Shown piece by piece: positions 1 through 64,000 of a stretch of DNA of 64,000 nucleotides. This DNA comes from Calditrichota bacterium (GTDB taxonomy: Bacteria; CLD3). Positions within the stretch are counted from its first letter, which is position 1, and every line of letters begins with the position of its first letter. The position numbers and the translations under genes were made by a program. Below the pieces are notes generated by a model. It had not been told where the DNA came from. It worked only from the letters and a program-made list of their open reading frames with translations, and did no database searches. The stretch covers positions 229,957 to 293,956 of the forward strand of contig QQUF01000045.1 of NCBI GenBank assembly GCA_008501735.1, given 5' to 3'.

Positions 1-1788
1 AAGAAAAAAACTACGAACCAAATAAGTTGTTTGCCAACGATTGCACCTTCTGTTTGGGATACTTTATTGATGGACACAAGTCAAGTGTTTCTTACAAGCA
101 ACATTCCACAAGGAGGTTTGGCATTTATGCACGGCAGAGTTGCAGTTGGAGATTCAGGCTTTGTTCACGTAGCATCAGTTAGAGAAGACCGACTTTTAAA
201 ATATCACAGAAGCACAGATTATGGAGCGACCTTTGAAACAGCAGTAGTTTTGGAAGATACGATTGGTAAAGTTTATAGTATTCAAGCTACAGGAGATAAT
301 GTTTATGTTTATGCAGTTAGTTCAGCTTCTTGGGCTCCAGTTTATAAATATTACTTATTTTCAAGTTCGGATAGAGGAGCGACTTGGAATCCACCGATAG
401 AACAACCATTTACAACGAGGGAGAACATAATCTCTCGTTCCGATACAGTTTATCATTTTGTAGAGACAGGAGCAGGTGGAAGTCTTTATGAAGCAGAAAG
501 TTTTGATATGGGAGAAAGTTTTTCACTTTATCAAGAGATAGACACACTTTGGGCAGCTATTCAAGACCCTTCAATTGCAACAGCAGGAAACTCTATAATT
601 TATTTTAGAACAGGTAATGGAGGACAGACATCAGGAACTTTTGTATATCGTTCATTTGATTTGGGAAATACTTGGTTTCCACCAATGGACTTGAGTTACA
701 ATTGCAGTTTTTGGAATTACCAAAATCCTTCTATTCGATTTGATGGTTCTACATTCCATACCACACAAGGATTTGGTTACTCGCTTCACACCAAAAGTGT
801 TGACTATGGAAATACCTTTAATCCTTACACAACCCTTTGTATTGTAGATTCTAATTGTGCAGTAAGTGAACAACAAAAACTTGCTTCATTTGATGGAAAT
901 GTTTTTCCACTAATCAATGACAATATCAATTTTGGAATAACTGATAGATTAATAACTAGATTTTCAAGAGACAATGGAAATACTTGGTCTAAGATTCTTT
1001 ATATCTCAGATTATAATAATGGTTGGGTTGGAGTTTCGCCTTGGTATTCAATAGCAGCAGATGATTCATTGATTTATGTAACTTATAGTCGTTCAAAAGA
1101 AACCATTAGTAGTGATTGGGATTTTGAATTGGTATTTAAAAGAGGTTTTTACAAATACCCACTTTATTCATCAGTTAACACATTGGATTTAGGCTTAGTA
1201 GATTCGAGTCTAAAAATAATCACAAATCTTCCAGTAGCGAATAAAGGTGTTATTCCACTTTACATCAATCAAATTGATTTACCAACTGAAATAACACTTT
1301 TAGATGATTCTACAACAACTCCTTTAGCTTTTCCATTAATTATTCAACCAGACTCAGTATTCAATTTCCAATTTGAGTTTTTATCAGAAGTTGTAGGAAG
1401 TTATTCTGATTCAATCAAGATTCATACAAATCAACAAGTAGAACCTTTGAGAACGATTTTTGTAAGTGGAGAAATTCTTGCTGTTGGAGTTAGTGAAGAA
1501 GAAAATACAATTACCACATTTAAGTTATCACAAAACTATCCAAATCCATTTAACCCAACGACTGTAATTAATTACGAATTAGGAATTGCGAATTACGAAA
1601 AAGCAACTCTAACAATTTACAACATTCTTGGAAAGAAGGTGAAGGAGTGGAAACTAAAATCCAATTCTGGTGAAGTAGTTTGGAATGGAACCGACAATTT
1701 TGGAAACTCGGTTTCAAGCGGAGTGTATTTTTACAAACTAAAAAGTGAGAAGCAAAGTGAAACCAAAAAAATGCTTCTGATTAGATAA
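1..1788 (+). CDS. Secreted Asp-box beta-propeller protein with T9SS sorting domain (5' partial)
   Basis: The frame is open to the first base of the window, so the start and signal peptide lie outside; the TTG at position 31 is only the first possible start codon inside. Six Asp-box (BNR) motifs of the form SxDxGxTW are visible: RSTDYGATF, SSSDRGATW, ESFDMGESF, RSFDLGNTW, KSVDYGNTF and FSRDNGNTW. They suggest a sialidase-like propeller fold. No catalytic sialidase residues could be assigned. A beta-sandwich-like stretch follows, then a type A sorting domain (LSQNYPNPFNP, then NILGKKVKEW and SSGVYFYKL) that should direct export by T9SS and surface attachment or release. The protein is a paralogue of the one encoded at 38576-40765. 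The substrate is unknown. Confidence 0.85.
   Translation, partial: KKKTTNQISCLPTIAPSVWDTLLMDTSQVFLTSNIPQGGLAFMHGRVAVGDSGFVHVASVREDRLLKYHRSTDYGATFETAVVLEDTIGKVYSIQATGDNVYVYAVSSASWAPVYKYYLFSSSDRGATWNPPIEQPFTTRENIISRSDTVYHFVETGAGGSLYEAESFDMGESFSLYQEIDTLWAAIQDPSIATAGNSIIYFRTGNGGQTSGTFVYRSFDLGNTWFPPMDLSYNCSFWNYQNPSIRFDGSTFHTTQGFGYSLHTKSVDYGNTFNPYTTLCIVDSNCAVSEQQKLASFDGNVFPLINDNINFGITDRLITRFSRDNGNTWSKILYISDYNNGWVGVSPWYSIAADDSLIYVTYSRSKETISSDWDFELVFKRGFYKYPLYSSVNTLDLGLVDSSLKIITNLPVANKGVIPLYINQIDLPTEITLLDDSTTTPLAFPLIIQPDSVFNFQFEFLSEVVGSYSDSIKIHTNQQVEPLRTIFVSGEILAVGVSEEENTITTFKLSQNYPNPFNPTTVINYELGIANYEKATLTIYNILGKKVKEWKLKSNSGEVVWNGTDNFGNSVSSGVYFYKLKSEKQSETKKMLLIR
1567..1599 (+). repeat. AATTACGAATT-type short repeat inside the sorting-domain coding sequence
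   Basis: Diverged copies of AATTACGAATT lie head to tail within codons for the sorting domain and encode a stretch reading NYELGIANYE. The same kind of array, in the other orientation, occurs in the sorting domain of the CotH gene at 57951-57986. Both proteins are two residues longer at this point than the two closest repeat-free copies in the window. Confidence 0.5.
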
Positions 1789-1955
1789 CTCAAAACTGAA
1801 GATTCTACCAATTTTGCAATCCAAAAAACTTATTTGCAACTAAGAACCCTTTTCCAATAATCTTTCCAAACATTTTTAACTTGAAGAATAAATTTTTTAG
1901 GTTAAATTTTCCTTTTAGCTTTACTCCTTAACCAATGTTTTCTCGGAGGAAACAA

Positions 1956-4832
1956 ATGTCAAAACTCATCAACTCACTTCTTGCAATTTCTACGCTTAGT
2001 TTAAGTTCGGTTTTTGCAAATGAAAACCCTTCACAAAATCCCGACCCAAATCACGTTCAGGGTCAAATTATTGTAAAACTTACTCACCAAATTCAGTTCC
2101 AAAAAAACGGTGAATTTCTCGAAACAGGTTATCCGTCAATCGACAAAAAACTTAGAATTTTTAAAATAAATTCTGCTCGTAAAATTTTCCCTCACCACAG
2201 AGGAAAAGTAAAAGACGGAGTTACTGACCTTTCTAAAATTTACGAATTTTCATTCGAGAAGGATTTAGACGAAAAATACATCGCTTCACTTTTTGCAAAA
2301 GATGCGAACTTTGTTTACGCCGAACCTCGTTTTATTTACCATACAGAAGAAACTCCAAACGACCCGAATTTTTTAACTTCTCAACCTTACTTGACAACAA
2401 AACTACAAGTTGAACAGGCTTGGGACGTTATTAAATCAGAAGATTCTGCTACTCCTGTAATTCTTGGAATTGTTGATTCAGGAGTTGACCTTGACCACCC
2501 AGATTTACAAGCAAATCTTTGGACTAACGACGACGAAATCGCTAACAATGGAATAGATGACGACAACAACGGATACATTGACGACACAATCGGTTGGGAT
2601 TTTACAGGAAACAGCTCAAGCAATCCAGGAGGAAATCCTGACAACGACCCAAATGACCAATTTGGTCACGGAACTCACGTTTCAGGTGATGCAGCAGCAG
2701 TTACGAATAACAACACTGGAATCGCTGGAATCGCTTGGAATCCTAAAATTATGGCAATCAAAACTGGTGCAAATTCTACCGCAATTTTTCACGGTTACGA
2801 AGGAATTGTTTACGCTGTAGAAAACGGAGCTCACATAATTAATTGTAGTTGGGGCGGAAGTGGAGGAAGTCAATTTGGTTTCGACACAATCGAATTCGCC
2901 AAAACAATGAACGTCGCAGTTGTTGCAGCAGCAGGAAACGACTCAAGCCTTGAACCACACTTTCCTTCTTCTTATCCTTCAGTTCTTTCTGTCGTAGCAA
3001 CCAACAATGTTTACTCAAAAGCAGGTTACTCTAACTTTGGAATTGATGCAGACATTTCTTGTCCTGGAACAAGTATTTCAAGTACAACAGTTGGTGGTGG
3101 TTACGGTTCTTCAAGTGGAACTTCAATGGCTTCTCCAATTGTTGCAGGAGCAGCTTGTTTGGTTCGAGCTTTACACCCAAATTGGTCAGCAATGCAAGTT
3201 CTTGAACAAGTTAGAGCAAGTGCCGATTCGGCTCTTTACCTTGTAAATCCTTCAGGAAGCGACTATTTAATGGGAAAAGGAGGATTGAACGCTTTCAGAG
3301 CAGTAACTGTTAGAACTCCTTCAATCCGAATTAATGACATCGAATTTGACGACACAATAAATGGTGATGGCGACGGAATTCTTGACCCAGGAGAGTCAAT
3401 TGATTTGAATTTGGAACTTTTTAATTTCTTAGCTGATGCACAAAACGTTACTATCGGAATTGTTTCTTCAAGCCCTTACGTTACAGTAACAACTCAGTCA
3501 ACAGTTGTCGGAAACATTGATTCTTTAAGTTCAGCAATTGCGAATCTTTCATTTGATGTTAACGCAAACGCTCCCAAAAATGCCGAAGTTCAGTTTAGAG
3601 TTTGGTTTGAAGCAACAACCTCTTTTGGTTACAACTACTACGATTTTGAACACTTTGCAGCTTTTACTCGACCAAATTTTGTAACTCATTCTAACGACAG
3701 TTTACAACTTTCTGTAACAGACGAAGCGAATTTGGGTCACGTTGACAATGCAGGTGAAAATGGCGGAGTTGGTTTCATTTTTGAAAACGGAACAGATTTG
3801 ATGTTTGAAGGTGCAATGATTATCGCAAGAAGTGCAACACAAGTCGCAGACGCTGCGAGAACTTCAGGAAGCAATCCACAAAGCACTGACTTTGCAAATT
3901 TCGGTTCGGACATTTTCCTAAATGAAAACTCAGTTGTAGCAGACCAAGAAAGCGATGTTACATTTTCAACTGTTCCAAATGCACCTCTCACAGGTCTTGA
4001 CGTAAGACAAAGAGGATTTTCTTTTACTCAAGCTCCTGACAACAAATTTGTAATTCTTCACTACGAAATTACAAACACAACAAGCCAACCAATTAACGAT
4101 GTTTACGTTGGTTACTACTTCGATTGGGACGTTGATTCGAATAATTTTGGAACGAACCAAGTTGGTTTTGATGCAGCGAATAATTTGGGTTACACTTTTG
4201 ATAATAATTTCCCTGTTTACGCAGGAATTTCAGTTCTGAATCCTGAAGGAGTTCACACTCACAGAGCAATCAGCAACCAAGACGACCTTTTTGACACTCA
4301 AGGTTTTACCGAAGCTGAAAAATTCCAATTCATTTCAGAAGGTTTGGTGAACGCAACAAGTACAGTTCAAGAAGACCAATCTGAATCAATTTCGACAGGC
4401 TCATTTAACATTTTGCCAAACGAAACAATCATTGCTTCTTTTGCAATTCTCGGTGGAAACGGCTTGGCAGAAATTCAAGGAAACGCTCTCGCAGCAGCAA
4501 CAAAGTACCAAACTATTTTGCCTTTGTTGACTTCTATTGATGGAACTGAACTGTCGTTACCAAACCAATTTAAACTTTCAAACAACTTCCCAAATCCTTT
4601 TAACCCTTCAACTGTAATTAATTACCAATTACCTGTAAGTAGCAAAGGTAAATTGGCAATTTTTAACATTTTAGGTAAAAAAGTTAAAGAGTTTGATTTG
4701 ACAGAAAAACAAGGAAACGTTGTTTGGAATGGTATTGATAATTTTGGAAACCCAGTCTCAAGCGGAACTTATTTTTACCAACTTGAATCTGGAAACAAAA
4801 TCCAAACTAAGAAAATGACTTTAATAAAATAA
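1956..4832 (+). CDS. Secreted subtilisin-like serine protease (S8) with T9SS sorting domain
   Basis: This is a cell-surface or secreted peptidase. The ATG at 1956 is preferred over the ATG at 1935 because GGAGGA (1945-1950) sits five bases before it and the product then begins with a clean signal peptide (MSKLINSLLAISTLSLSSVF). A propeptide-like region follows. The catalytic triad is visible: Asp in GIVDSGVD (about residue 174), His in FGHGTHVSG (about 238) and Ser in GTSMASP (about 390). Acidic, calcium-binding-like stretches flank the Asp. After a long beta-rich middle region the protein ends in a type A sorting domain (NNFPNPFNPSTVINY). It is 958 residues long. Its substrate cannot be inferred; it could also be a maturation protease. 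Confidence 0.92.
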   Translation: MSKLINSLLAISTLSLSSVFANENPSQNPDPNHVQGQIIVKLTHQIQFQKNGEFLETGYPSIDKKLRIFKINSARKIFPHHRGKVKDGVTDLSKIYEFSFEKDLDEKYIASLFAKDANFVYAEPRFIYHTEETPNDPNFLTSQPYLTTKLQVEQAWDVIKSEDSATPVILGIVDSGVDLDHPDLQANLWTNDDEIANNGIDDDNNGYIDDTIGWDFTGNSSSNPGGNPDNDPNDQFGHGTHVSGDAAAVTNNNTGIAGIAWNPKIMAIKTGANSTAIFHGYEGIVYAVENGAHIINCSWGGSGGSQFGFDTIEFAKTMNVAVVAAAGNDSSLEPHFPSSYPSVLSVVATNNVYSKAGYSNFGIDADISCPGTSISSTTVGGGYGSSSGTSMASPIVAGAACLVRALHPNWSAMQVLEQVRASADSALYLVNPSGSDYLMGKGGLNAFRAVTVRTPSIRINDIEFDDTINGDGDGILDPGESIDLNLELFNFLADAQNVTIGIVSSSPYVTVTTQSTVVGNIDSLSSAIANLSFDVNANAPKNAEVQFRVWFEATTSFGYNYYDFEHFAAFTRPNFVTHSNDSLQLSVTDEANLGHVDNAGENGGVGFIFENGTDLMFEGAMIIARSATQVADAARTSGSNPQSTDFANFGSDIFLNENSVVADQESDVTFSTVPNAPLTGLDVRQRGFSFTQAPDNKFVILHYEITNTTSQPINDVYVGYYFDWDVDSNNFGTNQVGFDAANNLGYTFDNNFPVYAGISVLNPEGVHTHRAISNQDDLFDTQGFTEAEKFQFISEGLVNATSTVQEDQSESISTGSFNILPNETIIASFAILGGNGLAEIQGNALAAATKYQTILPLLTSIDGTELSLPNQFKLSNNFPNPFNPSTVINYQLPVSSKGKLAIFNILGKKVKEFDLTEKQGNVVWNGIDNFGNPVSSGTYFYQLESGNKIQTKKMTLIK

Positions 4833-4840
4833 TTCTATTC

Positions 4841-4878
4841 AGGATTGCCGACTTAAGTCGGCAATCCTGTTTTTAATT
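4841..4878 (+). terminator. Rho-independent terminator after the subtilase gene
   Basis: A perfect 28-base palindrome (AGGATTGCCGACTT and its complement, 4841-4868) is followed by GTTTTTAATTTTT. It separates the protease gene from pgsB. Confidence 0.85.
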
Positions 4879-4898
4879 TTTAAATTCCTCAAAAAAAT

Positions 4899-6080
4899 AT
4901 GCTCCTAATTTTCGTAACGCTAATTTTAATGTTAGCTTTTCTAATTTTAGAATACAAAAAACACCTTCTGAACGTCAAATCAATTCCGATAAGAATTCAC
5001 GTAAATGGAACTCGTGGGAAAAGTTCAGTTACTCGTTTAATTGCAGCTGGACTTAGAAGTGGCGGAGTTAAAACAGTTGCAAAAACTACAGGAACTCTTC
5101 CAAGATTCATTTTGCCCGACGGAAGTGAAGAAAATGTTTACAGATTTGGAGCAGTCAATATCAATGAACAAATCCGAATTTTCAGAAAAGCTGCAAGTTT
5201 GAAACCAGAAGCAATTGTTATCGAATGTATGGCAGTTCGACCTGAACTTCAGTGGACTTGCGAACACAAAATCGTAAAAGCCACAATCGGTGTACTTACA
5301 AATGCAAGACTTGACCACGTAGATGAAATGGGTCCAACAATGAATGACATCGCATTTTCACTTGCAAACACAGTTCCTGTTAAAAGCCTTTTTATAACTT
5401 CTGAACACAAATATTTTGACCTTTACAAAGCAATCGCTGAAAAGAATTCTACCAATATTTTGCCACCTTCTGACCCAGAAACTATTTCTGATGAAGAAAT
5501 TCAGAAGTTTGATTTTGTCGAACACAAAGAAAATGTTGCCTTAGCGTTGGACGTTTGTGCCCAAGTAGGAGTGAAACGTGAAGAGGCTTTGGAGGGAATG
5601 TATACGATGGAACCTGATTTCGGAGTTTTGAGAATTTTTCCTATTCACGAAATGAACAAAGAAATTCGGTTTTTGAATGGATTTGCTGCAAACGATAATG
5701 AAAGCACAGCCAAAATTTATGATATGCTAAACCTTCGTGAAAATAACGAAGAACCTGTTTTTACTGTCGTAAATTTAAGAGCTGACAGAGTTACTAGAAC
5801 AGAAGAACTTGCATTTATGATTGCAAGAAAAGTTACCTCCAACTACATTGTTGTAATAGGAACAGGTACGGATCTTTTTATGGAAGAAATGGAGGTTTAC
5901 AGTTTTCCACAGAACAAAATTTTGAAAATGGGTAATTCTTCAGGTAAAGAAGTTTTAGATAAAATAATTTCGCTGACTCCTCAAAAATCGGTTGCAATTG
6001 GAATCGGAAACATTGCAGGAATCGGAATCGAACTACTTGAAGAAGTAGAAGAAAGAACAACCTTAAAATCTGTGGTTTAA
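4899..6080 (+). CDS. pgsB: Poly-gamma-glutamate synthase subunit PgsB/CapB-like ligase
   Basis: Members of this family are ATP-dependent amide ligases related to Mur ligases that polymerise glutamate. The protein has an N-terminal membrane segment (residues 1-18) and then the P-loop VNGTRGKSSVTRL (about 35-47), the CapB form of the Mur-ligase nucleotide site. Other family motifs are ECMAVRPE, LTNARLDHVDEMG and VVNLRADR. The length, 393 residues, is normal for the family. The usual partners pgsC and pgsA are not adjacent. Instead trmL starts four bases after the stop codon and aroK follows. No SD sequence is visible. Family assignment is firm; whether it makes polyglutamate here is uncertain. 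Confidence 0.88.
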   Translation: MLLIFVTLILMLAFLILEYKKHLLNVKSIPIRIHVNGTRGKSSVTRLIAAGLRSGGVKTVAKTTGTLPRFILPDGSEENVYRFGAVNINEQIRIFRKAASLKPEAIVIECMAVRPELQWTCEHKIVKATIGVLTNARLDHVDEMGPTMNDIAFSLANTVPVKSLFITSEHKYFDLYKAIAEKNSTNILPPSDPETISDEEIQKFDFVEHKENVALALDVCAQVGVKREEALEGMYTMEPDFGVLRIFPIHEMNKEIRFLNGFAANDNESTAKIYDMLNLRENNEEPVFTVVNLRADRVTRTEELAFMIARKVTSNYIVVIGTGTDLFMEEMEVYSFPQNKILKMGNSSGKEVLDKIISLTPQKSVAIGIGNIAGIGIELLEEVEERTTLKSVV

Positions 6081-6083
6081 AAA

Positions 6084-6533
6084 ATGCACGTCGTACTTTA
6101 TCAACCCGAAATACCACCAAATGTTGGCAACATCGCAAGACTTTGTGCTGCAACAAATACTACTCTTCACCTTGTCGGTAAACTTGGTTTTATTGTCAAC
6201 AACAGACATTACCAACGAGCAGGTTTGGATTACTGGGAATTTTTAAATCTTGAAACTCACAATGATTTAGACGAAGTTTTTGAAAAGTATCCAAAAGGCA
6301 AAATTTATTACCTTAGCACAAAAGCTACCAAAAATTATACAGATGTAAAATTTGAAGATGACGACCTTTTGGTTTTTGGTCCTGAAACTCGTGGATTGCC
6401 TGAAAAGATGATTTTTGAAAATCCTGACACAGCAATCAAAATTCCAATGTTTGGAAAAGTCCGTTCCCTTAATATTTCAAATTCTGTCTCAATTGTTTTG
6501 TATGAAAGTTTAAGACAAATAAAAGGCTTTTAG
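6084..6533 (+). CDS. trmL: tRNA (cytidine(34)-2'-O)-methyltransferase TrmL
   Basis: This is a SPOUT-class methyltransferase that 2'-O-methylates the wobble base of some leucine tRNAs using S-adenosylmethionine. The family signatures occur in order: NVGNIARLCAAT near the N-terminus, FGPETRGLP, and IPMFGKVRSLNISNSVSIV near the C-terminus, which forms the knot. The length is 149 residues, close to the roughly 155 usual for TrmL. The start follows the pgsB stop by three bases, so the two are probably co-transcribed. Nothing in the sequence links its function to pgsB. Confidence 0.93.
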   Translation: MHVVLYQPEIPPNVGNIARLCAATNTTLHLVGKLGFIVNNRHYQRAGLDYWEFLNLETHNDLDEVFEKYPKGKIYYLSTKATKNYTDVKFEDDDLLVFGPETRGLPEKMIFENPDTAIKIPMFGKVRSLNISNSVSIVLYESLRQIKGF

Positions 6534-6544
6534 CCTTTTCCAAA

Positions 6545-7057
6545 ATGCTAAACATTCCAAATAAAATTTTCATTTGTGGTTTTATGGGAGCAGGAAAGAC
6601 TGTTGTTTCCAAAGGACTTGCAGATAAATTAGACTTCAAATATTTTGACCTTGACGAAATAATTGAATCTAAAACAAGTTCAACAATTTTATCAATTTTT
6701 GAAACTCTTGGTGAAAAAAGCTTTAGGAAAATTGAGTCAGAGACCTTAGAAGAATTCATCAAAAAAAATGAAAGATTTATTCTCGCACTTGGCGGAGGAA
6801 CTTTAAATAAATCGGAAAATTTGAAACTCGTTAAAGAAAATGGAGAATTGATTTTTTTGGGAAATTCTTTTGAAGAGCTCTGGAAAAGAATTGAAAACTC
6901 AAACAGACCTTTAGTTAAAATGGGAAAAGAATTTTCCCTTAACTTGTTTTTACAAAGACAAAAAAGCTATGAAAATTCTTCAATTAAAATTAATTGTTTT
7001 CAAAAATCCATTTTTGAAATTTCAAATGAAATTTTCCATAACCTAACCACAAAATAA
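6545..7057 (+). CDS. aroK: Shikimate kinase
   Basis: It phosphorylates shikimate at the 3-hydroxyl with ATP, a late step towards chorismate. The Walker A loop is GFMGAGKT (residues about 11-18). Shikimate-binding residues appear in FDLDEII and FRKIE, the Walker-B-like loop is LGGGT, and the lid arginine is in NSNRPLV. The length is 170 residues, typical of a single-domain enzyme. It begins 11 bases after trmL and ends the small pgsB-trmL-aroK cluster. Confidence 0.93.
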   Translation: MLNIPNKIFICGFMGAGKTVVSKGLADKLDFKYFDLDEIIESKTSSTILSIFETLGEKSFRKIESETLEEFIKKNERFILALGGGTLNKSENLKLVKENGELIFLGNSFEELWKRIENSNRPLVKMGKEFSLNLFLQRQKSYENSSIKINCFQKSIFEISNEIFHNLTTK

Positions 7058-7122
7058 AACAGTTGCCAACTCAAAACTAATTGAATACTTTTGTAAGTTA
7101 TTAAATTAAATATGCATCTTAA

Positions 7123-10100
7123 ATGAAACCTGCGATTTTAATTAGTGGCGAAAAAGAACATTTAAACGTCATTAAACAATTTTCTGTTCAAGAGAATTGC
7201 GAAATTATTATTTTCAGGAATTCTTTAGTAGAAGAACTTTCCAAAGAAAATATTTCTTACATTGATTTTAATGAATTTTTGGATTCTAACGCTCAGTTTG
7301 ACACAGAAGTTTATTCTAATTCAAACTTTCAGCAATGGGTTAACTCCTTAAATTCCTATAACTTGCAAAAACAATTTTCATTTGTTGGCGAAATCTTTTT
7401 TCTCCAAATGAAAGAAATATTGGAAAAGAATTTTCAAGATGAGTTTCCTAATTTAATTTTTATAATCGAAGGTTTCAAAAAGTTACTTGAAAGTTATGAC
7501 TTAAAAGTCTCAATTTTCCAAAATGACATTTCGCCTATCAATAAAACTTTAATCCGTATTTCACAAAAATTTGAAATCCCAACTTTCTGTATTTTAGCAA
7601 ACTTCCCTGTTAATAGAATTCTTTTTGAAAAAGTAATTACTGACAAAATCGCTGTTTCAAGCGATTCAGCAAAGGATTGGTTTTTGCAAAATGGTGAAGA
7701 TGAGAGTAAATTTCTTATAACAGGAAATCCAATTTGGGACAAATTTTATAACTTCCCACTTGACAAAGAAATCGCTTGTGATGTATTAGGAATTAATTCT
7801 CAAAAACCTGTAGTTGTTTTTGCAACAGCTCGGTTAGGAACTTTGACTTTGTTTAAAGAAGAGGAAGAAATTTTAAATCGTCTCAAAAAGATATTTTTTG
7901 CCGTCAAAGAAGCACGCAAGAAATTAGACTTTGAAGTCATTTTCAAAATTCCTGAAAACGAAACGGATAAAACTATCGATAAATATTTTGCATTACTCAA
8001 AGAATGCGAAATTGGCGATGATGACTTTTTCATTTTCAAAGACGCAGACCCAATGATGATTCTTGCTTCTGCCGATTTGGTGATAAACACTCGTTCAAAT
8101 ATTTTCGGAATTGAAGCTCTTTTGGTGGGAAAAGTAGTAATTACTTTAATGAGAGACGGAGTTTTCAAAGACGGCGATGCAGTAATTTTTGCTGAAAGTC
8201 AAGAAGAGTTGACAGACTCAATCATCGAAACTTTGACTGATGAAACAATGAGTCAAAGTTTGAATGAAATTAGCTCGGAAACGATAGAAAGAATTAACCA
8301 AAACTTTGATGGAAGAGCAACTCAAAGAGTAGTAAATGAAATCAATAAAATTGCTGGTTTTCCTTCACAAAAATTTAACCTCACAAGCATAATTATAGTA
8401 ACAGAAAATAATGAAGACTCAATTCAAGATTGCATTCGAAGTATAAGAAAATATACAAGATTAGATTACGAAATTATTGTAATTGACAACAACTCTACAG
8501 ACAAAACAGTTGAAATTCTAAAATCTGAACGAAACCTAACAATCATTGAAAACTCTAAGAATTTTGGAACTGTAAGTGGATTTAATCAAGGAATAAAAGC
8601 ATCGGAAGGTGATTTTATTGTTTTCTTAAGTCCAAAAGTTAGAGTTTCTAAAAATTGGCTAACAAATTTAGTTAGCAACTTTGATGTAAAAACTGGAGCT
8701 GTTGCACCTTTGGCAAAAGTTGATTTTTCAGAACAAAATCTGAACCTTTGGTTTGATGATTCTGACAAAATCTCTGATTTTGAAAATTTGGCTGAAAACG
8801 TCAACAAACAAAATTTGGAACAAACAGAAATTGCCAATTTCCTTTTGGACTTTTGCCTCTTTACTTCACGAGAAATTTTAGAAAAAATAAACTTTTTCGA
8901 CGAAAGATTTTCCTCACTACCAAATGCGATGGATTTTGCATTAAAAGTTAGAAATTTGGATTTGACACTTTTAATTGCTAAAGATACTTTAGTTGATTTT
9001 GAACTCACAAACGTGGATTTAGAAGAAGAAATCGCAACCGAAGAATTTCAAACCCAAAGTGAAATTTTGGTTCACAAACTAAATGCGACATTTGAAATTG
9101 ATGTAACTGTTGAGCAGTTTTGGGGAATTGATTGGTTCAAAGAAAAACAGAAAGAGGAAAAAATTAGGCTCGTAAATTTAGACGATTTAGTGAGTGTAAT
9201 TGTTGAAGTTGACGAAAATTTGGATTTCACAAAAGCCTGTATTCAGAGTTTACTCGAAAATACTTCTCAAAATTACGAATTAATTTTTATTGACAATTCA
9301 AAAAATCTTGAGACTGCAAACTACCTTTTAGAACTTGAAGAATCTACTTTGATTCGTAATAAGGATAATATCAAAGCACTTAAACAAGCATTTTTGAAAA
9401 GTAGTGGCGAGTTTATACTTTTTATGCAAAATGATGTTTTGGTTTCTAAAAATTGGCTTTCTAATATTTTTAGTGAAATTACTGAAAATACTGGATTAGT
9501 AACAGCACTGTCAAACGTAGACTTTTCTTTGAGTTATGAAAATTTTGAAGATTTTAGGAAATTCCAAAACGAAATTGAAAATTCTGATAATGAAGTTGAA
9601 GAAATTGAAAATCTAAGCATTCCAATTTTTGGCACAAAAGCAAGTTTCTTGGAGAATTTTAACAAAGAAGTTTTTGAAGGAAATTTCATTGAGAATTTCC
9701 AAAATGAAGTCAAAGAAAATGGGTTTCAACTACTCTGTTCTCAAAATTCTTACGTTCATTCTCTCAAATTTCAAAACTTACTTGAGCCTGAAATTGATGA
9801 ACAAGAAGTTCTAACCAAAAAGGATAAAATTGTAGAAACTGTTGAAGAAAATGAGATAGCCGAATTTTTCGATGAAAATAACGAAAATGAACTCATTGAA
9901 GAGAGTTTAGAAACTGACGAACTCATTGAAGATTTTGAAGAACTACCAAAGAAAATTAATGAACCTGATAATATTGGTGAAATTCTTGAAGATGATGAAC
10001 AAGAAATCATTGACTCTGTTGAAACTTTTGAAGAAGAGACGAATAATGAAGAATCACTAGGGCTTGAACAAGATTCTAAAGACATTAGCAAAATTGAATC

Positions 10101-11889
10101 AGAAGTTGTTATAGAACCGAAAGGTATTAGCGAAATTGAGGATTTAATACCAGAAGTTGAAGTTCAAGACGAAACCGAAGAAGGAAATTTTGCTTTAGTT
10201 GAATGGGTTGAAGATGAAGAGGAAAATGAAGATGAAGATGAAGAGGATATTGTAAATTCTAAACCGACTTCAGAAAAAATAGACTCTTGGGAAATTAATG
10301 AAGTTGATGAAGAGAAACATAATCTTATCATTTTAGAAGACGACAATCTAAAGAATGAAGAAATCCACGATGATGAAACCAAAGCTGTTGAAGTAGAAAC
10401 TTTTGACGAAATTGAAATTCTTGAAGAAAAAATTAAAAATGAAGATTCGACTAAAGAAGAAAATGATGTTAAGGAAATCCACGATGATGAAGCCAAAGTT
10501 GTTGAAGTAGAAACTTTTGATGAAATTGAAATTCTTGAAAAAAAAATTAAAAATGAAGATTCGACTAAAGAAGAAAATGATGTTAAGGAAATCCAAAATG
10601 AAGAACAATCAGAAACATTAGAAGAAATTGGTGAAAAAGATTCGACTCTGAAAAAGAAGATTATCTCTTTTGACGCTTTCAAACAAGAAGAGAAAGAAGA
10701 AGAGAATTTTGACATAACTAATGAAGAAATTCCTGAACTCAAAGAAGCTATGTTTGACGAGCTAAAAGAATCTCTATCTAAAGACCAAGAAGAACTTAAG
10801 TCAGAAGAGATTGCGAAAGAAAAAATCCAACTTATCGAACCAATTAACGAAGAGATTCCCGAGACAGAAAATGAATCTGAGCCAATAAACATTGTAAGTG
10901 CTTTTGAAGCTCAAGAAGAAAACTCAGAAACTGAAAAAATGGATTTAGCAGAAGTTGAAAATGAATTTAGAGTACAAAGACTAAATTTATTTACAAATGC
11001 AAATTCCGAAGAAGAAATTGCTGAAATGATGCAATTGTTTACAAAAATTAAAGACATTTTCCCTAAAACTAAATTCTTCTTTACAAGCAAATTGATTGAA
11101 GAAAGTGTTGAGAATTTTCAAGAATTTAATGCAGGTTTAGTAAGTATTGGAATCCATTTTGTGATGCTTTCTGCGGTAAATGATGCTCTAAAAATTACAG
11201 ATTTGTTTTTAAATCAAAAGTCTATACAGTTACCTGAAGGATTTTCTATTCCCGAAATTGAAATCAGTTTGAACGAAAAAGATAATTTTGTAAAAATCAA
11301 AATTTTACATTCCCTTTTCCCATCTAAGAAGAATGTTAAGGAAAGTGAGAAAAATGTTTCTTTAACAGCTTGTTTGCTAACTTATAACTCTGAAGAAACT
11401 CTTAAGCTATGCCTTGAAAGCATTAATGAGTTTGCTCAAGAAATAATAATTATCGACGTTGGCTCATACGACAATACTTTTGAAATTGCCAAAGATTTTG
11501 GTGCTAAAGTCTTACACTTTGAAGTCGAAGAAGAAATTTCAACTTCTCGAAATAAAGCAATAAGTGAAGCAACAAAAGATTGGATTCTTTTTATAGAGCC
11601 TGACCAAATTATTCACCAAAATGATATTGATAAACTCAAAAGTCTGATGTCAAAATCTACCTTTAATGCTTTTACAGTAATTGAAAAGTCTGAAAATGGT
11701 TTTAGCGAAAGTTGTAGAATTTTCAAAAGAGATTCGAGATACTTTTTCCAATCAAATGACATAAATGGAATTTTGCCTTCTATAAAAGGTTTAAGACATA
11801 ATATTTTGGATACAACAATCGAATTTGAGAACATTGAGAATAAACCTCAGAGTTCACTTTCCAAAATATTAAGTTTCATTAAAAAATAA
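7123..11889 (+). CDS. Giant multidomain glycosyltransferase (GT-B-like, GT2 modules, acidic repeat region)
   Basis: This 1588-residue protein has an unusual architecture. Residues 1-420 resemble a GT-B CDP-glycerol transferase or UDP-GlcNAc epimerase fold (ITGNPIWDKF, VVVFATARLG, MILASADLVINT, FGIEALL). A GT2 module starts near 420 (SIIIVTENN, IVIDNNSTDKT), but the place where DxD or NPDxxV is expected reads SPKVRV. A second, weaker GT2-like module starts near 687 (YELIFIDNS, FMQNDVLV). Residues about 905-1270 are extremely acidic, low complexity and contain tandem repeats. A C-terminal GT2 module from about 1412 (LTACLLTYNSEETL, IIIIDVGSYDNT, ILFIEPDQII) resembles WaaE/KdtX-like transferases. 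There is no signal peptide or membrane segment, so it is probably cytoplasmic. It likely assembles a surface glycan; donor and acceptor are unknown. Confidence 0.8.
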   Translation: MKPAILISGEKEHLNVIKQFSVQENCEIIIFRNSLVEELSKENISYIDFNEFLDSNAQFDTEVYSNSNFQQWVNSLNSYNLQKQFSFVGEIFFLQMKEILEKNFQDEFPNLIFIIEGFKKLLESYDLKVSIFQNDISPINKTLIRISQKFEIPTFCILANFPVNRILFEKVITDKIAVSSDSAKDWFLQNGEDESKFLITGNPIWDKFYNFPLDKEIACDVLGINSQKPVVVFATARLGTLTLFKEEEEILNRLKKIFFAVKEARKKLDFEVIFKIPENETDKTIDKYFALLKECEIGDDDFFIFKDADPMMILASADLVINTRSNIFGIEALLVGKVVITLMRDGVFKDGDAVIFAESQEELTDSIIETLTDETMSQSLNEISSETIERINQNFDGRATQRVVNEINKIAGFPSQKFNLTSIIIVTENNEDSIQDCIRSIRKYTRLDYEIIVIDNNSTDKTVEILKSERNLTIIENSKNFGTVSGFNQGIKASEGDFIVFLSPKVRVSKNWLTNLVSNFDVKTGAVAPLAKVDFSEQNLNLWFDDSDKISDFENLAENVNKQNLEQTEIANFLLDFCLFTSREILEKINFFDERFSSLPNAMDFALKVRNLDLTLLIAKDTLVDFELTNVDLEEEIATEEFQTQSEILVHKLNATFEIDVTVEQFWGIDWFKEKQKEEKIRLVNLDDLVSVIVEVDENLDFTKACIQSLLENTSQNYELIFIDNSKNLETANYLLELEESTLIRNKDNIKALKQAFLKSSGEFILFMQNDVLVSKNWLSNIFSEITENTGLVTALSNVDFSLSYENFEDFRKFQNEIENSDNEVEEIENLSIPIFGTKASFLENFNKEVFEGNFIENFQNEVKENGFQLLCSQNSYVHSLKFQNLLEPEIDEQEVLTKKDKIVETVEENEIAEFFDENNENELIEESLETDELIEDFEELPKKINEPDNIGEILEDDEQEIIDSVETFEEETNNEESLGLEQDSKDISKIESEVVIEPKGISEIEDLIPEVEVQDETEEGNFALVEWVEDEEENEDEDEEDIVNSKPTSEKIDSWEINEVDEEKHNLIILEDDNLKNEEIHDDETKAVEVETFDEIEILEEKIKNEDSTKEENDVKEIHDDEAKVVEVETFDEIEILEKKIKNEDSTKEENDVKEIQNEEQSETLEEIGEKDSTLKKKIISFDAFKQEEKEEENFDITNEEIPELKEAMFDELKESLSKDQEELKSEEIAKEKIQLIEPINEEIPETENESEPINIVSAFEAQEENSETEKMDLAEVENEFRVQRLNLFTNANSEEEIAEMMQLFTKIKDIFPKTKFFFTSKLIEESVENFQEFNAGLVSIGIHFVMLSAVNDALKITDLFLNQKSIQLPEGFSIPEIEISLNEKDNFVKIKILHSLFPSKKNVKESEKNVSLTACLLTYNSEETLKLCLESINEFAQEIIIIDVGSYDNTFEIAKDFGAKVLHFEVEEEISTSRNKAISEATKDWILFIEPDQIIHQNDIDKLKSLMSKSTFNAFTVIEKSENGFSESCRIFKRDSRYFFQSNDINGILPSIKGLRHNILDTTIEFENIENKPQSSLSKILSFIKK
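10360..10605 (+). repeat. 114-bp in-frame tandem repeat, two full copies plus a partial third
   Basis: Units start at 10360, 10474 and 10588, a period of 114 bases (38 codons), and the first two are almost identical. Each encodes a unit beginning EIHDDE, followed by VEVETFDEIEILE and then NEDSTKEENDVK. The third unit begins EIQNEE and diverges after a few codons. The array lies inside the acidic linker of the large glycosyltransferase, about residues 1080-1160. Confidence 0.9.
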
Positions 11890-11976
11890 TTCAGTACTCA
11901 AAAAAATACTTTTATCGTTAGTCTTTACTTGATAAATTGCGAACAATCTTTAACTAATTTTTTGAACTTGAGAGTT

Positions 11977-12894
11977 ATGAAAAAAATCATTTTACCAATT
12001 TTATTTACGATTTTACCAACTTTTGCTTTTTCGCAAGGAACTACTGTTTATGAAATTTTAAAGACACCTGGTTCTCCACAAATTTCTGCTTTGGGAGGAG
12101 CTTTTTATTCGTATCAAGGAAATATCAGTAACATTTTTGCAAACCCTGCTGGTTTAGCACAGTTGCAAAGTTCTGCTCTTATGGCGAATTATTCTAATGA
12201 AGTTTTGGATTTTACAGCTGGAAATATTGCATTTGCAAAACCATTTAATCACGGCGTTTTTGGAATTTCGATGCGTTACAGAGACTACGGTGAATTTGAC
12301 AGAAAAGATGAGAAGGGCAACTTAATCGGTGGGAATTTTGACGCTTATGAATACGTTTTTACAGGAGCTTTGGCTCAAAAATTTTTAGACAATTTTACTT
12401 ACGGACTTAATTCAAAAATTGTAATTGGAAAAGTTGCAGATGCTCGGTCTGCTGCTTTAGTTTTTGATTTAGGTGGAACTTACACTTGGCGAAATCAAAA
12501 TTTGACTTTCGGTGGTGGAATCTTTGATTTCGGAAGCCAAATTAACGAATACAGTAAAACTCGCGAAGACTTACCTTCTAACGCTCAAATTGAAATCGGC
12601 AAAAAATTAGCTCACTTACCTCTCACAATTTCATACAACAACAGATATTATTTTTATGATAAAGAATATGAATTTTCAGTTGGACTTCAATTCGACATTG
12701 GAAATTCTTTTGACTTTCGCTTAAGTTATGATTCAACTGGTTCAGATAAAGATTTGGGCTTTGGCTCAAGCAAATTTGCAGGAATCTCATTTGGTTTTGG
12801 AATAACAAAAGCTGGTTTTACTTTCGATTATTCAGGAACTTCTTGGGGCGAAATTGGATTTCAAAACAGATTTGGAATCTCAAAAACTTTCTAA
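11977..12894 (+). CDS. PorV/PorQ-family outer-membrane beta-barrel protein, probably PorQ-like
   Basis: The ATG at 11977 gives a classic signal peptide (MKKIILPILFTILPTFAFSQ); the TTG at 11929 would add 16 residues that do not look like part of a signal. The mature protein starts with the PorV/PorQ-type segment SPQISALGGAFYSY, followed by NIFANPAGLAQL. It continues with alternating beta strands to a C-terminal aromatic residue (FGISKTF), as in outer-membrane barrels. In FCB bacteria PorQ and PorV belong to or assist the type IX secretion system, which fits the sorting-domain proteins in this window. It could instead be another member of the FadL-like UPF0164 group. Confidence 0.72.
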   Translation: MKKIILPILFTILPTFAFSQGTTVYEILKTPGSPQISALGGAFYSYQGNISNIFANPAGLAQLQSSALMANYSNEVLDFTAGNIAFAKPFNHGVFGISMRYRDYGEFDRKDEKGNLIGGNFDAYEYVFTGALAQKFLDNFTYGLNSKIVIGKVADARSAALVFDLGGTYTWRNQNLTFGGGIFDFGSQINEYSKTREDLPSNAQIEIGKKLAHLPLTISYNNRYYFYDKEYEFSVGLQFDIGNSFDFRLSYDSTGSDKDLGFGSSKFAGISFGFGITKAGFTFDYSGTSWGEIGFQNRFGISKTF

Positions 12895-12985
12895 AAATTG
12901 ATTTGAATAATTTTATCAAAAATTGTAAATTTAAGATTCTCATAATGTTAAACCCTATCACTCAAAATTAATTAAGTAGAAAATT

Positions 12986-13762
12986 ATGTCACTTGCTCAA
13001 AGCAAAGTTTTTTATTTCGGTTACAAACTTGACGCTGCCACCGAAAACAAATACAAAGATGAAATTAAAGTCCTTAAAAAAGAAATTGACGAATTAAATA
13101 TTGTTAAATTTCCTGACCATAAAGTTACATTGGCGGAAATAAATTGCAGAATCGGAGAAAGATTACTTGCCCTTCAAGACTTTGGATTAGCCAAAAAATT
13201 TATTGAAAAGACAAAAAAAGAACTTCCAACTTATGCTGATTCTCTCGAAAGCCTTTACACTGGAATCTTGTTTTTAAAAGAGAAAAAATATGAAGAAGCA
13301 TTAGAGTTTATTATTAATGCCCAAATGAATTTTATTAGAATGAAAGATAGAACTGGGATTGGTTTCGCATCTTTCAACTTAGCTCTTTGCCATTTAGGGT
13401 TAGAACAATACGATTTAGCATTAGACAATCTTTTCATTTCTAATCGCTCACTTTCCACAAAAAGAAAAACAAATATTTTGGTAGCAATCAAAATCAATTT
13501 GGGCAATTGTTACTACAAATTGAATTTGCCAAGTGAAGCAGAAAACGTTTATGTCGAAGCAATTCAACTTGCAAAGAAGATTGAGAACACTGAACAATCA
13601 CAAGCATTTTTATTTTTCAACTTAGGTCTTGTTCAGAAACAAAGAGAAAATTTCGAAAAGTCAAAGAAAAGTTTCTCAACTGCTCGCGATATTTTTTACA
13701 AATTAGACCATTTAAAAGGCATTTCAGCGGTCGACACACAACTTAAAAACTTAGAGAACTAA
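12986..13762 (+). CDS. TPR-repeat protein
   Basis: The 258-residue protein has no signal peptide and consists of helical tetratricopeptide-like repeats. Clear examples are YTGILFLKEKKYEEALEFI, FNLALCHLGLEQYDLALDN, INLGNCYYKLNLPSEAENVY and FNLGLVQKQRENFEKSKKSF. TPR proteins act as scaffolds for protein interactions; the partner is unknown. The stop codon is followed after one base by the start of the rhodanese gene, so the two are very probably co-translated. Confidence 0.8.
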   Translation: MSLAQSKVFYFGYKLDAATENKYKDEIKVLKKEIDELNIVKFPDHKVTLAEINCRIGERLLALQDFGLAKKFIEKTKKELPTYADSLESLYTGILFLKEKKYEEALEFIINAQMNFIRMKDRTGIGFASFNLALCHLGLEQYDLALDNLFISNRSLSTKRKTNILVAIKINLGNCYYKLNLPSEAENVYVEAIQLAKKIENTEQSQAFLFFNLGLVQKQRENFEKSKKSFSTARDIFYKLDHLKGISAVDTQLKNLEN

Positions 13763-13763
13763 A

Positions 13764-14096
13764 ATGAAATTACCAGCAGAATTTGAAATTACTTGTCAAG
13801 AGTTAAAATCTAAAATTGATAACGGCGACGACTTTTGCCTCGTTGACGTTCGTGAACCCCACGAATTTGAAATTTCTAAAATTGAAAATTCTATCAAAAT
13901 CCCTCTTGGTGATTTACCTTCAAAATTAGAAGAAATACCAAAAGACAAAGAAGTAATTATTCATTGTCGTTCTGGAGTCAGAAGTGCAAATGCAGTAATG
14001 TTTATGTCTCAAGCAGGTTACACCAATATTAAAAATTTAGTTGGTGGAATTAATTACTGGGCTCAAACTATTGACACAAATTTACCTGTTTACTAA
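13764..14096 (+). CDS. Rhodanese-like domain protein
   Basis: This 110-residue single-domain protein has the rhodanese fold signatures LVDVREPHEFEISKI, the active loop VIIHCRSGVRSA with the catalytic cysteine, and the C-terminal LVGGINYWAQ. Such proteins carry a persulfide sulfur on the cysteine and pass it to acceptors; single-domain forms resemble GlpE and PspE. No signal peptide is present, so it is cytoplasmic. It lies one base after the TPR gene and nine bases before the HMG-CoA reductase frame. Confidence 0.9.
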   Translation: MKLPAEFEITCQELKSKIDNGDDFCLVDVREPHEFEISKIENSIKIPLGDLPSKLEEIPKDKEVIIHCRSGVRSANAVMFMSQAGYTNIKNLVGGINYWAQTIDTNLPVY

Positions 14097-14105
14097 ACTC
14101 CAATT

Positions 14106-15275
14106 TTGACTTCAAATAAAATCCCACGAAATCCGCAAGACGATTATTCTGACGCAATTGTTAATAATCGTCTCAGTTTTCTAACTGAAAAAACAGGCAC
14201 AAACTTTAGCTACCTCAAAGGGAAACTTGTCGAGAACTCTTTTGCAAAAGGAAACGTTGAAAATTTTATTGGTTACGCTCAAGTTCCAATTGGAATTGCT
14301 GGACCTTTAAAAATTAATGGAGACTTTGCACAAGGTGATTTTTACGTTCCCTTAGCAACAAATGAAGGTGCAATGGTTGCATCTTTTTCAAGAGGAATGA
14401 AAATCGCAAGCCTGTCAGGTGGAATTACAACAAAAGTCCTTTTAGACCTTTACCGTGTAAACCCAATGTTAATTTTTGATTCACTTTCAAGTGCAACAAA
14501 AGCAAAAATTTGGATTGAAGAAAATTTCAACTCTTTACAAAAGGAAGTTGAAAAGACTTCAAACTTTTGCAGACTTGAAAAACAAAAGATTACAATTCTT
14601 GGTCGAAGATTAATACTTTCACTCGCTTTCAAAACTGGCGATGCTTTAGGTGCAAATATGGCAACCAAAGCAACTCAAGTAGTTTTAGATTTCTTAGTAA
14701 AAAATTTGGAAATAGAAAATTACTTGATTCACGGTCAGGATTTGGAAAAAAGACCAAGTGGAAGGAATTTGATTGAAGGAAGAGGAAAATTCGTTACAGC
14801 TGAAATCAAAATTAGCAAAGATACTTTAGAGGAAAAATTAAAAGTAACCGCTAAACAGCTTTCAGACGTTTGCGAATCTTACTTCATTGGTTACTCTCAC
14901 CTTCTAACAATGTCTAATCATTTACAAACTGCAAATTTACTCGCAGCAATTTTTATCGCTTGCGGGCAAGACGTTGCTTACGTAGCTGAAAGCATTGTCG
15001 GAACAATGTCATTCGAGGACTGTGAAGACGGAAGTTTAATCGCTTCGTTGACTTTGCCAGCTTTACTTGTTGCAACTGTTGGAGGTGGAACAAACAAAGG
15101 AACTTCTGCCGAATGTCTTACAATTATGGATTGCTTGGGAAAAGGTAAAGCGAGGAAATTTGCTGAAATAGTTTGTGCTTCTGCACTTTGTGGCGAACTT
15201 TCATTGGCTGTTGCAATGATTAAAAAAGATTTGGTTGACGCTCACGAAAAGCTAAATCGAAATCGTCCAAGTTAA
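14106..15275 (+). CDS. hmgA: Hydroxymethylglutaryl-CoA reductase, class I type
   Basis: It interconverts HMG-CoA and mevalonate using NAD(P)H, the committed step of the mevalonate pathway. The class I catalytic residues can all be placed: Glu87 in ATNEGAMVAS, Lys215 in DLEKRPSGRN, Asp289 in CGQDVAYVAES and His380 in DAHEKLNRN. IGIAGPL and GDALGANMATKATQ mark the substrate and nucleotide sites. At 389 residues it is a catalytic domain only, without membrane segments. No ATG exists before the conserved region; the frame opens at ATT 14103 or TTG 14106, just after the rhodanese stop, with no SD sequence. Its presence beside the MEP gene ispE in this genome is notable. Confidence 0.93.
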   Translation: MTSNKIPRNPQDDYSDAIVNNRLSFLTEKTGTNFSYLKGKLVENSFAKGNVENFIGYAQVPIGIAGPLKINGDFAQGDFYVPLATNEGAMVASFSRGMKIASLSGGITTKVLLDLYRVNPMLIFDSLSSATKAKIWIEENFNSLQKEVEKTSNFCRLEKQKITILGRRLILSLAFKTGDALGANMATKATQVVLDFLVKNLEIENYLIHGQDLEKRPSGRNLIEGRGKFVTAEIKISKDTLEEKLKVTAKQLSDVCESYFIGYSHLLTMSNHLQTANLLAAIFIACGQDVAYVAESIVGTMSFEDCEDGSLIASLTLPALLVATVGGGTNKGTSAECLTIMDCLGKGKARKFAEIVCASALCGELSLAVAMIKKDLVDAHEKLNRNRPS

Positions 15276-15280
15276 TATTT

Positions 15281-15376
15281 TTAGTAAAGTTTAAATAAAA
15301 TTGCAAATCCTAAAATCACCCCAAAAGTTACAGCAATTCCTTGAAGAACTAAATATTGATTTTTATTTAATTTCAC
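15281..15376 (-). CDS. Possible 31-residue single-pass membrane peptide
   Basis: A GTG start at 15376, with AGG eight bases upstream, opens a short frame reading KLNKNQYLVLQ, then a hydrophobic stretch (GIAVTFGVILGFAILF), then KLY and a stop. The shape (charged N-terminus, one membrane helix, short basic tail) looks like a real small membrane protein. It lies downstream of the terminator of the 2016-residue cargo gene and fills the gap before the convergent HMG-CoA reductase gene. No homologue is recognised. Chance coding in AT-rich DNA cannot be excluded. Confidence 0.35.
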   Translation of the reverse strand: MKLNKNQYLVLQGIAVTFGVILGFAILFKLY

Positions 15377-15404
15377 TTTAACTACCTAAAAATTTTTACC
15401 CGAC

Positions 15405-15443
15405 TTATAAAAATTGAGGCTTACAAAATAGTAAACCTCAATT
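15405..15443 (-). terminator. Rho-independent terminator after the 2016-residue cargo gene
   Basis: On the minus strand a 13-bp stem (AATTGAGGTTTAC with GTAAGCCTCAATT, one wobble pair) closes a short loop and is followed by TTTTAT. It starts 15 bases beyond the stop codon of the cargo gene. Confidence 0.75.
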
Positions 15444-15457
15444 AATTTCACAAAAAA

Positions 15458-18400
15458 TTATTTTAAAAACATCAATTTTTTCACTTCTACAAAATCTTTT
15501 GCTTCAATTTTGTAAAAGTAAACTCCACTTGAAACTAAGTTTCCAGCAGAATTTCTTCCGTCCCAAACTACTTTGTAAAAAGCAGCAGGAAGGTTTTCAT
15601 TCACTAAAGTTTTAACTTCTCTTCCGAGAATGTCATAAATGACAAGTTTAGTAAAACGAGATTCTTTTAAACCAAACTCAATGTTTGTTTGTGGATTAAA
15701 AGGATTTGGGTAATTTTGGCTCAAACTAAACTCTTCAGGAATTATATTTGAAGTTGGTTCTATTGAAGCAGTAAAACAATCTACTGTTAAATTCACATTA
15801 AAAGGAGTGTTTGGTGAGTTGTTACCAATTTCTAAAACGCCATTAAAAACTCCTATTAAATCAGAGTAAAATGCAATCTCTACTGCTTGAGAATCACCAG
15901 CTGAAATGATAAACGGCGGAACAATACTACTTTGCGATAAAGTAAAAACTGTAGTTCCTGTAAAGGTTAAATCAGTAACATTCAAAGGAGCTGTTCCAGT
16001 ATTGTGAATCATTAAATTTTTAATATCTAATGTTCCTGTTAATACATCTCCAAAATCTAAGTCATTTGCAGAAATAATTGGAGCTCCAGTCGAAACTCCT
16101 GGGGTTCCAACTTGTAAATTTCCAGGTTCAGATTCAGTGTTTGTTCCATTCACATCGTAAACGGCAGTAACTGCGTAACTGTACTGATTTGGATTAATCA
16201 CTGTAAAATCATCAAAGTTTTGAGCTGTTCCAGTATAAATTACACTTCCGTTTGTTACAACTTCATTTGAATTTTGAGCCGCTCCATTAGTTTTGTAAAG
16301 CTTGTATTCAACCAAGTTCCAAGTTGGAGTTAAGCTAATTTTAGCCGTTCCTTTTTTACTAACAATTTTTTTCGCTGATTTTTTAGCAAGAAACTTTGAT
16401 TTTGAAAGAGCTGTTTTTTTCAAAATTGTTTTCGGTGCTACAACAATCGGCGAAACTGTAATCGGTTCAACAAAACAACGAATCATTGGAATTACTTGAC
16501 CATAAGAAGTCGCGAAAAATTCAACAGGTTCCCAAGCAGTCCCAACTCCTTGCAAAAAGTGAGTGTCGTTGTTGAAAGTGTAAGGTGGATTTAAGCTCGT
16601 GTCTCCACCAAGTGAAATTTTGTCGTTTGTAATCTGCTCTACTCCAACACAGAACTCTCCATTTCCAACGTTAATTCCTAAACCAGTAACTGGGTCTGTG
16701 AAATCAAATTCAATGAAATCTCCAGTTGTTCCACTTTGGTCAAAAGGTCCAATTTCAGTGATTAAGTTTCCAGGAATGTTGTTAGCCGAATCAAATTGAT
16801 AAATCTTAACATTGTATTCACTTGTTGCGAGTGCATTGTTGGTGATGTAAATTTTTACAGAGGTGAGTTGTGCATTTCCAGAAATTTGAGTTTGGTTTGC
16901 AATATCAAATTTGGTGGCAAAAGAAGCTGCTCCTGGACTGTTTAGTCCCGGAGGAGAATTTGGAAAAATAGAAATAAATTCACTTGACCCATCGTCATAC
17001 TTTAGTTGAATTCCATTTTCGCCAGGTTCTTCCCAACTTAGTGGAATGAAGTCTGGAATCAAAGATTCAGCTGTCAAAGTTCCAGGAGTTACTAACCTAA
17101 CGTCAAAAGTAAAAGGAGAACCAGTTTGGTTCACTGGGTCGTAAGGAAAGTAAGCAATGTTTTGGCTGTAATCCTCAACACTTACAAAGTACTCATAAGC
17201 CAATCCAAACTGATTCGGTGCTGCAATTTGAGCAAAGAAGGTATCGTTAGAAGTAATAGTCATCGGAATAACGTTGTAAGTTGTGCCAGTAGAGAATTTC
17301 CAATTTAAAGTAACGTTATTTGGGTCAATCCCTGAAAGCCCGTCAGAAGCGTGAAGATAAATGTCAAATGATTGGTCGTGAACATCAGTGTCTCCGATTT
17401 CTGTTACAAAGTCAATAATTGGAGGATAAGTATCAACAGTCGTAATTCTCACACTTAAATTGCTATCCACAAAAGGCTCATTGTAAGCAATTTGCAAACC
17501 GTCACTTGCAGTTGCATCTTCAATTCCAACAGTTAATGGATTAGACAAATTCGTAGAATTCATATTTTCATAATTTATATCAATTCTACCGTCAGGATAA
17601 AGAATAACTTGGAAAGTATTCGATAAACTCTCACCTGAGCGTTCTACTTCATTCCATTGAATAATTACTCTACTATTCAAAGAGTCATTAAACCAAAACA
17701 TATTTGATAAACCACCGTCAACAGTCAAGTTTGTCCAAAATGGTGCTATGAAATCATTTGGGTCAATTGTGCTTGGAATTGGGTCATTTGAAAAATCTGT
17801 TCCGTCCGAGCCAAAAGTTATGTAACCATTGCTTGAGACAAGTGCAGTTGTGTAATTATTCCCATAAAATGGGAAACTCCAAGGCAAAGTTAAAGTTCCA
17901 GCAACATTACTTCCTGTAACTCCGAAAGTAATTCCTGTTTGAGCAATATTTTCAAAAACTGCTGGAATAGAATTATTTAAACTACTAATCCAACTGTGTC
18001 CAAAAGTATCTGGTCCTCCAGAAGACAAAACAACATCAGTGTTTATCGAACCGATTGCACTAACATTTGGGTCACCGATTGAGGTAACTGTCAAAGTTGC
18101 ATTATCAATAGGAATTGTAGCTCCGATTGGAACCATAATTTCAACATCAATTGTTGTAGAGTTTCCAGCAGTTACAAGTGGTGTTTGTGCGATTGGACTA
18201 CCATTTTGTAAAATCTGACCAGAGAAAGCGGTGTTCAAATTTAAAGTGTAAGTGTCGTCGTTAAGCCCAAGATTCTGAATTGTAATTGAGTAAGTTTCAG
18301 TTGCATCTTCTGGAGCAGAGCCATTTAAAGTACTTGGAACTAAGTTTACAAAATAATTTGGTGCATCACCGACAAAGAAATCATCGATTGCCATATCGCT

Positions 18401-21400
18401 TGTAAAAGAAATTCCTGTAATTGCACGTAAACGAACTCGAATTTGATTTCCAAAAGCTGATAAATCTACAACTTTCTGCAACCACGGATCATTACTTGCT
18501 GTTTGTTGTTGACCAACTAATGGAGCAGAAACATCAAGAGTCCAATTCCCAGTTGTAAAATCAAAAACATCAACGTGCAAAGATCCCATTGTAGCTCCGT
18601 ACATATGATACCAAAACCTTGCTTGTGGAACCGTTAGTAAAGATAAGTCCAAACAAGGTGAAACTAAATGAGCAGTTTGATTGTTAAAACTTGAAGTTTC
18701 TGTATAAAGATAATTTCCTGTTCCAGTTGTGTGGTCGCCACTTGGTCCAGTGTCTTGTGAAGAAGTTCCATTTGCATCAACAGTCCAATCCATTTGGTCA
18801 TCAGTTGCATTTTCCCAACCTTGTGGAGTTAAAGTTAGTGGAGCTGTAAAAGCATCAAAGTTTTCATTTAAAGGAAAACTATTCACACAAGTCGCAAAGG
18901 CTGTTACATCTGCTGTAACTGTTTTAGTTGTTGTTGGATCTCCTACTGAAGTTATAAGAACACTAAAATTATCAATTTGCCCAACTGTTGCTGTTCCGGG
19001 AATTGTTACCTCAACGTTAAAGAAAGTAGAATCACCAGGATTCACATTACCAGTGTTCGTAATTGGAGTTCCATTTTGTAAAATCGATGCAGTAAAAGTA
19101 TTTCCGCTAACTTGCAAGTCATAGCTGTCAATTTGAGTTCCAAGATTTTCAACTTTGACTTGGAAATTTGCAATTCCTCCCAAAGGACCATTTGCACTTA
19201 TGTTTAAAGGATTAATACTGTAAAAGAAATCAGGTGCTTCACCAAGAAAAATGTCGTCAATTGCAAAATTGTCAAACATTGCTGTTGCTGAAACAGTTCC
19301 GTTTGTTCTAAATCTCAGCCTAAAAAAAGAGTGTAATCCATTTTGTGGAATACTAGTAATTACTTGGGTAAAGGAAGTTTCTTGAGTACTATTTCCTTCA
19401 ATTGCAGCATTTGGAACTTGTTGCCAAACACCAGTGTTATCCAAATATTCTGCTCTCAAAAATTCATTTGCATCAGGTGCTTCTACTGATGCTCCTCTTT
19501 CATAAGAGAACCAAAGTTGAACATTTGTTAGAGCTGAAAGGTCAAAAACTCCTGTTACAATTGTATCACCACCTGTTGGAGTGCTGTTCAAGTGCAAAGC
19601 GTGAGTTCCTGAAGGTGGATTTGGAGCAATTGTATTTACATAACCATTTGGGTCAGTTTGTGAAGAGTCAATCCAAACTAATGGATTTAAACTGCCACTT
19701 TCAAAGTCATCAATTAAAGGTAAAAGTCCTGGATTTAAGACAAATGTTGTTAAATCTGTAGAAGCATCAACCGTTGGGTCAGTATCTGAAATTGCTGTCA
19801 AAGTCAAAAGGTTTAAATCACCACTGTTAGCAGTTGCCGGGATAATAACAGAAACTTCTACGTCAATTTGTTGACCCGAATTTAGAATTGGAGTTTGCGT
19901 TGTAATTTGCCCATTTATCAAAAATGAGTTTGTGTAAGTTCCACCAGTCGTTGCAAGTGTATAAGAATCCGCTTGAGTTCCTGCATTTGTCAAAGTCAAA
20001 TTGTAAGTTGTTGTACCTCCAGAAGCTCCGTAAAGAGTCTGATTCGGTGGATTAAGGCTAACATAATAAGCAGAAACTGGTTTTATCGTTGGTCTCATCA
20101 TCCAATCGCCAGTTTCATCAGGATTAAAATTATTAGCAAAATTTGTAGCTTGCCAAGCAACATTCGGCATACAAGAATTTGCACCTGCGACAGGAGCATT
20201 TCCGTCAATCCCAAGAGTAACACCTGTTTCAAACATATAAAAAACTGTGAAAGGTGAATTTACAATTATATCTGGAACGTCATAATTATTCCAACCAGTT
20301 ACAGCATTCGCCAAAGTATCTGACCAAATCAAAGTGTTTGGTTCACCATTTGGTCCGTCATTCAAAAATAATCTTAAATCCGCTGTTCCGCTACCACCAA
20401 AGAAGTAGTGTAAACTATCCACTGAAACTGGAAAAGAACAAGGTGAGTATTGAAGTCCCCAACCACTTCCTACAGAAAATTGAAAGTTTGTTGTTGCAAC
20501 TCCTCCGTCATAACTAAGTTGAGTTGGATTATTTATTGTTGTTACATATTGCTCCAAAGTAGAAATATTATTTCCAAAATTTTGATCATTTGGAGAAACA
20601 ACAGTTGCAGTTACTGTATAACGACTGTCATTTGTTGGAATCCAAGAAGTTGAAGCAGTTGCTGTTATTTTTTGTCCAGACGCAATTGGTCCAAAGCTTT
20701 CTGTAATATTAAATACTGTACTTGAAGCAATGTCGTCAACAACTTGCCAACTTACTGTAAAAACTGAATCAGTAGCATTTCCTAAATTTTCAACTTCAAC
20801 TGTAAAAGAAGGATTATCAGTAATGCAAAGATGAAATTTTCCAATGTCATTTCCTACACAATTTGTTTGTAAATCAACAAAATTACCTGTAAAAGCTCCT
20901 CCAGCGCGAATAAAAGCATCACCGCTTGCGACTGACCAAGGACCTCCTGTTAAATTTGTAGAAGTTCTTGTTCTTTGTGTAGAGGTCGAACCATCAAGTA
21001 AATTCCACCAACCTGTTCCACTTGGATAAGCTCCTCCAACTGTCGGACCATAAATTATGTGAAAATCTGAATTTGCAGTAATTGCCACGCCAGGAACAAC
21101 TTCAACATCAAACCAAGGAAACCCACTTGGTAAAGGAGCAGGAACATTAAAAGGTCCAGCAATTGCAGTTCCAGGACTTCCCAAAAGGTCATTGTAAACC
21201 CAGAAAGTCGCCCCTGCAGTTGTATTATTATTTTGGTTTAAAAGACGACAATAAATGGAATTTAAAGTGAAGTCTTGTGGTGCAGTAAACCTCGTTGAAG
21301 TCCAAAGTCCTGTTGTTGTATTCAATGAAGAAGGTTGGTCGTCATCATAAAAAAGAGTATCAGGTTGAGGAGAAAAAATCTGATTTACATTGCTTGATTT

Positions 21401-21508
21401 TGGACTAATACTTTCTAAAATTACTGTTTGAACTTCACCAGCAAGAGCAAAATTACTTAAGCAAAAGGTGCTTAATAGGAGTGTTAAAAAAACATAACTT
21501 TTTTTCAT
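15458..21508 (-). CDS. Very large secreted multidomain protein with T9SS sorting domain
   Basis: The start is supported by GGAGGA (15515-type position 21515-21520 on the minus strand) and a signal peptide (MKKSYVFLTLLLSTFCLSNF). The 2016 residues contain at least three similar immunoglobulin-like units, recognisable by TQIDSYDLQVSG-type starts and TVTSIGDPN-type ends. These alternate with MAM/jelly-roll-like units (DDFFVGDAPNYF, DDIFLGEAPDFF). Fibronectin III-like units follow, one with a lysine-rich insert near residues 1690-1715. The end is a type A sorting domain (LSQNYPNPFNPQTNIEF, VSSGVYFYKIEAKDF). It is probably a surface adhesin or structural protein exported by T9SS. No catalytic site is seen. 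Confidence 0.9.
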   Translation of the reverse strand: MKKSYVFLTLLLSTFCLSNFALAGEVQTVILESISPKSSNVNQIFSPQPDTLFYDDDQPSSLNTTTGLWTSTRFTAPQDFTLNSIYCRLLNQNNNTTAGATFWVYNDLLGSPGTAIAGPFNVPAPLPSGFPWFDVEVVPGVAITANSDFHIIYGPTVGGAYPSGTGWWNLLDGSTSTQRTRTSTNLTGGPWSVASGDAFIRAGGAFTGNFVDLQTNCVGNDIGKFHLCITDNPSFTVEVENLGNATDSVFTVSWQVVDDIASSTVFNITESFGPIASGQKITATASTSWIPTNDSRYTVTATVVSPNDQNFGNNISTLEQYVTTINNPTQLSYDGGVATTNFQFSVGSGWGLQYSPCSFPVSVDSLHYFFGGSGTADLRLFLNDGPNGEPNTLIWSDTLANAVTGWNNYDVPDIIVNSPFTVFYMFETGVTLGIDGNAPVAGANSCMPNVAWQATNFANNFNPDETGDWMMRPTIKPVSAYYVSLNPPNQTLYGASGGTTTYNLTLTNAGTQADSYTLATTGGTYTNSFLINGQITTQTPILNSGQQIDVEVSVIIPATANSGDLNLLTLTAISDTDPTVDASTDLTTFVLNPGLLPLIDDFESGSLNPLVWIDSSQTDPNGYVNTIAPNPPSGTHALHLNSTPTGGDTIVTGVFDLSALTNVQLWFSYERGASVEAPDANEFLRAEYLDNTGVWQQVPNAAIEGNSTQETSFTQVITSIPQNGLHSFFRLRFRTNGTVSATAMFDNFAIDDIFLGEAPDFFYSINPLNISANGPLGGIANFQVKVENLGTQIDSYDLQVSGNTFTASILQNGTPITNTGNVNPGDSTFFNVEVTIPGTATVGQIDNFSVLITSVGDPTTTKTVTADVTAFATCVNSFPLNENFDAFTAPLTLTPQGWENATDDQMDWTVDANGTSSQDTGPSGDHTTGTGNYLYTETSSFNNQTAHLVSPCLDLSLLTVPQARFWYHMYGATMGSLHVDVFDFTTGNWTLDVSAPLVGQQQTASNDPWLQKVVDLSAFGNQIRVRLRAITGISFTSDMAIDDFFVGDAPNYFVNLVPSTLNGSAPEDATETYSITIQNLGLNDDTYTLNLNTAFSGQILQNGSPIAQTPLVTAGNSTTIDVEIMVPIGATIPIDNATLTVTSIGDPNVSAIGSINTDVVLSSGGPDTFGHSWISSLNNSIPAVFENIAQTGITFGVTGSNVAGTLTLPWSFPFYGNNYTTALVSSNGYITFGSDGTDFSNDPIPSTIDPNDFIAPFWTNLTVDGGLSNMFWFNDSLNSRVIIQWNEVERSGESLSNTFQVILYPDGRIDINYENMNSTNLSNPLTVGIEDATASDGLQIAYNEPFVDSNLSVRITTVDTYPPIIDFVTEIGDTDVHDQSFDIYLHASDGLSGIDPNNVTLNWKFSTGTTYNVIPMTITSNDTFFAQIAAPNQFGLAYEYFVSVEDYSQNIAYFPYDPVNQTGSPFTFDVRLVTPGTLTAESLIPDFIPLSWEEPGENGIQLKYDDGSSEFISIFPNSPPGLNSPGAASFATKFDIANQTQISGNAQLTSVKIYITNNALATSEYNVKIYQFDSANNIPGNLITEIGPFDQSGTTGDFIEFDFTDPVTGLGINVGNGEFCVGVEQITNDKISLGGDTSLNPPYTFNNDTHFLQGVGTAWEPVEFFATSYGQVIPMIRCFVEPITVSPIVVAPKTILKKTALSKSKFLAKKSAKKIVSKKGTAKISLTPTWNLVEYKLYKTNGAAQNSNEVVTNGSVIYTGTAQNFDDFTVINPNQYSYAVTAVYDVNGTNTESEPGNLQVGTPGVSTGAPIISANDLDFGDVLTGTLDIKNLMIHNTGTAPLNVTDLTFTGTTVFTLSQSSIVPPFIISAGDSQAVEIAFYSDLIGVFNGVLEIGNNSPNTPFNVNLTVDCFTASIEPTSNIIPEEFSLSQNYPNPFNPQTNIEFGLKESRFTKLVIYDILGREVKTLVNENLPAAFYKVVWDGRNSAGNLVSSGVYFYKIEAKDFVEVKKLMFLK

Positions 21509-21563
21509 TTGAATTCCTCCGTGAAAATAAATGATAAATGCATTTTAAAACAAAATGTGTAAA

Positions 21564-21579
21564 TGTGATTAAAATCACT
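21564..21579. promoter_or_regulatory. Candidate CRP/FNR-family operator
   Basis: TGTGATTAAAATCACT contains a perfect 14-base palindrome. It matches the CRP layout TGTGA-N6-TCACA except for the last base. It lies 56 bases from the start codon of the 2016-residue cargo gene. No CRP/FNR regulator is encoded in this window. Confidence 0.4.
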
Positions 21580-21605
21580 AAAAAAATAATTTACAAACAA
21601 CCATG

Positions 21606-21630
21606 TCCCTTTGAAAGGGAATTTTTTCTT
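21606..21630 (+). terminator. Terminator-like hairpin in the divergent region
   Basis: TCCCTTTGAAAGGGA forms a 7-bp stem with a one-base centre (in practice a smaller stem with a 3-5 base loop) followed by ATTTTTTCTT on the plus strand. It lies about 200 bases before the SBBP gene, so it could be a leader attenuator or the end of a short RNA. The stem is short, so chance is possible. Confidence 0.35.
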
Positions 21631-21823
21631 GGAAAATTATAAAAGTTTTTTAGTTTTATATGGGATTTTTATTTATGGAAAAGCACTACCGGATTATTAG
21701 ACATTTTCTGAACGTCGTAATTTTTTAGATAATAGAAAACTACTCTTACCAAAAAACCCAAACTTTAATGACTTATTTTTACTTTTTTTAACGTTTAACT
21801 AATCTTTACAGGAGTAAAAAACA

Positions 21824-24451
21824 ATGAAAAAAAGTTTACTTTTCATTTTAGTAGGGGGAGTTGTAGCAAACTCTAACGCTATAACACCCGATTTTTCAAC
21901 TTATATTGGAGGAGCAGGTACAGAGTATTTTTACGGGATAGGAATAACTGATAACAATGAAGCTATTGTTGGAGGAAATTCAAATAATTTAAGTTACCCT
22001 ACTACTTCCGGAGCTTATGACGTAACACATAATGGTCAGGAAGATGTTGTTGTTACAAAATTTGCAGAAGACGGACAAAGTCTGATATTTTCTACTTTCA
22101 TTGGTGGCTCAAGTGGAGAAGAAGTTTATGATTTGGCTATTGACCCTTCCGGAAATTCGTATATCGTAGGTTTCCCTCTTTCTTCGAGTGATTTTCCTTT
22201 CACTTCAAATGCTTATGAAACAAATGGTGGTGCAAATGATGGCTTTTTAATAAAATTGTCTGCAAACGGAGATTCACTCATTTATGCAACGGCAACATCA
22301 GGTTCTGGAACGGACAGTGAAGCACGTGAAGTTACAGCAGATTCTAATGGTAACGCTTATGTTACGGGAAGAACTTTTAACCAATTCCCTGTAACAACAA
22401 ATGCTTTTCAAACTACCAAAGACGCAGGATATGATTGTTTTGTAATGAAATTTTCAGCTATTGGCGATTCAGTTGAGTATTCAAGTTATCTTGGAGGAAA
22501 TGACCATGACGTTCCTTACTCCATAACAGTTGATTCAAGTGGAAGTGCTTATGTTGTAGGACTGACTGAGGCGAATATTTTTAACACAACTCCAAATGCA
22601 TTTCAACCAACACCACCAGGAAATGCAAGACACGGTTTTATTTCAAAAGTTTCACCTACGGGTGATTCATTAATTTATTCTACTTATTTGGGAGGAACTA
22701 CTAATCAAACTACATCAATTAGCGATATAGTTTTAAATTCTGCCGGAAATGCTTTTGTAGTTGGTACTACTTTAAATTCCGGTTTTCCAACAACTCAAAA
22801 TGCTTATGGACAAACATATTCAGGTCAGAGAGACATTTTTGTAACTAAAATGTCTGTGAACGGTGATTCTTTAGTTTATTCTACCTTAATTGGCGATACT
22901 GGCAATGACTTTGGTTATTCAATTGGTGTGGATGAAAGTAATGGTGAAGTTGTAATTACAGGCTTAAGTACTAACTTTCCAGTAACTTCTAATGCTATTG
23001 ACTCAGTTTATTCCGGTAGCAACGAAGCTATTATTTCTCTTTTTGATAGCACATTATCAAACTTAATTTATTCTTCATACTTTGGAGGAAGTAGTCTTGA
23101 TAGATTAGAAGCTTGTGAAATTAAAAATGATAATCTTTATTTTACAGGTTACACAGGAAGTATAGATATTCCAATTTTAAATGCTTACCAAAATACTATA
23201 GCAGGCAATTATGATGGTGTTCTGTTAAGATTTTCAAAACCTGACCTAACTCCTCCGGCTCAAATCTCAGATTTCACTTTAACATACCACAATGGAACAA
23301 ATGTAACATTAACTTGGACTGCAACAGGTGATGACAACTTAGAAGGACAAGCAACTTCTTACGAAATCCGTAAAAGTACAAGCGAAATTACAGAAGCAAA
23401 CTTCGCCAATGCAACTTTTGTTTCAAACATTCCAACTCCTTCAGCAAGTGGAGTAATTGATACAGTTGTTGTTGACAGTTTGACTTCCGGAGTTCAGTAC
23501 TACTTTGCAATAAAAGTTATAGATGATGCAGGAAATGAAAGTCCAATTGCTACACAAACAAGTTTTGGAAGAGCTTGGATTACTTCAATTGTTGACGTTG
23601 GAAATGATAACGGAAAACAGGTTCGAGTTCATTTTAACGCAAGTTTAAATGACATAAATGTCAGCACAGGTTTGAACGTAAACCAATATTTAGTTTACAG
23701 AAAAGTAACTACACTCTTCTCTCCAAATGGAAAAAATTCAAACAAAGTTTTTGAAAGCTTACCGAGTGGAACTTGGGAACAAGTTGGTAATGTTTGGGCG
23801 ACAGCAGACCAGAATTATACAATTGTAGTTCCAACTCTGGCAGACTCTAATGCAACCGGAAGCAATGATTTCGAATTTCTTATTAGGGCAAAAGCTTATG
23901 GAATGCCTTGGATAACTTCAATTTCAAACACCGTTTCAGCTCATTCAATTGACAATTTAGCTCCAACTGTTCCACCAAACCAAAACTTCGTAAACAATGG
24001 AAATGGAACAATAACAGCTTCTTGGACAGGAGTTACTGATTCAGATTTAGCAAACTACAAAATTTGGGCAGAAACTTCTCAAAACAACTTCTCACTTGTG
24101 ACAACTATTATTCCAACAGGTGCTTCAACTCAGAGTGAAACTTTCAATGATGTTTCAGGAGCTATTTCTTACACAGTCGGAAGTATTGATTTTAATGGAA
24201 ATGAAGTTCTTCCAACATCAAATAGAATTTCAAGTTTGGAAATTGAGACTATCGGAAATAACTTACTTTTAACTTGGTTAGAAATTCCAAGTGCAACCCT
24301 TTACAAAGTTTATAGAAGTACAAATCCGAATTTTTCAAACGCAACTCAAATTGGAACTTTTACTCCAAATGGTAATTCTCCAACTTTTACTGACGTTGGC
24401 TCTGCACAAAATACAGACAAGTATTTTTACTTCGTTACTTTTGAAGATTAG
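21824..24451 (+). CDS. Secreted SBBP-repeat beta-propeller protein with fibronectin III-like domains, no sorting domain
   Basis: AGGAG eight bases before the ATG and a signal peptide (MKKSLLFILVGGVVANSNA) support the start. The N-terminal half holds about seven SBBP repeats with the usual pattern, for example FSTYIGGAGTE, DPSGNSYIVG, DSNGNAYVTGRT, YSTYLGGTTNQ and YSSYFGGSSLD. They should form a seven-bladed propeller. From about residue 480 there are fibronectin III-like units (LTWTATGDDNLEGQATSYEI). Unlike the other large secreted proteins here it ends in a fibronectin-like strand (KYFYFVTFED) with no NPFNP sorting domain, so T9SS targeting is not evident. The ligand is unknown. Confidence 0.88.
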   Translation: MKKSLLFILVGGVVANSNAITPDFSTYIGGAGTEYFYGIGITDNNEAIVGGNSNNLSYPTTSGAYDVTHNGQEDVVVTKFAEDGQSLIFSTFIGGSSGEEVYDLAIDPSGNSYIVGFPLSSSDFPFTSNAYETNGGANDGFLIKLSANGDSLIYATATSGSGTDSEAREVTADSNGNAYVTGRTFNQFPVTTNAFQTTKDAGYDCFVMKFSAIGDSVEYSSYLGGNDHDVPYSITVDSSGSAYVVGLTEANIFNTTPNAFQPTPPGNARHGFISKVSPTGDSLIYSTYLGGTTNQTTSISDIVLNSAGNAFVVGTTLNSGFPTTQNAYGQTYSGQRDIFVTKMSVNGDSLVYSTLIGDTGNDFGYSIGVDESNGEVVITGLSTNFPVTSNAIDSVYSGSNEAIISLFDSTLSNLIYSSYFGGSSLDRLEACEIKNDNLYFTGYTGSIDIPILNAYQNTIAGNYDGVLLRFSKPDLTPPAQISDFTLTYHNGTNVTLTWTATGDDNLEGQATSYEIRKSTSEITEANFANATFVSNIPTPSASGVIDTVVVDSLTSGVQYYFAIKVIDDAGNESPIATQTSFGRAWITSIVDVGNDNGKQVRVHFNASLNDINVSTGLNVNQYLVYRKVTTLFSPNGKNSNKVFESLPSGTWEQVGNVWATADQNYTIVVPTLADSNATGSNDFEFLIRAKAYGMPWITSISNTVSAHSIDNLAPTVPPNQNFVNNGNGTITASWTGVTDSDLANYKIWAETSQNNFSLVTTIIPTGASTQSETFNDVSGAISYTVGSIDFNGNEVLPTSNRISSLEIETIGNNLLLTWLEIPSATLYKVYRSTNPNFSNATQIGTFTPNGNSPTFTDVGSAQNTDKYFYFVTFED

Positions 24452-24465
24452 CAAAACAAATTGCC

Positions 24466-24503
24466 CCCCAAAAGCCTTAGTTTTTAGACTAAGGCTTTTG
24501 GGG
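24466..24503. terminator. Bidirectional terminator-like hairpin between convergent genes
   Basis: A 15-bp perfect stem (CCCCAAAAGCCTTAG at 24466-24480 with its complement at 24489-24503) sits between the SBBP gene and ubiA, one base beyond the ubiA stop codon. The T-tract after it is weak in both directions, but position and stem strength fit termination for both. Confidence 0.7.
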
Positions 24504-24504
24504 T

Positions 24505-25362
24505 TTACAACAATTTCAAATCTGCAAAAACAATCACAAAGAACAGTACAGAAATAATTCCGTTCATATCGAAGAAGGCTTTGTCAACTTTAGAAAGGTC
24601 ATTTGGTTTTACAAGGCTTTGTTCGTAGAAAAGAATTCCGCCAATTACAATTGCACCGCTAAAATAAATCCATTGTAAACTTGCCTCAACTCCAACCCAA
24701 ACTAACAATCCAAAAGTTATTAGATGAAAAACTCTCGAAATCATTAGAGCTTTTGAGATTCCAAATTTTGCAGGAATTGAGTGAAGTTTATTTTGTATGT
24801 CAAACTCAAAATCTTGACAAGCATAAATTATATCAAAACCTGCAATCCAAAATAAAATGACGGCTGAAATTAGAATTGGTAAAAGTTCAACTTCTCCTGC
24901 AACTGCAATCCAAGCAGCAGTAGGAGAAAGCGAAATTGCAAGTCCAAGAAAAATATGAGCTAACCAAGTAAAGCGTTTTGTGAGTGAGTAAAAACAAAGA
25001 ATTGCTAAAACGAAAGGGCTAAGAATTAGACACAAATTAGAAAGCATTTTTGCACTGAAAGCAAAAATTATTGCATTCAGCAAAACGAAAAACCAACCTT
25101 CTGACGAACTGATTTTTCCTGATGCAATTTCACGCTGAATTGTTCTTGGATTTTTCGCATCTATTTTTCTGTCAACTAAACGATTAAACCCCATCGCAAC
25201 ATTTCTAGCCGTAACCATACAAAGTGCAATCCAAAGAACTTTTTCCCAAGAAAACCCGCCTCGCTCAAATGCCAAAAATGCCCCTGTAAAAGCAAAAGGC
25301 AAAGCAAAAATCGAATGGGAAAACTTTACCATCCTTCCAAAGTCTAAAATTTTTGAAATCAT
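24505..25362 (-). CDS. UbiA-family prenyltransferase (4-hydroxybenzoate or futalosine-pathway MqnP-like)
   Basis: This integral-membrane enzyme should attach a polyprenyl chain to an aromatic acceptor in quinone synthesis. Both aspartate-rich motifs are present: NRLVDRKIDAKNPRT and DIIYACQDFEFD. About eight hydrophobic segments span the 285 residues. The sequence resembles the prokaryotic UbiA-like group often found with futalosine-route menaquinone genes, but no other menaquinone gene is nearby, so the acceptor is not settled. The ATG overlaps the stop of the upstream CNNM/CBS gene (ATGA), indicating coupled translation. Confidence 0.85.
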   Translation of the reverse strand: MISKILDFGRMVKFSHSIFALPFAFTGAFLAFERGGFSWEKVLWIALCMVTARNVAMGFNRLVDRKIDAKNPRTIQREIASGKISSSEGWFFVLLNAIIFAFSAKMLSNLCLILSPFVLAILCFYSLTKRFTWLAHIFLGLAISLSPTAAWIAVAGEVELLPILISAVILFWIAGFDIIYACQDFEFDIQNKLHSIPAKFGISKALMISRVFHLITFGLLVWVGVEASLQWIYFSGAIVIGGILFYEQSLVKPNDLSKVDKAFFDMNGIISVLFFVIVFADLKLL

Positions 25363-26405
25363 TCTGGGTTAAGAATTATTTTGCGTTTGCGTTTTTCGTA
25401 AAGCTCTAAAGCAAATTTTCTCATATCTTCAACAGAATCAAACTCATCAACAATCTCAACTCCGAGTAAAGTTTCAATTGCATCTTCTAACGTAACAATT
25501 CCAGCAGTTCCGCCGTGCTCATCTACGACTAAAAAAATATGCTCTTGCCTTTTAATAAATTCATCTAAAGCATTTGCAATTGTTTTGTTTTTGGGGACAG
25601 CGTGAATAGGACTAACAAGTTTTTCTAATGGCAAATCTTCTCGATCTTTTGAAAATTCTGTTAAGACATTAAAGCGGTAAACAATTCCAATTATGTGGTC
25701 AACTGTTTCGTCATAAATTGGAATTCTTGAAAAAGGAATTGGTGAATATTTCTTTACAAATTGTCCAACAGTTATTTTTTTGTCCGTAGCAAGCATTACT
25801 AAACGAGGTGTCATAATATCTTCGACAGGAATCTTATCAAGTCTTAGTAAGTTCCGAATCATACGTAATTCTTTTTTTTGAATTTCTCCTGAAAAGGCTC
25901 CAAGCTCAGCTGCAATCAAAAGTTCTTCACGAGAAACTGCAATTACATCGCCTTTTTTTGAGAAAATTTTAGAAACAACTTCCAAAATTAATACCAAAGG
26001 ATATGTTATGTAAATTAAAGTTAAAATTGCATAAGAGGCAAAAGGTGCTAATTTTTTCCAATAGCTTGCACCTATAGTTTTTGGAATAATTTCAGAAAAG
26101 ACTAAAATTGCCAAAGTCAAAACTCCTGATGCAATTGCTACTGCATCGTTTCCAAAAACTACCTGAGCTTGAGCCCCAACTCCAGCTGCTCCAACAGTGT
26201 TTGCAATTGTATTTAGAGAAAGAATTGCAGAAAGTGGTCTGTTTACTTTCTTTTTTAAGTTCTCTAAAATCTTGCCACTTTTATTACCTTTTTTGTTAAG
26301 AATTGCAATGTGAGAATGCGTTAGTGAAAGCAAAACTACTTCTAAAAGTGAGCATAAGAATGAGACAAATAGTGAAATGCCAAAGTAAATTAGCAGAAGT
26401 GTCAT
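25359..26405 (-). CDS. CNNM (DUF21) and CBS-domain membrane protein, HlyC/CorC family
   Basis: The N-terminal half has membrane segments of the DUF21/CNNM type (LLIYFGISLFVSFLCSLLE, LNTIANTVGAAGVGAQ, FSEIIPKTIGASYW). The C-terminal half holds a CBS pair (VEDIMTPRLVMLATDKKI and FLVVDEHGGTAGIVTLEDAIE). Members are implicated in magnesium or cobalt efflux and are often labelled hemolysins without evidence. At 348 residues it lacks the extra C-terminal CorC_HlyC domain of longer relatives. It overlaps ubiA by four bases and lies downstream of rplI, beyond a terminator. Confidence 0.88.
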   Translation of the reverse strand: MTLLLIYFGISLFVSFLCSLLEVVLLSLTHSHIAILNKKGNKSGKILENLKKKVNRPLSAILSLNTIANTVGAAGVGAQAQVVFGNDAVAIASGVLTLAILVFSEIIPKTIGASYWKKLAPFASYAILTLIYITYPLVLILEVVSKIFSKKGDVIAVSREELLIAAELGAFSGEIQKKELRMIRNLLRLDKIPVEDIMTPRLVMLATDKKITVGQFVKKYSPIPFSRIPIYDETVDHIIGIVYRFNVLTEFSKDREDLPLEKLVSPIHAVPKNKTIANALDEFIKRQEHIFLVVDEHGGTAGIVTLEDAIETLLGVEIVDEFDSVEDMRKFALELYEKRKRKIILNPE

Positions 26406-26492
26406 CGCACTAAACCTCTAAAAAGTTTAGCGGAATTTCTAATTTGGAAAGAGAGTAAGATAGGAAATTCGGAATCTTCGTCCATTTTTTGT

Positions 26493-26531
26493 TCCAAAAA
26501 TCTCTCGTAAGAAAAAATCTCACGAGAGATT
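26493..26531 (-). terminator. Rho-independent terminator after rplI
   Basis: On the minus strand AATCTCTCGTGAGA and TCTTACGAGAGATT form a long stem with a T-rich loop, followed by TTTTTGG. It starts seven bases beyond the rplI stop codon. Confidence 0.8.
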
Positions 26532-26537
26532 AAATTT

Positions 26538-27050
26538 TTATTCTTCAGTAGATTCCTCTGAAGTTGTTTCTTCTGAAACTTCTTCTTCAATTTCTTCTGA
26601 TTCGATTTGGTCTTTAACTACCCAAACCTTAATTGTTCCGATAACTTCAGGGTGAAGTTTAATTTGAACATCATAAGTTCCGAGTGATTTAATTGGAGCA
26701 TCAAGAACGATTTTTCTTTTATCAATTTCGATTCCTTGCTCGATAATTAAATCTGCAATTTGTTGACTTGTAACAGAACCAAACATTCTGTCTTCATCAC
26801 CAACTGTTACAGGAATTGTAACATCAACTTTTTCAAGTTTCCCTGCCAATTCTTGAGCAGCAGCTTTTACAGCATCTTCACGTTTTTGAATTGCTTTTTT
26901 CTCAAATTCCCAAGATTTTAAAGCTCCACGAGTTGCTTCACTTGCAAAGTTGTTAGGAATAAGATAGTTTCGTGCAAATCCATTTTTTACGTTTACAATA
27001 TCACCTGCAACACCAAGTTTTTCGATAGTTGCTTTGAGAATAATTTTCAT
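26538..27050 (-). CDS. rplI: 50S ribosomal protein bL9
   Basis: The N-terminal domain has the L9 signature (GVAGDIVNVKNGFARNYLIP), followed by the long connecting helix (EFEKKAIQKREDAVKAAAQE) and the C-terminal rRNA-binding domain (GDEDRMFGSVTSQQIADLI). A glutamate-rich tail of about 20 residues extends beyond the usual end, giving 170 residues against about 150. GGAG lies six bases before the ATG. It is the last gene of the rpsF-rpsR-rplI operon. Confidence 0.97.
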   Translation of the reverse strand: MKIILKATIEKLGVAGDIVNVKNGFARNYLIPNNFASEATRGALKSWEFEKKAIQKREDAVKAAAQELAGKLEKVDVTIPVTVGDEDRMFGSVTSQQIADLIIEQGIEIDKRKIVLDAPIKSLGTYDVQIKLHPEVIGTIKVWVVKDQIESEEIEEEVSEETTSEESTEE

Positions 27051-27074
27051 TTTTAACTCCGAATTTTCAGTTGG

Positions 27075-27302
27075 TTATCGAGCAACTTCGTTTACGTAAG
27101 GAAGAATTGCTAAGTGTCTGTTTATTTTAACTGCTGTAACCAATTGACGTTGGTGTTTTGCACAAGTACCAGAAATCCTTCTTGGGATAATTTTTCCTTG
27201 GTCAGTTGTAAATTTACCGATTCTTTTTGAATCTTTCCAATCTACACTTACGGTTCTGTCTTCACAGAAACGACAAATTTTTCTTTTTTGTTTGATATTC
27301 AT
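27075..27302 (-). CDS. rpsR: 30S ribosomal protein bS18
   Basis: This 75-residue protein of the small-subunit platform has the conserved core DWKDSKRIGKFTTDQGKIIP and RISGTCAKHQRQLVTAVK. Cysteines at CRFC near the N-terminus plus GTC suggest a metal-binding form. GGAG lies eight bases before the start. It sits between rpsF and rplI with gaps of only a few bases to rpsF, and ssb is absent between them, as in Bacteroidota and Chlorobiota. Confidence 0.97.
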   Translation of the reverse strand: MNIKQKRKICRFCEDRTVSVDWKDSKRIGKFTTDQGKIIPRRISGTCAKHQRQLVTAVKINRHLAILPYVNEVAR

Positions 27303-27305
27303 CGG

Positions 27306-27689
27306 TTAAGCTCCTTCAGTTTCTGTTTCAGTTGCAGTTTCTTCTTGAGCTTTTTTCAATGCTTTTGCTGCTCTAGCAAGACGTGCATTTGTCATAATTT
27401 TAGTTTCAACAATTGTCAAATAACGTAAAATCATTTCGTCTAAACGATAGATTCTTTCGAGCTCAGCAATTACAGTTCCTTCTGCTTCAAACTCAACTGA
27501 AGTGTAAAAACCATACTGTTTTTTGTTAATCAAATAGGCTAATCTTTTTTTACCCCATTTGTCAATGTTAAGAATGTTAACTTCTTGACTTTTCAAGAAA
27601 TCAACAATTTTATCGACTGTATCATCGATTTTTTTGTCGTCATTCAAAGTTGAATCAACTACGAAGACTGTTTCATAACGTCTAATCAT
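27306..27689 (-). CDS. rpsF: 30S ribosomal protein bS6
   Basis: The S6 fold is recognised by RRYETVFVVDSTLN, NIDKWGKKRLAYLINKKQYG and YRLDEMILRYLTIV. It binds bS18 on the small subunit platform and is the first gene of the three-gene operon. A tail rich in alanine and glutamate (about residues 110-127) extends past the core. No strong SD sequence lies close to the ATG; a GAAGGG is 11 bases away. Confidence 0.97.
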   Translation of the reverse strand: MIRRYETVFVVDSTLNDDKKIDDTVDKIVDFLKSQEVNILNIDKWGKKRLAYLINKKQYGFYTSVEFEAEGTVIAELERIYRLDEMILRYLTIVETKIMTNARLARAAKALKKAQEETATETETEGA

Positions 27690-27732
27690 TTTTAATTTTA
27701 CCCTTCGGATAAATTAAAGGTTATTTAATTAA

Positions 27733-27753
27733 GTCTCTAAATTTTTTAGAGAC
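27733..27753 (-). terminator. Terminator-like hairpin after hppA
   Basis: GTCTCTAAA and TTTAGAGAC form a 9-bp stem with a three-base loop, followed on the minus strand by TTAATTAAAT. It separates hppA from the rpsF operon. The T-tract is imperfect. Confidence 0.5.
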
Positions 27754-27773
27754 AGGGATTCTATCTTAATTTT

Positions 27774-29945
27774 CTAACTAATCGCAATAAGTGGTGCAAT
27801 TACTAAAGCAACTACACTCATAAGTTTCAATAAAATATTCAAAGATGGTCCAGAAGTATCTTTGAAAGGGTCACCAACAGTGTCACCAACAACAGCAGCT
27901 TTGTGAGGTTCTGAACCTTTTTGGTATTTTACTCCGTCAATCTCAACACCTTCCTCAAAAGATTTTTTTGCATTATCCCAAGCTCCACCAGCATTTGATT
28001 GGAAAATCGCCATCAAGACACCACAAACTGTAACACCTGCCAAAAGTCCACCAAGAGTTTCGGGTCCAAAAACAAACCCAACAATAACAGGTGAAGCAAT
28101 TGCTAAAAGTCCTGGCATTACCATTTCTTTAATCGCAGCTTTTGTTGAGATTGCAACACATTTTGCGTATTCAGCTTTTCCATCAGCAGCATCATAAATC
28201 TTTTTCTCAGCAGCAGAAAATTTGGAAACATCACTATCGTGTTTTCTCATCACTTCTAAAGCTGCTTTAAGTTCAGGGATATTTTTAAATTGTCTTCTTA
28301 CTTCATCAATCATTGCCATTGCAGCACGACCAACTGCTCCCATTGCCATTGCAGAGAAAACGAAAGGAAGCATTCCACCAACAAAAAGCCCAGCCATTAC
28401 AGTTGGATTTGAAATGTCTATTTTAGAAATATTTGCCTGTTGCATAAAAGCTGAGAAAAGTGCCAAAGCTGTAAGAGCCGCAGAACCGATTGCAAACCCT
28501 TTTCCGATTGCAGCAGTTGTGTTTCCAACAGCATCGAGTTTGTCTGTTCTTTGTCTAACTTCTTTTGGGAGTTCAGCCATTTCAGCAATTCCACCAGCAT
28601 TGTCAGAAATTGGTCCGTAAGCATCAACAGCTAATTGGATTCCTGTATTTGCAAGCATTCCAACAGCCGCAATTCCGATTCCATAAAGTCCAGCTACTGA
28701 ATAGGCTCCAATAATTGCCGCAGCAATCAATAAAATTGGAATTGCTGTGGAAACCATTCCGACTCCCAAACCAGCAATAATGTTAGTTGCTGCTCCAGTT
28801 TTTGATTGAGCAATAATTGAATTAACAGGACCTTTTCCCATAGCACAATAATGCTCGGTAACAAGTCCAATTAAAACTCCTGCAACAAGTCCGATTACTG
28901 TCGCTCCGAAAACACCAAGTGCAGTGTAATCAGTGCCACCGAAAGTCCAAGTTTCAGGGAGAATCATTGAAATTAAACCATAAATCACTGCAATCATAAT
29001 TGCAGAAGAGCCAAATTCACCTTTGTTCAATGCCACTTGTGGATCGCCACCTTCTTTCACTGAAACCATAAAAGTTCCAATAATTGAAATGATAATTCCA
29101 GCTCCAGCAATAACCATTGGGAGAATTACAGCAGAAAGTCCACCAAATCCGTCGTTTTGTAATGCTGGAATAAATGCAGCTCCAAGAACCATCGAACCAA
29201 CAATTGAACCAACATATGATTCAAAAAGGTCAGCTCCCATTCCGGCAACATCACCAACGTTGTCTCCAACGTTGTCAGCGATTGTAGCAGGATTCAAAGG
29301 ATGATCTTCAGGAATTCCGGCTTCAACTTTTCCTACAAGGTCAGCACCAACGTCAGCAGCTTTTGTATAAATTCCGCCACCAACACGTGCAAAAAGTGCA
29401 ATCGAAGAAGCACCAAGTGAGAATCCAGAAAGAACATTTAGTACTTTTATTGTGCTCCACTCAGCACCAAACATACTTGAATAAACTAAAAATAAAGTTC
29501 CGAGTCCAATAACTCCAAGCCCAACAACAGAAAGTCCCATTACAGAACCGCCTGTAAAAGCGATATTTAAAGCAGGTGCTAAACCTGTTCTTGCAGCGTG
29601 AGTTGTTCGGTTGTTACTTTTTGTAGCAACTTGCATTCCCAAAAATCCAGCTAAACCAGAACAAAATGCTCCAACTACAAATGAAAGAGCAACTAAAGGA
29701 CTTGAGTCTGTACTACCTGCATTTGCGAATCCAAGCAAAACTGCAACTGCAATAACAAAAATTGCAAGCACTTTGTATTCAGCTTGTAAGAAAGCCATTG
29801 CACCTTCGGCAATTGCTTTTCCGATTTTCTTCATTGAGTCTGTACCTTCATCTTGCTTAGAAATCCAAGCAGATTTGGTAAAGGCGTAAAGCAAAGCGAT
29901 AACTCCTGCAACTATCACAGAAATATTGTAGCTCATTATGTCCAT
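27774..29945 (-). CDS. hppA: Membrane-bound cation-pumping pyrophosphatase
   Basis: It couples hydrolysis of pyrophosphate to H+ or Na+ export across the cytoplasmic membrane. The substrate-site motifs are intact: [20 protein letters not shown] and [19 protein letters not shown]. About 16 hydrophobic segments fill the 723 residues. The segment [10 protein letters not shown] has alanine where potassium-independent enzymes have lysine, indicating the K+-dependent subclass, which includes the Na+ pumps. The pumped ion is not settled by inspection. GGAGA lies eight bases before the start. The gene is downstream of pth in the same direction. Confidence 0.95.
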
Positions 29946-29961
29946 AAAATTTTCTCCGAGT

Positions 29962-30540
29962 TTAAGCTAAATCAAATGAGTTAAACTTAGTCATTAAAAT
30001 GTTAATATCTTCTTTACAAAAATCTAAAACGGCTTTAGAAGCCGTTTTTTTTATCTTTTCTAAATTTTCAGTTTCTTCTTCAGAAAATTTGCCTAAAACA
30101 AAATTTGCTAAAGAAGCAGGGTTATTTTCAACTCCAACACCAATTCTAAGTCTTGAAAATTCATTAGTATGTAAGTGTTGAATAATTGATTTTAGCCCAT
30201 TATTTCCGCCTGCTGAACCTTTTGTTCGGATTCTTAACTTACCGAAAGAAATATTTACGTCATCACAGACAACTAATAAATCTTCAACTTCAATTTTATA
30301 AAAATCCAATAATTGTCTAACAGCAAAACCACTCAAATTCATAAAAGTCAAAGGTTTTGCCAAAATAAGCTTTTGAGTTCCTAAAAAAAAACTTACCTCG
30401 TTATATTTACCTTTACCCTTTGAGAACTTCAAGTTTTCGTCAGATGCAATTAAGTCTAAAACCTCGAACCCAATATTGTGCCGAGTTTTTTTATAAGTTG
30501 CACCAGGGTTACCGAGTCCGACAATTAGTTTTGAACTCAT
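29962..30540 (-). CDS. pth: Peptidyl-tRNA hydrolase
   Basis: It recycles peptidyl-tRNAs released prematurely from ribosomes. The conserved N-terminus [20 protein letters not shown] contains the catalytic His. The Asn in FMNLSG and the acidic [19 protein letters not shown] complete the site, and GGNNGLKSI is the usual substrate loop. The length is 192 residues, normal for bacterial Pth. It is 12 bases downstream of the rplY gene, a very common pairing. Confidence 0.96.
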
Positions 30541-30552
30541 AAATTTTTAAAA

Positions 30553-31170
30553 TTACTCAGTTACTTCTTCTTCTTCAACTGCAACAGCTGCTACTGGTTC
30601 GTCTGATGTTTCATCAACTTCTTCAGCATTTTTACCTTCAACTCTAATAGCAGTGATAGAACCTGGAGTTAAAATATTGATGTTTTCAAAATTCAAATCA
30701 CTTACGTGAATGGTATCGCCAATTATCAACTCAGTAACATCGAAGTTAAGCATATCAGGAATATTTTGAGGTAAACAAGAAACTTTTAAGTCTCTTAACG
30801 GGTGGTATAAATTACCTCCCATTTTTTGCCCTGCAGAAACTCCAGAGATATGAAGAGGAACTTTAATAGTTACTTCTTTATCCAGTTTAACAACTTGGAA
30901 ATCAATGTGAATTGGTAAATCTTTTACACCATCATATTGAATATGACGAATAATTGTATGAATTTCTCTACCGTCATTTGTTTCAAGTTTAACCATTGTA
31001 TGGCTTCTGTTCATTAATGCATCAAATTCTCTAGCGTTAACATAGAATGATTCAGGTTCTGTATGATTGCTATAACAGACAACAGGAATTTTTCCTTCTC
31101 TACGTGCTTGTCGAGCAGCACCTTTACCTACAACATTTTTTACATCAGCTTTTAAAAGAGCTTCAGACAT
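30553..31170 (-). CDS. rplY: 50S ribosomal protein bL25, CTC type
   Basis: It binds 5S rRNA. The N-terminal 5S-binding domain (GKGAARQARREGKIPVVCY) is followed by the TL5/CTC C-terminal domain (VPLHISGVSAGQKMGGNLYH) and an acidic tail (VAVEEEEVTE), giving 205 residues, the long general-stress form. AGGAGATATAAA before the ATG is a good SD. It lies between prs and pth, the same order as in many bacteria. Confidence 0.95.
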   Translation of the reverse strand: MSEALLKADVKNVVGKGAARQARREGKIPVVCYSNHTEPESFYVNAREFDALMNRSHTMVKLETNDGREIHTIIRHIQYDGVKDLPIHIDFQVVKLDKEVTIKVPLHISGVSAGQKMGGNLYHPLRDLKVSCLPQNIPDMLNFDVTELIIGDTIHVSDLNFENINILTPGSITAIRVEGKNAEEVDETSDEPVAAVAVEEEEVTE

Positions 31171-31196
31171 TTTATATCTCCTAAATTTTTAATTTT

Positions 31197-32144
31197 TTAT
31201 TTATCATCTTCTGTGAACAAAGAACTAACTGATTCGCCTGTTGCAATATTCTTCACTGCATTAGCAAAAAGTTTAGTTGTTGTTGTTACTTCTATTTTAT
31301 TTCCAGATCGAGCAATTTTATCACCCAATGGAATTGTATCACTTACAAAGATTTTTTCGATTACAGAGTCTCTTAATTTTTCAACGGCATCTGCGGAAAA
31401 AAGTGGGTGTGAACAAGCAGCAAAAATATTTTTAGCACCATTCTTCTTAAGTGCTTCTGCAGCTTTAACAACTGTTCCACCAGTGTCAATTATGTCGTCA
31501 ACAAGAATTACATTTTTGCCTTCGATGTTTCCGATAATATTCATAATGTCAACTTTGTTCTTATCTGGGCGTCTTTTATCAATAATTGCTAAATCCGCTT
31601 TAAGTTTTTTGGAATACGCTCTTGCCATCTTTACACCACCAACATCAGGCGAAACAACAACCAAATCAGTAATTCCAATATCTCTAATTTTATCAGCTAA
31701 AATCATTGAATAGTAAATGTGGTCAACTGGAATATTAAAAAAACCTTGAATCTGTGAAACGTGTAAATCCATAGTGAGAACTCTACTCGCTCCAGCCGAC
31801 TCTAACATATCAGCAATTAATCTTGCCGTAATGGCAACTCTTGGTTCATCTTTTCTATCTTGTCTTGCATACCCATAATAAGGAATGACAACAGTAATTT
31901 TCCAAGCCGAAGCTCGTTTAGCTGCATCAATCATTATAAGTAATTCGAGTAAATTTTCTGCAGGAGGAAATGTTGGCTGGATCAAAAAGACATGTTTCAG
32001 TCTAACATTATCTACAAATTTGACCCAAATTTCACCATCTTTAAAGCGGTTTATTTCTGTTCTTCCTAAAGGAATGTTTGAATGCTCAGAAACTTTTCTT
32101 GCAAATTCTGGGTGAGCAGTACCTGAAAAGATTATTGATTCCAT
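31197..32144 (-). CDS. prs: Ribose-phosphate pyrophosphokinase (PRPP synthase)
   Basis: It makes phosphoribosyl pyrophosphate from ribose 5-phosphate and ATP for nucleotide, His and Trp synthesis. Family motifs are intact: FKDGEIWVKF, YYGYARQDRKDEPRVAITA (ATP-binding flexible loop), MDLHVSQIQGFF, VVSPDVGGVKMA and the PRPP loop VDDIIDTGGTVV. The length is 315 residues, standard for class I enzymes. It follows ispE and tRNA-Gln. Confidence 0.97.
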   Translation of the reverse strand: MESIIFSGTAHPEFARKVSEHSNIPLGRTEINRFKDGEIWVKFVDNVRLKHVFLIQPTFPPAENLLELLIMIDAAKRASAWKITVVIPYYGYARQDRKDEPRVAITARLIADMLESAGASRVLTMDLHVSQIQGFFNIPVDHIYYSMILADKIRDIGITDLVVVSPDVGGVKMARAYSKKLKADLAIIDKRRPDKNKVDIMNIIGNIEGKNVILVDDIIDTGGTVVKAAEALKKNGAKNIFAACSHPLFSADAVEKLRDSVIEKIFVSDTIPLGDKIARSGNKIEVTTTTKLFANAVKNIATGESVSSLFTEDDK

Positions 32145-32210
32145 CGTTAAATATTCAAATCGATTTTAAATTTAGAATAATTTCTATACCAAGTATTTGT
32201 AAATAAAGAA

Positions 32211-32239
32211 AAACCTTCACCATAAGCGGTGAAGGTTTT
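32211..32239 (-). terminator. Rho-independent terminator downstream of tRNA-Gln
   Basis: AAACCTTCACC and GGTGAAGGTTT form an 11-bp stem with a six- to seven-base loop, followed on the minus strand by T-rich sequence. It lies eight bases beyond the tRNA 3' end and should end the ispE-tRNA transcript before prs. Confidence 0.8.
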
Positions 32240-32246
32240 AAAAAAA

Positions 32247-32317
32247 CTAGCCGGCAAGGATTCGAACCTTGATTCCTGAGACCAAAACCCAGTGTCCTGC
32301 CATTGGACGACCAGCTA
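32247..32317 (-). tRNA. tRNA-Gln (anticodon TTG)
   Basis: Read on the minus strand, the 7-bp acceptor stem pairs TAGCTGG with CCGGCTA. The D arm is GTCC-AATGGCA-GGAC, the anticodon arm CTGGG-TTTTGGT-CTCAG with anticodon TTG, the variable loop only four bases (GAAT), and the T arm CAAGG-TTCGAAT-CCTTG. The discriminator is G and CCA is not encoded. It sits between ispE and prs, the same place as in many Gram-negative genomes. Confidence 0.95.
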
Positions 32318-32331
32318 AGAAAACTTAATGC

Positions 32332-33165
32332 TCAAATTGGTTTCGCAAAAAAAACCAAATTTTTTTGCTCAAACATTTTTTTCAGTTTAATTTCATCTAA
32401 TTCTTTAAAAATTCCGAAAACACAAGAACCACTTCCAGACATTAAAGACTTAATTGAACCAGACTGATTTAATTTGTCTTTCACCTCTCGGATTTGACCG
32501 TATTTCTTGAAGACAACGTCCTCAAAGTCATTTTTGAGATTTGGAATTAACTCATTCCAAAAACTGCTTTCCGATTGAAGAGTGCCAAATTTATTAAAGG
32601 AAGATTTGATTGTCAAGTTAATTTTTAAATTAGAATAAGCCCACGCAGAAGAGACCAAAATTTTGGGAAAAACAAGACAGATTTTATAGTCTTTTGGCAA
32701 TTCAATTTTCTCTAATTTATCCCCAATGCCGTAAGCAAATGCACTTTTTCCTTTTAAAAAGAATGGAACATCTGCACCTAATCCAGAAGCAATATTCAAA
32801 ATATCCTTATCAGAAATTTCTAATTTATAAATTTCACAAACTGCTTTTAGTATTGTAGCAGCATTGCTACTTCCACCACCAAGTCCAGCTCCAATTGGTA
32901 TTTTCTTTTCAAGTCTGATTTTAACAGGAAAGTTTGTACCAAAAAAGTTCTCAAGTTTCCTCAAAGCCTTAATGCATAAATTTGTTTCATTATTCTTTAG
33001 CTCTAGAATATTTGATTCGAATTCAACTTCCTCAGATTTTTCAACCCAAATTGAATCTGAAAGCGAAACCTCTTGAAATATAGTTTCTAAATTGTGATAA
33101 CCATCAGGCCTCTTTCCAACAATTTTAAGACCAAGATTTATTTTTGCATTTGAAGTGTAAAGCAA
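32332..33165 (-). CDS. ispE: 4-diphosphocytidyl-2-C-methyl-D-erythritol kinase
   Basis: This GHMP kinase phosphorylates CDP-methylerythritol in the MEP route to isoprenoids. NAKINLGLKIVGKRPDGYHN at the N-terminus and the ATP loop PIGAGLGGGSSNAA are diagnostic; LGADVPFFL and LMSGSGSCVFGIF follow. I chose the TTG at 33165 as start: AAGGAA lies a few bases before it and the product then begins LYTSNAKINL, like known IspE. The GTG at 33198 lies inside the terminator hairpin of the upstream gene and adds 11 atypical residues. The mevalonate enzyme HMG-CoA reductase is also encoded in this window. Confidence 0.92.
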   Translation of the reverse strand: MLYTSNAKINLGLKIVGKRPDGYHNLETIFQEVSLSDSIWVEKSEEVEFESNILELKNNETNLCIKALRKLENFFGTNFPVKIRLEKKIPIGAGLGGGSSNAATILKAVCEIYKLEISDKDILNIASGLGADVPFFLKGKSAFAYGIGDKLEKIELPKDYKICLVFPKILVSSAWAYSNLKINLTIKSSFNKFGTLQSESSFWNELIPNLKNDFEDVVFKKYGQIREVKDKLNQSGSIKSLMSGSGSCVFGIFKELDEIKLKKMFEQKNLVFFAKPI

Positions 33166-33184
33166 GTCTAATTCCTTTTTAAAA

Positions 33185-33218
33185 CGAAAAAAGTCCACTT
33201 GTAAACAAGTGAACTTTT
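33185..33218 (-). terminator. Rho-independent terminator after the COX24-like gene
   Basis: On the minus strand AAAAGTTCACTTG and CAAGTGGACTTTT form a 13-bp stem (one G-T pair) with loop TTTA, ending in a T-run. It starts 11 bases after the small gene's stop codon and lies just upstream of the ispE SD, so ispE needs read-through or its own promoter. Confidence 0.8.
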
Positions 33219-33228
33219 CTGTGAAAAA

Positions 33229-33321
33229 TTATTTTTTCTTTTTATGACGATTTTTGCGTAGTCTTTTTTTGCGTTTGTGAGTCGCAATTTTATGACGTTT
33301 TCTTTTTTTACCGCAAGGCAT
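33229..33321 (-). CDS. Tiny very basic AURKAIP1/COX24-like protein (30 residues)
   Basis: The frame begins ATG CCT TGC GGT with GGAGG four bases before it. It encodes MPCGKKRKRHKIATHKRKK followed by RLRKNRHKKKK; 21 of 30 residues are Lys, Arg or His. The pattern matches the small proteins annotated as AURKAIP1/COX24-domain in Bacteroidota (typical start MPSGKKRKRHK). Related short proteins of this class are ribosome components in other bacteria and in mitochondria, so a ribosomal role is likely but inferred. It lies between HU and ispE and has its own strong terminator. Confidence 0.85.
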   Translation of the reverse strand: MPCGKKRKRHKIATHKRKKRLRKNRHKKKK

Positions 33322-33350
33322 CTTGCCTCCATTAATTTAGAAATTATACT

Positions 33351-33632
33351 TTAAACTAACTTATTTATGTATTCTTCAATTCTTGGTGAAAATCTAAGTT
33401 TTGGAACTTTTTTTGATGTTTGATGTATCCTCTCACCCGTTTTTGGATTTCTTACAATTCTTGCTTCCTGCTTTTTGAGGTAAAAAGTGCCAAAACCTCT
33501 AAGTTCTAATTTTTCTTCTTCAATCAAACAATCCACAATTTTATCCAAGAAACCGTCAATCACAAGCTCAGTTTCTTTGTGAGTCATTCCGAGTTGGTTA
33601 GCAATTTCTTTTGCAATTTCTGCTCTTGTCAT
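33351..33632 (-). CDS. HU/IHF-family DNA-binding protein
   Basis: This 93-residue histone-like protein bends DNA as a dimer. It starts MTRAEIAKEIANQLGMTHKE, has the core LELRGFGTFYLKKQEARIVR, and the DNA-binding arm RNPKTGERIHQTSKKVPKL. The GERIH arm with its proline resembles both HU and IHF; the exact type cannot be assigned. It begins one base after the sppA stop codon, so translation is probably coupled. Confidence 0.94.
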   Translation of the reverse strand: MTRAEIAKEIANQLGMTHKETELVIDGFLDKIVDCLIEEEKLELRGFGTFYLKKQEARIVRNPKTGERIHQTSKKVPKLRFSPRIEEYINKLV

Positions 33633-33633
33633 C

Positions 33634-34530
33634 TTAAAAGCTCATTTTGTATTGTAAAACAGGGTAAGTTGTTGCTTTTACTAAAAATTTGTCAACCAAA
33701 ACAGAGACATCTTCTGTCAAAAAATCCCAAATTGAAATTTTTTCAGGGTCTTTGTATTCGTATAAATTTGGTTCACCAATAATACCAGAAATTTCTGCTG
33801 CGTAACTAATTGCATCTTCAAAGTTTCCGAGTTCGTCAACAAAGCCGATTTCTTTTGCTTGTCTTCCAGTAAAAACTCCACCGTCTGCGTAAATCTTAAC
33901 TTGTTCGATTGACATTTCACGCCCGTCTGCAATTGCTTGAACAAATTGGTCATAAGAATCCATAATTAAATTTTGGATTTGCAAACTATCTTGTCTTGTC
34001 ATTTTTCTAACTGGGGAACCTGAATCTTTAAATTTTCCACTTTTCAAAATATTAAATTTTATGCCTAACTTTTCGTCCCAAAATTTTTCAGTATAAGGAA
34101 ATTCGGCTATTACTCCAATACTTCCTGTAATTGTTCCAGGGTTTGCAAAAATTTTATTTGAAGCAGCGGCAACGTAGTAACCTCCAGAAGCTGCAACACT
34201 TCCCATTGAGACAATAATTGGTTTGCCTTCTCTGGCTTTCAAAACTTCGGAATAAATTTCTTGAGAAGCTCCAACTCCTCCACCAGGGCTATCAATCCGC
34301 AAAACAATTGCTTTGATTGAGTTGTCTCTTCTAAGTTTAGAAATTTGCTTGTTAATTGGAGCAGAATTAAAGATTCCACCGAAAATTTTTATAACGCCTA
34401 TCTTATCGCCAACAGAGAAAGAAGTTATTCCTGAACTTGTCTCATCGGTTGAAATTAGTAGCGAAGAGAAGAACAAAAGTCCAACTGAAACCAATGTAAT
34501 TCCGATTATCCAATCAGATTTTTTTGCCAT
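33634..34530 (-). CDS. sppA: Signal peptide peptidase SppA, single-domain type
   Basis: This membrane-anchored serine protease degrades signal peptides after cleavage. An N-terminal membrane segment (DWIIGITLVSVGLLFFSSLL) is followed by the Clp-like fold. The nucleophile is Ser115 in GSVAASGGYYVA and the general base is Lys163 in NILKSGKFKDSGSP. LRIDSPGGGVGAS and GTITGSIGVIAEF are family signatures. At 298 residues it is the short form as in Bacillus, not the double-domain E. coli form. It is followed by the HU-like gene with a one-base gap. Confidence 0.93.
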   Translation of the reverse strand: MAKKSDWIIGITLVSVGLLFFSSLLISTDETSSGITSFSVGDKIGVIKIFGGIFNSAPINKQISKLRRDNSIKAIVLRIDSPGGGVGASQEIYSEVLKAREGKPIIVSMGSVAASGGYYVAAASNKIFANPGTITGSIGVIAEFPYTEKFWDEKLGIKFNILKSGKFKDSGSPVRKMTRQDSLQIQNLIMDSYDQFVQAIADGREMSIEQVKIYADGGVFTGRQAKEIGFVDELGNFEDAISYAAEISGIIGEPNLYEYKDPEKISIWDFLTEDVSVLVDKFLVKATTYPVLQYKMSF

Positions 34531-34599
34531 TTTACCTCAATAGTTAAAAGCCTAAAAAGATAATTCTTTCGGTGTTTAAAGTCAAATTAATTAAATGCT

Positions 34600-35907
34600 T
34601 TAGAACTCAATTTCATTTAAGGCTTCACGAAGTTTAGGCATTACTTCATTAATGTCTTTTATAGAAACAGAACCAACAGAAAATCTGAACCAACCAATTT
34701 TATCACTACCGAAAGCATAAAAAGGTATCGCAGCCAAACCAGTTCTTTCTAATAAGTACTTTCTTGCCTCTTCATTGTCTGTCAGAACTCTACCACTTTT
34801 GGTAGTTTTTCCAACAATCCCGAAATAGACCGAAAGATAAATTGCTCCCATTGGTTCAATAGCATCAATTGGAAATCCTTCATCTTTCATACCATTCAAG
34901 TGTTTATAAATAAGTTCTAACCTTGCGTGAACCCCATTATTAAACTCTTTTTGGTGTTTCACGACTTCGGTTTCGTTATTTAAGAATTCAGCAACTCCAA
35001 CTTGTTCTGCTCTTGGAGCCCAGCAACCAGAATGACCAAAAGAAGAAACCATTTTGGCAGCAATATCAGGAGGTGCAGCAGCCCAACCAACTCTTAATCC
35101 AGTTCCTGCGTAAGACTTTGAAACTCCGTCAATTAAAACTGTAAAAGGAGCTAATTCTGGTCTCAAGTCAACAGGTGAATAATGTTCAAAATCTCCGAAA
35201 GTTATCTGCCAATAAATTTGGTCATAAGCTATGTAAAGCGGTTTTTGTTCAGGTGAACGCCTTTGGTTTTCTTCCAAAACCATATCGCAAATCCCTTCTA
35301 AAGCCTCTTTGGAAAATACTGTTCCAGAAGGATTTAGAGGCGAGTTTAGGACAATCAAAGTTGCATCTTTAATATGTGGTTGAATTGCTTCTTTGGTTGG
35401 CAAAAATCTTGTTTCTCTATCTGCCTGAATCGCAATTCCGTTAGCACTAAAAAGGTGAACGTAGTAATGATTGTTCCACGAAGGAACTGCGTAAATCACT
35501 TTATCTCCAGGGTCAACGACTGCACGGTAAAGTGAATAAAGTAAAGGTCTTGCACCACTTGCAATAACAAAAGAATCTAACGGAAAATCCATTCCAAACT
35601 TCCTGCTGTACATACTTTGAACAGCTTTACGAAGTGAAAGAACTCCTTTCCCTGGAGGATAATGAGTTTCACCGTCATCAATTGCTTTTTTAATTTTCTC
35701 TTGTAAAAATTTTGGAATTCTGAATTGAGCAGGCATAAAATCGCCAACTGTAAAATCATAAACAGTTTCACCTTGAGCTTTCAATTCTTGTACTTCCGTT
35801 GCGATTCGTAAAATTTGAGGTCCAAATTCTGCTTGAGCAATTACAGCATAACGATTCTTGTTAATCTCATAATTGTAAAATTTTTGAATATCAATATTTG
35901 AAGACAT
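34600..35907 (-). CDS. Class I/II pyridoxal-phosphate aminotransferase
   Basis: The 435-residue enzyme has the aspartate-aminotransferase fold. Motifs are VYDFTVGDFMPAQF, GETHYPPGKGVLSLRKAV, SGARPLLYSLYRAVVDPGD, NSPLNPSGTVFS and the PLP lysine in LIDGVSKSYAGTGLRVGW. The substrate arginine is in GWFRFSVGS. Aspartate, aromatic amino acids or another substrate are all possible; inspection cannot decide. It stands between sppA and dcd with short gaps. Confidence 0.88.
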   Translation of the reverse strand: MSSNIDIQKFYNYEINKNRYAVIAQAEFGPQILRIATEVQELKAQGETVYDFTVGDFMPAQFRIPKFLQEKIKKAIDDGETHYPPGKGVLSLRKAVQSMYSRKFGMDFPLDSFVIASGARPLLYSLYRAVVDPGDKVIYAVPSWNNHYYVHLFSANGIAIQADRETRFLPTKEAIQPHIKDATLIVLNSPLNPSGTVFSKEALEGICDMVLEENQRRSPEQKPLYIAYDQIYWQITFGDFEHYSPVDLRPELAPFTVLIDGVSKSYAGTGLRVGWAAAPPDIAAKMVSSFGHSGCWAPRAEQVGVAEFLNNETEVVKHQKEFNNGVHARLELIYKHLNGMKDEGFPIDAIEPMGAIYLSVYFGIVGKTTKSGRVLTDNEEARKYLLERTGLAAIPFYAFGSDKIGWFRFSVGSVSIKDINEVMPKLREALNEIEF

Positions 35908-35946
35908 TTAACACCTAAAAAGTTTTATTCATTTTTGAGCAAAAAA

Positions 35947-36477
35947 TTAATCTACATCTTTGTAAACTTGGCTTCCAACTGCTTTGTTCTGACCTTGATA
36001 TTTTCCTCGATAAGGATTGTCAGCTTTTTCGTCCATAAATGCAAAAACCAATTGACAAATTCGCTTTCCAGCTTTTAGCCTAATCGGTAAAATATTTGCG
36101 TTGTAAAGTTCAAGAGTTATTTTTCCTTCAAAACCTGGGTCAACCCAACCTGCATTCTGTATAAAAAGTCCGATTCGACCTATCGAAGAACGACCTTCTA
36201 CAAAAGCAGTAACGTTGTCAGGGATTTTAATGTATTCTTGAGTTGTTGCTAACATAAAAGAATGTGCAGGAATTACAATCTCATCTGCATCTATTTCGTT
36301 GTAATGGATTTCGCTATCCAAAGTAATTGCATCCATAAAATGCTCATCAATTTTCAAAAAATGACTTCCTAATCGAACGTCAATTGAAGCTGGTTGAATT
36401 TGGTTTTCGGTCAATGGAGTAACTTGAATTTCTCCTGTTCCAATCATTTTTTTTAGAGTTTTATCAGAAATTATCAT
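35947..36477 (-). CDS. dcd: dCTP deaminase
   Basis: It deaminates dCTP to dUTP for thymidylate synthesis (some members also hydrolyse dUTP). I start it at the ATG at 36477: AGGTG is upstream, and the product then begins MIISDKTLKKMIGTGEIQV, matching the family; the ATG at 36513 adds 12 unrelated residues. Motifs are ENQIQPASIDVRLGSHFL, VEGRSSIGRIGLFIQNAGWV and the catalytic Glu in GKITLELYN. It has 176 residues. The gene diverges from the DUF2480-hscB-obgE group. Confidence 0.93.
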   Translation of the reverse strand: MIISDKTLKKMIGTGEIQVTPLTENQIQPASIDVRLGSHFLKIDEHFMDAITLDSEIHYNEIDADEIVIPAHSFMLATTQEYIKIPDNVTAFVEGRSSIGRIGLFIQNAGWVDPGFEGKITLELYNANILPIRLKAGKRICQLVFAFMDEKADNPYRGKYQGQNKAVGSQVYKDVD

Positions 36478-36576
36478 TTTATCACCTGAAAGAATTTTAT
36501 TTTCGCTACACATTGTTTAAATTTGAGCCTCTAAATTTAGTTACCTAATCGAAAAAATAAAACGAAAGAATTAAAA

Positions 36577-36828
36577 ATGGAAGAATTCAACATTGAACAT
36601 TTGCTCGAAGAACCGATTTTAAGAGAAAAACAATTCCGCGAAATTCTCAGAAATATTGACTGGGAACAGTACAGAAACCAGAAAGTAGTCATAAAAGGTT
36701 GTTCTCAAATCGAGATTCCAACTTGGGCTTACTTACTCGCAATGTCTTATTTAATGAAAGTTGCAAAGTCAATTTCTTACGGTGAACCTTGTGCTGCGAT
36801 TCCTGTTTTCATTAGGAAAGAAAGCTAA
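36577..36828 (+). CDS. Half-length DUF2480-like protein
   Basis: The 83-residue protein reads LREKQFREILRNIDWEQY, then VVIKGCSQIEIPTWAYLL, then AKSISYGEPCAAIPVF. From memory of the family, DUF2480 proteins of Bacteroidota are about twice this length and carry two such units; this one looks like the start of the first unit joined to the end of the second. Its stop codon shares a base with the hscB start (TAATG), pointing to coupled translation and perhaps joint function in Fe-S or chaperone biology. The molecular role of DUF2480 is unknown. Confidence 0.7.
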   Translation: MEEFNIEHLLEEPILREKQFREILRNIDWEQYRNQKVVIKGCSQIEIPTWAYLLAMSYLMKVAKSISYGEPCAAIPVFIRKES

Positions 36829-37469
36829 TGTCTATCAAAAATTGCTGGAATTGCGAGGAAAAGGTTTTTGCACGAGACCATTTTTGTTTGAATTGCAAAA
36901 AAATTCAACCTTTGAATAAAGATATAAACTTCTTTGAATTCTTAGGTTTTAGAAATGTAAAAATTGATTTGAGTGAATTAAGGAAAAAATTCATAACTTT
37001 GAACAGAGAATTTCACCCTGACTTTTTTTACAATTCTACTGAACTTGAGCAAGAAGCAAGTCTTGAACGTTCGACTTTTCTCAACAAAGCAAACCAAGTT
37101 TTGAAAGACGAATTCAAAAGAGCAAAATATTTAGTAAATATTTTCGCACCCGAAATCTTAGAGAAAAAAGTTCAACAATCCCAAGCAAGTTTGACGGAAT
37201 TGATGGAACTTAAAGAAGACTTGATGGATTACAATTTTGCAGAAGGCGAAGAGAAAACACAAATGAAAGTAAAATTAAATTCTGACTTAGCTGAACTTTC
37301 AGAAAAGATGTCAGAGTTTTCACAAAAAATAGATTCACTTTTTGAAGAATTTGACAACACTTCAAAAGAACAAAAAAATGAAGTTTTAGAAAAATTGAAC
37401 GCAACACTCAATGAGAGCAGTTACGTCAAAAGATTAGCAAAAGATTTTGAAGAAGCTTTGGAAAGTTAG
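36828..37469 (+). CDS. hscB: Fe-S cluster co-chaperone HscB with N-terminal zinc-binding motif
   Basis: HscB is a J-domain protein that presents the scaffold IscU to the Hsp70 HscA. The N-terminus has two CxxC pairs (NCWNCEEK and HFCLNCKK), like the zinc-binding extension of eukaryotic HSCB. The J domain follows with FFEFLGFRNV and the HPD motif in REFHPDFFY, then the three-helix IscU-binding domain to residue 213. No hscA, iscU or fdx is nearby. It overlaps the DUF2480-like gene by one base and is followed by obgE after eight bases. Confidence 0.88.
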   Translation: MSIKNCWNCEEKVFARDHFCLNCKKIQPLNKDINFFEFLGFRNVKIDLSELRKKFITLNREFHPDFFYNSTELEQEASLERSTFLNKANQVLKDEFKRAKYLVNIFAPEILEKKVQQSQASLTELMELKEDLMDYNFAEGEEKTQMKVKLNSDLAELSEKMSEFSQKIDSLFEEFDNTSKEQKNEVLEKLNATLNESSYVKRLAKDFEEALES

Positions 37470-37474
37470 AGTAA

Positions 37475-38476
<1,002 letters not shown>

Positions 38477-38575
38477 AAACGAAAATAGAACGTGAGAAAA
38501 AATAATTTTTATTTTTTAGAGTTTATTTTTTTAGAGAATTATTTTTGTAAAAAATTTTAAAAAAGGCAGAGAAGT

Positions 38576-40765
38576 ATGAAAGTAATTTTACTTTTACTCG
38601 TGATTTTAGTAGGGAATGTTTTCGGTTTACCAAGAAATTATTTTGAATTAGAAGAAGCTAAGAAAGACAAAGAAAATCCAATCATTGAATACAAAACTAA
38701 AAGTAGTGAAGTATTTATAATTCTCGGATTGAAAGAATCCGTTAACGGAAGTTCAACACTTTACAGAAGTGTGAAAAGTTTTAGTCCTCAAGTTGAATGG
38801 ACAGCTTTAAATTTATCTCAAAACACTAACTTCGACTTTCCTGTTGAAGAAATTCTAATTAGTAGAAATAATAATATTTTTGTAAAAACAAGTGAAGGTA
38901 TCTTTTACTCACCAAACAACGGAATGTCTTTTGGACTTTCTTCTTTGAGTGAACTTTCACAGCAAAACATAAACAACTTTGAAGTTTCATCAGAATTTGA
39001 AACTCCTTTCCCTACTCTACCTTCAAAATATTCAAATAAAATAAATGACCTTCCACCTTACGAACCAACTGTTTGGGACACGATTCTTTGGGATACTACT
39101 CAAAGTTTCTTCACTTTTGAAGTAACAGGTTTTGCTTGGATGCACGGAAAAGTTGCTGTTGATGATTCCGGGACAGTTCATCTTGCAGCAGTTGGACAAG
39201 ACAAGTCTTTCAGATATTACAGAAGTGATGACTACGGAGTTAATTTTAACTTGACTGTAATGGATACTTTGATTGGTGGAATCTATGAGATTATGACAAC
39301 AGAGAACTATGTTTACATTTACACAATTGTAACACTTGACAATCCGAGTCAAGTAATCAAACTTTACTCAAGTTCAGACAGAGGTTTGACTTGGAATCCG
39401 CCAACAAGTTTTCCTTATTTTACACAATCGGGTTTTACAGCCAGAAGAGACACCGTTTTCGATTACCAAGAGACAGGTGGTTCAAGTGGAAATATCTTAC
39501 AAGCAAGGTCATTTGATGGAGGACTAACTTTTACACCTTATACTACAATTGCAGATTCTTTATTTGGTGCAATTCAGACACCAAGTCCTGCTGTTGGCGG
39601 CAACTCGATTGTTTATACAAGAGCTGGAAATACTGTTACTTTAAGTAAAACTTCTGCTTACAGGTCTTTTAATCTTGGTGATTCTTTTCTACCTGAATAT
39701 GATATTAATACTGCAAATGACGATTTACAATGGCCTGAGATATATTTTCACAATGGAACCTTTCATTTATCTCAAGGATTTACTGCAATTGTTTATAACA
39801 AAAGTGAAGATTATGGAAATAATTTTATTCCTCACGTTACTCTGTGTCAAACAAACCTTTTTTGCACCTCAGAGATAAAGCAACAAATATCAACTTACAA
39901 TGACTATGTTTTCCCTGTTTGGAAAGATAAATTATTTTGGAATGGACATAGGCTCATAACAAGATTCTCAAGAGATAACGGAGAAACCTTCTCACAACAT
40001 ATTCAAGTCTCTGAATATGACCCAAATTACTTTGGAGTTCTTGTAAATTACGGAGTTGCTGTTGATGATTCTCTTGTTTATGCTACTTATGTTGACTCAA
40101 AAATGATTATGACTGATTTATGGGAACTTAATTATAGATTCATTAGAGGTTTCCACAAAATGCCTTTCTTTAAATCTGATGTGTTGAATCTTGGTGTTAT
40201 TGATTCTTCTTCTACTACTTCAGTTGACACAAGTATTGTAATTAGAAATATTGGTAATCTTCCACTAACCATTTCTCAAGTTGACTTTCCAAACAACATC
40301 GCTTCACTAACGGCTCTTCCAATTACTATTCTTCCTGATTCTTCTACTACTTTTAACTTCTCTTTCTTTATTCCAAGTTCAGGCTCTTATTCCCAAAGCA
40401 TTCAGTTTCACACTAATCAGCAAGTTAAGTCAATTCAATCTGTTCTTGTAAATGCTGAAATTGTTACAGATTCGGAAGAAAATTCAAACGAAATTAAAGA
40501 CTTTCATTTAAGTCAAAATTATCCTAACCCTTTTAATCCTTCAACAGTTATCAATTATAAATTAGCATTTAACAATAAAGGTAAACTTACAATTTTTAAC
40601 ATTCTCGGAGAGGAGGTGAAATCGTGGAAACTAAGTTCCAATTCAGGTGAAATTGTTTGGAACGGCGTTGACAAGTTTGGTAAGCCTGTTAGTTCAGGAA
40701 TCTATTTTTACAAACTTGTAAGTGATAAAAACAGCATTACAAAAAAAATGTTGCTTTTAAGATAA
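38576..40765 (+). CDS. Secreted Asp-box beta-propeller protein with T9SS sorting domain
   Basis: This 729-residue full-length paralogue of the protein at 1-1788 shows what the truncated copy lacks: a signal peptide (MKVILLLLVILVGNVFG) and about 140 N-terminal residues with one degenerate Asp-box (YSPNNGMSF). Six more follow: RSDDYGVNF, SSSDRGLTW, RSFDGGLTF, RSFNLGDSF, KSEDYGNNF and FSRDNGETF. A sandwich-like region and the sorting domain (LSQNYPNPFNPSTVINYKL, VSSGIYFYKL) end it. The fold resembles sialidases, but no active-site arginine triad could be assigned. Its surface target is unknown. Confidence 0.88.
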   Translation: MKVILLLLVILVGNVFGLPRNYFELEEAKKDKENPIIEYKTKSSEVFIILGLKESVNGSSTLYRSVKSFSPQVEWTALNLSQNTNFDFPVEEILISRNNNIFVKTSEGIFYSPNNGMSFGLSSLSELSQQNINNFEVSSEFETPFPTLPSKYSNKINDLPPYEPTVWDTILWDTTQSFFTFEVTGFAWMHGKVAVDDSGTVHLAAVGQDKSFRYYRSDDYGVNFNLTVMDTLIGGIYEIMTTENYVYIYTIVTLDNPSQVIKLYSSSDRGLTWNPPTSFPYFTQSGFTARRDTVFDYQETGGSSGNILQARSFDGGLTFTPYTTIADSLFGAIQTPSPAVGGNSIVYTRAGNTVTLSKTSAYRSFNLGDSFLPEYDINTANDDLQWPEIYFHNGTFHLSQGFTAIVYNKSEDYGNNFIPHVTLCQTNLFCTSEIKQQISTYNDYVFPVWKDKLFWNGHRLITRFSRDNGETFSQHIQVSEYDPNYFGVLVNYGVAVDDSLVYATYVDSKMIMTDLWELNYRFIRGFHKMPFFKSDVLNLGVIDSSSTTSVDTSIVIRNIGNLPLTISQVDFPNNIASLTALPITILPDSSTTFNFSFFIPSSGSYSQSIQFHTNQQVKSIQSVLVNAEIVTDSEENSNEIKDFHLSQNYPNPFNPSTVINYKLAFNNKGKLTIFNILGEEVKSWKLSSNSGEIVWNGVDKFGKPVSSGIYFYKLVSDKNSITKKMLLLR

Positions 40766-40806
40766 TTAATATCATTCTTGTGAATTGAGTATTTTAAATT
40801 TTAAAA

Positions 40807-42144
40807 TCACTTTTCAGAAATTATAAAACTTGGAACGCTTCCGCCACCAGAAGTAACATTTGCTAAAGAAGAACCTGAAAGTCTTGTCAAAAATCCAACA
40901 ACGTCTCCGCAGAAAATGTAAGGGTCTAAATCAACAACCATATTATCATACTTGATTTCTCCATCAACAAGTGTTGGAAATCTCTCTCTTGGTATTTCAA
41001 CTCTTTCTTGGATTAAATAATCACCATTTTTAAGAGCGTCTTCTAAGTGTTTTTCCCAATTTTCGTCTTCCCAACCAAGATAAATTCCTCTTCCACCGTA
41101 GTCATCATTAGGTTTCAGAACTAATTTATTTCTGTTTTCAAGAATGAATTTACAAAGGTCAATTTCTTTTCCTTCATAAGTGGATTTTCCTTCAACAACT
41201 TTGCGTGTCCAAGGCAAATGTCTGTGCAAAACTTCAATCTCTTCATCTGAAAACCCAAAGTCGTAAGAAGGGTCAGTAAGTAAAACAAAAATTGCTTTTT
41301 TATGAAAAAGTTTAGTTCTGAATGAATTTACACAACAAACTTTCCCGTCTTTGTAAGCATTCCACATTGGTTGCACTTCATCAAATTTTTGTAAAAATTC
41401 GTGTGAAACAACCCTTTTATAAATTATGTCAATTTCAAAATCACCAGCCCAAAGTTTGCCGTCTTTGTATTCCAAATTTCTCGGGTCTTCAATGATTGTT
41501 GGATAGCCTTTTGACTCACAAAATTCTTGGAAAAGTTCAAATTCAAAATAGGTTGAAACTCCGTCCCAATCAATAATTGCAATGTTCGGAACTTCTTTTG
41601 TAAATTTTTGTCTGTAAGCTCTTAGGAGTTCGTCAAGCATTCTTTGACGGAAGCTAAAATAAGTCAGGTCGTATTTTTCTACAAATTTTTGAAGAGCTGG
41701 AAGTTTTAGGAAGTTTTCAGTCATTACATCTGTATAGGCAATTCCAGCAGGAACTTCGACATTGAATTCTACAAATTTGAAAGAATCGGCTGTCAGAAAA
41801 GAGTCAAACCTTGTTGTAACTCCAATTGGAGAATAACCAGGATCAGGTTCTAACGCAATTTTCTCTAATTCCGTAATTCCAAGAACCGCTTGTAACTCTT
41901 GACTGTTTAGCAAAGTGTCAGTCATTTTGACCAAACAATCAGAAATAATTTTTGAAGCTGTTTTAATTTTCTCGTAATCTTCTTCAGTTACAAATTGCGG
42001 TCTAAGATGTTTACAAAGAGGTCTTCCACCGTAACCAACCTTTTGTTCAAACAGACTTGGTAGGAATTTTTCGTATAAATCTTTATTAGATTCAATTTCT
42101 TTTTCTAAAATTTCGTGATAAAATTTATTTACGTTACTGTCCAT
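40807..42144 (-). CDS. ATP-grasp-like ligase, possibly circularly permuted type
   Basis: The 445-residue protein has no signal peptide. A nucleotide-binding signature occurs late (NKLVLKPNDDYGGRGIYLGW, then GDYLIQERVEIP), and earlier segments (KFVEFNVEVPAGIAYTDV, NIAIIDWDGVSTYFEF) resemble the circularly permuted ATP-grasp families found in peptide or carboxylate-amine ligases. The substrate is unknown. It is the last gene of a minus-strand series, 18 bases after vapC. Confidence 0.65.
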   Translation of the reverse strand: MDSNVNKFYHEILEKEIESNKDLYEKFLPSLFEQKVGYGGRPLCKHLRPQFVTEEDYEKIKTASKIISDCLVKMTDTLLNSQELQAVLGITELEKIALEPDPGYSPIGVTTRFDSFLTADSFKFVEFNVEVPAGIAYTDVMTENFLKLPALQKFVEKYDLTYFSFRQRMLDELLRAYRQKFTKEVPNIAIIDWDGVSTYFEFELFQEFCESKGYPTIIEDPRNLEYKDGKLWAGDFEIDIIYKRVVSHEFLQKFDEVQPMWNAYKDGKVCCVNSFRTKLFHKKAIFVLLTDPSYDFGFSDEEIEVLHRHLPWTRKVVEGKSTYEGKEIDLCKFILENRNKLVLKPNDDYGGRGIYLGWEDENWEKHLEDALKNGDYLIQERVEIPRERFPTLVDGEIKYDNMVVDLDPYIFCGDVVGFLTRLSGSSLANVTSGGGSVPSFIISEK

Positions 42145-42162
42145 ATTTTTTGCTCCAAAATT

Positions 42163-42555
42163 CTATTGCCAAGTTGTTGTTTTTAAATTAGTTATTTTTT
42201 CAAAATGTTTATCTCTTGAAATTAACTGTAATTTATTCTGAATCGCTGTTGCAGAAATCAAGATGTCATTTTCGGGAATTGGATTTCCTTTTTGCTTCAA
42301 TTCATTTTTAACTTTCCCATAAACTTTAGACGTACTTAAATTACAAGGAAGAACAACAATATTTTGAATAAATTTTTCAATTTTATTAATCTTTTCTTCT
42401 TTACGAAAAGATTTTTCGGCTCCAAAGAATAATTCACCAATTGTAATATTTGACACAAAAACCTCAGACACTTTCTTCAAAGAACTAATGACATTTTCAT
42501 CGTTCTTAAACAAAGCAATAATAATATTTGTGTCTAATAATACTTTACCACTCAT
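42163..42555 (-). CDS. vapC: PIN-domain toxin, VapC family
   Basis: This 130-residue ribonuclease-type toxin has all four acidic residues expected in the PIN active site: Asp8 (LLDTNIII), Glu41 (ITIGELFFGAE), Asp97 (IPENDILISATA) and Asp115 (ISRDKHFEKI). Such toxins cleave tRNA or rRNA and are held inactive by a partner antitoxin. It overlaps the upstream antitoxin gene by 11 bases, the usual vapBC arrangement. It sits in line with housekeeping genes on both sides. Confidence 0.9.
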   Translation of the reverse strand: MSGKVLLDTNIIIALFKNDENVISSLKKVSEVFVSNITIGELFFGAEKSFRKEEKINKIEKFIQNIVVLPCNLSTSKVYGKVKNELKQKGNPIPENDILISATAIQNKLQLISRDKHFEKITNLKTTTWQ

Positions 42556-42775
42556 TTAAATCAATTCCTGAACAATTTTCATTAATTGCCACTTCAATTT
42601 CTTGCAAATCTTCTTTTTCAAAAAGTCCTGTAAAGTTCAGTAAACTTTTACCTGAAACTCCTTTAATATTTTGCACATTTAATGAAGTCATAAAATTGAA
42701 AAGTTTTTTTTGTTGTTCTGTGTTCATTCTCTCTAAAAGGAAAAGAATTTCATTTTTAAGTTTAGATTCTGTCAT
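42545..42775 (-). CDS. vapB: VapB-like antitoxin
   Basis: A 76-residue protein is encoded directly upstream of, and overlapping, the PIN-domain toxin. The N-terminal half is helical and charged (MTESKLKNEILFLLERMN). The C-terminal segment LLNFTGLFEKEDLQEIEVAI followed by an acidic tail ending in DLNEW is of the kind that wraps around a VapC toxin. No clear ribbon-helix-helix or AbrB DNA-binding motif could be identified, so the assignment rests on position, size and the tail. Confidence 0.78.
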   Translation of the reverse strand: MTESKLKNEILFLLERMNTEQQKKLFNFMTSLNVQNIKGVSGKSLLNFTGLFEKEDLQEIEVAINENCSGIDLNEW

Positions 42776-42789
42776 TTTTAGCCCCTAAA

Positions 42790-44088
42790 TTAAGTGGTAA
42801 ATTCTAATTTATGGTTTTTAAAAATTATGTCCCGAAATGAGCCTTGAAATCTTTGAACTTTCGTTCCAAGTTTTTCTTCGAGTTGTGGTAAAGTCCAATC
42901 ATCAAGAAATAATCCTTCGAAGCTCAAGCAATCAGGAGAAAGGATTACTGAATCACCTAAATCTTTACCTTTGAGTCCTTCGTAATAATCGCTTCCTGTT
43001 AGCAAACCTGCAACCGTTACTTCTTTTCCCCAAAATTTACTTTCAACAACTTCAACTTTAACATTTAAGTTTTCGATTGAATTGAGCTTGTTTGCCACTC
43101 TTCTGATGTATTTTTGGGGAAGTGTGTTTGTTGCAAAAGTTAATTGCTTTGGAGTTTCGAGACTTGTTGGGAAAGTTTCAAATTCAGCTTCAAACTTGTT
43201 CAAAAAATCTCTGACTAAACCAACACCATTTTCAACTTGTTCAAAATTTCCGTAATGTTCGCTTTGAGGAACTTCCAAACCTGCAAGAATGAACCACTCA
43301 TCAGAAAGAAAAATGAAATTTTCTTCAAAGTTCTTCTGACAATCTTCTTGCCACTTTGCAACAGTTTTAATCATTTGTAAAGCATAATTTCTGTCAACAG
43401 TTCTCACATCAATCAGACCTTTTCTGAACTGAGTCAAGCCAACAGGAACAACAGCCAAAGTTCTAACACTCGGATAAAGCTCAACTAATTCTGTATAAGT
43501 CTTCTCCAAAATCTTTGCATCATTTAAATCTGGACAAAGAACTATTTGTGTATGAACGTCAATTCCATTTGAAGTTAAGTATTTTATCTTACCAAGAATG
43601 TTATCTTCACCGTTTCTCCCACGTAAAAGTTGACTTCTAACGTCAATATCTGTCGCGTGAACCGAAACGTAAACAGGAGACATTCCCTTTTCTACAATTC
43701 TGTCAAGTTCTGAATAAATTGTATTCGTAAGAGTTACAAAATTCCCGTATAAAAACGAAAGTCTGTAATCTCCGTCCATAAAATAAAGTGCTTTACGAAG
43801 TCCTGACGGGTTTTGGTGGACAAAACAGAACACACAAGAATTGTTGCAAGTTCTGTACTGTGGTTCTTCGAGAACAATCCCTAAATCGTTGTAATCAGGG
43901 TTTTCGATTGAAACCGAAACTCTTTGGCTTTCACGCAAAAGGTCAATTTCAAAAAAATCGTCGTTTCTTAAGTATTCCCAATCAACAAAATCATTGACTT
44001 CTTGACCGTTTATTGAAAGAATTTTATCACCGATTTTTATTCCTGCAATCTCAGAAATACTTTTCTCGGCTATCGTTTGAATTTTCAA
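42790..44088 (-). CDS. Radical SAM protein with PDZ domain and DUF512
   Basis: This 432-residue protein starts with a short PDZ-like domain (ISEIAGIKIGDKILSINGQE). The radical-SAM cluster cysteines follow in CNNSCVFC (Cys81, Cys85, Cys88), with FMDGDYRLSFLYGNFVTLTN after them. The C-terminal region, with LTGSDYYEGLKGKDLGDSV, is the DUF512 domain. Members are widespread in anaerobes and cyanobacteria; the reaction is unknown. It is 29 bases downstream of hflC and 14 upstream of the vapB-like gene. Confidence 0.88.
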   Translation of the reverse strand: MKIQTIAEKSISEIAGIKIGDKILSINGQEVNDFVDWEYLRNDDFFEIDLLRESQRVSVSIENPDYNDLGIVLEEPQYRTCNNSCVFCFVHQNPSGLRKALYFMDGDYRLSFLYGNFVTLTNTIYSELDRIVEKGMSPVYVSVHATDIDVRSQLLRGRNGEDNILGKIKYLTSNGIDVHTQIVLCPDLNDAKILEKTYTELVELYPSVRTLAVVPVGLTQFRKGLIDVRTVDRNYALQMIKTVAKWQEDCQKNFEENFIFLSDEWFILAGLEVPQSEHYGNFEQVENGVGLVRDFLNKFEAEFETFPTSLETPKQLTFATNTLPQKYIRRVANKLNSIENLNVKVEVVESKFWGKEVTVAGLLTGSDYYEGLKGKDLGDSVILSPDCLSFEGLFLDDWTLPQLEEKLGTKVQRFQGSFRDIIFKNHKLEFTT

Positions 44089-44117
44089 ATTTTATGCTTT
44101 CTTTGTTAGCTAAAGTC

Positions 44118-44981
44118 TTACTGAGGACCTTTTTTCATAAACTTCAGGAAGTCTGAATCTGAGCTAAGGACAACGTCTGTTTCACCTTTATCAAAAGTCG
44201 TTTCGTAGGCTTCGAGAGTTCTGACGAATTCATAGAACGAAGGTGATTTTTCGTAAGACTTTGCGTAAATGTTAATCGCATCTCCATCGCCTTCTCCTCG
44301 TAAAATTTCAGCTTTTTTATAGGCTTCGGCAAGAATAATTTTTCTTTCTTTGTCAGTCAAAGCTCGAATTTTCAATGCTTCTTCTTCACCTTCAGAACGA
44401 TACTGTTTAGCTTTTCTGTTTCTTTCAGCTCGCATTCTATCGAAAACAGCTTTTTCGTTTTCTTCTGGTAAATCAGCCCTTTTGATTCTTACATCTTTAA
44501 CATCAATTCCGTATTCTTTAAGTTGAATTGCACTTTTTTCAGTAACTGTTGCCATAATTTCAGAGCGATTGTAGTTAACAATTTCAATCAAATCGTGCTT
44601 ACCAAGTTCTTCACGCAAAATCGAATAAATTATGTCATCGATTCTTGAAACGGCAATTCCTGTGTTACGTACAGATTTGAAAAATTGCAAAGGATTATCA
44701 ATTTTCCATCTTGCAAAATTATCAACAATAAGAGTCTTTTTGTCTTGAGTAACAATAGGTTTTGGAGCTGCATCGTATTCCAAAATTCTTGAGTCAAAAT
44801 AATTAACGTTTTGAATTAAAGGAATTTTGAAATACAAACCAGGTTCAGTAATTATTTTTTGAGATTTCCCAAATTGGAAAACTATCGCATACTGAATTTC
44901 ATTAACTGTGAAAAACATTGAAGTTGCAAAAAACAACAATGCAAAAAGGATTATCGGAATACTTAGTGCTTTCTTGTTCAT
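44118..44981 (-). CDS. hflC: Membrane protease modulator HflC
   Basis: This band-7/SPFH protein is anchored by an N-terminal membrane segment (LSIPIILFALLFFATSMFF). With HflK it forms the complex that surrounds and restrains FtsH. The SPFH domain (YAIVFQFGKSQKIITEPGLY) is followed by the characteristic DVRIKRADLPEENEKAVFDR and RNRKAKQYRSEGEEEALKI. The length is 287 residues. Its ATG overlaps the hflK stop by four bases. No ftsH is in the window. Confidence 0.94.
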   Translation of the reverse strand: MNKKALSIPIILFALLFFATSMFFTVNEIQYAIVFQFGKSQKIITEPGLYFKIPLIQNVNYFDSRILEYDAAPKPIVTQDKKTLIVDNFARWKIDNPLQFFKSVRNTGIAVSRIDDIIYSILREELGKHDLIEIVNYNRSEIMATVTEKSAIQLKEYGIDVKDVRIKRADLPEENEKAVFDRMRAERNRKAKQYRSEGEEEALKIRALTDKERKIILAEAYKKAEILRGEGDGDAINIYAKSYEKSPSFYEFVRTLEAYETTFDKGETDVVLSSDSDFLKFMKKGPQ

Positions 44982-45961
44982 TTTGTAAGTCCTTTCATAT
45001 CTTTAAGCGGTAGAATATTTAGAACATTCGCATCAGGGTCAATAATATTTTTATTCATTTTAGGCAAGATTTTTTCCATTGTTTCAAGGTAGAGGCGTTT
45101 TTTCGTTACATCTTTTGACTTAACGTACTGGCTATAAATTGAAATAAATTTTGCTGCCTCACCTTCGGCTTTTGCAATTCTTTCTGCTTTATAACCTTCG
45201 GCTTGCACAACTTCTTGTTCTGCTTTCCCTCTTGCCTTAGGAATTATGTCATTTCTGTAACCTTGTGCTTCGTTGATAAGCCTTTGCTTTTCTTCCCTTG
45301 CACTTGCAACATCTTTGAAAGCATTAATTACTTCATCAGGTGGATTTACATCTTGAAGCTGAACCGCTTCAATAAAAATTCCTGCCTCATAAGAATCCAA
45401 AATTTCTTGAATAATTGCCTTTGTTTCTTCTTGAATTACAAATTTACCAGAAGTCAACGCTTCGTCAATTACGTGTGAACCGATTACTTGTCTAAGAGCA
45501 GACTCAGCGACATCGCTTAAAGTTTCAGTAACATCGTAAACATTAAATAAGTATTGAGAAGGGTCGGAAATTTTGTATTGAACAATTACTTCTGCATTGA
45601 TAATATTTTCATCTCCAGTAAGCATTCTTGCTTCACTTGGAACTGAACGGAAACGCGACGGAGGACCTTGCGAAATTGTTCTAAAACCAACTTCGATTCT
45701 TTTAATCTCAGTAACTTTTGGAGTAATTACAGACTCAAATGGAAATGGTAAGTGATAGTTAATTCCAGGAGTTGTGATTTCACTTAGTTTGCCGAAACGG
45801 AGAACTACTCCTTGTTCCGATTCGTCAACTTTGTAAATACCGCTGATTAGCCAAATAATAACAATTACAACGCCCAGAATCTTCAAAATTCTAGCGTCAA
45901 GAGGGTTTTTAAATTCTGGCATTTTCGGATTCTCAGGGTCGAAATTATACGTCTGAGGCAT
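44978..45961 (-). CDS. hflK: Membrane protease modulator HflK
   Basis: Partner of HflC. It has a short N-terminal tail, one membrane segment (ILGVVIVIIWLISGIY), the SPFH domain (ESEQGVVLRFGKLSEITTPG), and the HflK-specific VQLQDVNPPDEVINAFKDV followed by a long charged helix (EKQRLINEAQGYRNDIIPKA). The length is 327 residues. The pair is followed by the DUF512 radical-SAM gene, with which it may share a transcript. Confidence 0.94.
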   Translation of the reverse strand: MPQTYNFDPENPKMPEFKNPLDARILKILGVVIVIIWLISGIYKVDESEQGVVLRFGKLSEITTPGINYHLPFPFESVITPKVTEIKRIEVGFRTISQGPPSRFRSVPSEARMLTGDENIINAEVIVQYKISDPSQYLFNVYDVTETLSDVAESALRQVIGSHVIDEALTSGKFVIQEETKAIIQEILDSYEAGIFIEAVQLQDVNPPDEVINAFKDVASAREEKQRLINEAQGYRNDIIPKARGKAEQEVVQAEGYKAERIAKAEGEAAKFISIYSQYVKSKDVTKKRLYLETMEKILPKMNKNIIDPDANVLNILPLKDMKGLTK

Positions 45962-46008
45962 TTTATTTTACTTTCGTTTTTATTAAAATTTTTTGAAATA
46001 TAACTAAT

Positions 46009-46041
46009 GAATTAAGAATTAAGAATTAAGAATTAAGAATT
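46009..46041 (+). repeat. 7-bp tandem repeat (GAATTAA), about 4.7 copies
   Basis: GAATTAA is repeated head to tail from 46009 to 46036 and followed by GAATT, between pyrD and hflK. It resembles the AATTACGAATT-type arrays found inside the sorting-domain codons at 1567-1599 and 57951-57986. Confidence 0.85.
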
Positions 46042-46067
46042 CGGATTGGTTTAAAATTTTTGAAAAC

Positions 46068-46982
46068 TTATACCTCTAAACTTCCAACCAATTCTGATAA
46101 ATTCTCAATTTTATTTTTTGACAGGTAGTTTTCAATTCCTTCAAGGATTTCGAGAGGTGCGTTTGGATTTACAAAATTTGCGGTTCCAACTTGAATTGCG
46201 GTTGCTCCAGCTATAAAAAACTCAATTGCATCTTCCCAAGTCATTATTCCTCCAATTCCGACAATTGGAATTTTCACGGATTTACGGACTTCCCAAACTT
46301 TTGCGATAGCAACAGGTCTGATAGCAGGTCCTGAAAGTCCGCCTGTTACATTTTTGATTTTTGGTTTTCGTGTTTTAATGTCAATCACAATTCCAATTAG
46401 AGTGTTAATCAACGAAACTGAGTCAGCTCCAGCATCTTCACAAGCCTTAGCAATTTCGGCAACAGAAGTAACATTTGGAGTAAGTTTTGCGATTACAGGT
46501 CTATCAGATTTGACTACATTTTTTATTGCTTGAATCATTTGAAAAGCTAATTTGGGGTCTGAAGAAAATGCCGTTCCGTGTTTTACATTTGGGCAAGAAA
46601 GGTTAATTTCATAACCTGCAATTCCGTCTTGGGCTTCAAGCATTTCAGTAACTTCGACATATTCTTGCAAACTCGAGCCAACTACATTTGAAATCACGGA
46701 AGTTTCTAATTTTTGTAAAAACTCTAACTTTTCAGAAATGAATCTTTCTACGCCAACATTCGCCAAACCAATTGCGTTTAGCATTCCCGAAGGGGTTTCG
46801 ACAATTCTTTGTGGCTTGTTACCTTTTCTTTCGTAACGGGAAACAGACTTTGTAACAACTCCGCCAAGTTTTGAAACATCATAAATTCGGTTGTATTCAT
46901 TTCCGTAACCAAAAGTTCCACTTGCTGTTAGGACTGGATTTTTGAGAGTTAATTTTCCAATTTTTGCAGAAATATTAGGCAT
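46068..46982 (-). CDS. pyrD: Dihydroorotate dehydrogenase, class 1B catalytic subunit
   Basis: It oxidises dihydroorotate to orotate in pyrimidine synthesis. The FMN-binding start GKLTLKNPVLTASGTFGYG, the catalytic loop YEINLSCPNVKHGT (Cys130, marking class 1) and the C-terminal VGIGGIMTWEDAIEFFIAGA are clear. Class 1B enzymes work with the Fe-S/FAD subunit PyrK, which is not in the window. The first eight bases of the gene (ATGCCTAA) are also the end of the upstream DUF262 gene, so translation is probably coupled. Confidence 0.94.
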   Translation of the reverse strand: MPNISAKIGKLTLKNPVLTASGTFGYGNEYNRIYDVSKLGGVVTKSVSRYERKGNKPQRIVETPSGMLNAIGLANVGVERFISEKLEFLQKLETSVISNVVGSSLQEYVEVTEMLEAQDGIAGYEINLSCPNVKHGTAFSSDPKLAFQMIQAIKNVVKSDRPVIAKLTPNVTSVAEIAKACEDAGADSVSLINTLIGIVIDIKTRKPKIKNVTGGLSGPAIRPVAIAKVWEVRKSVKIPIVGIGGIMTWEDAIEFFIAGATAIQVGTANFVNPNAPLEILEGIENYLSKNKIENLSELVGSLEV

Positions 46983-48669
46983 AATTTATTTTCCAAACTG
47001 TAGTAGCAATTTTTGCCATTTGATTTTGTCTTTCTCTAAGAGTATCAGGATTCCATTCGGCGAAATCAGTTTTCTTCGAGCTTAAATGGAATTTACTGGT
47101 TTCATAAATTTTGGATTTTTCTTCAAAATTTTTAGTTGCACAAAGATTATTCTTTTTTGATTCCAACAAAGTGTAGTTTCCAATTCGATAAATGTAATTT
47201 TCCTGTTCTTCAATCGAAAAAGTTTCTTCCCAATTCTCAAGAGGGTTTTCAGGTAAAATGTGTTCAATTGTAATGTTATTACTAAGAGTTAGAAAGTCAA
47301 AATTGCTTTCACCTATTTGGTTCTCAATTCCAATTAAAATGTATTGGACTAATTTTTTACTTCGTTTTGTACTAATTATTTTGGTCGAAAAATTATTTCT
47401 AAAAGTTTCGTCATCAACGTAAAGTGCTTTTGTCTCCGTGAAAATATCTGTTGAAGTTTTAAACTGTTCTTGAAAGACTTTGATTGCAGTTTTATTGTAA
47501 ACATCTTCCATTGAATTTGGATTTAGCCCACTAACAATGTTGTAGCGAAATGAAATTGTAACACAATCTTTAAGAAGATTTGTGATTTGATTTTTTTCTA
47601 ACTTTTGGAAAGCGGAAATTAGTAAAGGGTAACATTGAACGATTCTAAAGAGCTTTAGAGTTTGCAAATGTTTAGTTTGCTCTTTATTCCAAGAACTATC
47701 TGTTGGATTAGAGAAAGATACGTAAATTGGTGCTAAATCCTCTAATTCATTTAATAATGCAAAAACTTGTTCTGCCGATTGAACTTGTTTTTTTATCTCT
47801 TTAAAAAGACTTTGTTTCCTTACGAGCTTATTTCGGGAATTCCAAAAATGCCTAAGGTATGTAGGGAAATCAGTATTTCCCAAATCTGTATTAATACTTG
47901 TCCATTGTCTCTCAGCTTGGTCTAATTCGGTTGAACTTCGTTTAGCAACAATTGAAAAAAGGTAATTTTTGAGAAGGTCAGTTGTAGAAAGTTTTACTCC
48001 ACGAGCATTTAGAGTCTCAAAAACTTTGTAAGCATTTAGTTCATTCTCAACATTAATGACTGTAAAAACTAAGTTTCGAGCAACTTTTTTGTTTAAATAA
48101 TTTGCAAGTTCAAGACCACTCATCTTGGTTTTGAACTCTTCCTTTATTCTTTTATAAAAATACTCAAAAGCACCCCAAATTAATTTCTCAGACTTTTTTA
48201 GGATTCTGATATTTTTTGGAGTCCGAATGCATAAAGGATAACTTTGATAAAAGTCGTTATTGTTTTTATTTAAAAAAAGTTTGCTTGTGGGAATGAGTGA
48301 AGCTGGGTCAGTGTAACCGAGAAATTGATTTCTTAAAGCCGTAATTCTTTTTTTATTATTTTCACTATCAATATTTTCATCAATTAAATCTTGAATATTT
48401 TTAATTAGAGCAAGTGAAAAAAGGCTAAGAGTAGTAAGCCTTTGTTGTCCATCAATAATTTCAAATTCTTCGTTGTCTTTTGTCTGAAAAACCAAATAAC
48501 CCATGTAATGGACAGGTTCTTCTTCTAAACTCAAAATGTCAAACCATAAATCTTCCCAATACTCTTCGCTCCAAGAATAATCTCTTTGAAAACGAGGAAC
48601 TTTATAGATTTTTCCATTTCCAATTAGGTCATTGTAAGTTTGAGTTTTTGAATCTAAAAAATTTGCCAT
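46975..48669 (-). CDS. DUF262-DUF1524 protein, GmrSD-like nuclease
   Basis: This 564-residue protein has an N-terminal DUF262 domain (VPRFQRDYSWSEEYWEDLWF and the hallmark IIDGQQRLTTLSLFSLALI). The C-terminal DUF1524 domain has the HNH-type nuclease motif ITIEHILPENP and YRIGNYTLLESKKNNLCATK. The GmrSD type IV restriction enzymes, which cut modified phage DNA, combine the same two domains. This suggests a defence role, although DUF262 proteins have other uses. It ends inside the pyrD start and begins four bases after the gmhB-like gene. Confidence 0.88.
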   Translation of the reverse strand: MANFLDSKTQTYNDLIGNGKIYKVPRFQRDYSWSEEYWEDLWFDILSLEEEPVHYMGYLVFQTKDNEEFEIIDGQQRLTTLSLFSLALIKNIQDLIDENIDSENNKKRITALRNQFLGYTDPASLIPTSKLFLNKNNNDFYQSYPLCIRTPKNIRILKKSEKLIWGAFEYFYKRIKEEFKTKMSGLELANYLNKKVARNLVFTVINVENELNAYKVFETLNARGVKLSTTDLLKNYLFSIVAKRSSTELDQAERQWTSINTDLGNTDFPTYLRHFWNSRNKLVRKQSLFKEIKKQVQSAEQVFALLNELEDLAPIYVSFSNPTDSSWNKEQTKHLQTLKLFRIVQCYPLLISAFQKLEKNQITNLLKDCVTISFRYNIVSGLNPNSMEDVYNKTAIKVFQEQFKTSTDIFTETKALYVDDETFRNNFSTKIISTKRSKKLVQYILIGIENQIGESNFDFLTLSNNITIEHILPENPLENWEETFSIEEQENYIYRIGNYTLLESKKNNLCATKNFEEKSKIYETSKFHLSSKKTDFAEWNPDTLRERQNQMAKIATTVWKINYA

Positions 48670-48674
48670 TTAGT

Positions 48675-49220
48675 TTAAAACTCCATAATTTTGTTTACTG
48701 CTGACCACAAATCTTTTTCAATAAAATCAGGATTACAATTTGGCAAATGTTTTTTGCCGTAACCTGTTTCTACTAAAAAAGTCGTAAGTCCCATTTTGTT
48801 TCCTGCCTCGATGTCGCTTTTGCTGTCTCCAACAAGAAAAGAATCTTGAACAGAAATTCCAAATTTCTCAATCGCTTGTTCAAACATTAAAGTTCCAGGT
48901 TTTCGGCAAGGGCTTTCGGCGAGATATTTTCCAATTCCAGCAGTTGGGTGAAATGGGCTAAAGTAAAAAGCATCTACAAAAGCACCATTTTCTTTCAAAA
49001 TTTCTTGAATATGTTCGTGAAGTTTTTCAACGTCTTTTTCTGAGTAATAACCTCTTGCAACTCCAGCTTGATTCGTAACAATTATTACTTTAAAGCCATT
49101 TTCATTCAGTTTTCGGATTGCTTCAATGCTTTTGGGAATGAAAACCAAATCTTCAATTTTGTGCAAGTAGTTTACTTCTACGTTGATTGTTCCATCTCGG
49201 TCTAAAAAAGCAGCTTTCAG
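48675..49220 (-). CDS. gmhB: HAD-IIIA phosphatase, GmhB-like, with non-AUG start
   Basis: The only standard start (TTG at 49166) would remove the catalytic motif. The conserved N-terminus KAAFLDRDGTINVEVNY is encoded upstream in the same frame. No ATG, GTG or TTG lies between it and an in-frame stop, so translation must begin at CTG 49220 (used here) or ATT 49223, just after GGAG and overlapping the stop of the upstream gene. Other HAD motifs are VTNQAGVARGYYSE, ESPCRKPGTLMF and LVGDSKSDIEAGNKMG. GmhB removes a phosphate in ADP-heptose synthesis. Most of the zinc-binding cysteines of typical GmhB are replaced here (YFSPFHP). The substrate could also be histidinol phosphate. Confidence 0.82.
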   Translation of the reverse strand: MKAAFLDRDGTINVEVNYLHKIEDLVFIPKSIEAIRKLNENGFKVIIVTNQAGVARGYYSEKDVEKLHEHIQEILKENGAFVDAFYFSPFHPTAGIGKYLAESPCRKPGTLMFEQAIEKFGISVQDSFLVGDSKSDIEAGNKMGLTTFLVETGYGKKHLPNCNPDFIEKDLWSAVNKIMEF

Positions 49221-49222
49221 AA

Positions 49223-49675
49223 TTACATCTCCAAACCTTTAGTTTCCAAAGCCTGTTGAGCTGTCATTCCACCGAAATTTTTGATAATCATATCATCATA
49301 ATAATCTGAAATTTTGGAAACAGTTTCTACAGTTATTTTTAATTCATTTTCGTCAAGATTAGAACCTGCTATCGAATGGCTGTAAACAACTGTGTCGTCA
49401 AAGGAAAGTGAGAATCCACCAAAGTGCATTTTAGAATTTTCACGTAGTAAAAAAGTTAACAACTCCTCGTTTACTTTCGGTGAATAAACAACGTAACAAA
49501 GACATTCAACAACTGTTTCATCTTCCCCCCAAGGTCTAACAATTAATTGAACGACTGTTGAACCCTCATAACCAATAAATCTTTCACCGTTGTCAAATTC
49601 TTCAAACTTTTCTCCATACATAGATTCAAGGTAAGATTTTACTTTATTACGAGTTGCTTCGAGTTGCTTTTGCAT
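49223..49675 (-). CDS. YbjN-domain protein (secretion-chaperone-like fold)
   Basis: A 150-residue cytoplasmic protein with the alpha-beta pattern of the YbjN family: an N-terminal helix (RNKVKSYLESMYGEKFEEF), strands VVQLIVRPW and VVECLCYVVYSPKVNEELL, FGGFSLSFDDTVVYSHSI, and a C-terminal helix with VSKISDYYDDMIIKNFGG. The fold resembles type III secretion chaperones and is of unclear function. It is first in a series with the gmhB-like, DUF262 and pyrD genes; its stop codon overlaps the likely start of the gmhB-like gene. Confidence 0.7.
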   Translation of the reverse strand: MQKQLEATRNKVKSYLESMYGEKFEEFDNGERFIGYEGSTVVQLIVRPWGEDETVVECLCYVVYSPKVNEELLTFLLRENSKMHFGGFSLSFDDTVVYSHSIAGSNLDENELKITVETVSKISDYYDDMIIKNFGGMTAQQALETKGLEM

Positions 49676-49862
49676 ATTTTTAAATCTCCAAAATGTTACG
49701 CTATTATTTTTTTATTTACAGCTTTTTAATTCGATTTTAAGTATGAAAAGTTACAAAATAAATATCGTATTGCATAATTCTAAAACCACAATCCAATTAA
49801 ATTTAAAAGATTTTATTCAGCTAACTTCGTGATTATATTTAACTAAACAAATTCTAAAGTTT

Positions 49863-49885
49863 ACTCCAAATATTTTTAATGGAGT
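49863..49885 (+). promoter_or_regulatory. Possible hairpin covering the SD of the SDR gene
   Basis: ACTCCA (49863-49868) can pair with TGGAGT (49880-49885), which contains the SD sequence GGAG six bases before the ATG at 49892. The six-base stem closes an AT-rich loop. It could restrict translation, but a stem this short may occur by chance. Confidence 0.25.
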
Positions 49886-49891
49886 TTTTCA

Positions 49892-51340
49892 ATGAAAATT
49901 CTTCTTACAGGTGCAAATGGTTACATTGGTAAACGAATTTTACCTGACCTCCTTTCTCAAGGTCATAAAGTAGTTTGTATGGTAAGAGACAGAAGAAGAT
50001 TTAATTTTCCAGTTGAGAAATTCAAAGATAATTTAGAGCTTATTCGAGTAGATTTACTCAAAAAAGAAACACTCAAAAACATACCAAAAGACATTGACGC
50101 AGCTTACTACTTGGTTCATTCAATGCAGACTTCAAGTATTGCCTTCGGCTCACTTGAGGAAGAATCTGCGAAAAATTTTGTAGAATCTATTAATAAGACA
50201 AGTACTAAACAAATTATTTATTTAAGCGGAATTGCAAATGACGAAAATCTATCTAAACACCTTTCTTCAAGATTTAATGTTGAAAAAATACTTGGTTCAG
50301 GAAAAACGCCACTTACAGTTTTAAGAGCTGCAATAATTATTGGTTCGGGAAGTGCTTCTTTTGAAATTGTTAGAGATTTAGTTGAAAAACTTCCTGTAAT
50401 GGTTACGCCCAAATGGCTCAACACGAAATGCCAACCAATTTCCATTAGAAATGTTAAAGAGTACCTCGTGGGAGTTTTACTTAACGAAAAAACTTACAAC
50501 AAAATTTTTGACATCGGAGGTCCTGACATTCTTAGTTACAAAGAAATGCTAACGATTTATGCAAAAGTCAGAAAATTGAAAAGATTTATTTTAGTCTTGC
50601 CAAGACTTCCTTTTGAACTTCAAGGCTCAATTTATTGGATTTACCTTTTTTCTTCGGCAAATATTTTTCTTACAAAAAGTTTAGTTGAAAGTATGAAGAA
50701 TGAAGTTATTTGTAAAAATATGGGAATTTGTGAAATTGTAAAGATTACTCTTTTGTCATACGAAGTAGCAATCGAGAATGCCTTTGAAAAAATTACGCAA
50801 AATGATGTTGCTTCAAGCTGGAAAGACGCTTTAAGTTCAGGAACTTTAGAGCAAAACTTTTTAGAAAACTTAAGAGTTCCGGTTCACGGTTGCCTAACCG
50901 ACGTTAGGAAAGTTGAAATTAAAACAGATGTTAGCAAAGTGAAACAAAATATTTGGAGGATTGGTGGCAAAAATGGTTGGTATTACTGGAATTGGGCTTG
51001 GAAAGTTCGAGGAGTTTTTGACAAAATAAGTGGTGGAGTTGGACTGCGTCGAGGTCGAAAAAACCCGACTGAACTCAAAGCTGGTGATGCTTTGGATTTT
51101 TGGCGAGTTCTTTTGGCTGACGAACCCAAAAGTCGTTTAGTTTTGTTTGCAGAGATGAAAGTTCCAGGAGAAGCTTGGCTTGAACTAAAAATCGTAACTT
51201 CAAGAGACGACAAAGTTTATTACAAGCAAACGGCAACTTTTAGACCGAGTGGACTTTTAGGAAGATTGTATTGGTATTTTTTAATTCCATCACACGCGAT
51301 TATTTTTAGAGGAATGGCAAAACGAATCGCAGGTTACTAA
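49892..51340 (+). CDS. SDR-family NAD(P)-binding protein with C-terminal DUF2867
   Basis: The N-terminal Rossmann domain begins ILLTGANGYIGKRILPDL (GxxGxxG site) and continues with VDLLKKETL, AAYYLVHSM and a degenerate active-site region (YLSGIANDENLSKHLSSRFN), typical of atypical SDRs such as YbjT. From about residue 315 a DUF2867 domain follows (KQNIWRIGGKNGWYYWNWAW, AGDALDFWRVL). It has 482 residues. GGAG is six bases before the ATG. The substrate is unknown; NmrA-like relatives act as redox sensors or reductases. Confidence 0.85.
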   Translation: MKILLTGANGYIGKRILPDLLSQGHKVVCMVRDRRRFNFPVEKFKDNLELIRVDLLKKETLKNIPKDIDAAYYLVHSMQTSSIAFGSLEEESAKNFVESINKTSTKQIIYLSGIANDENLSKHLSSRFNVEKILGSGKTPLTVLRAAIIIGSGSASFEIVRDLVEKLPVMVTPKWLNTKCQPISIRNVKEYLVGVLLNEKTYNKIFDIGGPDILSYKEMLTIYAKVRKLKRFILVLPRLPFELQGSIYWIYLFSSANIFLTKSLVESMKNEVICKNMGICEIVKITLLSYEVAIENAFEKITQNDVASSWKDALSSGTLEQNFLENLRVPVHGCLTDVRKVEIKTDVSKVKQNIWRIGGKNGWYYWNWAWKVRGVFDKISGGVGLRRGRKNPTELKAGDALDFWRVLLADEPKSRLVLFAEMKVPGEAWLELKIVTSRDDKVYYKQTATFRPSGLLGRLYWYFLIPSHAIIFRGMAKRIAGY

Positions 51341-51439
51341 AACACAAAAGTTTAAAAAATTATTTGGATTTTTTGAGTTTTTGCCGTTTCTTTGGAAGTT
51401 TTATTAGGAAAATAGTTAAGTAAAATATAGATACAATAA

Positions 51440-52861
<1,422 letters not shown>

Positions 52862-52864
52862 AAA

Positions 52865-53269
52865 ATGAGTGGATTTGGTGTTGAAATTGTAACTCCAAAC
52901 AAGTCTTTCAAATTTTCAGATGTAAGCTACTTACGTTTTACTGGTTTAGACGGAAAAGTTGGAGTGATGAAAAATCACGCTCCAGCAATTATGGCTGTTG
53001 ATGTTGGTGAATTGAAAATTGAAGACTCAAGTGGAAAAATTAAATATTTTGCAACAACTGGTGGATTCACAGAAGTTATTGACAACAAATCAATGATTCT
53101 TGTAGAAGCTGCTGAATCTTCTGATAGAATTGACCTTGATAGAGCCAAAGCTGCCAAAGAACGAGCTGAGGACAGAATTAAAAGCAAAAATGAAGACCTT
53201 GATTTACAAAGAGCTGAATTTGCTCTTTATCGAGCAATCAACCGAATTCAAGTTGCAAAAAATTCCTAA
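52865..53269 (+). CDS. atpC: F1F0 ATP synthase subunit epsilon
   Basis: Central-stalk subunit that couples and inhibits F1. The N-terminal beta-sandwich is recognised by VEIVTPNKSFKFSDV and GLDGKVGVMKNHAPAIMAV, and the C-terminal helical hairpin by LDRAKAAKERAEDRI and RAEFALYRAINRIQVA. It has 134 residues. It forms a two-gene operon with atpD and ends at a strong terminator. Confidence 0.96.
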   Translation: MSGFGVEIVTPNKSFKFSDVSYLRFTGLDGKVGVMKNHAPAIMAVDVGELKIEDSSGKIKYFATTGGFTEVIDNKSMILVEAAESSDRIDLDRAKAAKERAEDRIKSKNEDLDLQRAEFALYRAINRIQVAKNS

Positions 53270-53275
53270 TATTTT

Positions 53276-53314
53276 AAACCCTCTGATTTGCTTTTAAGTC
53301 AGAGGGTTTTTTAT
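53276..53314 (+). terminator. Rho-independent terminator after atpDC
   Basis: AAACCCTCTGA and TCAGAGGGTTT form an 11-bp perfect stem followed by a run of T. It starts seven bases after the atpC stop codon. Confidence 0.9.
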
Positions 53315-53527
53315 TCCTATTTCCTATAAAAAATAATACAAAACCCTAAACATCTTATTTTTAAGAGTTTTCTAAATTTAAAAAGTTTATCTTCTTTTTG
53401 AAAATATTCCAACTAAGGTATCTTTCAAACTTTACAAATTATAAAAACTTTTGGCTTAATATTTGGTAAAGAGGAACAAAGTTTTCAAGTAATTTCCAAC
53501 TTTTGAATTTAGAAAGCATTCAAATAT

Positions 53528-54811
53528 ATGATTAGACAAGCTAAAATTGTTTCTGCTCAAGAAGCTCTATCTCAAGTAAAATCAGAAGATAATATTTACA
53601 TTCACGCAGGAGCAGCAAACCCAGAAATTCTCGTTGACGCTTTGGTAGAAAGAGCTGAAGAACTAAGGAATGTTAAGATTTATCACTTAATGACTTTAGG
53701 AAAAGCATCTTACACAAAACCTGAATTTGCGAAAAGTTTCAAACACATCTCACTTTTCGCAGGTGGAAATGTTCGAGAAGCAATAAACAGTGGTAGAGCC
53801 GAACACATTCCTATTTTCCTTTCAGACATTCCTTACCTTTTCAAAAACAGAATCATTGAATTAGACGTTGCATTAATTCAAGTTTCTCCTCCTGACAAAC
53901 ACGGTTGGTGTAGTATGGGAGTTGGTGTTGAGTGTTCAAAAACTGCTGCTGAAAAAGCTAAATTGGTAATTGCTCAAGTAAATAAAAAAATGCCAAGAGT
54001 TCACGGCGACACTTTTTTACACAAAACCCAGTTTGATTTTATGGTCGAAAGCGATGAAGAGTTACCAGAACTTCCTCGACTTAGAATGACTGAGCTAGAC
54101 CAAAAAATAGCTGAAAACATTGCCCCATTAATTTCTGACGGTGCGACTTTGCAACTTGGAATCGGAAAAATTCCTGACGCAGTTTTACACTTTTTGGAAG
54201 ACAAAAGAGATTTAGGGGTTCATACTGAAATGTTTTCCGACGGAGTTATGGAGCTGATTCAAAAAGGTGTGATAAACTGCCAGAAAAAGACACTGCATAG
54301 AGGAAAAGTAGTTTCAAGTTTTGTCATTGGTTCAAAAGAACTTTATAAATTTATTCACGACAATCCATTCTGTGAATTTCGTCCAAGTCATTACGTGAAT
54401 GACCCTTTTGTGATTCGCCAAAATGAAAATATGATTTCCATAAATTGTGCAATTTCGATTTCATTAAGCGGACAAGTAAATTCTGATAGTTTCGGTTACA
54501 ATATTTTTAGTGGAATTGGCGGACAAGTTGACTTTGTTCGTGGAGCTTCGAGAGCAAAAAATGGTAAAGCAATTATCGCCCTTCCCTCAACAGCAAAAAA
54601 AGGCACAATTTCAAGAATTGTTATGCAACTTACAGAAGGTGCTGGAGTTGTAACAAGTCGTGGGGATGTTCATTACATAGCAACTGAATATGGAATTGTT
54701 AATTTGTTTGGAAAAAGTATTCGTGAGAGGGCAAAATTGCTAATCAGCATTGCTCATCCTGATTTCAGAGACAAGTTAATTTGGGAAGCTAAAAAATTAA
54801 ATTTTATTTAA
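53528..54811 (+). CDS. Acetyl-CoA hydrolase/transferase family CoA-transferase (Cat-like)
   Basis: The 427-residue enzyme exchanges CoA between carboxylates through a glutamyl-CoA intermediate. The catalytic glutamate is Glu234 in VHTEMFSDGVMEL. Other signatures are IYIHAGAANPEILV, VALIQVSPPDKHGWCSMGVG, GATLQLGIGKIPDAVL, NIFSGIGGQVDFVRGA and YIATEYGIVNLFGKSIRERA. The closest functional names are 4-hydroxybutyrate, acetate or succinate CoA-transferase; the substrate is open. It is followed after 19 bases by a histidine kinase gene. Confidence 0.9.
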   Translation: MIRQAKIVSAQEALSQVKSEDNIYIHAGAANPEILVDALVERAEELRNVKIYHLMTLGKASYTKPEFAKSFKHISLFAGGNVREAINSGRAEHIPIFLSDIPYLFKNRIIELDVALIQVSPPDKHGWCSMGVGVECSKTAAEKAKLVIAQVNKKMPRVHGDTFLHKTQFDFMVESDEELPELPRLRMTELDQKIAENIAPLISDGATLQLGIGKIPDAVLHFLEDKRDLGVHTEMFSDGVMELIQKGVINCQKKTLHRGKVVSSFVIGSKELYKFIHDNPFCEFRPSHYVNDPFVIRQNENMISINCAISISLSGQVNSDSFGYNIFSGIGGQVDFVRGASRAKNGKAIIALPSTAKKGTISRIVMQLTEGAGVVTSRGDVHYIATEYGIVNLFGKSIRERAKLLISIAHPDFRDKLIWEAKKLNFI

Positions 54812-54830
54812 ATCCACTGTAAAGACTTTT

Positions 54831-56336
54831 ATGCCACAAAACAGTAAAAAAACTAGAACTCTTACTTTCGTGTTTGAAACAGCAGTTCGTTATTCCTTCG
54901 ACGCAGTTCAAATTACGGATTTACAAGGCAAAATTATTTACGTAAACCCTTCTTTTGCAGCACTTACAGGTTATTCAGAAGACGAGTTGATTGGAAAAAA
55001 TGCAAGTATTTTGAAAAGTGAGGTTACTTCGGTTGATACTTTCAAAAATATGTGGAATACTGTTTTGAACAAAAAGCCTTGGCGAGGTGAAATTGTTAAT
55101 CAGAAGAAAAATGGAGAATTGTTTTTGTCAGAACTTACTGTTGCACCAATTTCTGACGAAAAAAGCGGTGAAATAATTAATCTGCTCGGAACACAAAGAG
55201 ACATTACTGATAAACGAAAACTTGAAGAGGAACTTAAAAAACACAACGAGAAGTTAGAAAAAAGTATCCTCAGCAGAACTCAAGAACTTCAAGAATCTGA
55301 AAAAAATTATCGCGACTTGTTAGACAATTCTCCTGAAATGATAAATATTATTGACGAAGACGGGTTTTTTCAAAGCGTCAACTCTACTCAACTTAAAAAA
55401 TTAGAAACAGATGCGGATTCACTCGCTAAAAAAATTTTTACAGACATTTGTCTTGAATCTGAAAGTTCAAAGCTTAAAAAATTTTTCAAAGATGTTAAAA
55501 GTAACGGCTCAGGGTTTACGGAAACAAAACTTATCACCTCTTCGAAAAAGAAACTCACTGTCCAAATTTTTGCTAAAGCAATTTACGATGCCAAAGGAAA
55601 TTATTTAAAAACACGAAATTATATGAGTGATATTACTGAAAGAAAGTCTCTTGAACAGTCGCTTTTACAAACCGAAAAACTTTCTGCAATCGGTCAACTT
55701 GCTGTTGGAATAGCTCACGAAGTTGGGAACCCTTTAGCAGCAATTTCTTCGATTGTTCAGATTCTTGAAATGGAATCAAACCAAGAATTTTTCACTCAAA
55801 AACTTTCTTCAATCAGACAAGAGATAAACAGAATTTCCTCAATTTTGAAAAACTTGGTTGATTTCTCACGCCCCAAAAAAGCCACAACAACAAGAATAGA
55901 CGTAAATTCAATAATTACTGAAACTGCAAAAATCATTACTTATGACAAAAGGGCAAAACACATCGAATTTGAAGTTTCCTTAAATGAAAAAATTCCAAAT
56001 ACTCACTTAGTTCCTGACGAAATTATGCAAGTTTTGATAAATTTACTTTTGAATGCCGTTGATGCGATTGGTGATAAAAATGGAAAAATTATTGTCAGTT
56101 CTGACTTAGATGAAAAATATATCCAAATTGGCATTAGAGACAATGGACACGGAATTATTCAAAATGATTTGAATAAAATTTTCGACCCGTTTTTTACAAC
56201 TAAAGAGGTCGGAAAAGGAACTGGACTTGGACTTTGGATTAGTCACGGAATTATCGAAAGCCTAAAAGGCAAAATTTTAGTAGAAAGCAAAATTGGCGTA
56301 GGAACTGAGTTTAAAATCTTACTTCCAATTTTATAA
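54831..56336 (+). CDS. PAS-domain sensor histidine kinase (cytoplasmic)
   Basis: This 501-residue kinase has no membrane segment. A first PAS domain (DAVQITDLQGKIIYVNPSFA, GTQRDITDKRKLEEEL) is followed by a coiled coil, a second PAS domain (MINIIDEDGFFQSVN to NYMSDITERKSLEQ), then HisKA with the phospho-accepting His296 in GIAHEVGNPLAAISSI. The ATPase domain has the N box LINLLLNAVDAIGD and G boxes IRDNGHGI and GKGTGLGLWISHGII. It precedes the sigma-54 activator by 35 bases and should phosphorylate it. The signal is unknown; the PAS domains suggest an internal ligand or redox cue. Confidence 0.93.
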   Translation: MPQNSKKTRTLTFVFETAVRYSFDAVQITDLQGKIIYVNPSFAALTGYSEDELIGKNASILKSEVTSVDTFKNMWNTVLNKKPWRGEIVNQKKNGELFLSELTVAPISDEKSGEIINLLGTQRDITDKRKLEEELKKHNEKLEKSILSRTQELQESEKNYRDLLDNSPEMINIIDEDGFFQSVNSTQLKKLETDADSLAKKIFTDICLESESSKLKKFFKDVKSNGSGFTETKLITSSKKKLTVQIFAKAIYDAKGNYLKTRNYMSDITERKSLEQSLLQTEKLSAIGQLAVGIAHEVGNPLAAISSIVQILEMESNQEFFTQKLSSIRQEINRISSILKNLVDFSRPKKATTTRIDVNSIITETAKIITYDKRAKHIEFEVSLNEKIPNTHLVPDEIMQVLINLLLNAVDAIGDKNGKIIVSSDLDEKYIQIGIRDNGHGIIQNDLNKIFDPFFTTKEVGKGTGLGLWISHGIIESLKGKILVESKIGVGTEFKILLPIL

Positions 56337-56371
56337 ATGTAACGAATACCTTTTTAGCAGAGGAAACCAAA

Positions 56372-57724
56372 ATGGCGGAAAAAATATTAGTCGTTGACGA
56401 CGAAATTCACATTCGAGAATCAATTTCATACATTTTACAAAAGAATGATTTTGACGTTTCGATGGCACAGAATGGTGAAGAAGCTCTAGAATTCATTCAA
56501 CAAAATGATGTTGACATTGTAATCTCCGATATTAGTATGCCAAAATTAGATGGAATTTCTCTGCTAAAAAAAATTACGGAAGTAAGCCCAAAAACTTTCG
56601 TAATAATTATTACCGCTTATGCTTCAATTGAAACAGCTGTAAAATCGTTAAGACTTGGTGCTTTCGATTACTTAATGAAACCGCTTAATTTGAACGAAAT
56701 TCTTTACCGAATAAATAGGCTAATTGACCACAAAAATCTTTCTTTGGAAAATAAATTTTTACGAGAAGAGATTAACAAAAAATACGATTTTAGTAACATT
56801 ATCGGTGAAAGTCCAAACATTACGAAAGTTTTCAGTTCAATAAAAAAAGTTGCTAGAACAGATGCAACTGTTCTGATTCAAGGTCGAAGTGGAACAGGAA
56901 AAGAATTGGTTGCAAAAGCGATTCACTACCACAGCAAAAGAGATAACAAAAAAATCGTAACTGTAAACTGTGGTGCTTTAACAGAGTCTATAATCGAAAG
57001 TGAACTTTTTGGACATAAAAAAGGTTCATTTACAGGAGCTTCATTTGACAAAGAAGGTCTTTTCAAGGTTGCCGATAAAGGAACGATTTTTTTAGATGAA
57101 ATTTCTGAAATGCCTTTGCCAATGCAAGTAAAACTTCTTCGAGTTTTGGAAGAAGGAGAAATCACTCCAGTTGGTAGTACAGAACAAATCAAAATTGACG
57201 TTAGAGTAATCGCCGCCACAAACAAGATTTTAGCGGAGGAAGTTGAAAAGAACAAATTCAGAGAAGATTTGTTCTTTAGGCTCAATGTTGTTGAATTAAA
57301 CTTGCCCGTTTTGGAAGAACGTAGAGAAGACATTCCACTTTTAGTAGATTTTTTCCTTCACAAATTCAACCAAGAAATGGGCTTGAATGTCAAGGGTGTC
57401 GAAAATGATGTTATGAGAATATTGATGCACAGAAGTTGGAAAGGACAAATTCGCGAGTTGGAAAATGTCATTGAAAGAGCAATGATTTTTACCGAAAATG
57501 ATTACATCGGAATTGTTGACTTACCTTCATCCTTAGTTCCAAATCAAGACCAAGTAATTGAGAAATATGAAGAGTTTCCATTGGACTTAAAATCTGCAAC
57601 CAAAATTTTTGAACACAACCACATTTTAAAAGTTCTTGAACAATTCAACAATCACAGAGAAAAAACAGCTCAAGCTCTTGGAATTAATGTTTCTTCACTT
57701 TACAGAAAATTGAGTGAGCAATAA
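56372..57724 (+). CDS. NtrC-family sigma-54-dependent response regulator
   Basis: The receiver domain has VVDDEIHIRES, the phospho-acceptor Asp53 (ISDISMPKLDG) and the conserved Lys in YLMKPLN. The AAA+ domain has Walker A GRSGTGKELVAKA, the sigma-54 contact loop GSFTGA (serine in place of the usual alanine of GAFTGA) and the arginine fingers FREDLFFRLNVVE. The C-terminal Fis-type helix-turn-helix is REKTAQALGINVSSLYRKL. It has 450 residues. It should activate sigma-54 promoters after phosphorylation by the upstream kinase. Its targets are unknown. Confidence 0.94.
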   Translation: MAEKILVVDDEIHIRESISYILQKNDFDVSMAQNGEEALEFIQQNDVDIVISDISMPKLDGISLLKKITEVSPKTFVIIITAYASIETAVKSLRLGAFDYLMKPLNLNEILYRINRLIDHKNLSLENKFLREEINKKYDFSNIIGESPNITKVFSSIKKVARTDATVLIQGRSGTGKELVAKAIHYHSKRDNKKIVTVNCGALTESIIESELFGHKKGSFTGASFDKEGLFKVADKGTIFLDEISEMPLPMQVKLLRVLEEGEITPVGSTEQIKIDVRVIAATNKILAEEVEKNKFREDLFFRLNVVELNLPVLEERREDIPLLVDFFLHKFNQEMGLNVKGVENDVMRILMHRSWKGQIRELENVIERAMIFTENDYIGIVDLPSSLVPNQDQVIEKYEEFPLDLKSATKIFEHNHILKVLEQFNNHREKTAQALGINVSSLYRKLSEQ

Positions 57725-57733
57725 ATTCATAAA

Positions 57734-57753
57734 AGACGCACAAATGTGCGTCT
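57734..57753. repeat. REP-like palindrome AGACGCAC-AAAT-GTGCGTCT
   Basis: A perfect 8-bp inverted repeat with a four-base loop, followed by CTACG, sits between the convergent response-regulator and CotH genes. It resembles the AGAGACGC...GCGTCTCT palindromes that are dispersed in many Bacteroidota genomes. No T-tract follows, so it is not a standard terminator. Only one copy was seen in the window. Confidence 0.5.
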
Positions 57754-57763
57754 CTACGTCAAA

Positions 57764-60097
57764 TTATTTTAGTAATAAAATCTTAGCTGTTTTTGAATAT
57801 TTTCCTGATTCGAGACGAACAAAGTAAACGCCGGAGCTTACATTTCTTCCAAAATTATTTGTTCCATTCCAAACGACAGAGCCTTTTGAATTCTCAAGAA
57901 CAAATTCTTTTACCTTTTGCCCAAGTACATTAAAAATTAACAACTTACCCAATTCGTAATTCGTAATTTCCAATTCGTAATTAATTGTGGTTTTTGGATT
58001 AAATGGGTTTGGGAAAACTTTGAGATTGAAGTTTTGCGGAACAACTTTCTCTTCTTCAATAGAACTAAAAGGTGTATTAAAGTCATTTGGAGTCGGATTT
58101 AAGAAATCAAGTTTTTCACTCGCATCAGGAATTCTTCCAAAAGAAACGTCTGTATTTTGATTTCCAAAGTCAATTGAATCAATTATTGAAATCCCATCAC
58201 TTTCCGTTAAAATGATTTTTTCACCATTTTTGCTAAGTTTAAAATTCGTGTGAATTCCGTTTTGGTTAGAATCGTTGTCGCACCAAACGAGCAAAAACTC
58301 ACCCGAGTTCAAAATCAAATTCGGCTCTGAAAATTGCCATTTTGTAAGGTCATTTTTGGAATCACTTAAAAACATTCCTGTTAGCAAAATGTTCTGTGAA
58401 GTTGGGTTGTAAAGTTCAATCCAATCATCAAATTCGCCACTTGGGTCAGAAATTGTAGTTTCATTGTCAGCCATAAATTCATTAATTTTTATTTTTGTTG
58501 TGTCAACTTCTGGAGTTGAGATTTCTAAAACTTTAGATTTTGGGTAGCTTACCAAATTTCCACTTGAGTCAGAAATATTAATTTTGAAAGTTGCTTTTCC
58601 GCTAATCACAAAAGGTGGAATTTTCCCAACCCAAAGGTCTGCTTCCTCTACTCTTTTCGTTTGTGAAATCGGCGAAAAACTAAGTGGAAAAACTATCGGA
58701 GGTGAAATTTCAGGAGTAATTTCAACTTCAACTGAAGAAATCCCCAAATGACTAAAAGCCGAAACTTCAATTGTAATCGAGTCAGAAGAAAGTGGAACTT
58801 TTGGAAACCAATCAATTTCATAAACTAAAGGCAAAGCAAATTCCCAAGTCAGTTGGTTTTCTAAGTAAGCATTGCGAAGATTTGTATAATTTTTAATACT
58901 GCGTTTTACGTGTTGATTTGAATAACCTCCTAAATCATAGGAATTTACAAAATCATTTGCATTAAAACCGTAGTCCAAAGTTCTGTAATTATCAGGCATT
59001 GCGTAAGGTGTCAAATCTGCTTTGAAGTCGATTAATCTTTGCTCCCAAATCTGGAGTTCAAAAACATTGTTTTTATAAAATGCTAAAAAGTGTGTGTAAA
59101 GATTTTTGTATTTCGCATTTCCCAAAAGTCTTGTCGCAAGCGGTCTTGGCTCAGAAGAATTTCCAAATTGGTAAGGGTTTCGACTTGCCCAATTCGTACC
59201 GAACCAATCAATTCCAAAAGTATTATCGTAGTCGTAAGGAATCATTTGAATTAAGTCAGTTGAAGGGTTGTGGTAGAGGTAATAATTATTTTTCAAATAC
59301 CAATAATCGTCCCAACTTGCAGTTAAAACATTCATTGCAAAATATTTAAGAACACTCGGAACGTCCAAAATATTTTCTAATGAATCTTCTAAAGATGAAT
59401 TTGAAGTGTTCTCTAAATTCTTGATTAAACGTGCTAATTTTGTGTAATCGTCTGCACTTTTATTTGTTCTCAAATCGTAAGTCCTTCGGTCTCCTTGAGT
59501 AAATTTGTAGGAATTTGGATTGCTGTTTATGTAATCTAAATCTGCGGGCCAAAGACATTTCCAAAGATTTCCACTTGGGTCTTCAAAATTCTTTTTCAAA
59601 AATTCATCATCAACGTGTTCAACTGAAACATAAAGCCCATAATAATTTCCATTAATGTAAAGTGCAATGTGATTCGCTCTACTCGCAGGAACTCCTATTT
59701 CTTGAAAAAAATCCCAACAGAGCTTACTTCTGACAATCGAAGGGTCGTTGTGTTCACCATTCAAATTCATTTTGTCAACGTCAAAGAATTTTCTGCCTGA
59801 GACAAAGTCATTGAACGAAAGTTTGAATGATTTTTTTTCTGCATCTCTCGAAGTGTTCCCTCTTAATCGAAATCCAACTGAATCAATAGTTGTGTCAATC
59901 CACGAATTTTGGAAATGAACAGAAGCCAAATGCAATGAATCGCTATAAACGTGATTGTAAATCCAATCTAAACCAGATGGATCAACAGTAATTGAAACAG
60001 TTCCAACTTGTGAATCGTCGTAGAGTTTCCAACTTTCGTCGGCTTTGGAAATTGAGTTAAAGAATAGAATTGTAAGGATTAAGGTAATTATTTTCAA
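57764..60097 (-). CDS. Secreted CotH kinase-like protein with lamin-tail domain and T9SS sorting domain
   Basis: A signal peptide (MKIITLILTILFFNSISKA) precedes a CotH domain, with FKLSFNDFVSGRKFFDVDKM, NGNYYGLYVSVEHVDDEFLK and the metal-binding MIPYDYDNTFG. CotH proteins are atypical protein kinases. From about residue 540 a lamin-tail domain follows (KINEFMADNETTISDPSGEF, DDWIELYNPT), often seen in extracellular enzymes. It ends with a sorting domain (FPNPFNPKTTINYEL, VSSGVYFVRLESG) whose codons contain the AATTACGAATT array. It has 777 residues. What it binds or phosphorylates outside the cell is unknown. Confidence 0.9.
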   Translation of the reverse strand: MKIITLILTILFFNSISKADESWKLYDDSQVGTVSITVDPSGLDWIYNHVYSDSLHLASVHFQNSWIDTTIDSVGFRLRGNTSRDAEKKSFKLSFNDFVSGRKFFDVDKMNLNGEHNDPSIVRSKLCWDFFQEIGVPASRANHIALYINGNYYGLYVSVEHVDDEFLKKNFEDPSGNLWKCLWPADLDYINSNPNSYKFTQGDRRTYDLRTNKSADDYTKLARLIKNLENTSNSSLEDSLENILDVPSVLKYFAMNVLTASWDDYWYLKNNYYLYHNPSTDLIQMIPYDYDNTFGIDWFGTNWASRNPYQFGNSSEPRPLATRLLGNAKYKNLYTHFLAFYKNNVFELQIWEQRLIDFKADLTPYAMPDNYRTLDYGFNANDFVNSYDLGGYSNQHVKRSIKNYTNLRNAYLENQLTWEFALPLVYEIDWFPKVPLSSDSITIEVSAFSHLGISSVEVEITPEISPPIVFPLSFSPISQTKRVEEADLWVGKIPPFVISGKATFKINISDSSGNLVSYPKSKVLEISTPEVDTTKIKINEFMADNETTISDPSGEFDDWIELYNPTSQNILLTGMFLSDSKNDLTKWQFSEPNLILNSGEFLLVWCDNDSNQNGIHTNFKLSKNGEKIILTESDGISIIDSIDFGNQNTDVSFGRIPDASEKLDFLNPTPNDFNTPFSSIEEEKVVPQNFNLKVFPNPFNPKTTINYELEITNYELGKLLIFNVLGQKVKEFVLENSKGSVVWNGTNNFGRNVSSGVYFVRLESGKYSKTAKILLLK
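57951..57986 (-). repeat. AATTACGAATT-type repeat inside the CotH sorting-domain coding sequence
   Basis: Three AATTCGTAATT-like units (plus-strand sense) lie head to tail within the codons for INYELEITNYELG. A related array lies at the same place in the sorting domain of the Asp-box gene (1567-1599). Confidence 0.6.
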
Positions 60098-60225
60098 GAG
60101 TTAGACTTTCGGTTTTTGGATATTTTCAATAAGTCAGAATTAGCAAAGATTTAGTTTCAATTCAAATGAAAAAATTACTTTCTTAATCTTTAGAAATGGA
60201 ATTTTAAAATAGGTTAAGAAATTTT

Positions 60226-61401
60226 ATGACTTCAAAATCCAAGAATATTATTTTAGCAATCTTTACAACTTTTTTATTCTTTTCTTTCTTAGAGTTTTTA
60301 AGTCAAGTCGCTCTAATAAATTTCTTTTCCGAAAAGAAATTCAATGCTTACGCTTCTCACTCACAACTCAAAGAACGCTACGGAAATTCAAGACTTGTTG
60401 CTCACAGGCATTTAGGTTACGTAACTTCTCCAAATTTTCAGTTTCAAGCAAACAGGCATAATTCTTTGGGCTTCCGAGGAGAAGAATTTTCAATTCAAAA
60501 ACCAGATTCTGTTTTTAGAATTGTGTGTCTTGGAGGTTCAACAACTTACTCTGACGGAGTTAAAGATTACAAAAAATCATTTCCTTACTTGCTTGAAAAA
60601 AATTTACAAAAAAATTTAGAAAAAAAGATTGAAGTAATTAATGGAGGCATTCCGGGTTACACAACACTTGAGACTTTAATAAATTTTCAAACTCGAATTC
60701 TTGATTTAAAGCCTGATTTGGTTATTGTTTACCATTGCATTAACGACGCTCTTGCAAGATTGGTTTATCCACTTGAATTTTACAAAGGAGATTACTCTGG
60801 CTTTTTAGAAGCCAAATCACCTTTTGAAAAAGATTCAGTTTTTGAGGAAAGCACAATTTTAAGAATTTTAATGATTAGGTTAGGATTAATTGATTCACAC
60901 AACTCAATAACTAGAATTTTGAAAATTCCTAAAACATCTTTAGCAAATGAATTTATAACTCAAAATAAGAATGGTAATTACCCAAGTGGAGTTTTCACTA
61001 AAAAATCAGCAAAAGAGATTTTAGAGGAGAACCAGTCAATCTTTTTTGAAAGGAATTTGGAAAACCTGATTTTACTTGCAAAAGCAAATGGAATTGAAAT
61101 TGTATTTTCAACTTTTGCATTTTCACCGTTTTTTGAAAACAAAGTTACTTTTTATGAAGAATTTCAAATAGCAATTCAAGAAGGCAATAACATCATTAAG
61201 GAAATTGCAGAAAATTCTGAAATTAGTTTTTTTGATTTTGCCTCACAGATGCCACAAGACACGAGCTTTTTTACTGACGGGATTCATTTCACAGAAAAGG
61301 GAAATCAATTAAAAGCTAATTTGTTTGAAAAATTTTTAGAAAATAAAAATTTGATACAAAACAAAAAAGCCTCCAAGTCAAAAGAACTTGAAGGCTTTTA
61401 A
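60226..61401 (+). CDS. Membrane-anchored SGNH/GDSL hydrolase
   Basis: The 391-residue protein has an N-terminal membrane segment (NIILAIFTTFLFFSFLEFL) and a periplasmic SGNH fold. Block I nucleophile Ser is in CLGGSTTYSDG, block II glycine in VINGGIPGYTTLET, block III Asn in VYHCINDALA, and the block V Asp-His pair in DGIHFTEKGNQLK. Such enzymes act on esters, often acyl or acetyl groups of polysaccharides. A glycan or lipid substrate would fit, but cannot be shown. The end of the gene overlaps its terminator hairpin. Confidence 0.87.
   Translation: MTSKSKNIILAIFTTFLFFSFLEFLSQVALINFFSEKKFNAYASHSQLKERYGNSRLVAHRHLGYVTSPNFQFQANRHNSLGFRGEEFSIQKPDSVFRIVCLGGSTTYSDGVKDYKKSFPYLLEKNLQKNLEKKIEVINGGIPGYTTLETLINFQTRILDLKPDLVIVYHCINDALARLVYPLEFYKGDYSGFLEAKSPFEKDSVFEESTILRILMIRLGLIDSHNSITRILKIPKTSLANEFITQNKNGNYPSGVFTKKSAKEILEENQSIFFERNLENLILLAKANGIEIVFSTFAFSPFFENKVTFYEEFQIAIQEGNNIIKEIAENSEISFFDFASQMPQDTSFFTDGIHFTEKGNQLKANLFEKFLENKNLIQNKKASKSKELEGF
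61365..61399. terminator. Bidirectional terminator overlapping the end of the SGNH gene
   Basis: AAAAGCCTCCAAGT pairs with ACTTGAAGGCTTTT (one mismatch) around a seven-base loop; A and T runs flank it on both sides. It contains the last codons of the SGNH hydrolase gene and lies 22 bases from the stop of the convergent protease gene. Confidence 0.7.
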
Positions 61402-61420
61402 AAATTAAACTAAGCGAGTT

Positions 61421-64000
61421 TTATTTGATAAAAACTGCTTTTTTAGTTTGTTTGAAATCAGGTGTTTCGATTTGGTAGAAATAAGTTCCACTTGAAACTA
61501 AGTTACCTCTTGAATCTTTTGCGTCCCAAACAACACTGTTGCTTCCGCCGTCAAACTTACCATTTACTAATGTTTTTACAAGTTGACCTTTAACATTAAA
61601 AACAGAGACTTTTACGTCTGTAGTTTTTGGTAAAGTAAAACGAATTGTTGTAGTTGGATTAAAAGGATTCGGGTAATTTTGCTCTAAAGTGTAATTTCCA
61701 ACGATTGGAGTGTTAGAATTTTCACTAACATCAGTTGCAATTCCCATTCCCTTAAGGAGGCTTTTAACTACAGTTTCAGAAGAAGTTAAAGAAGGAGAAG
61801 TTGCAATTATTGCTGCAATGTCAAATCCAACTAAAATAGCTTTAAAGTTAGCACCAACAGTATAAGAAGCAGAAACTCCATCTCCGCCACTTGGACCATA
61901 ACCAGCCAATTTTGTAGCATTTGCTCCAAGAGTAATTATGTCTCGTGAGTTTTGAAGATTTTCGGCATTTGCTCCAGCAGCTCTCATCAAGAATCCTAAA
62001 GCAGCACCAGAATTTGAAAGAAATCCTCCAGCTTCACCTCGAACAAAATCAGAACCACCAGTATAATCACCTGCATAATTTACATCTAACATTCCCATTA
62101 AAGTTCCACCATCTTCTGTTGCAAGAACATTTTGTCCAGAGAGGATTAAGTTTCCGCCAGCGTTTAAGTAATCGACTAAAGCTTGTTCTTCATTTACATC
62201 TAAAACATCTCCACCGTCTTTATTATCAGTAAACCAAATCACTGCTGATGGTTGAGAAAGTTGTGCAAATTCAGTTTGAGTTGGATTCATTAATTGTTCG
62301 TCCATATCCCAATAATAGTAATCACTTTCAACTACATTGTCAGCAATCTCTTGATAGATTGTGTCAACAGCAGCTGAGTTATCTGCACCAACAATTACAA
62401 CTGTTGCAGGAGAATCAGTGTAATCAAAAGTCTCGTTGTTTCCACCTGTTACTGTAAACGGTGCAACAAAGCCTTCTGGATAAGGAAAGTCTGGAATAAA
62501 TTGAATCGCATATTCTTCTTCAGGAAGAGTAATTGAGTAATTTCCATTTGCATCAGTAATTTCAACTGCATACTCAAACTCTTCGTCAGGAGTAATTCCC
62601 CAAACAATAATTTCTCCTTGAATTCCGTTACCTTGAGTGTTTGTCAAAGTTCCGCTAATGTCAGCAGTAGCATTCAAGTTTAATGCTATATCTTGGTCGT
62701 GAGCAATTCCTTCTTGAAGTTGTGGAAGGTTTGTAACATTTGTAGTATTGTACCCAAAAGCATTTACTGTTAAAGTTACAGTGTCAAAAAGTGGTCTTAC
62801 TGTAAAACTTCCATCAAGTGCTGTTTCAAATGTTTGTCCTGTTTCATTAACTAAAATCTCAGCAAAAGAAACTGGATTGCTTGTTGCGTTGTCAAACAAA
62901 GTTCCTTGAACAAGGTAAGGAGCAATCTCACTTGCAGCAGCTAATGCGTTGATTCTTCCCATTCCATAATCATTGTCATCTCCTGGGTCTCCTAAATCAG
63001 TTGCTGTAACGAGAAGAGCTGTTTTAGCTTGTTCAGGTGTTACATTTTCATTGATTTGTCTAAGAAGAGCGATTGTTCCTGCAACAATTGGACCTGAAAA
63101 TGAAGTTCCTTGTGTCAAAGAGGTTCCACCAGGATTTGTTCCTGTTCCTGTTGCATTTGAACCGTCAGCAGCTTTAATTTGAGCTCCTTGAGCAACAATC
63201 TCAGGTTTAATTTTATGTTCGAGATTGTGTGGAGGAGCAACAATCACTCCAGCAGCACAACCCGAAGGTCCTCTTGAACTAAAACCAGAAATTGAAGTTT
63301 GGTTTTGGTCAACTGAGCCTACTGAAAAAGTATGAACAGGAGAAATTGCACCTGCTGCAACATCACCTTGAGTTTGTGGTCCAGGTCCTTCATTTCCTGC
63401 TGACCAAACAGTTGCAACGCCTATTAATTCCATATTTTCAAAAGATAGAAACTCTGAAGTACTTGCACAACCACCAGTATTTCCACCATAAGAATTGTTG
63501 ATTACATCAAGATAATCTAAAGTAGAAGCAGGAAGCTGAACAGCCCAATTAAAGCCTGATGATGCATTTGAAATTCCAGCTCCCATTGTGCCTGAGTTAT
63601 GTTTTGAAGCAATCCACCAAGCACCAGGGCAAGTTCCAATTGTATCCGTTGCAGTATGTCCAACCATATTTGACATTGTTCCTGTTCCGTGAGTAGAACC
63701 AGCTAAATCTTCTGGAAACTGTGAATTTCCACCTGGGATTGCATCATACCAAGCATCATACCAATTTACACCTGCTTCATTTCCGTACCAACTTGATTGT
63801 AAATAAGAGTGAACACCTTCAACACCTGTATCAATATTCATTACAATTCTTCCACTACCGTCAAAACCTAAATCCCAAAGTTTATCTGCATTTACACCTG
63901 TAACGGCTACAGAAATGGAATTAATTTGATTACCGCCTTTGTTGTCAACAGGAGTATTAACACCAACTTTTTTAGGAGTTGTTGGCAAATGGTACATACT
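61421..64000 (-). CDS. Secreted subtilisin-like serine protease with GATase-like and T9SS sorting domains (5' partial)
   Basis: The frame is open to the last base of the window, so the signal peptide and propeptide lie outside; the ATG at 63997 is internal. The S8 triad is visible: Asp in VMNIDTGVEG, His in GSTHGTGTMSNMVG and Ser in GTSFSGPIVAGT. A carboxypeptidase-regulatory-like domain follows (YLVQGTLFDNATSNPVSFAE), another beta domain (ADISGTLTNTQGNGIQGEII), then a GATase-like alpha-beta region (VVIVGADNSAAVDTI, ALVDYLNAGGNLILSGQNV). The end is a sorting domain (EQNYPNPFNPTTTIRF, VSSGTYFYQIE). At least 859 residues are present. Confidence 0.92.
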   Translation of the reverse strand, partial: SMYHLPTTPKKVGVNTPVDNKGGNQINSISVAVTGVNADKLWDLGFDGSGRIVMNIDTGVEGVHSYLQSSWYGNEAGVNWYDAWYDAIPGGNSQFPEDLAGSTHGTGTMSNMVGHTATDTIGTCPGAWWIASKHNSGTMGAGISNASSGFNWAVQLPASTLDYLDVINNSYGGNTGGCASTSEFLSFENMELIGVATVWSAGNEGPGPQTQGDVAAGAISPVHTFSVGSVDQNQTSISGFSSRGPSGCAAGVIVAPPHNLEHKIKPEIVAQGAQIKAADGSNATGTGTNPGGTSLTQGTSFSGPIVAGTIALLRQINENVTPEQAKTALLVTATDLGDPGDDNDYGMGRINALAAASEIAPYLVQGTLFDNATSNPVSFAEILVNETGQTFETALDGSFTVRPLFDTVTLTVNAFGYNTTNVTNLPQLQEGIAHDQDIALNLNATADISGTLTNTQGNGIQGEIIVWGITPDEEFEYAVEITDANGNYSITLPEEEYAIQFIPDFPYPEGFVAPFTVTGGNNETFDYTDSPATVVIVGADNSAAVDTIYQEIADNVVESDYYYWDMDEQLMNPTQTEFAQLSQPSAVIWFTDNKDGGDVLDVNEEQALVDYLNAGGNLILSGQNVLATEDGGTLMGMLDVNYAGDYTGGSDFVRGEAGGFLSNSGAALGFLMRAAGANAENLQNSRDIITLGANATKLAGYGPSGGDGVSASYTVGANFKAILVGFDIAAIIATSPSLTSSETVVKSLLKGMGIATDVSENSNTPIVGNYTLEQNYPNPFNPTTTIRFTLPKTTDVKVSVFNVKGQLVKTLVNGKFDGGSNSVVWDAKDSRGNLVSSGTYFYQIETPDFKQTKKAVFIK

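Follow-up and report, generated by a model that had tools for sequence, protein, structure and literature searches.

The window analysed here is a 64,000-nucleotide stretch of contig QQUF01000045.1 from a Calditrichota bacterium. Positions 7123-11889 of its forward strand hold a single open frame of 1588 codons, as the first-pass annotation had proposed, and the two other forward frames of this region contain 118 and 233 stops. The DNA of the gene is 30% GC, yet all 1588 codons are free of stops. A trmL-like gene and aroK lie upstream of it, while a porQ-like gene, a TPR gene and an HMG-CoA reductase gene follow downstream. In a single search with a concatenated query, the reductase gene (14106-15275) gave no match in the genome that carries the orthologue described below. 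The 1588-residue protein shows neither a signal peptide nor a membrane span, and its best 19-residue hydropathy segment (1.62) lies within the GT-B fold. A sequence of the Bacteroidota promoter type (TTG-N20-TAnnTTTG, 7063-7093) is located 30 bp upstream of the gene. We do not claim it as a promoter, as the motif is not enriched at gene starts of the window (2 of 42, against about 3 expected).

The protein is built of four glycosyltransferase (GT) modules, an acidic linker and a small domain, in the order GT-B, GT2-1, GT2-2, linker, small domain and GT2-C (Table 1). The Pfam family PF00535 is matched three times (1.8e-57), with 94.8 bits for GT2-1, 53.4-53.8 bits for GT2-2 and 67.0-67.2 bits for GT2-C against a cut-off of 23.3, which assigns all three modules to the GT2 family. 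Residues 1-415, searched alone, match PF02350 (Epimerase_2) with 38.8 bits, above the curated cut-off of 30.6. The combination of a GT-B domain with three GT2 modules had already been recognized from the sequence, with module boundaries that are correct within about 20 residues. The small domain at residues 1283-1410 is an addition to that layout.

Table 1 Features of the multi-module gene and its downstream neighbour, in window positions.
Feature	Position	Strand	Basis
Complete coding sequence, multi-module glycosyltransferase-like protein, 1588 aa	7123..11889	+	Open frame; orthologue with same order
GT-B domain, Epimerase_2/Capsule_synth type, residues 1-415; HP motif deleted	7123..8367	+	PF02350; 7 homologues; distant homologues
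GT2 module 1 (GT2-1), residues 418-640	8374..9042	+	PF00535 94.8 bits; pLDDT ~90; motif columns
SPKVRV, former DxD (NPDxxV-type) site of GT2-1, residues 503-508	8629..8646	+	Aligned column, 42 GT2 domains
GT2 module 2 (GT2-2), residues 684-895	9172..9807	+	PF00535 53.4-53.8 bits; pLDDT ~80; motif columns
Acidic low-complexity linker, residues 896-1282	9808..10968	+	Composition; orthologue comparison
114-bp (38 aa) tandem duplication in linker, copy 1	10360..10473	+	TRF
114-bp tandem duplication in linker, copy 2	10474..10587	+	TRF
Small alpha/beta-looking domain without known relatives, residues 1283-1410	10969..11352	+	31% identity to orthologue
C-terminal GT2 module (GT2-C), GmaR/SunS-like, residues 1411-1588	11353..11886	+	PF00535 67.2 bits; GmaR 22ao 3.5e-19; alignment
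porQ-like gene (type IX secretion outer-membrane protein)	11977..12894	+	NF033709, NF033711; adjacency in second genome

Epimerase_2 is a GT-B-fold family, and the corresponding region of the orthologue matches PF05159 (Capsule_synth) with 26.5 bits, above the cut-off of 20. In the window protein the HP motif of this domain is deleted. The sequence reads KIPENE where the orthologue reads KVHPSE, and the His-Pro pair is retained in all seven other aligned GT-B homologues. AlphaFold2 models the domain with pLDDT values of 55-75 in parts and low values elsewhere, so that of the GT-B fold first proposed, the Pfam match is firm and the predicted structure only moderate. Distant homologues of the domain in other phyla stand alone or are joined to other domains. 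One of them, encoded on the reverse strand in a genome of another phylum (L059:3843-6674, genome G158), is fused to a methyltransferase and TPR repeats. No GT99 chain is found among the matches of the GT-B sequence to solved structures at E up to 1. Relatives were looked for in viral contigs and none were found, and extra searches in small phyla returned only the earlier matches and a few weak ones.

The GT folds of the two central modules hold on structure prediction. An AlphaFold2 model of residues 1-895, built with nine sequences, has a mean pLDDT of 64, rising to about 90 in GT2-1 and about 80 in GT2-2. The top PDB matches of this model in Foldseek are the E. coli K4 chondroitin polymerase K4CP (E 5.8e-17) and the Pasteurella heparosan synthase PmHS2 (E 5.1e-14), followed by GalNAc-transferases. 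The TM-scores of these matches are low, because the query aligns only partly and the modules are placed differently. Homology between GT2-1 and GT2-2 is clear (hhalign 99.6%). Residues 1267-1588 yield no confident fold with AlphaFold2 (mean pLDDT 37.6). At the level of profile and sequence matches, the GT2 identity of the C-terminal module is nevertheless firm, and its closest solved-structure sequences are GmaR (PDB 22ao, 3.5e-19) and SunS (7msn, 7msp).

We compared the active sites with 42 other GT2 domains of the class, a reference that includes related genomes and is therefore not fully independent. The third position of the DxD motif is Asp in 42 of 42 domains, Lys in GT2-1 of the window protein and Glu in GT2-1 of the orthologue. 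This site is the SPKVRV sequence, which lies exactly where the first reading of the gene had placed it. The base position (xED) is acidic in 34 of the 42 domains, and reads N-A in GT2-1 and F-I in GT2-2. The C-terminal His of GT2-1 is lost in both orthologues, as aligned by eye. With S-P-K, N-A and F-E-L at the three sites, GT2-1 lacks the DxD, xED and C-terminal His of an active enzyme, and the suspicion that this module is inactive is supported. GT2-2 is less altered: it retains QND, with the third Asp of the DxD motif, and VH, but has lost xED and the Asp of STD. The orthologue carries PND and VH in GT2-2, in addition to the HP motif of its GT-B domain.

GT2-C also keeps the third Asp of DxD when aligned with the class domains. 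Against five relatives, aligned by eye and with an uncertain tail, D-A-D is replaced by E-P-D and I-H-E by I-N-G, and the terminal His is missing (FEN), which leaves the module without D-x-D, H-E or C-terminal His. The H-E pair itself is present in three of the five relatives and absent from two. The description of this module as an ordinary WaaE-like enzyme does not survive these substitutions. Judged from the alignments, departures from the canonical active-site motifs touch all four modules, an observation that is new here, and no module of the window protein carries a complete canonical set. A processive surface-glycan polymerase, one of two roles suggested in the first-pass annotation, is not supported, because all three GT2 modules have incomplete motifs. 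The other role, a scaffold whose inactive modules would bind acceptors, remains plausible.

The long acidic linker noted earlier extends from residue 896 to about 1290 and consists of 28% Glu and 9% Asp, with a net charge of about -110. No other stretch in the 20 window proteins compared is as acidic; the linker carries 40 net negative charges per 100 residues (runner-up 23). The two copies of the 114-bp duplication are identical at 110 of 114 positions (4 differences), and this 38-residue tandem duplication is recent. In the orthologue the linker has a length of about 50 residues, which makes the window linker roughly eight times longer. The small domain that follows is conserved in the orthologue at 31% identity, where it forms the C-terminus. 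It has no Pfam match at E up to 10, and we rejected the idea that it is half of a GT-B fold, as hhalign against GT-B gives a probability of 0.9%.

The protein is present in two of nine genomes of the class, which belong to the same family and to different genera, and is absent from the seven others. The orthologue is encoded in a metagenome-assembled genome (bacterium isolate SJ803, G001:C180, JADZEA010000180.1) as a protein of 1060 residues in one frame, with GT-B, two GT2 modules, linker and small domain in the same order and without the C-terminal GT2 module. This rules out an assembly fusion, in agreement with the original view of a single gene. The fusion is real and common to both genomes, which differ in linker length and in the fourth module. 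The domain order had been called unusual, and among the 386 genomes searched the GT-B/GT2 fusion was indeed seen only in these two; for distant GT-B relatives, the check covered the eight best matches, by Pfam or domain coverage.

Identity between the two proteins declines along the chain, from 50% in GT-B to 43% in GT2-1, 36% in GT2-2 and 31% in the small domain. In all three modules compared by codon position, differences peak at third positions and are lowest at second positions (0.38/0.23/0.53 in GT-B, 0.49/0.31/0.59 in GT2-1 and 0.51/0.34/0.64 in GT2-2, for positions 1/2/3). About 13 internal indels separate the orthologues in residues 1-895, and all are in frame. As a pattern of substitutions, this shows protein-level constraint since the split of the two genera, measured over the whole interval and not on the window's branch alone, where selection may have been released recently. 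The codon composition of GT2-C matches that of the rest of the gene (GC3 0.22). An origin of this module by recent duplication within the genome is rejected, as its nearest relative there is just 30% identical. A phage or plasmid origin of the gene was likewise discarded: viral contigs hold no GT-B relative, and no plasmid or phage record covers 80% of the orthologue.

The porQ-like gene downstream passes the cut-off of NF033709 (PorV_fam) and scores 155.6 bits with NF033711 (PorQ), below the equivalog cut-off of 220. It is the best PorQ match of its genome (141.7 bits, next 94.3), which contains about ten further PorV/PorQ-like genes. In the second genome the GT gene again lies directly 5' of the porQ orthologue (66% identical), and aroK and the TPR gene are found on other contigs with different neighbours. 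In two genomes of another family in which the porQ neighbourhood was read, porQ adjoins ccmC-like genes and no GT gene. Adjacency alone is a weak argument, because UbiA and its next gene form another local pair kept in both genomes. In neither genome is the multi-module gene directly flanked by other glycan genes. In Porphyromonas gingivalis, secreted proteins are joined to A-LPS by an attachment complex that includes PorQ, and PorQ is required for that step (PMC5562754). A link between the window protein and such an anchoring glycan is attractive, and adjacency in two genomes hints at it.

The layout resembles several multi-module synthases. WbbB of Klebsiella O12 and Raoultella terrigena (GT99, GT102 and GT103; PMC9587256, PMC11231755) also has an N-terminal GT-B-type module, a spacer and two more GTs, and a role in surface-glycan assembly; the likeness is one of architecture. 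In WbbB all three modules are active and the first is an unusual GT-B Kdo transferase, whereas the window protein starts with an Epimerase_2/Capsule_synth-like domain, has lost motifs, and adds an acidic tether after the third module and a fourth module. K4CP and PmHS2 share the tandem pair of GT-A modules. These enzymes have two active sites, while GT2-1 of the window protein has lost all three catalytic motifs, and the extra GT-B domain, linker and C-terminal GT2 have no counterpart in them. Both folds are also fused in O-antigen GTs, such as the GT2-GT4 and GT4-GT2 proteins of an Azospirillum plasmid, a methyltransferase-GT4-GT2 protein of Paraburkholderia and ORF6 of Klebsiella O7 (PMC11231755). 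These differ from the window protein in the type of GT-B domain and in module order. The Azospirillum and Klebsiella genes sit among sugar-nucleotide and ABC-transporter genes, neighbours that the window gene lacks. We know of no comparable acidic linker in this group.

Loss of catalytic motifs within a retained GT fold has precedent. COSMC (C1GALT1C1), a GT31 homologue with a GT-A fold that lacks DxD and xED, is catalytically inactive and serves its active relative as scaffold and chaperone (PMC7185993). It is a single-domain eukaryotic protein of another GT family, so that the likeness is in principle only. GmaR of Listeria and SunS, the solved-structure sequence matches of GT2-C, stand outside the multi-module proteins, and the DADE site of GmaR reads EPDQ in GT2-C.

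Our preferred reading, with a probability of about 0.45, is a multi-module glycosyltransferase homologue for surface-glycan assembly (LPS/O-antigen or capsule-type) that is probably cytoplasmic and may now serve mainly as a binding scaffold. The surface-glycan part of this reading comes from the resemblance to WbbB, K4CP and the O-antigen multi-module GTs, and a binding role is suggested because the motifs have eroded while the folds are retained. The ancestor would have joined a capsule/epimerase-type GT-B to a tandem GT2 pair, as in bifunctional polysaccharide synthases. The catalytic residues of GT2-1 were presumably lost ahead of the split between the two known lineages. In the window lineage, GT-B and GT2-2 would then have lost motifs too; here the linker, roughly eight times longer, forms an acidic tether, and the chain ends in a fourth GT2 module, either gained in this lineage or lost in the other. 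Binding of nucleotide sugar, acceptor glycan or partner enzymes may persist in the folded modules, and any remaining catalysis would be confined to GT2-2 or GT2-C. More speculatively, the glycan could be what the type IX secretion attachment complex that contains PorQ uses as its anchor. We hold the probability at this level because GT-A enzymes may lose DxD and stay active: GT14 and prokaryotic GT6 have lost the motif and show metal-independent activity, and the Asp of xED is absent from several inverting families (PMC7185993).

The existence of such DxD-less enzymes also lends some weight to a synthase that is still active, in which GT2-2 and/or GT2-C would transfer sugars through non-canonical residues, GT-B would prime or terminate the chain, and the linker would just set a distance, like the helical spacer of WbbB. 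The QND and VH of GT2-2, the EPD of GT2-C, the better-preserved motifs of the orthologue and an architecture comparable to K4CP and to WbbB, with its spacer between GT99 and two GTs (PMC9587256), are all compatible with activity. We nevertheless consider it doubtful, since none of the GT2 modules has the full DxD, base and His set, the GT-B domain lacks a motif that every aligned homologue retains, and GT2-1 carries Lys at an otherwise invariant Asp. If the ancestral enzyme were no longer needed, its motifs would erode under relaxed selection, the linker would gain low-complexity sequence, and the frame would be open by chance. The greater motif loss of the window copy relative to the orthologue, its expanded and recently duplicated linker, and the declining conservation of the later modules would all follow. 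Such decay is unlikely, however, given 1588 stop-free codons in AT-rich DNA, in-frame indels, the codon-position pattern and GT folds that continue to give good scores (GT2-1 and GT2-C, 67-95 bits).

Two narrower variants of a binding role were also weighed. The protein may be a dedicated pseudo-glycosyltransferase, with four non-catalytic GT modules on an acidic tether forming a multi-site scaffold that holds glycan intermediates, or the enzymes that build the lipid-linked sugar of the PorQ-containing attachment complex. We regard this as quite unlikely. Such a protein would amount to a bacterial version of COSMC built of several domains. Listeria GmaR is both a GT2-type glycosyltransferase and an antirepressor that binds the MogR repressor (PMC9638930). 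As the best solved-structure match of GT2-C it raises the idea of a regulator or protein-binding factor on GT folds, whose partners would be components of the envelope or of secretion, such as the PorQ-linked system, with the tether as an interaction arm. Proximity to porQ in both genomes would agree with this. The GmaR match, however, falls on the GT2 part, and GT2 is a very large family. PorQ resides in the outer membrane, a different compartment, and a conserved pair is not rare, as UbiA demonstrates, which makes such a factor improbable.

The preferred reading, a synthase homologue turned mainly into a scaffold, places the protein within a known kind, the multi-module glycosyltransferases; what is new is the way the modules are combined, the acidic tether, and the loss of motifs from each module. 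In known members, each step of the assembly line has its own active site. Four GT folds kept, with motifs lost module by module and a tether that lengthens, provide a test case for binding-only retention in bacteria. As the change has reached different stages in the two orthologues, the sequence of steps can be put to the test. The adjoining porQ offers a specific but weakly supported connection to the anchoring of secreted proteins at the cell surface. Elsewhere, the window encodes a membrane H+-translocating pyrophosphatase (27774-29945) and four large proteins, each with a C-terminal sorting domain for type IX secretion (31-1788, 1935-4832, 15458-21508 and 38576-40765), one of which is a subtilase and another a protein of 2016 residues with a MAM domain.
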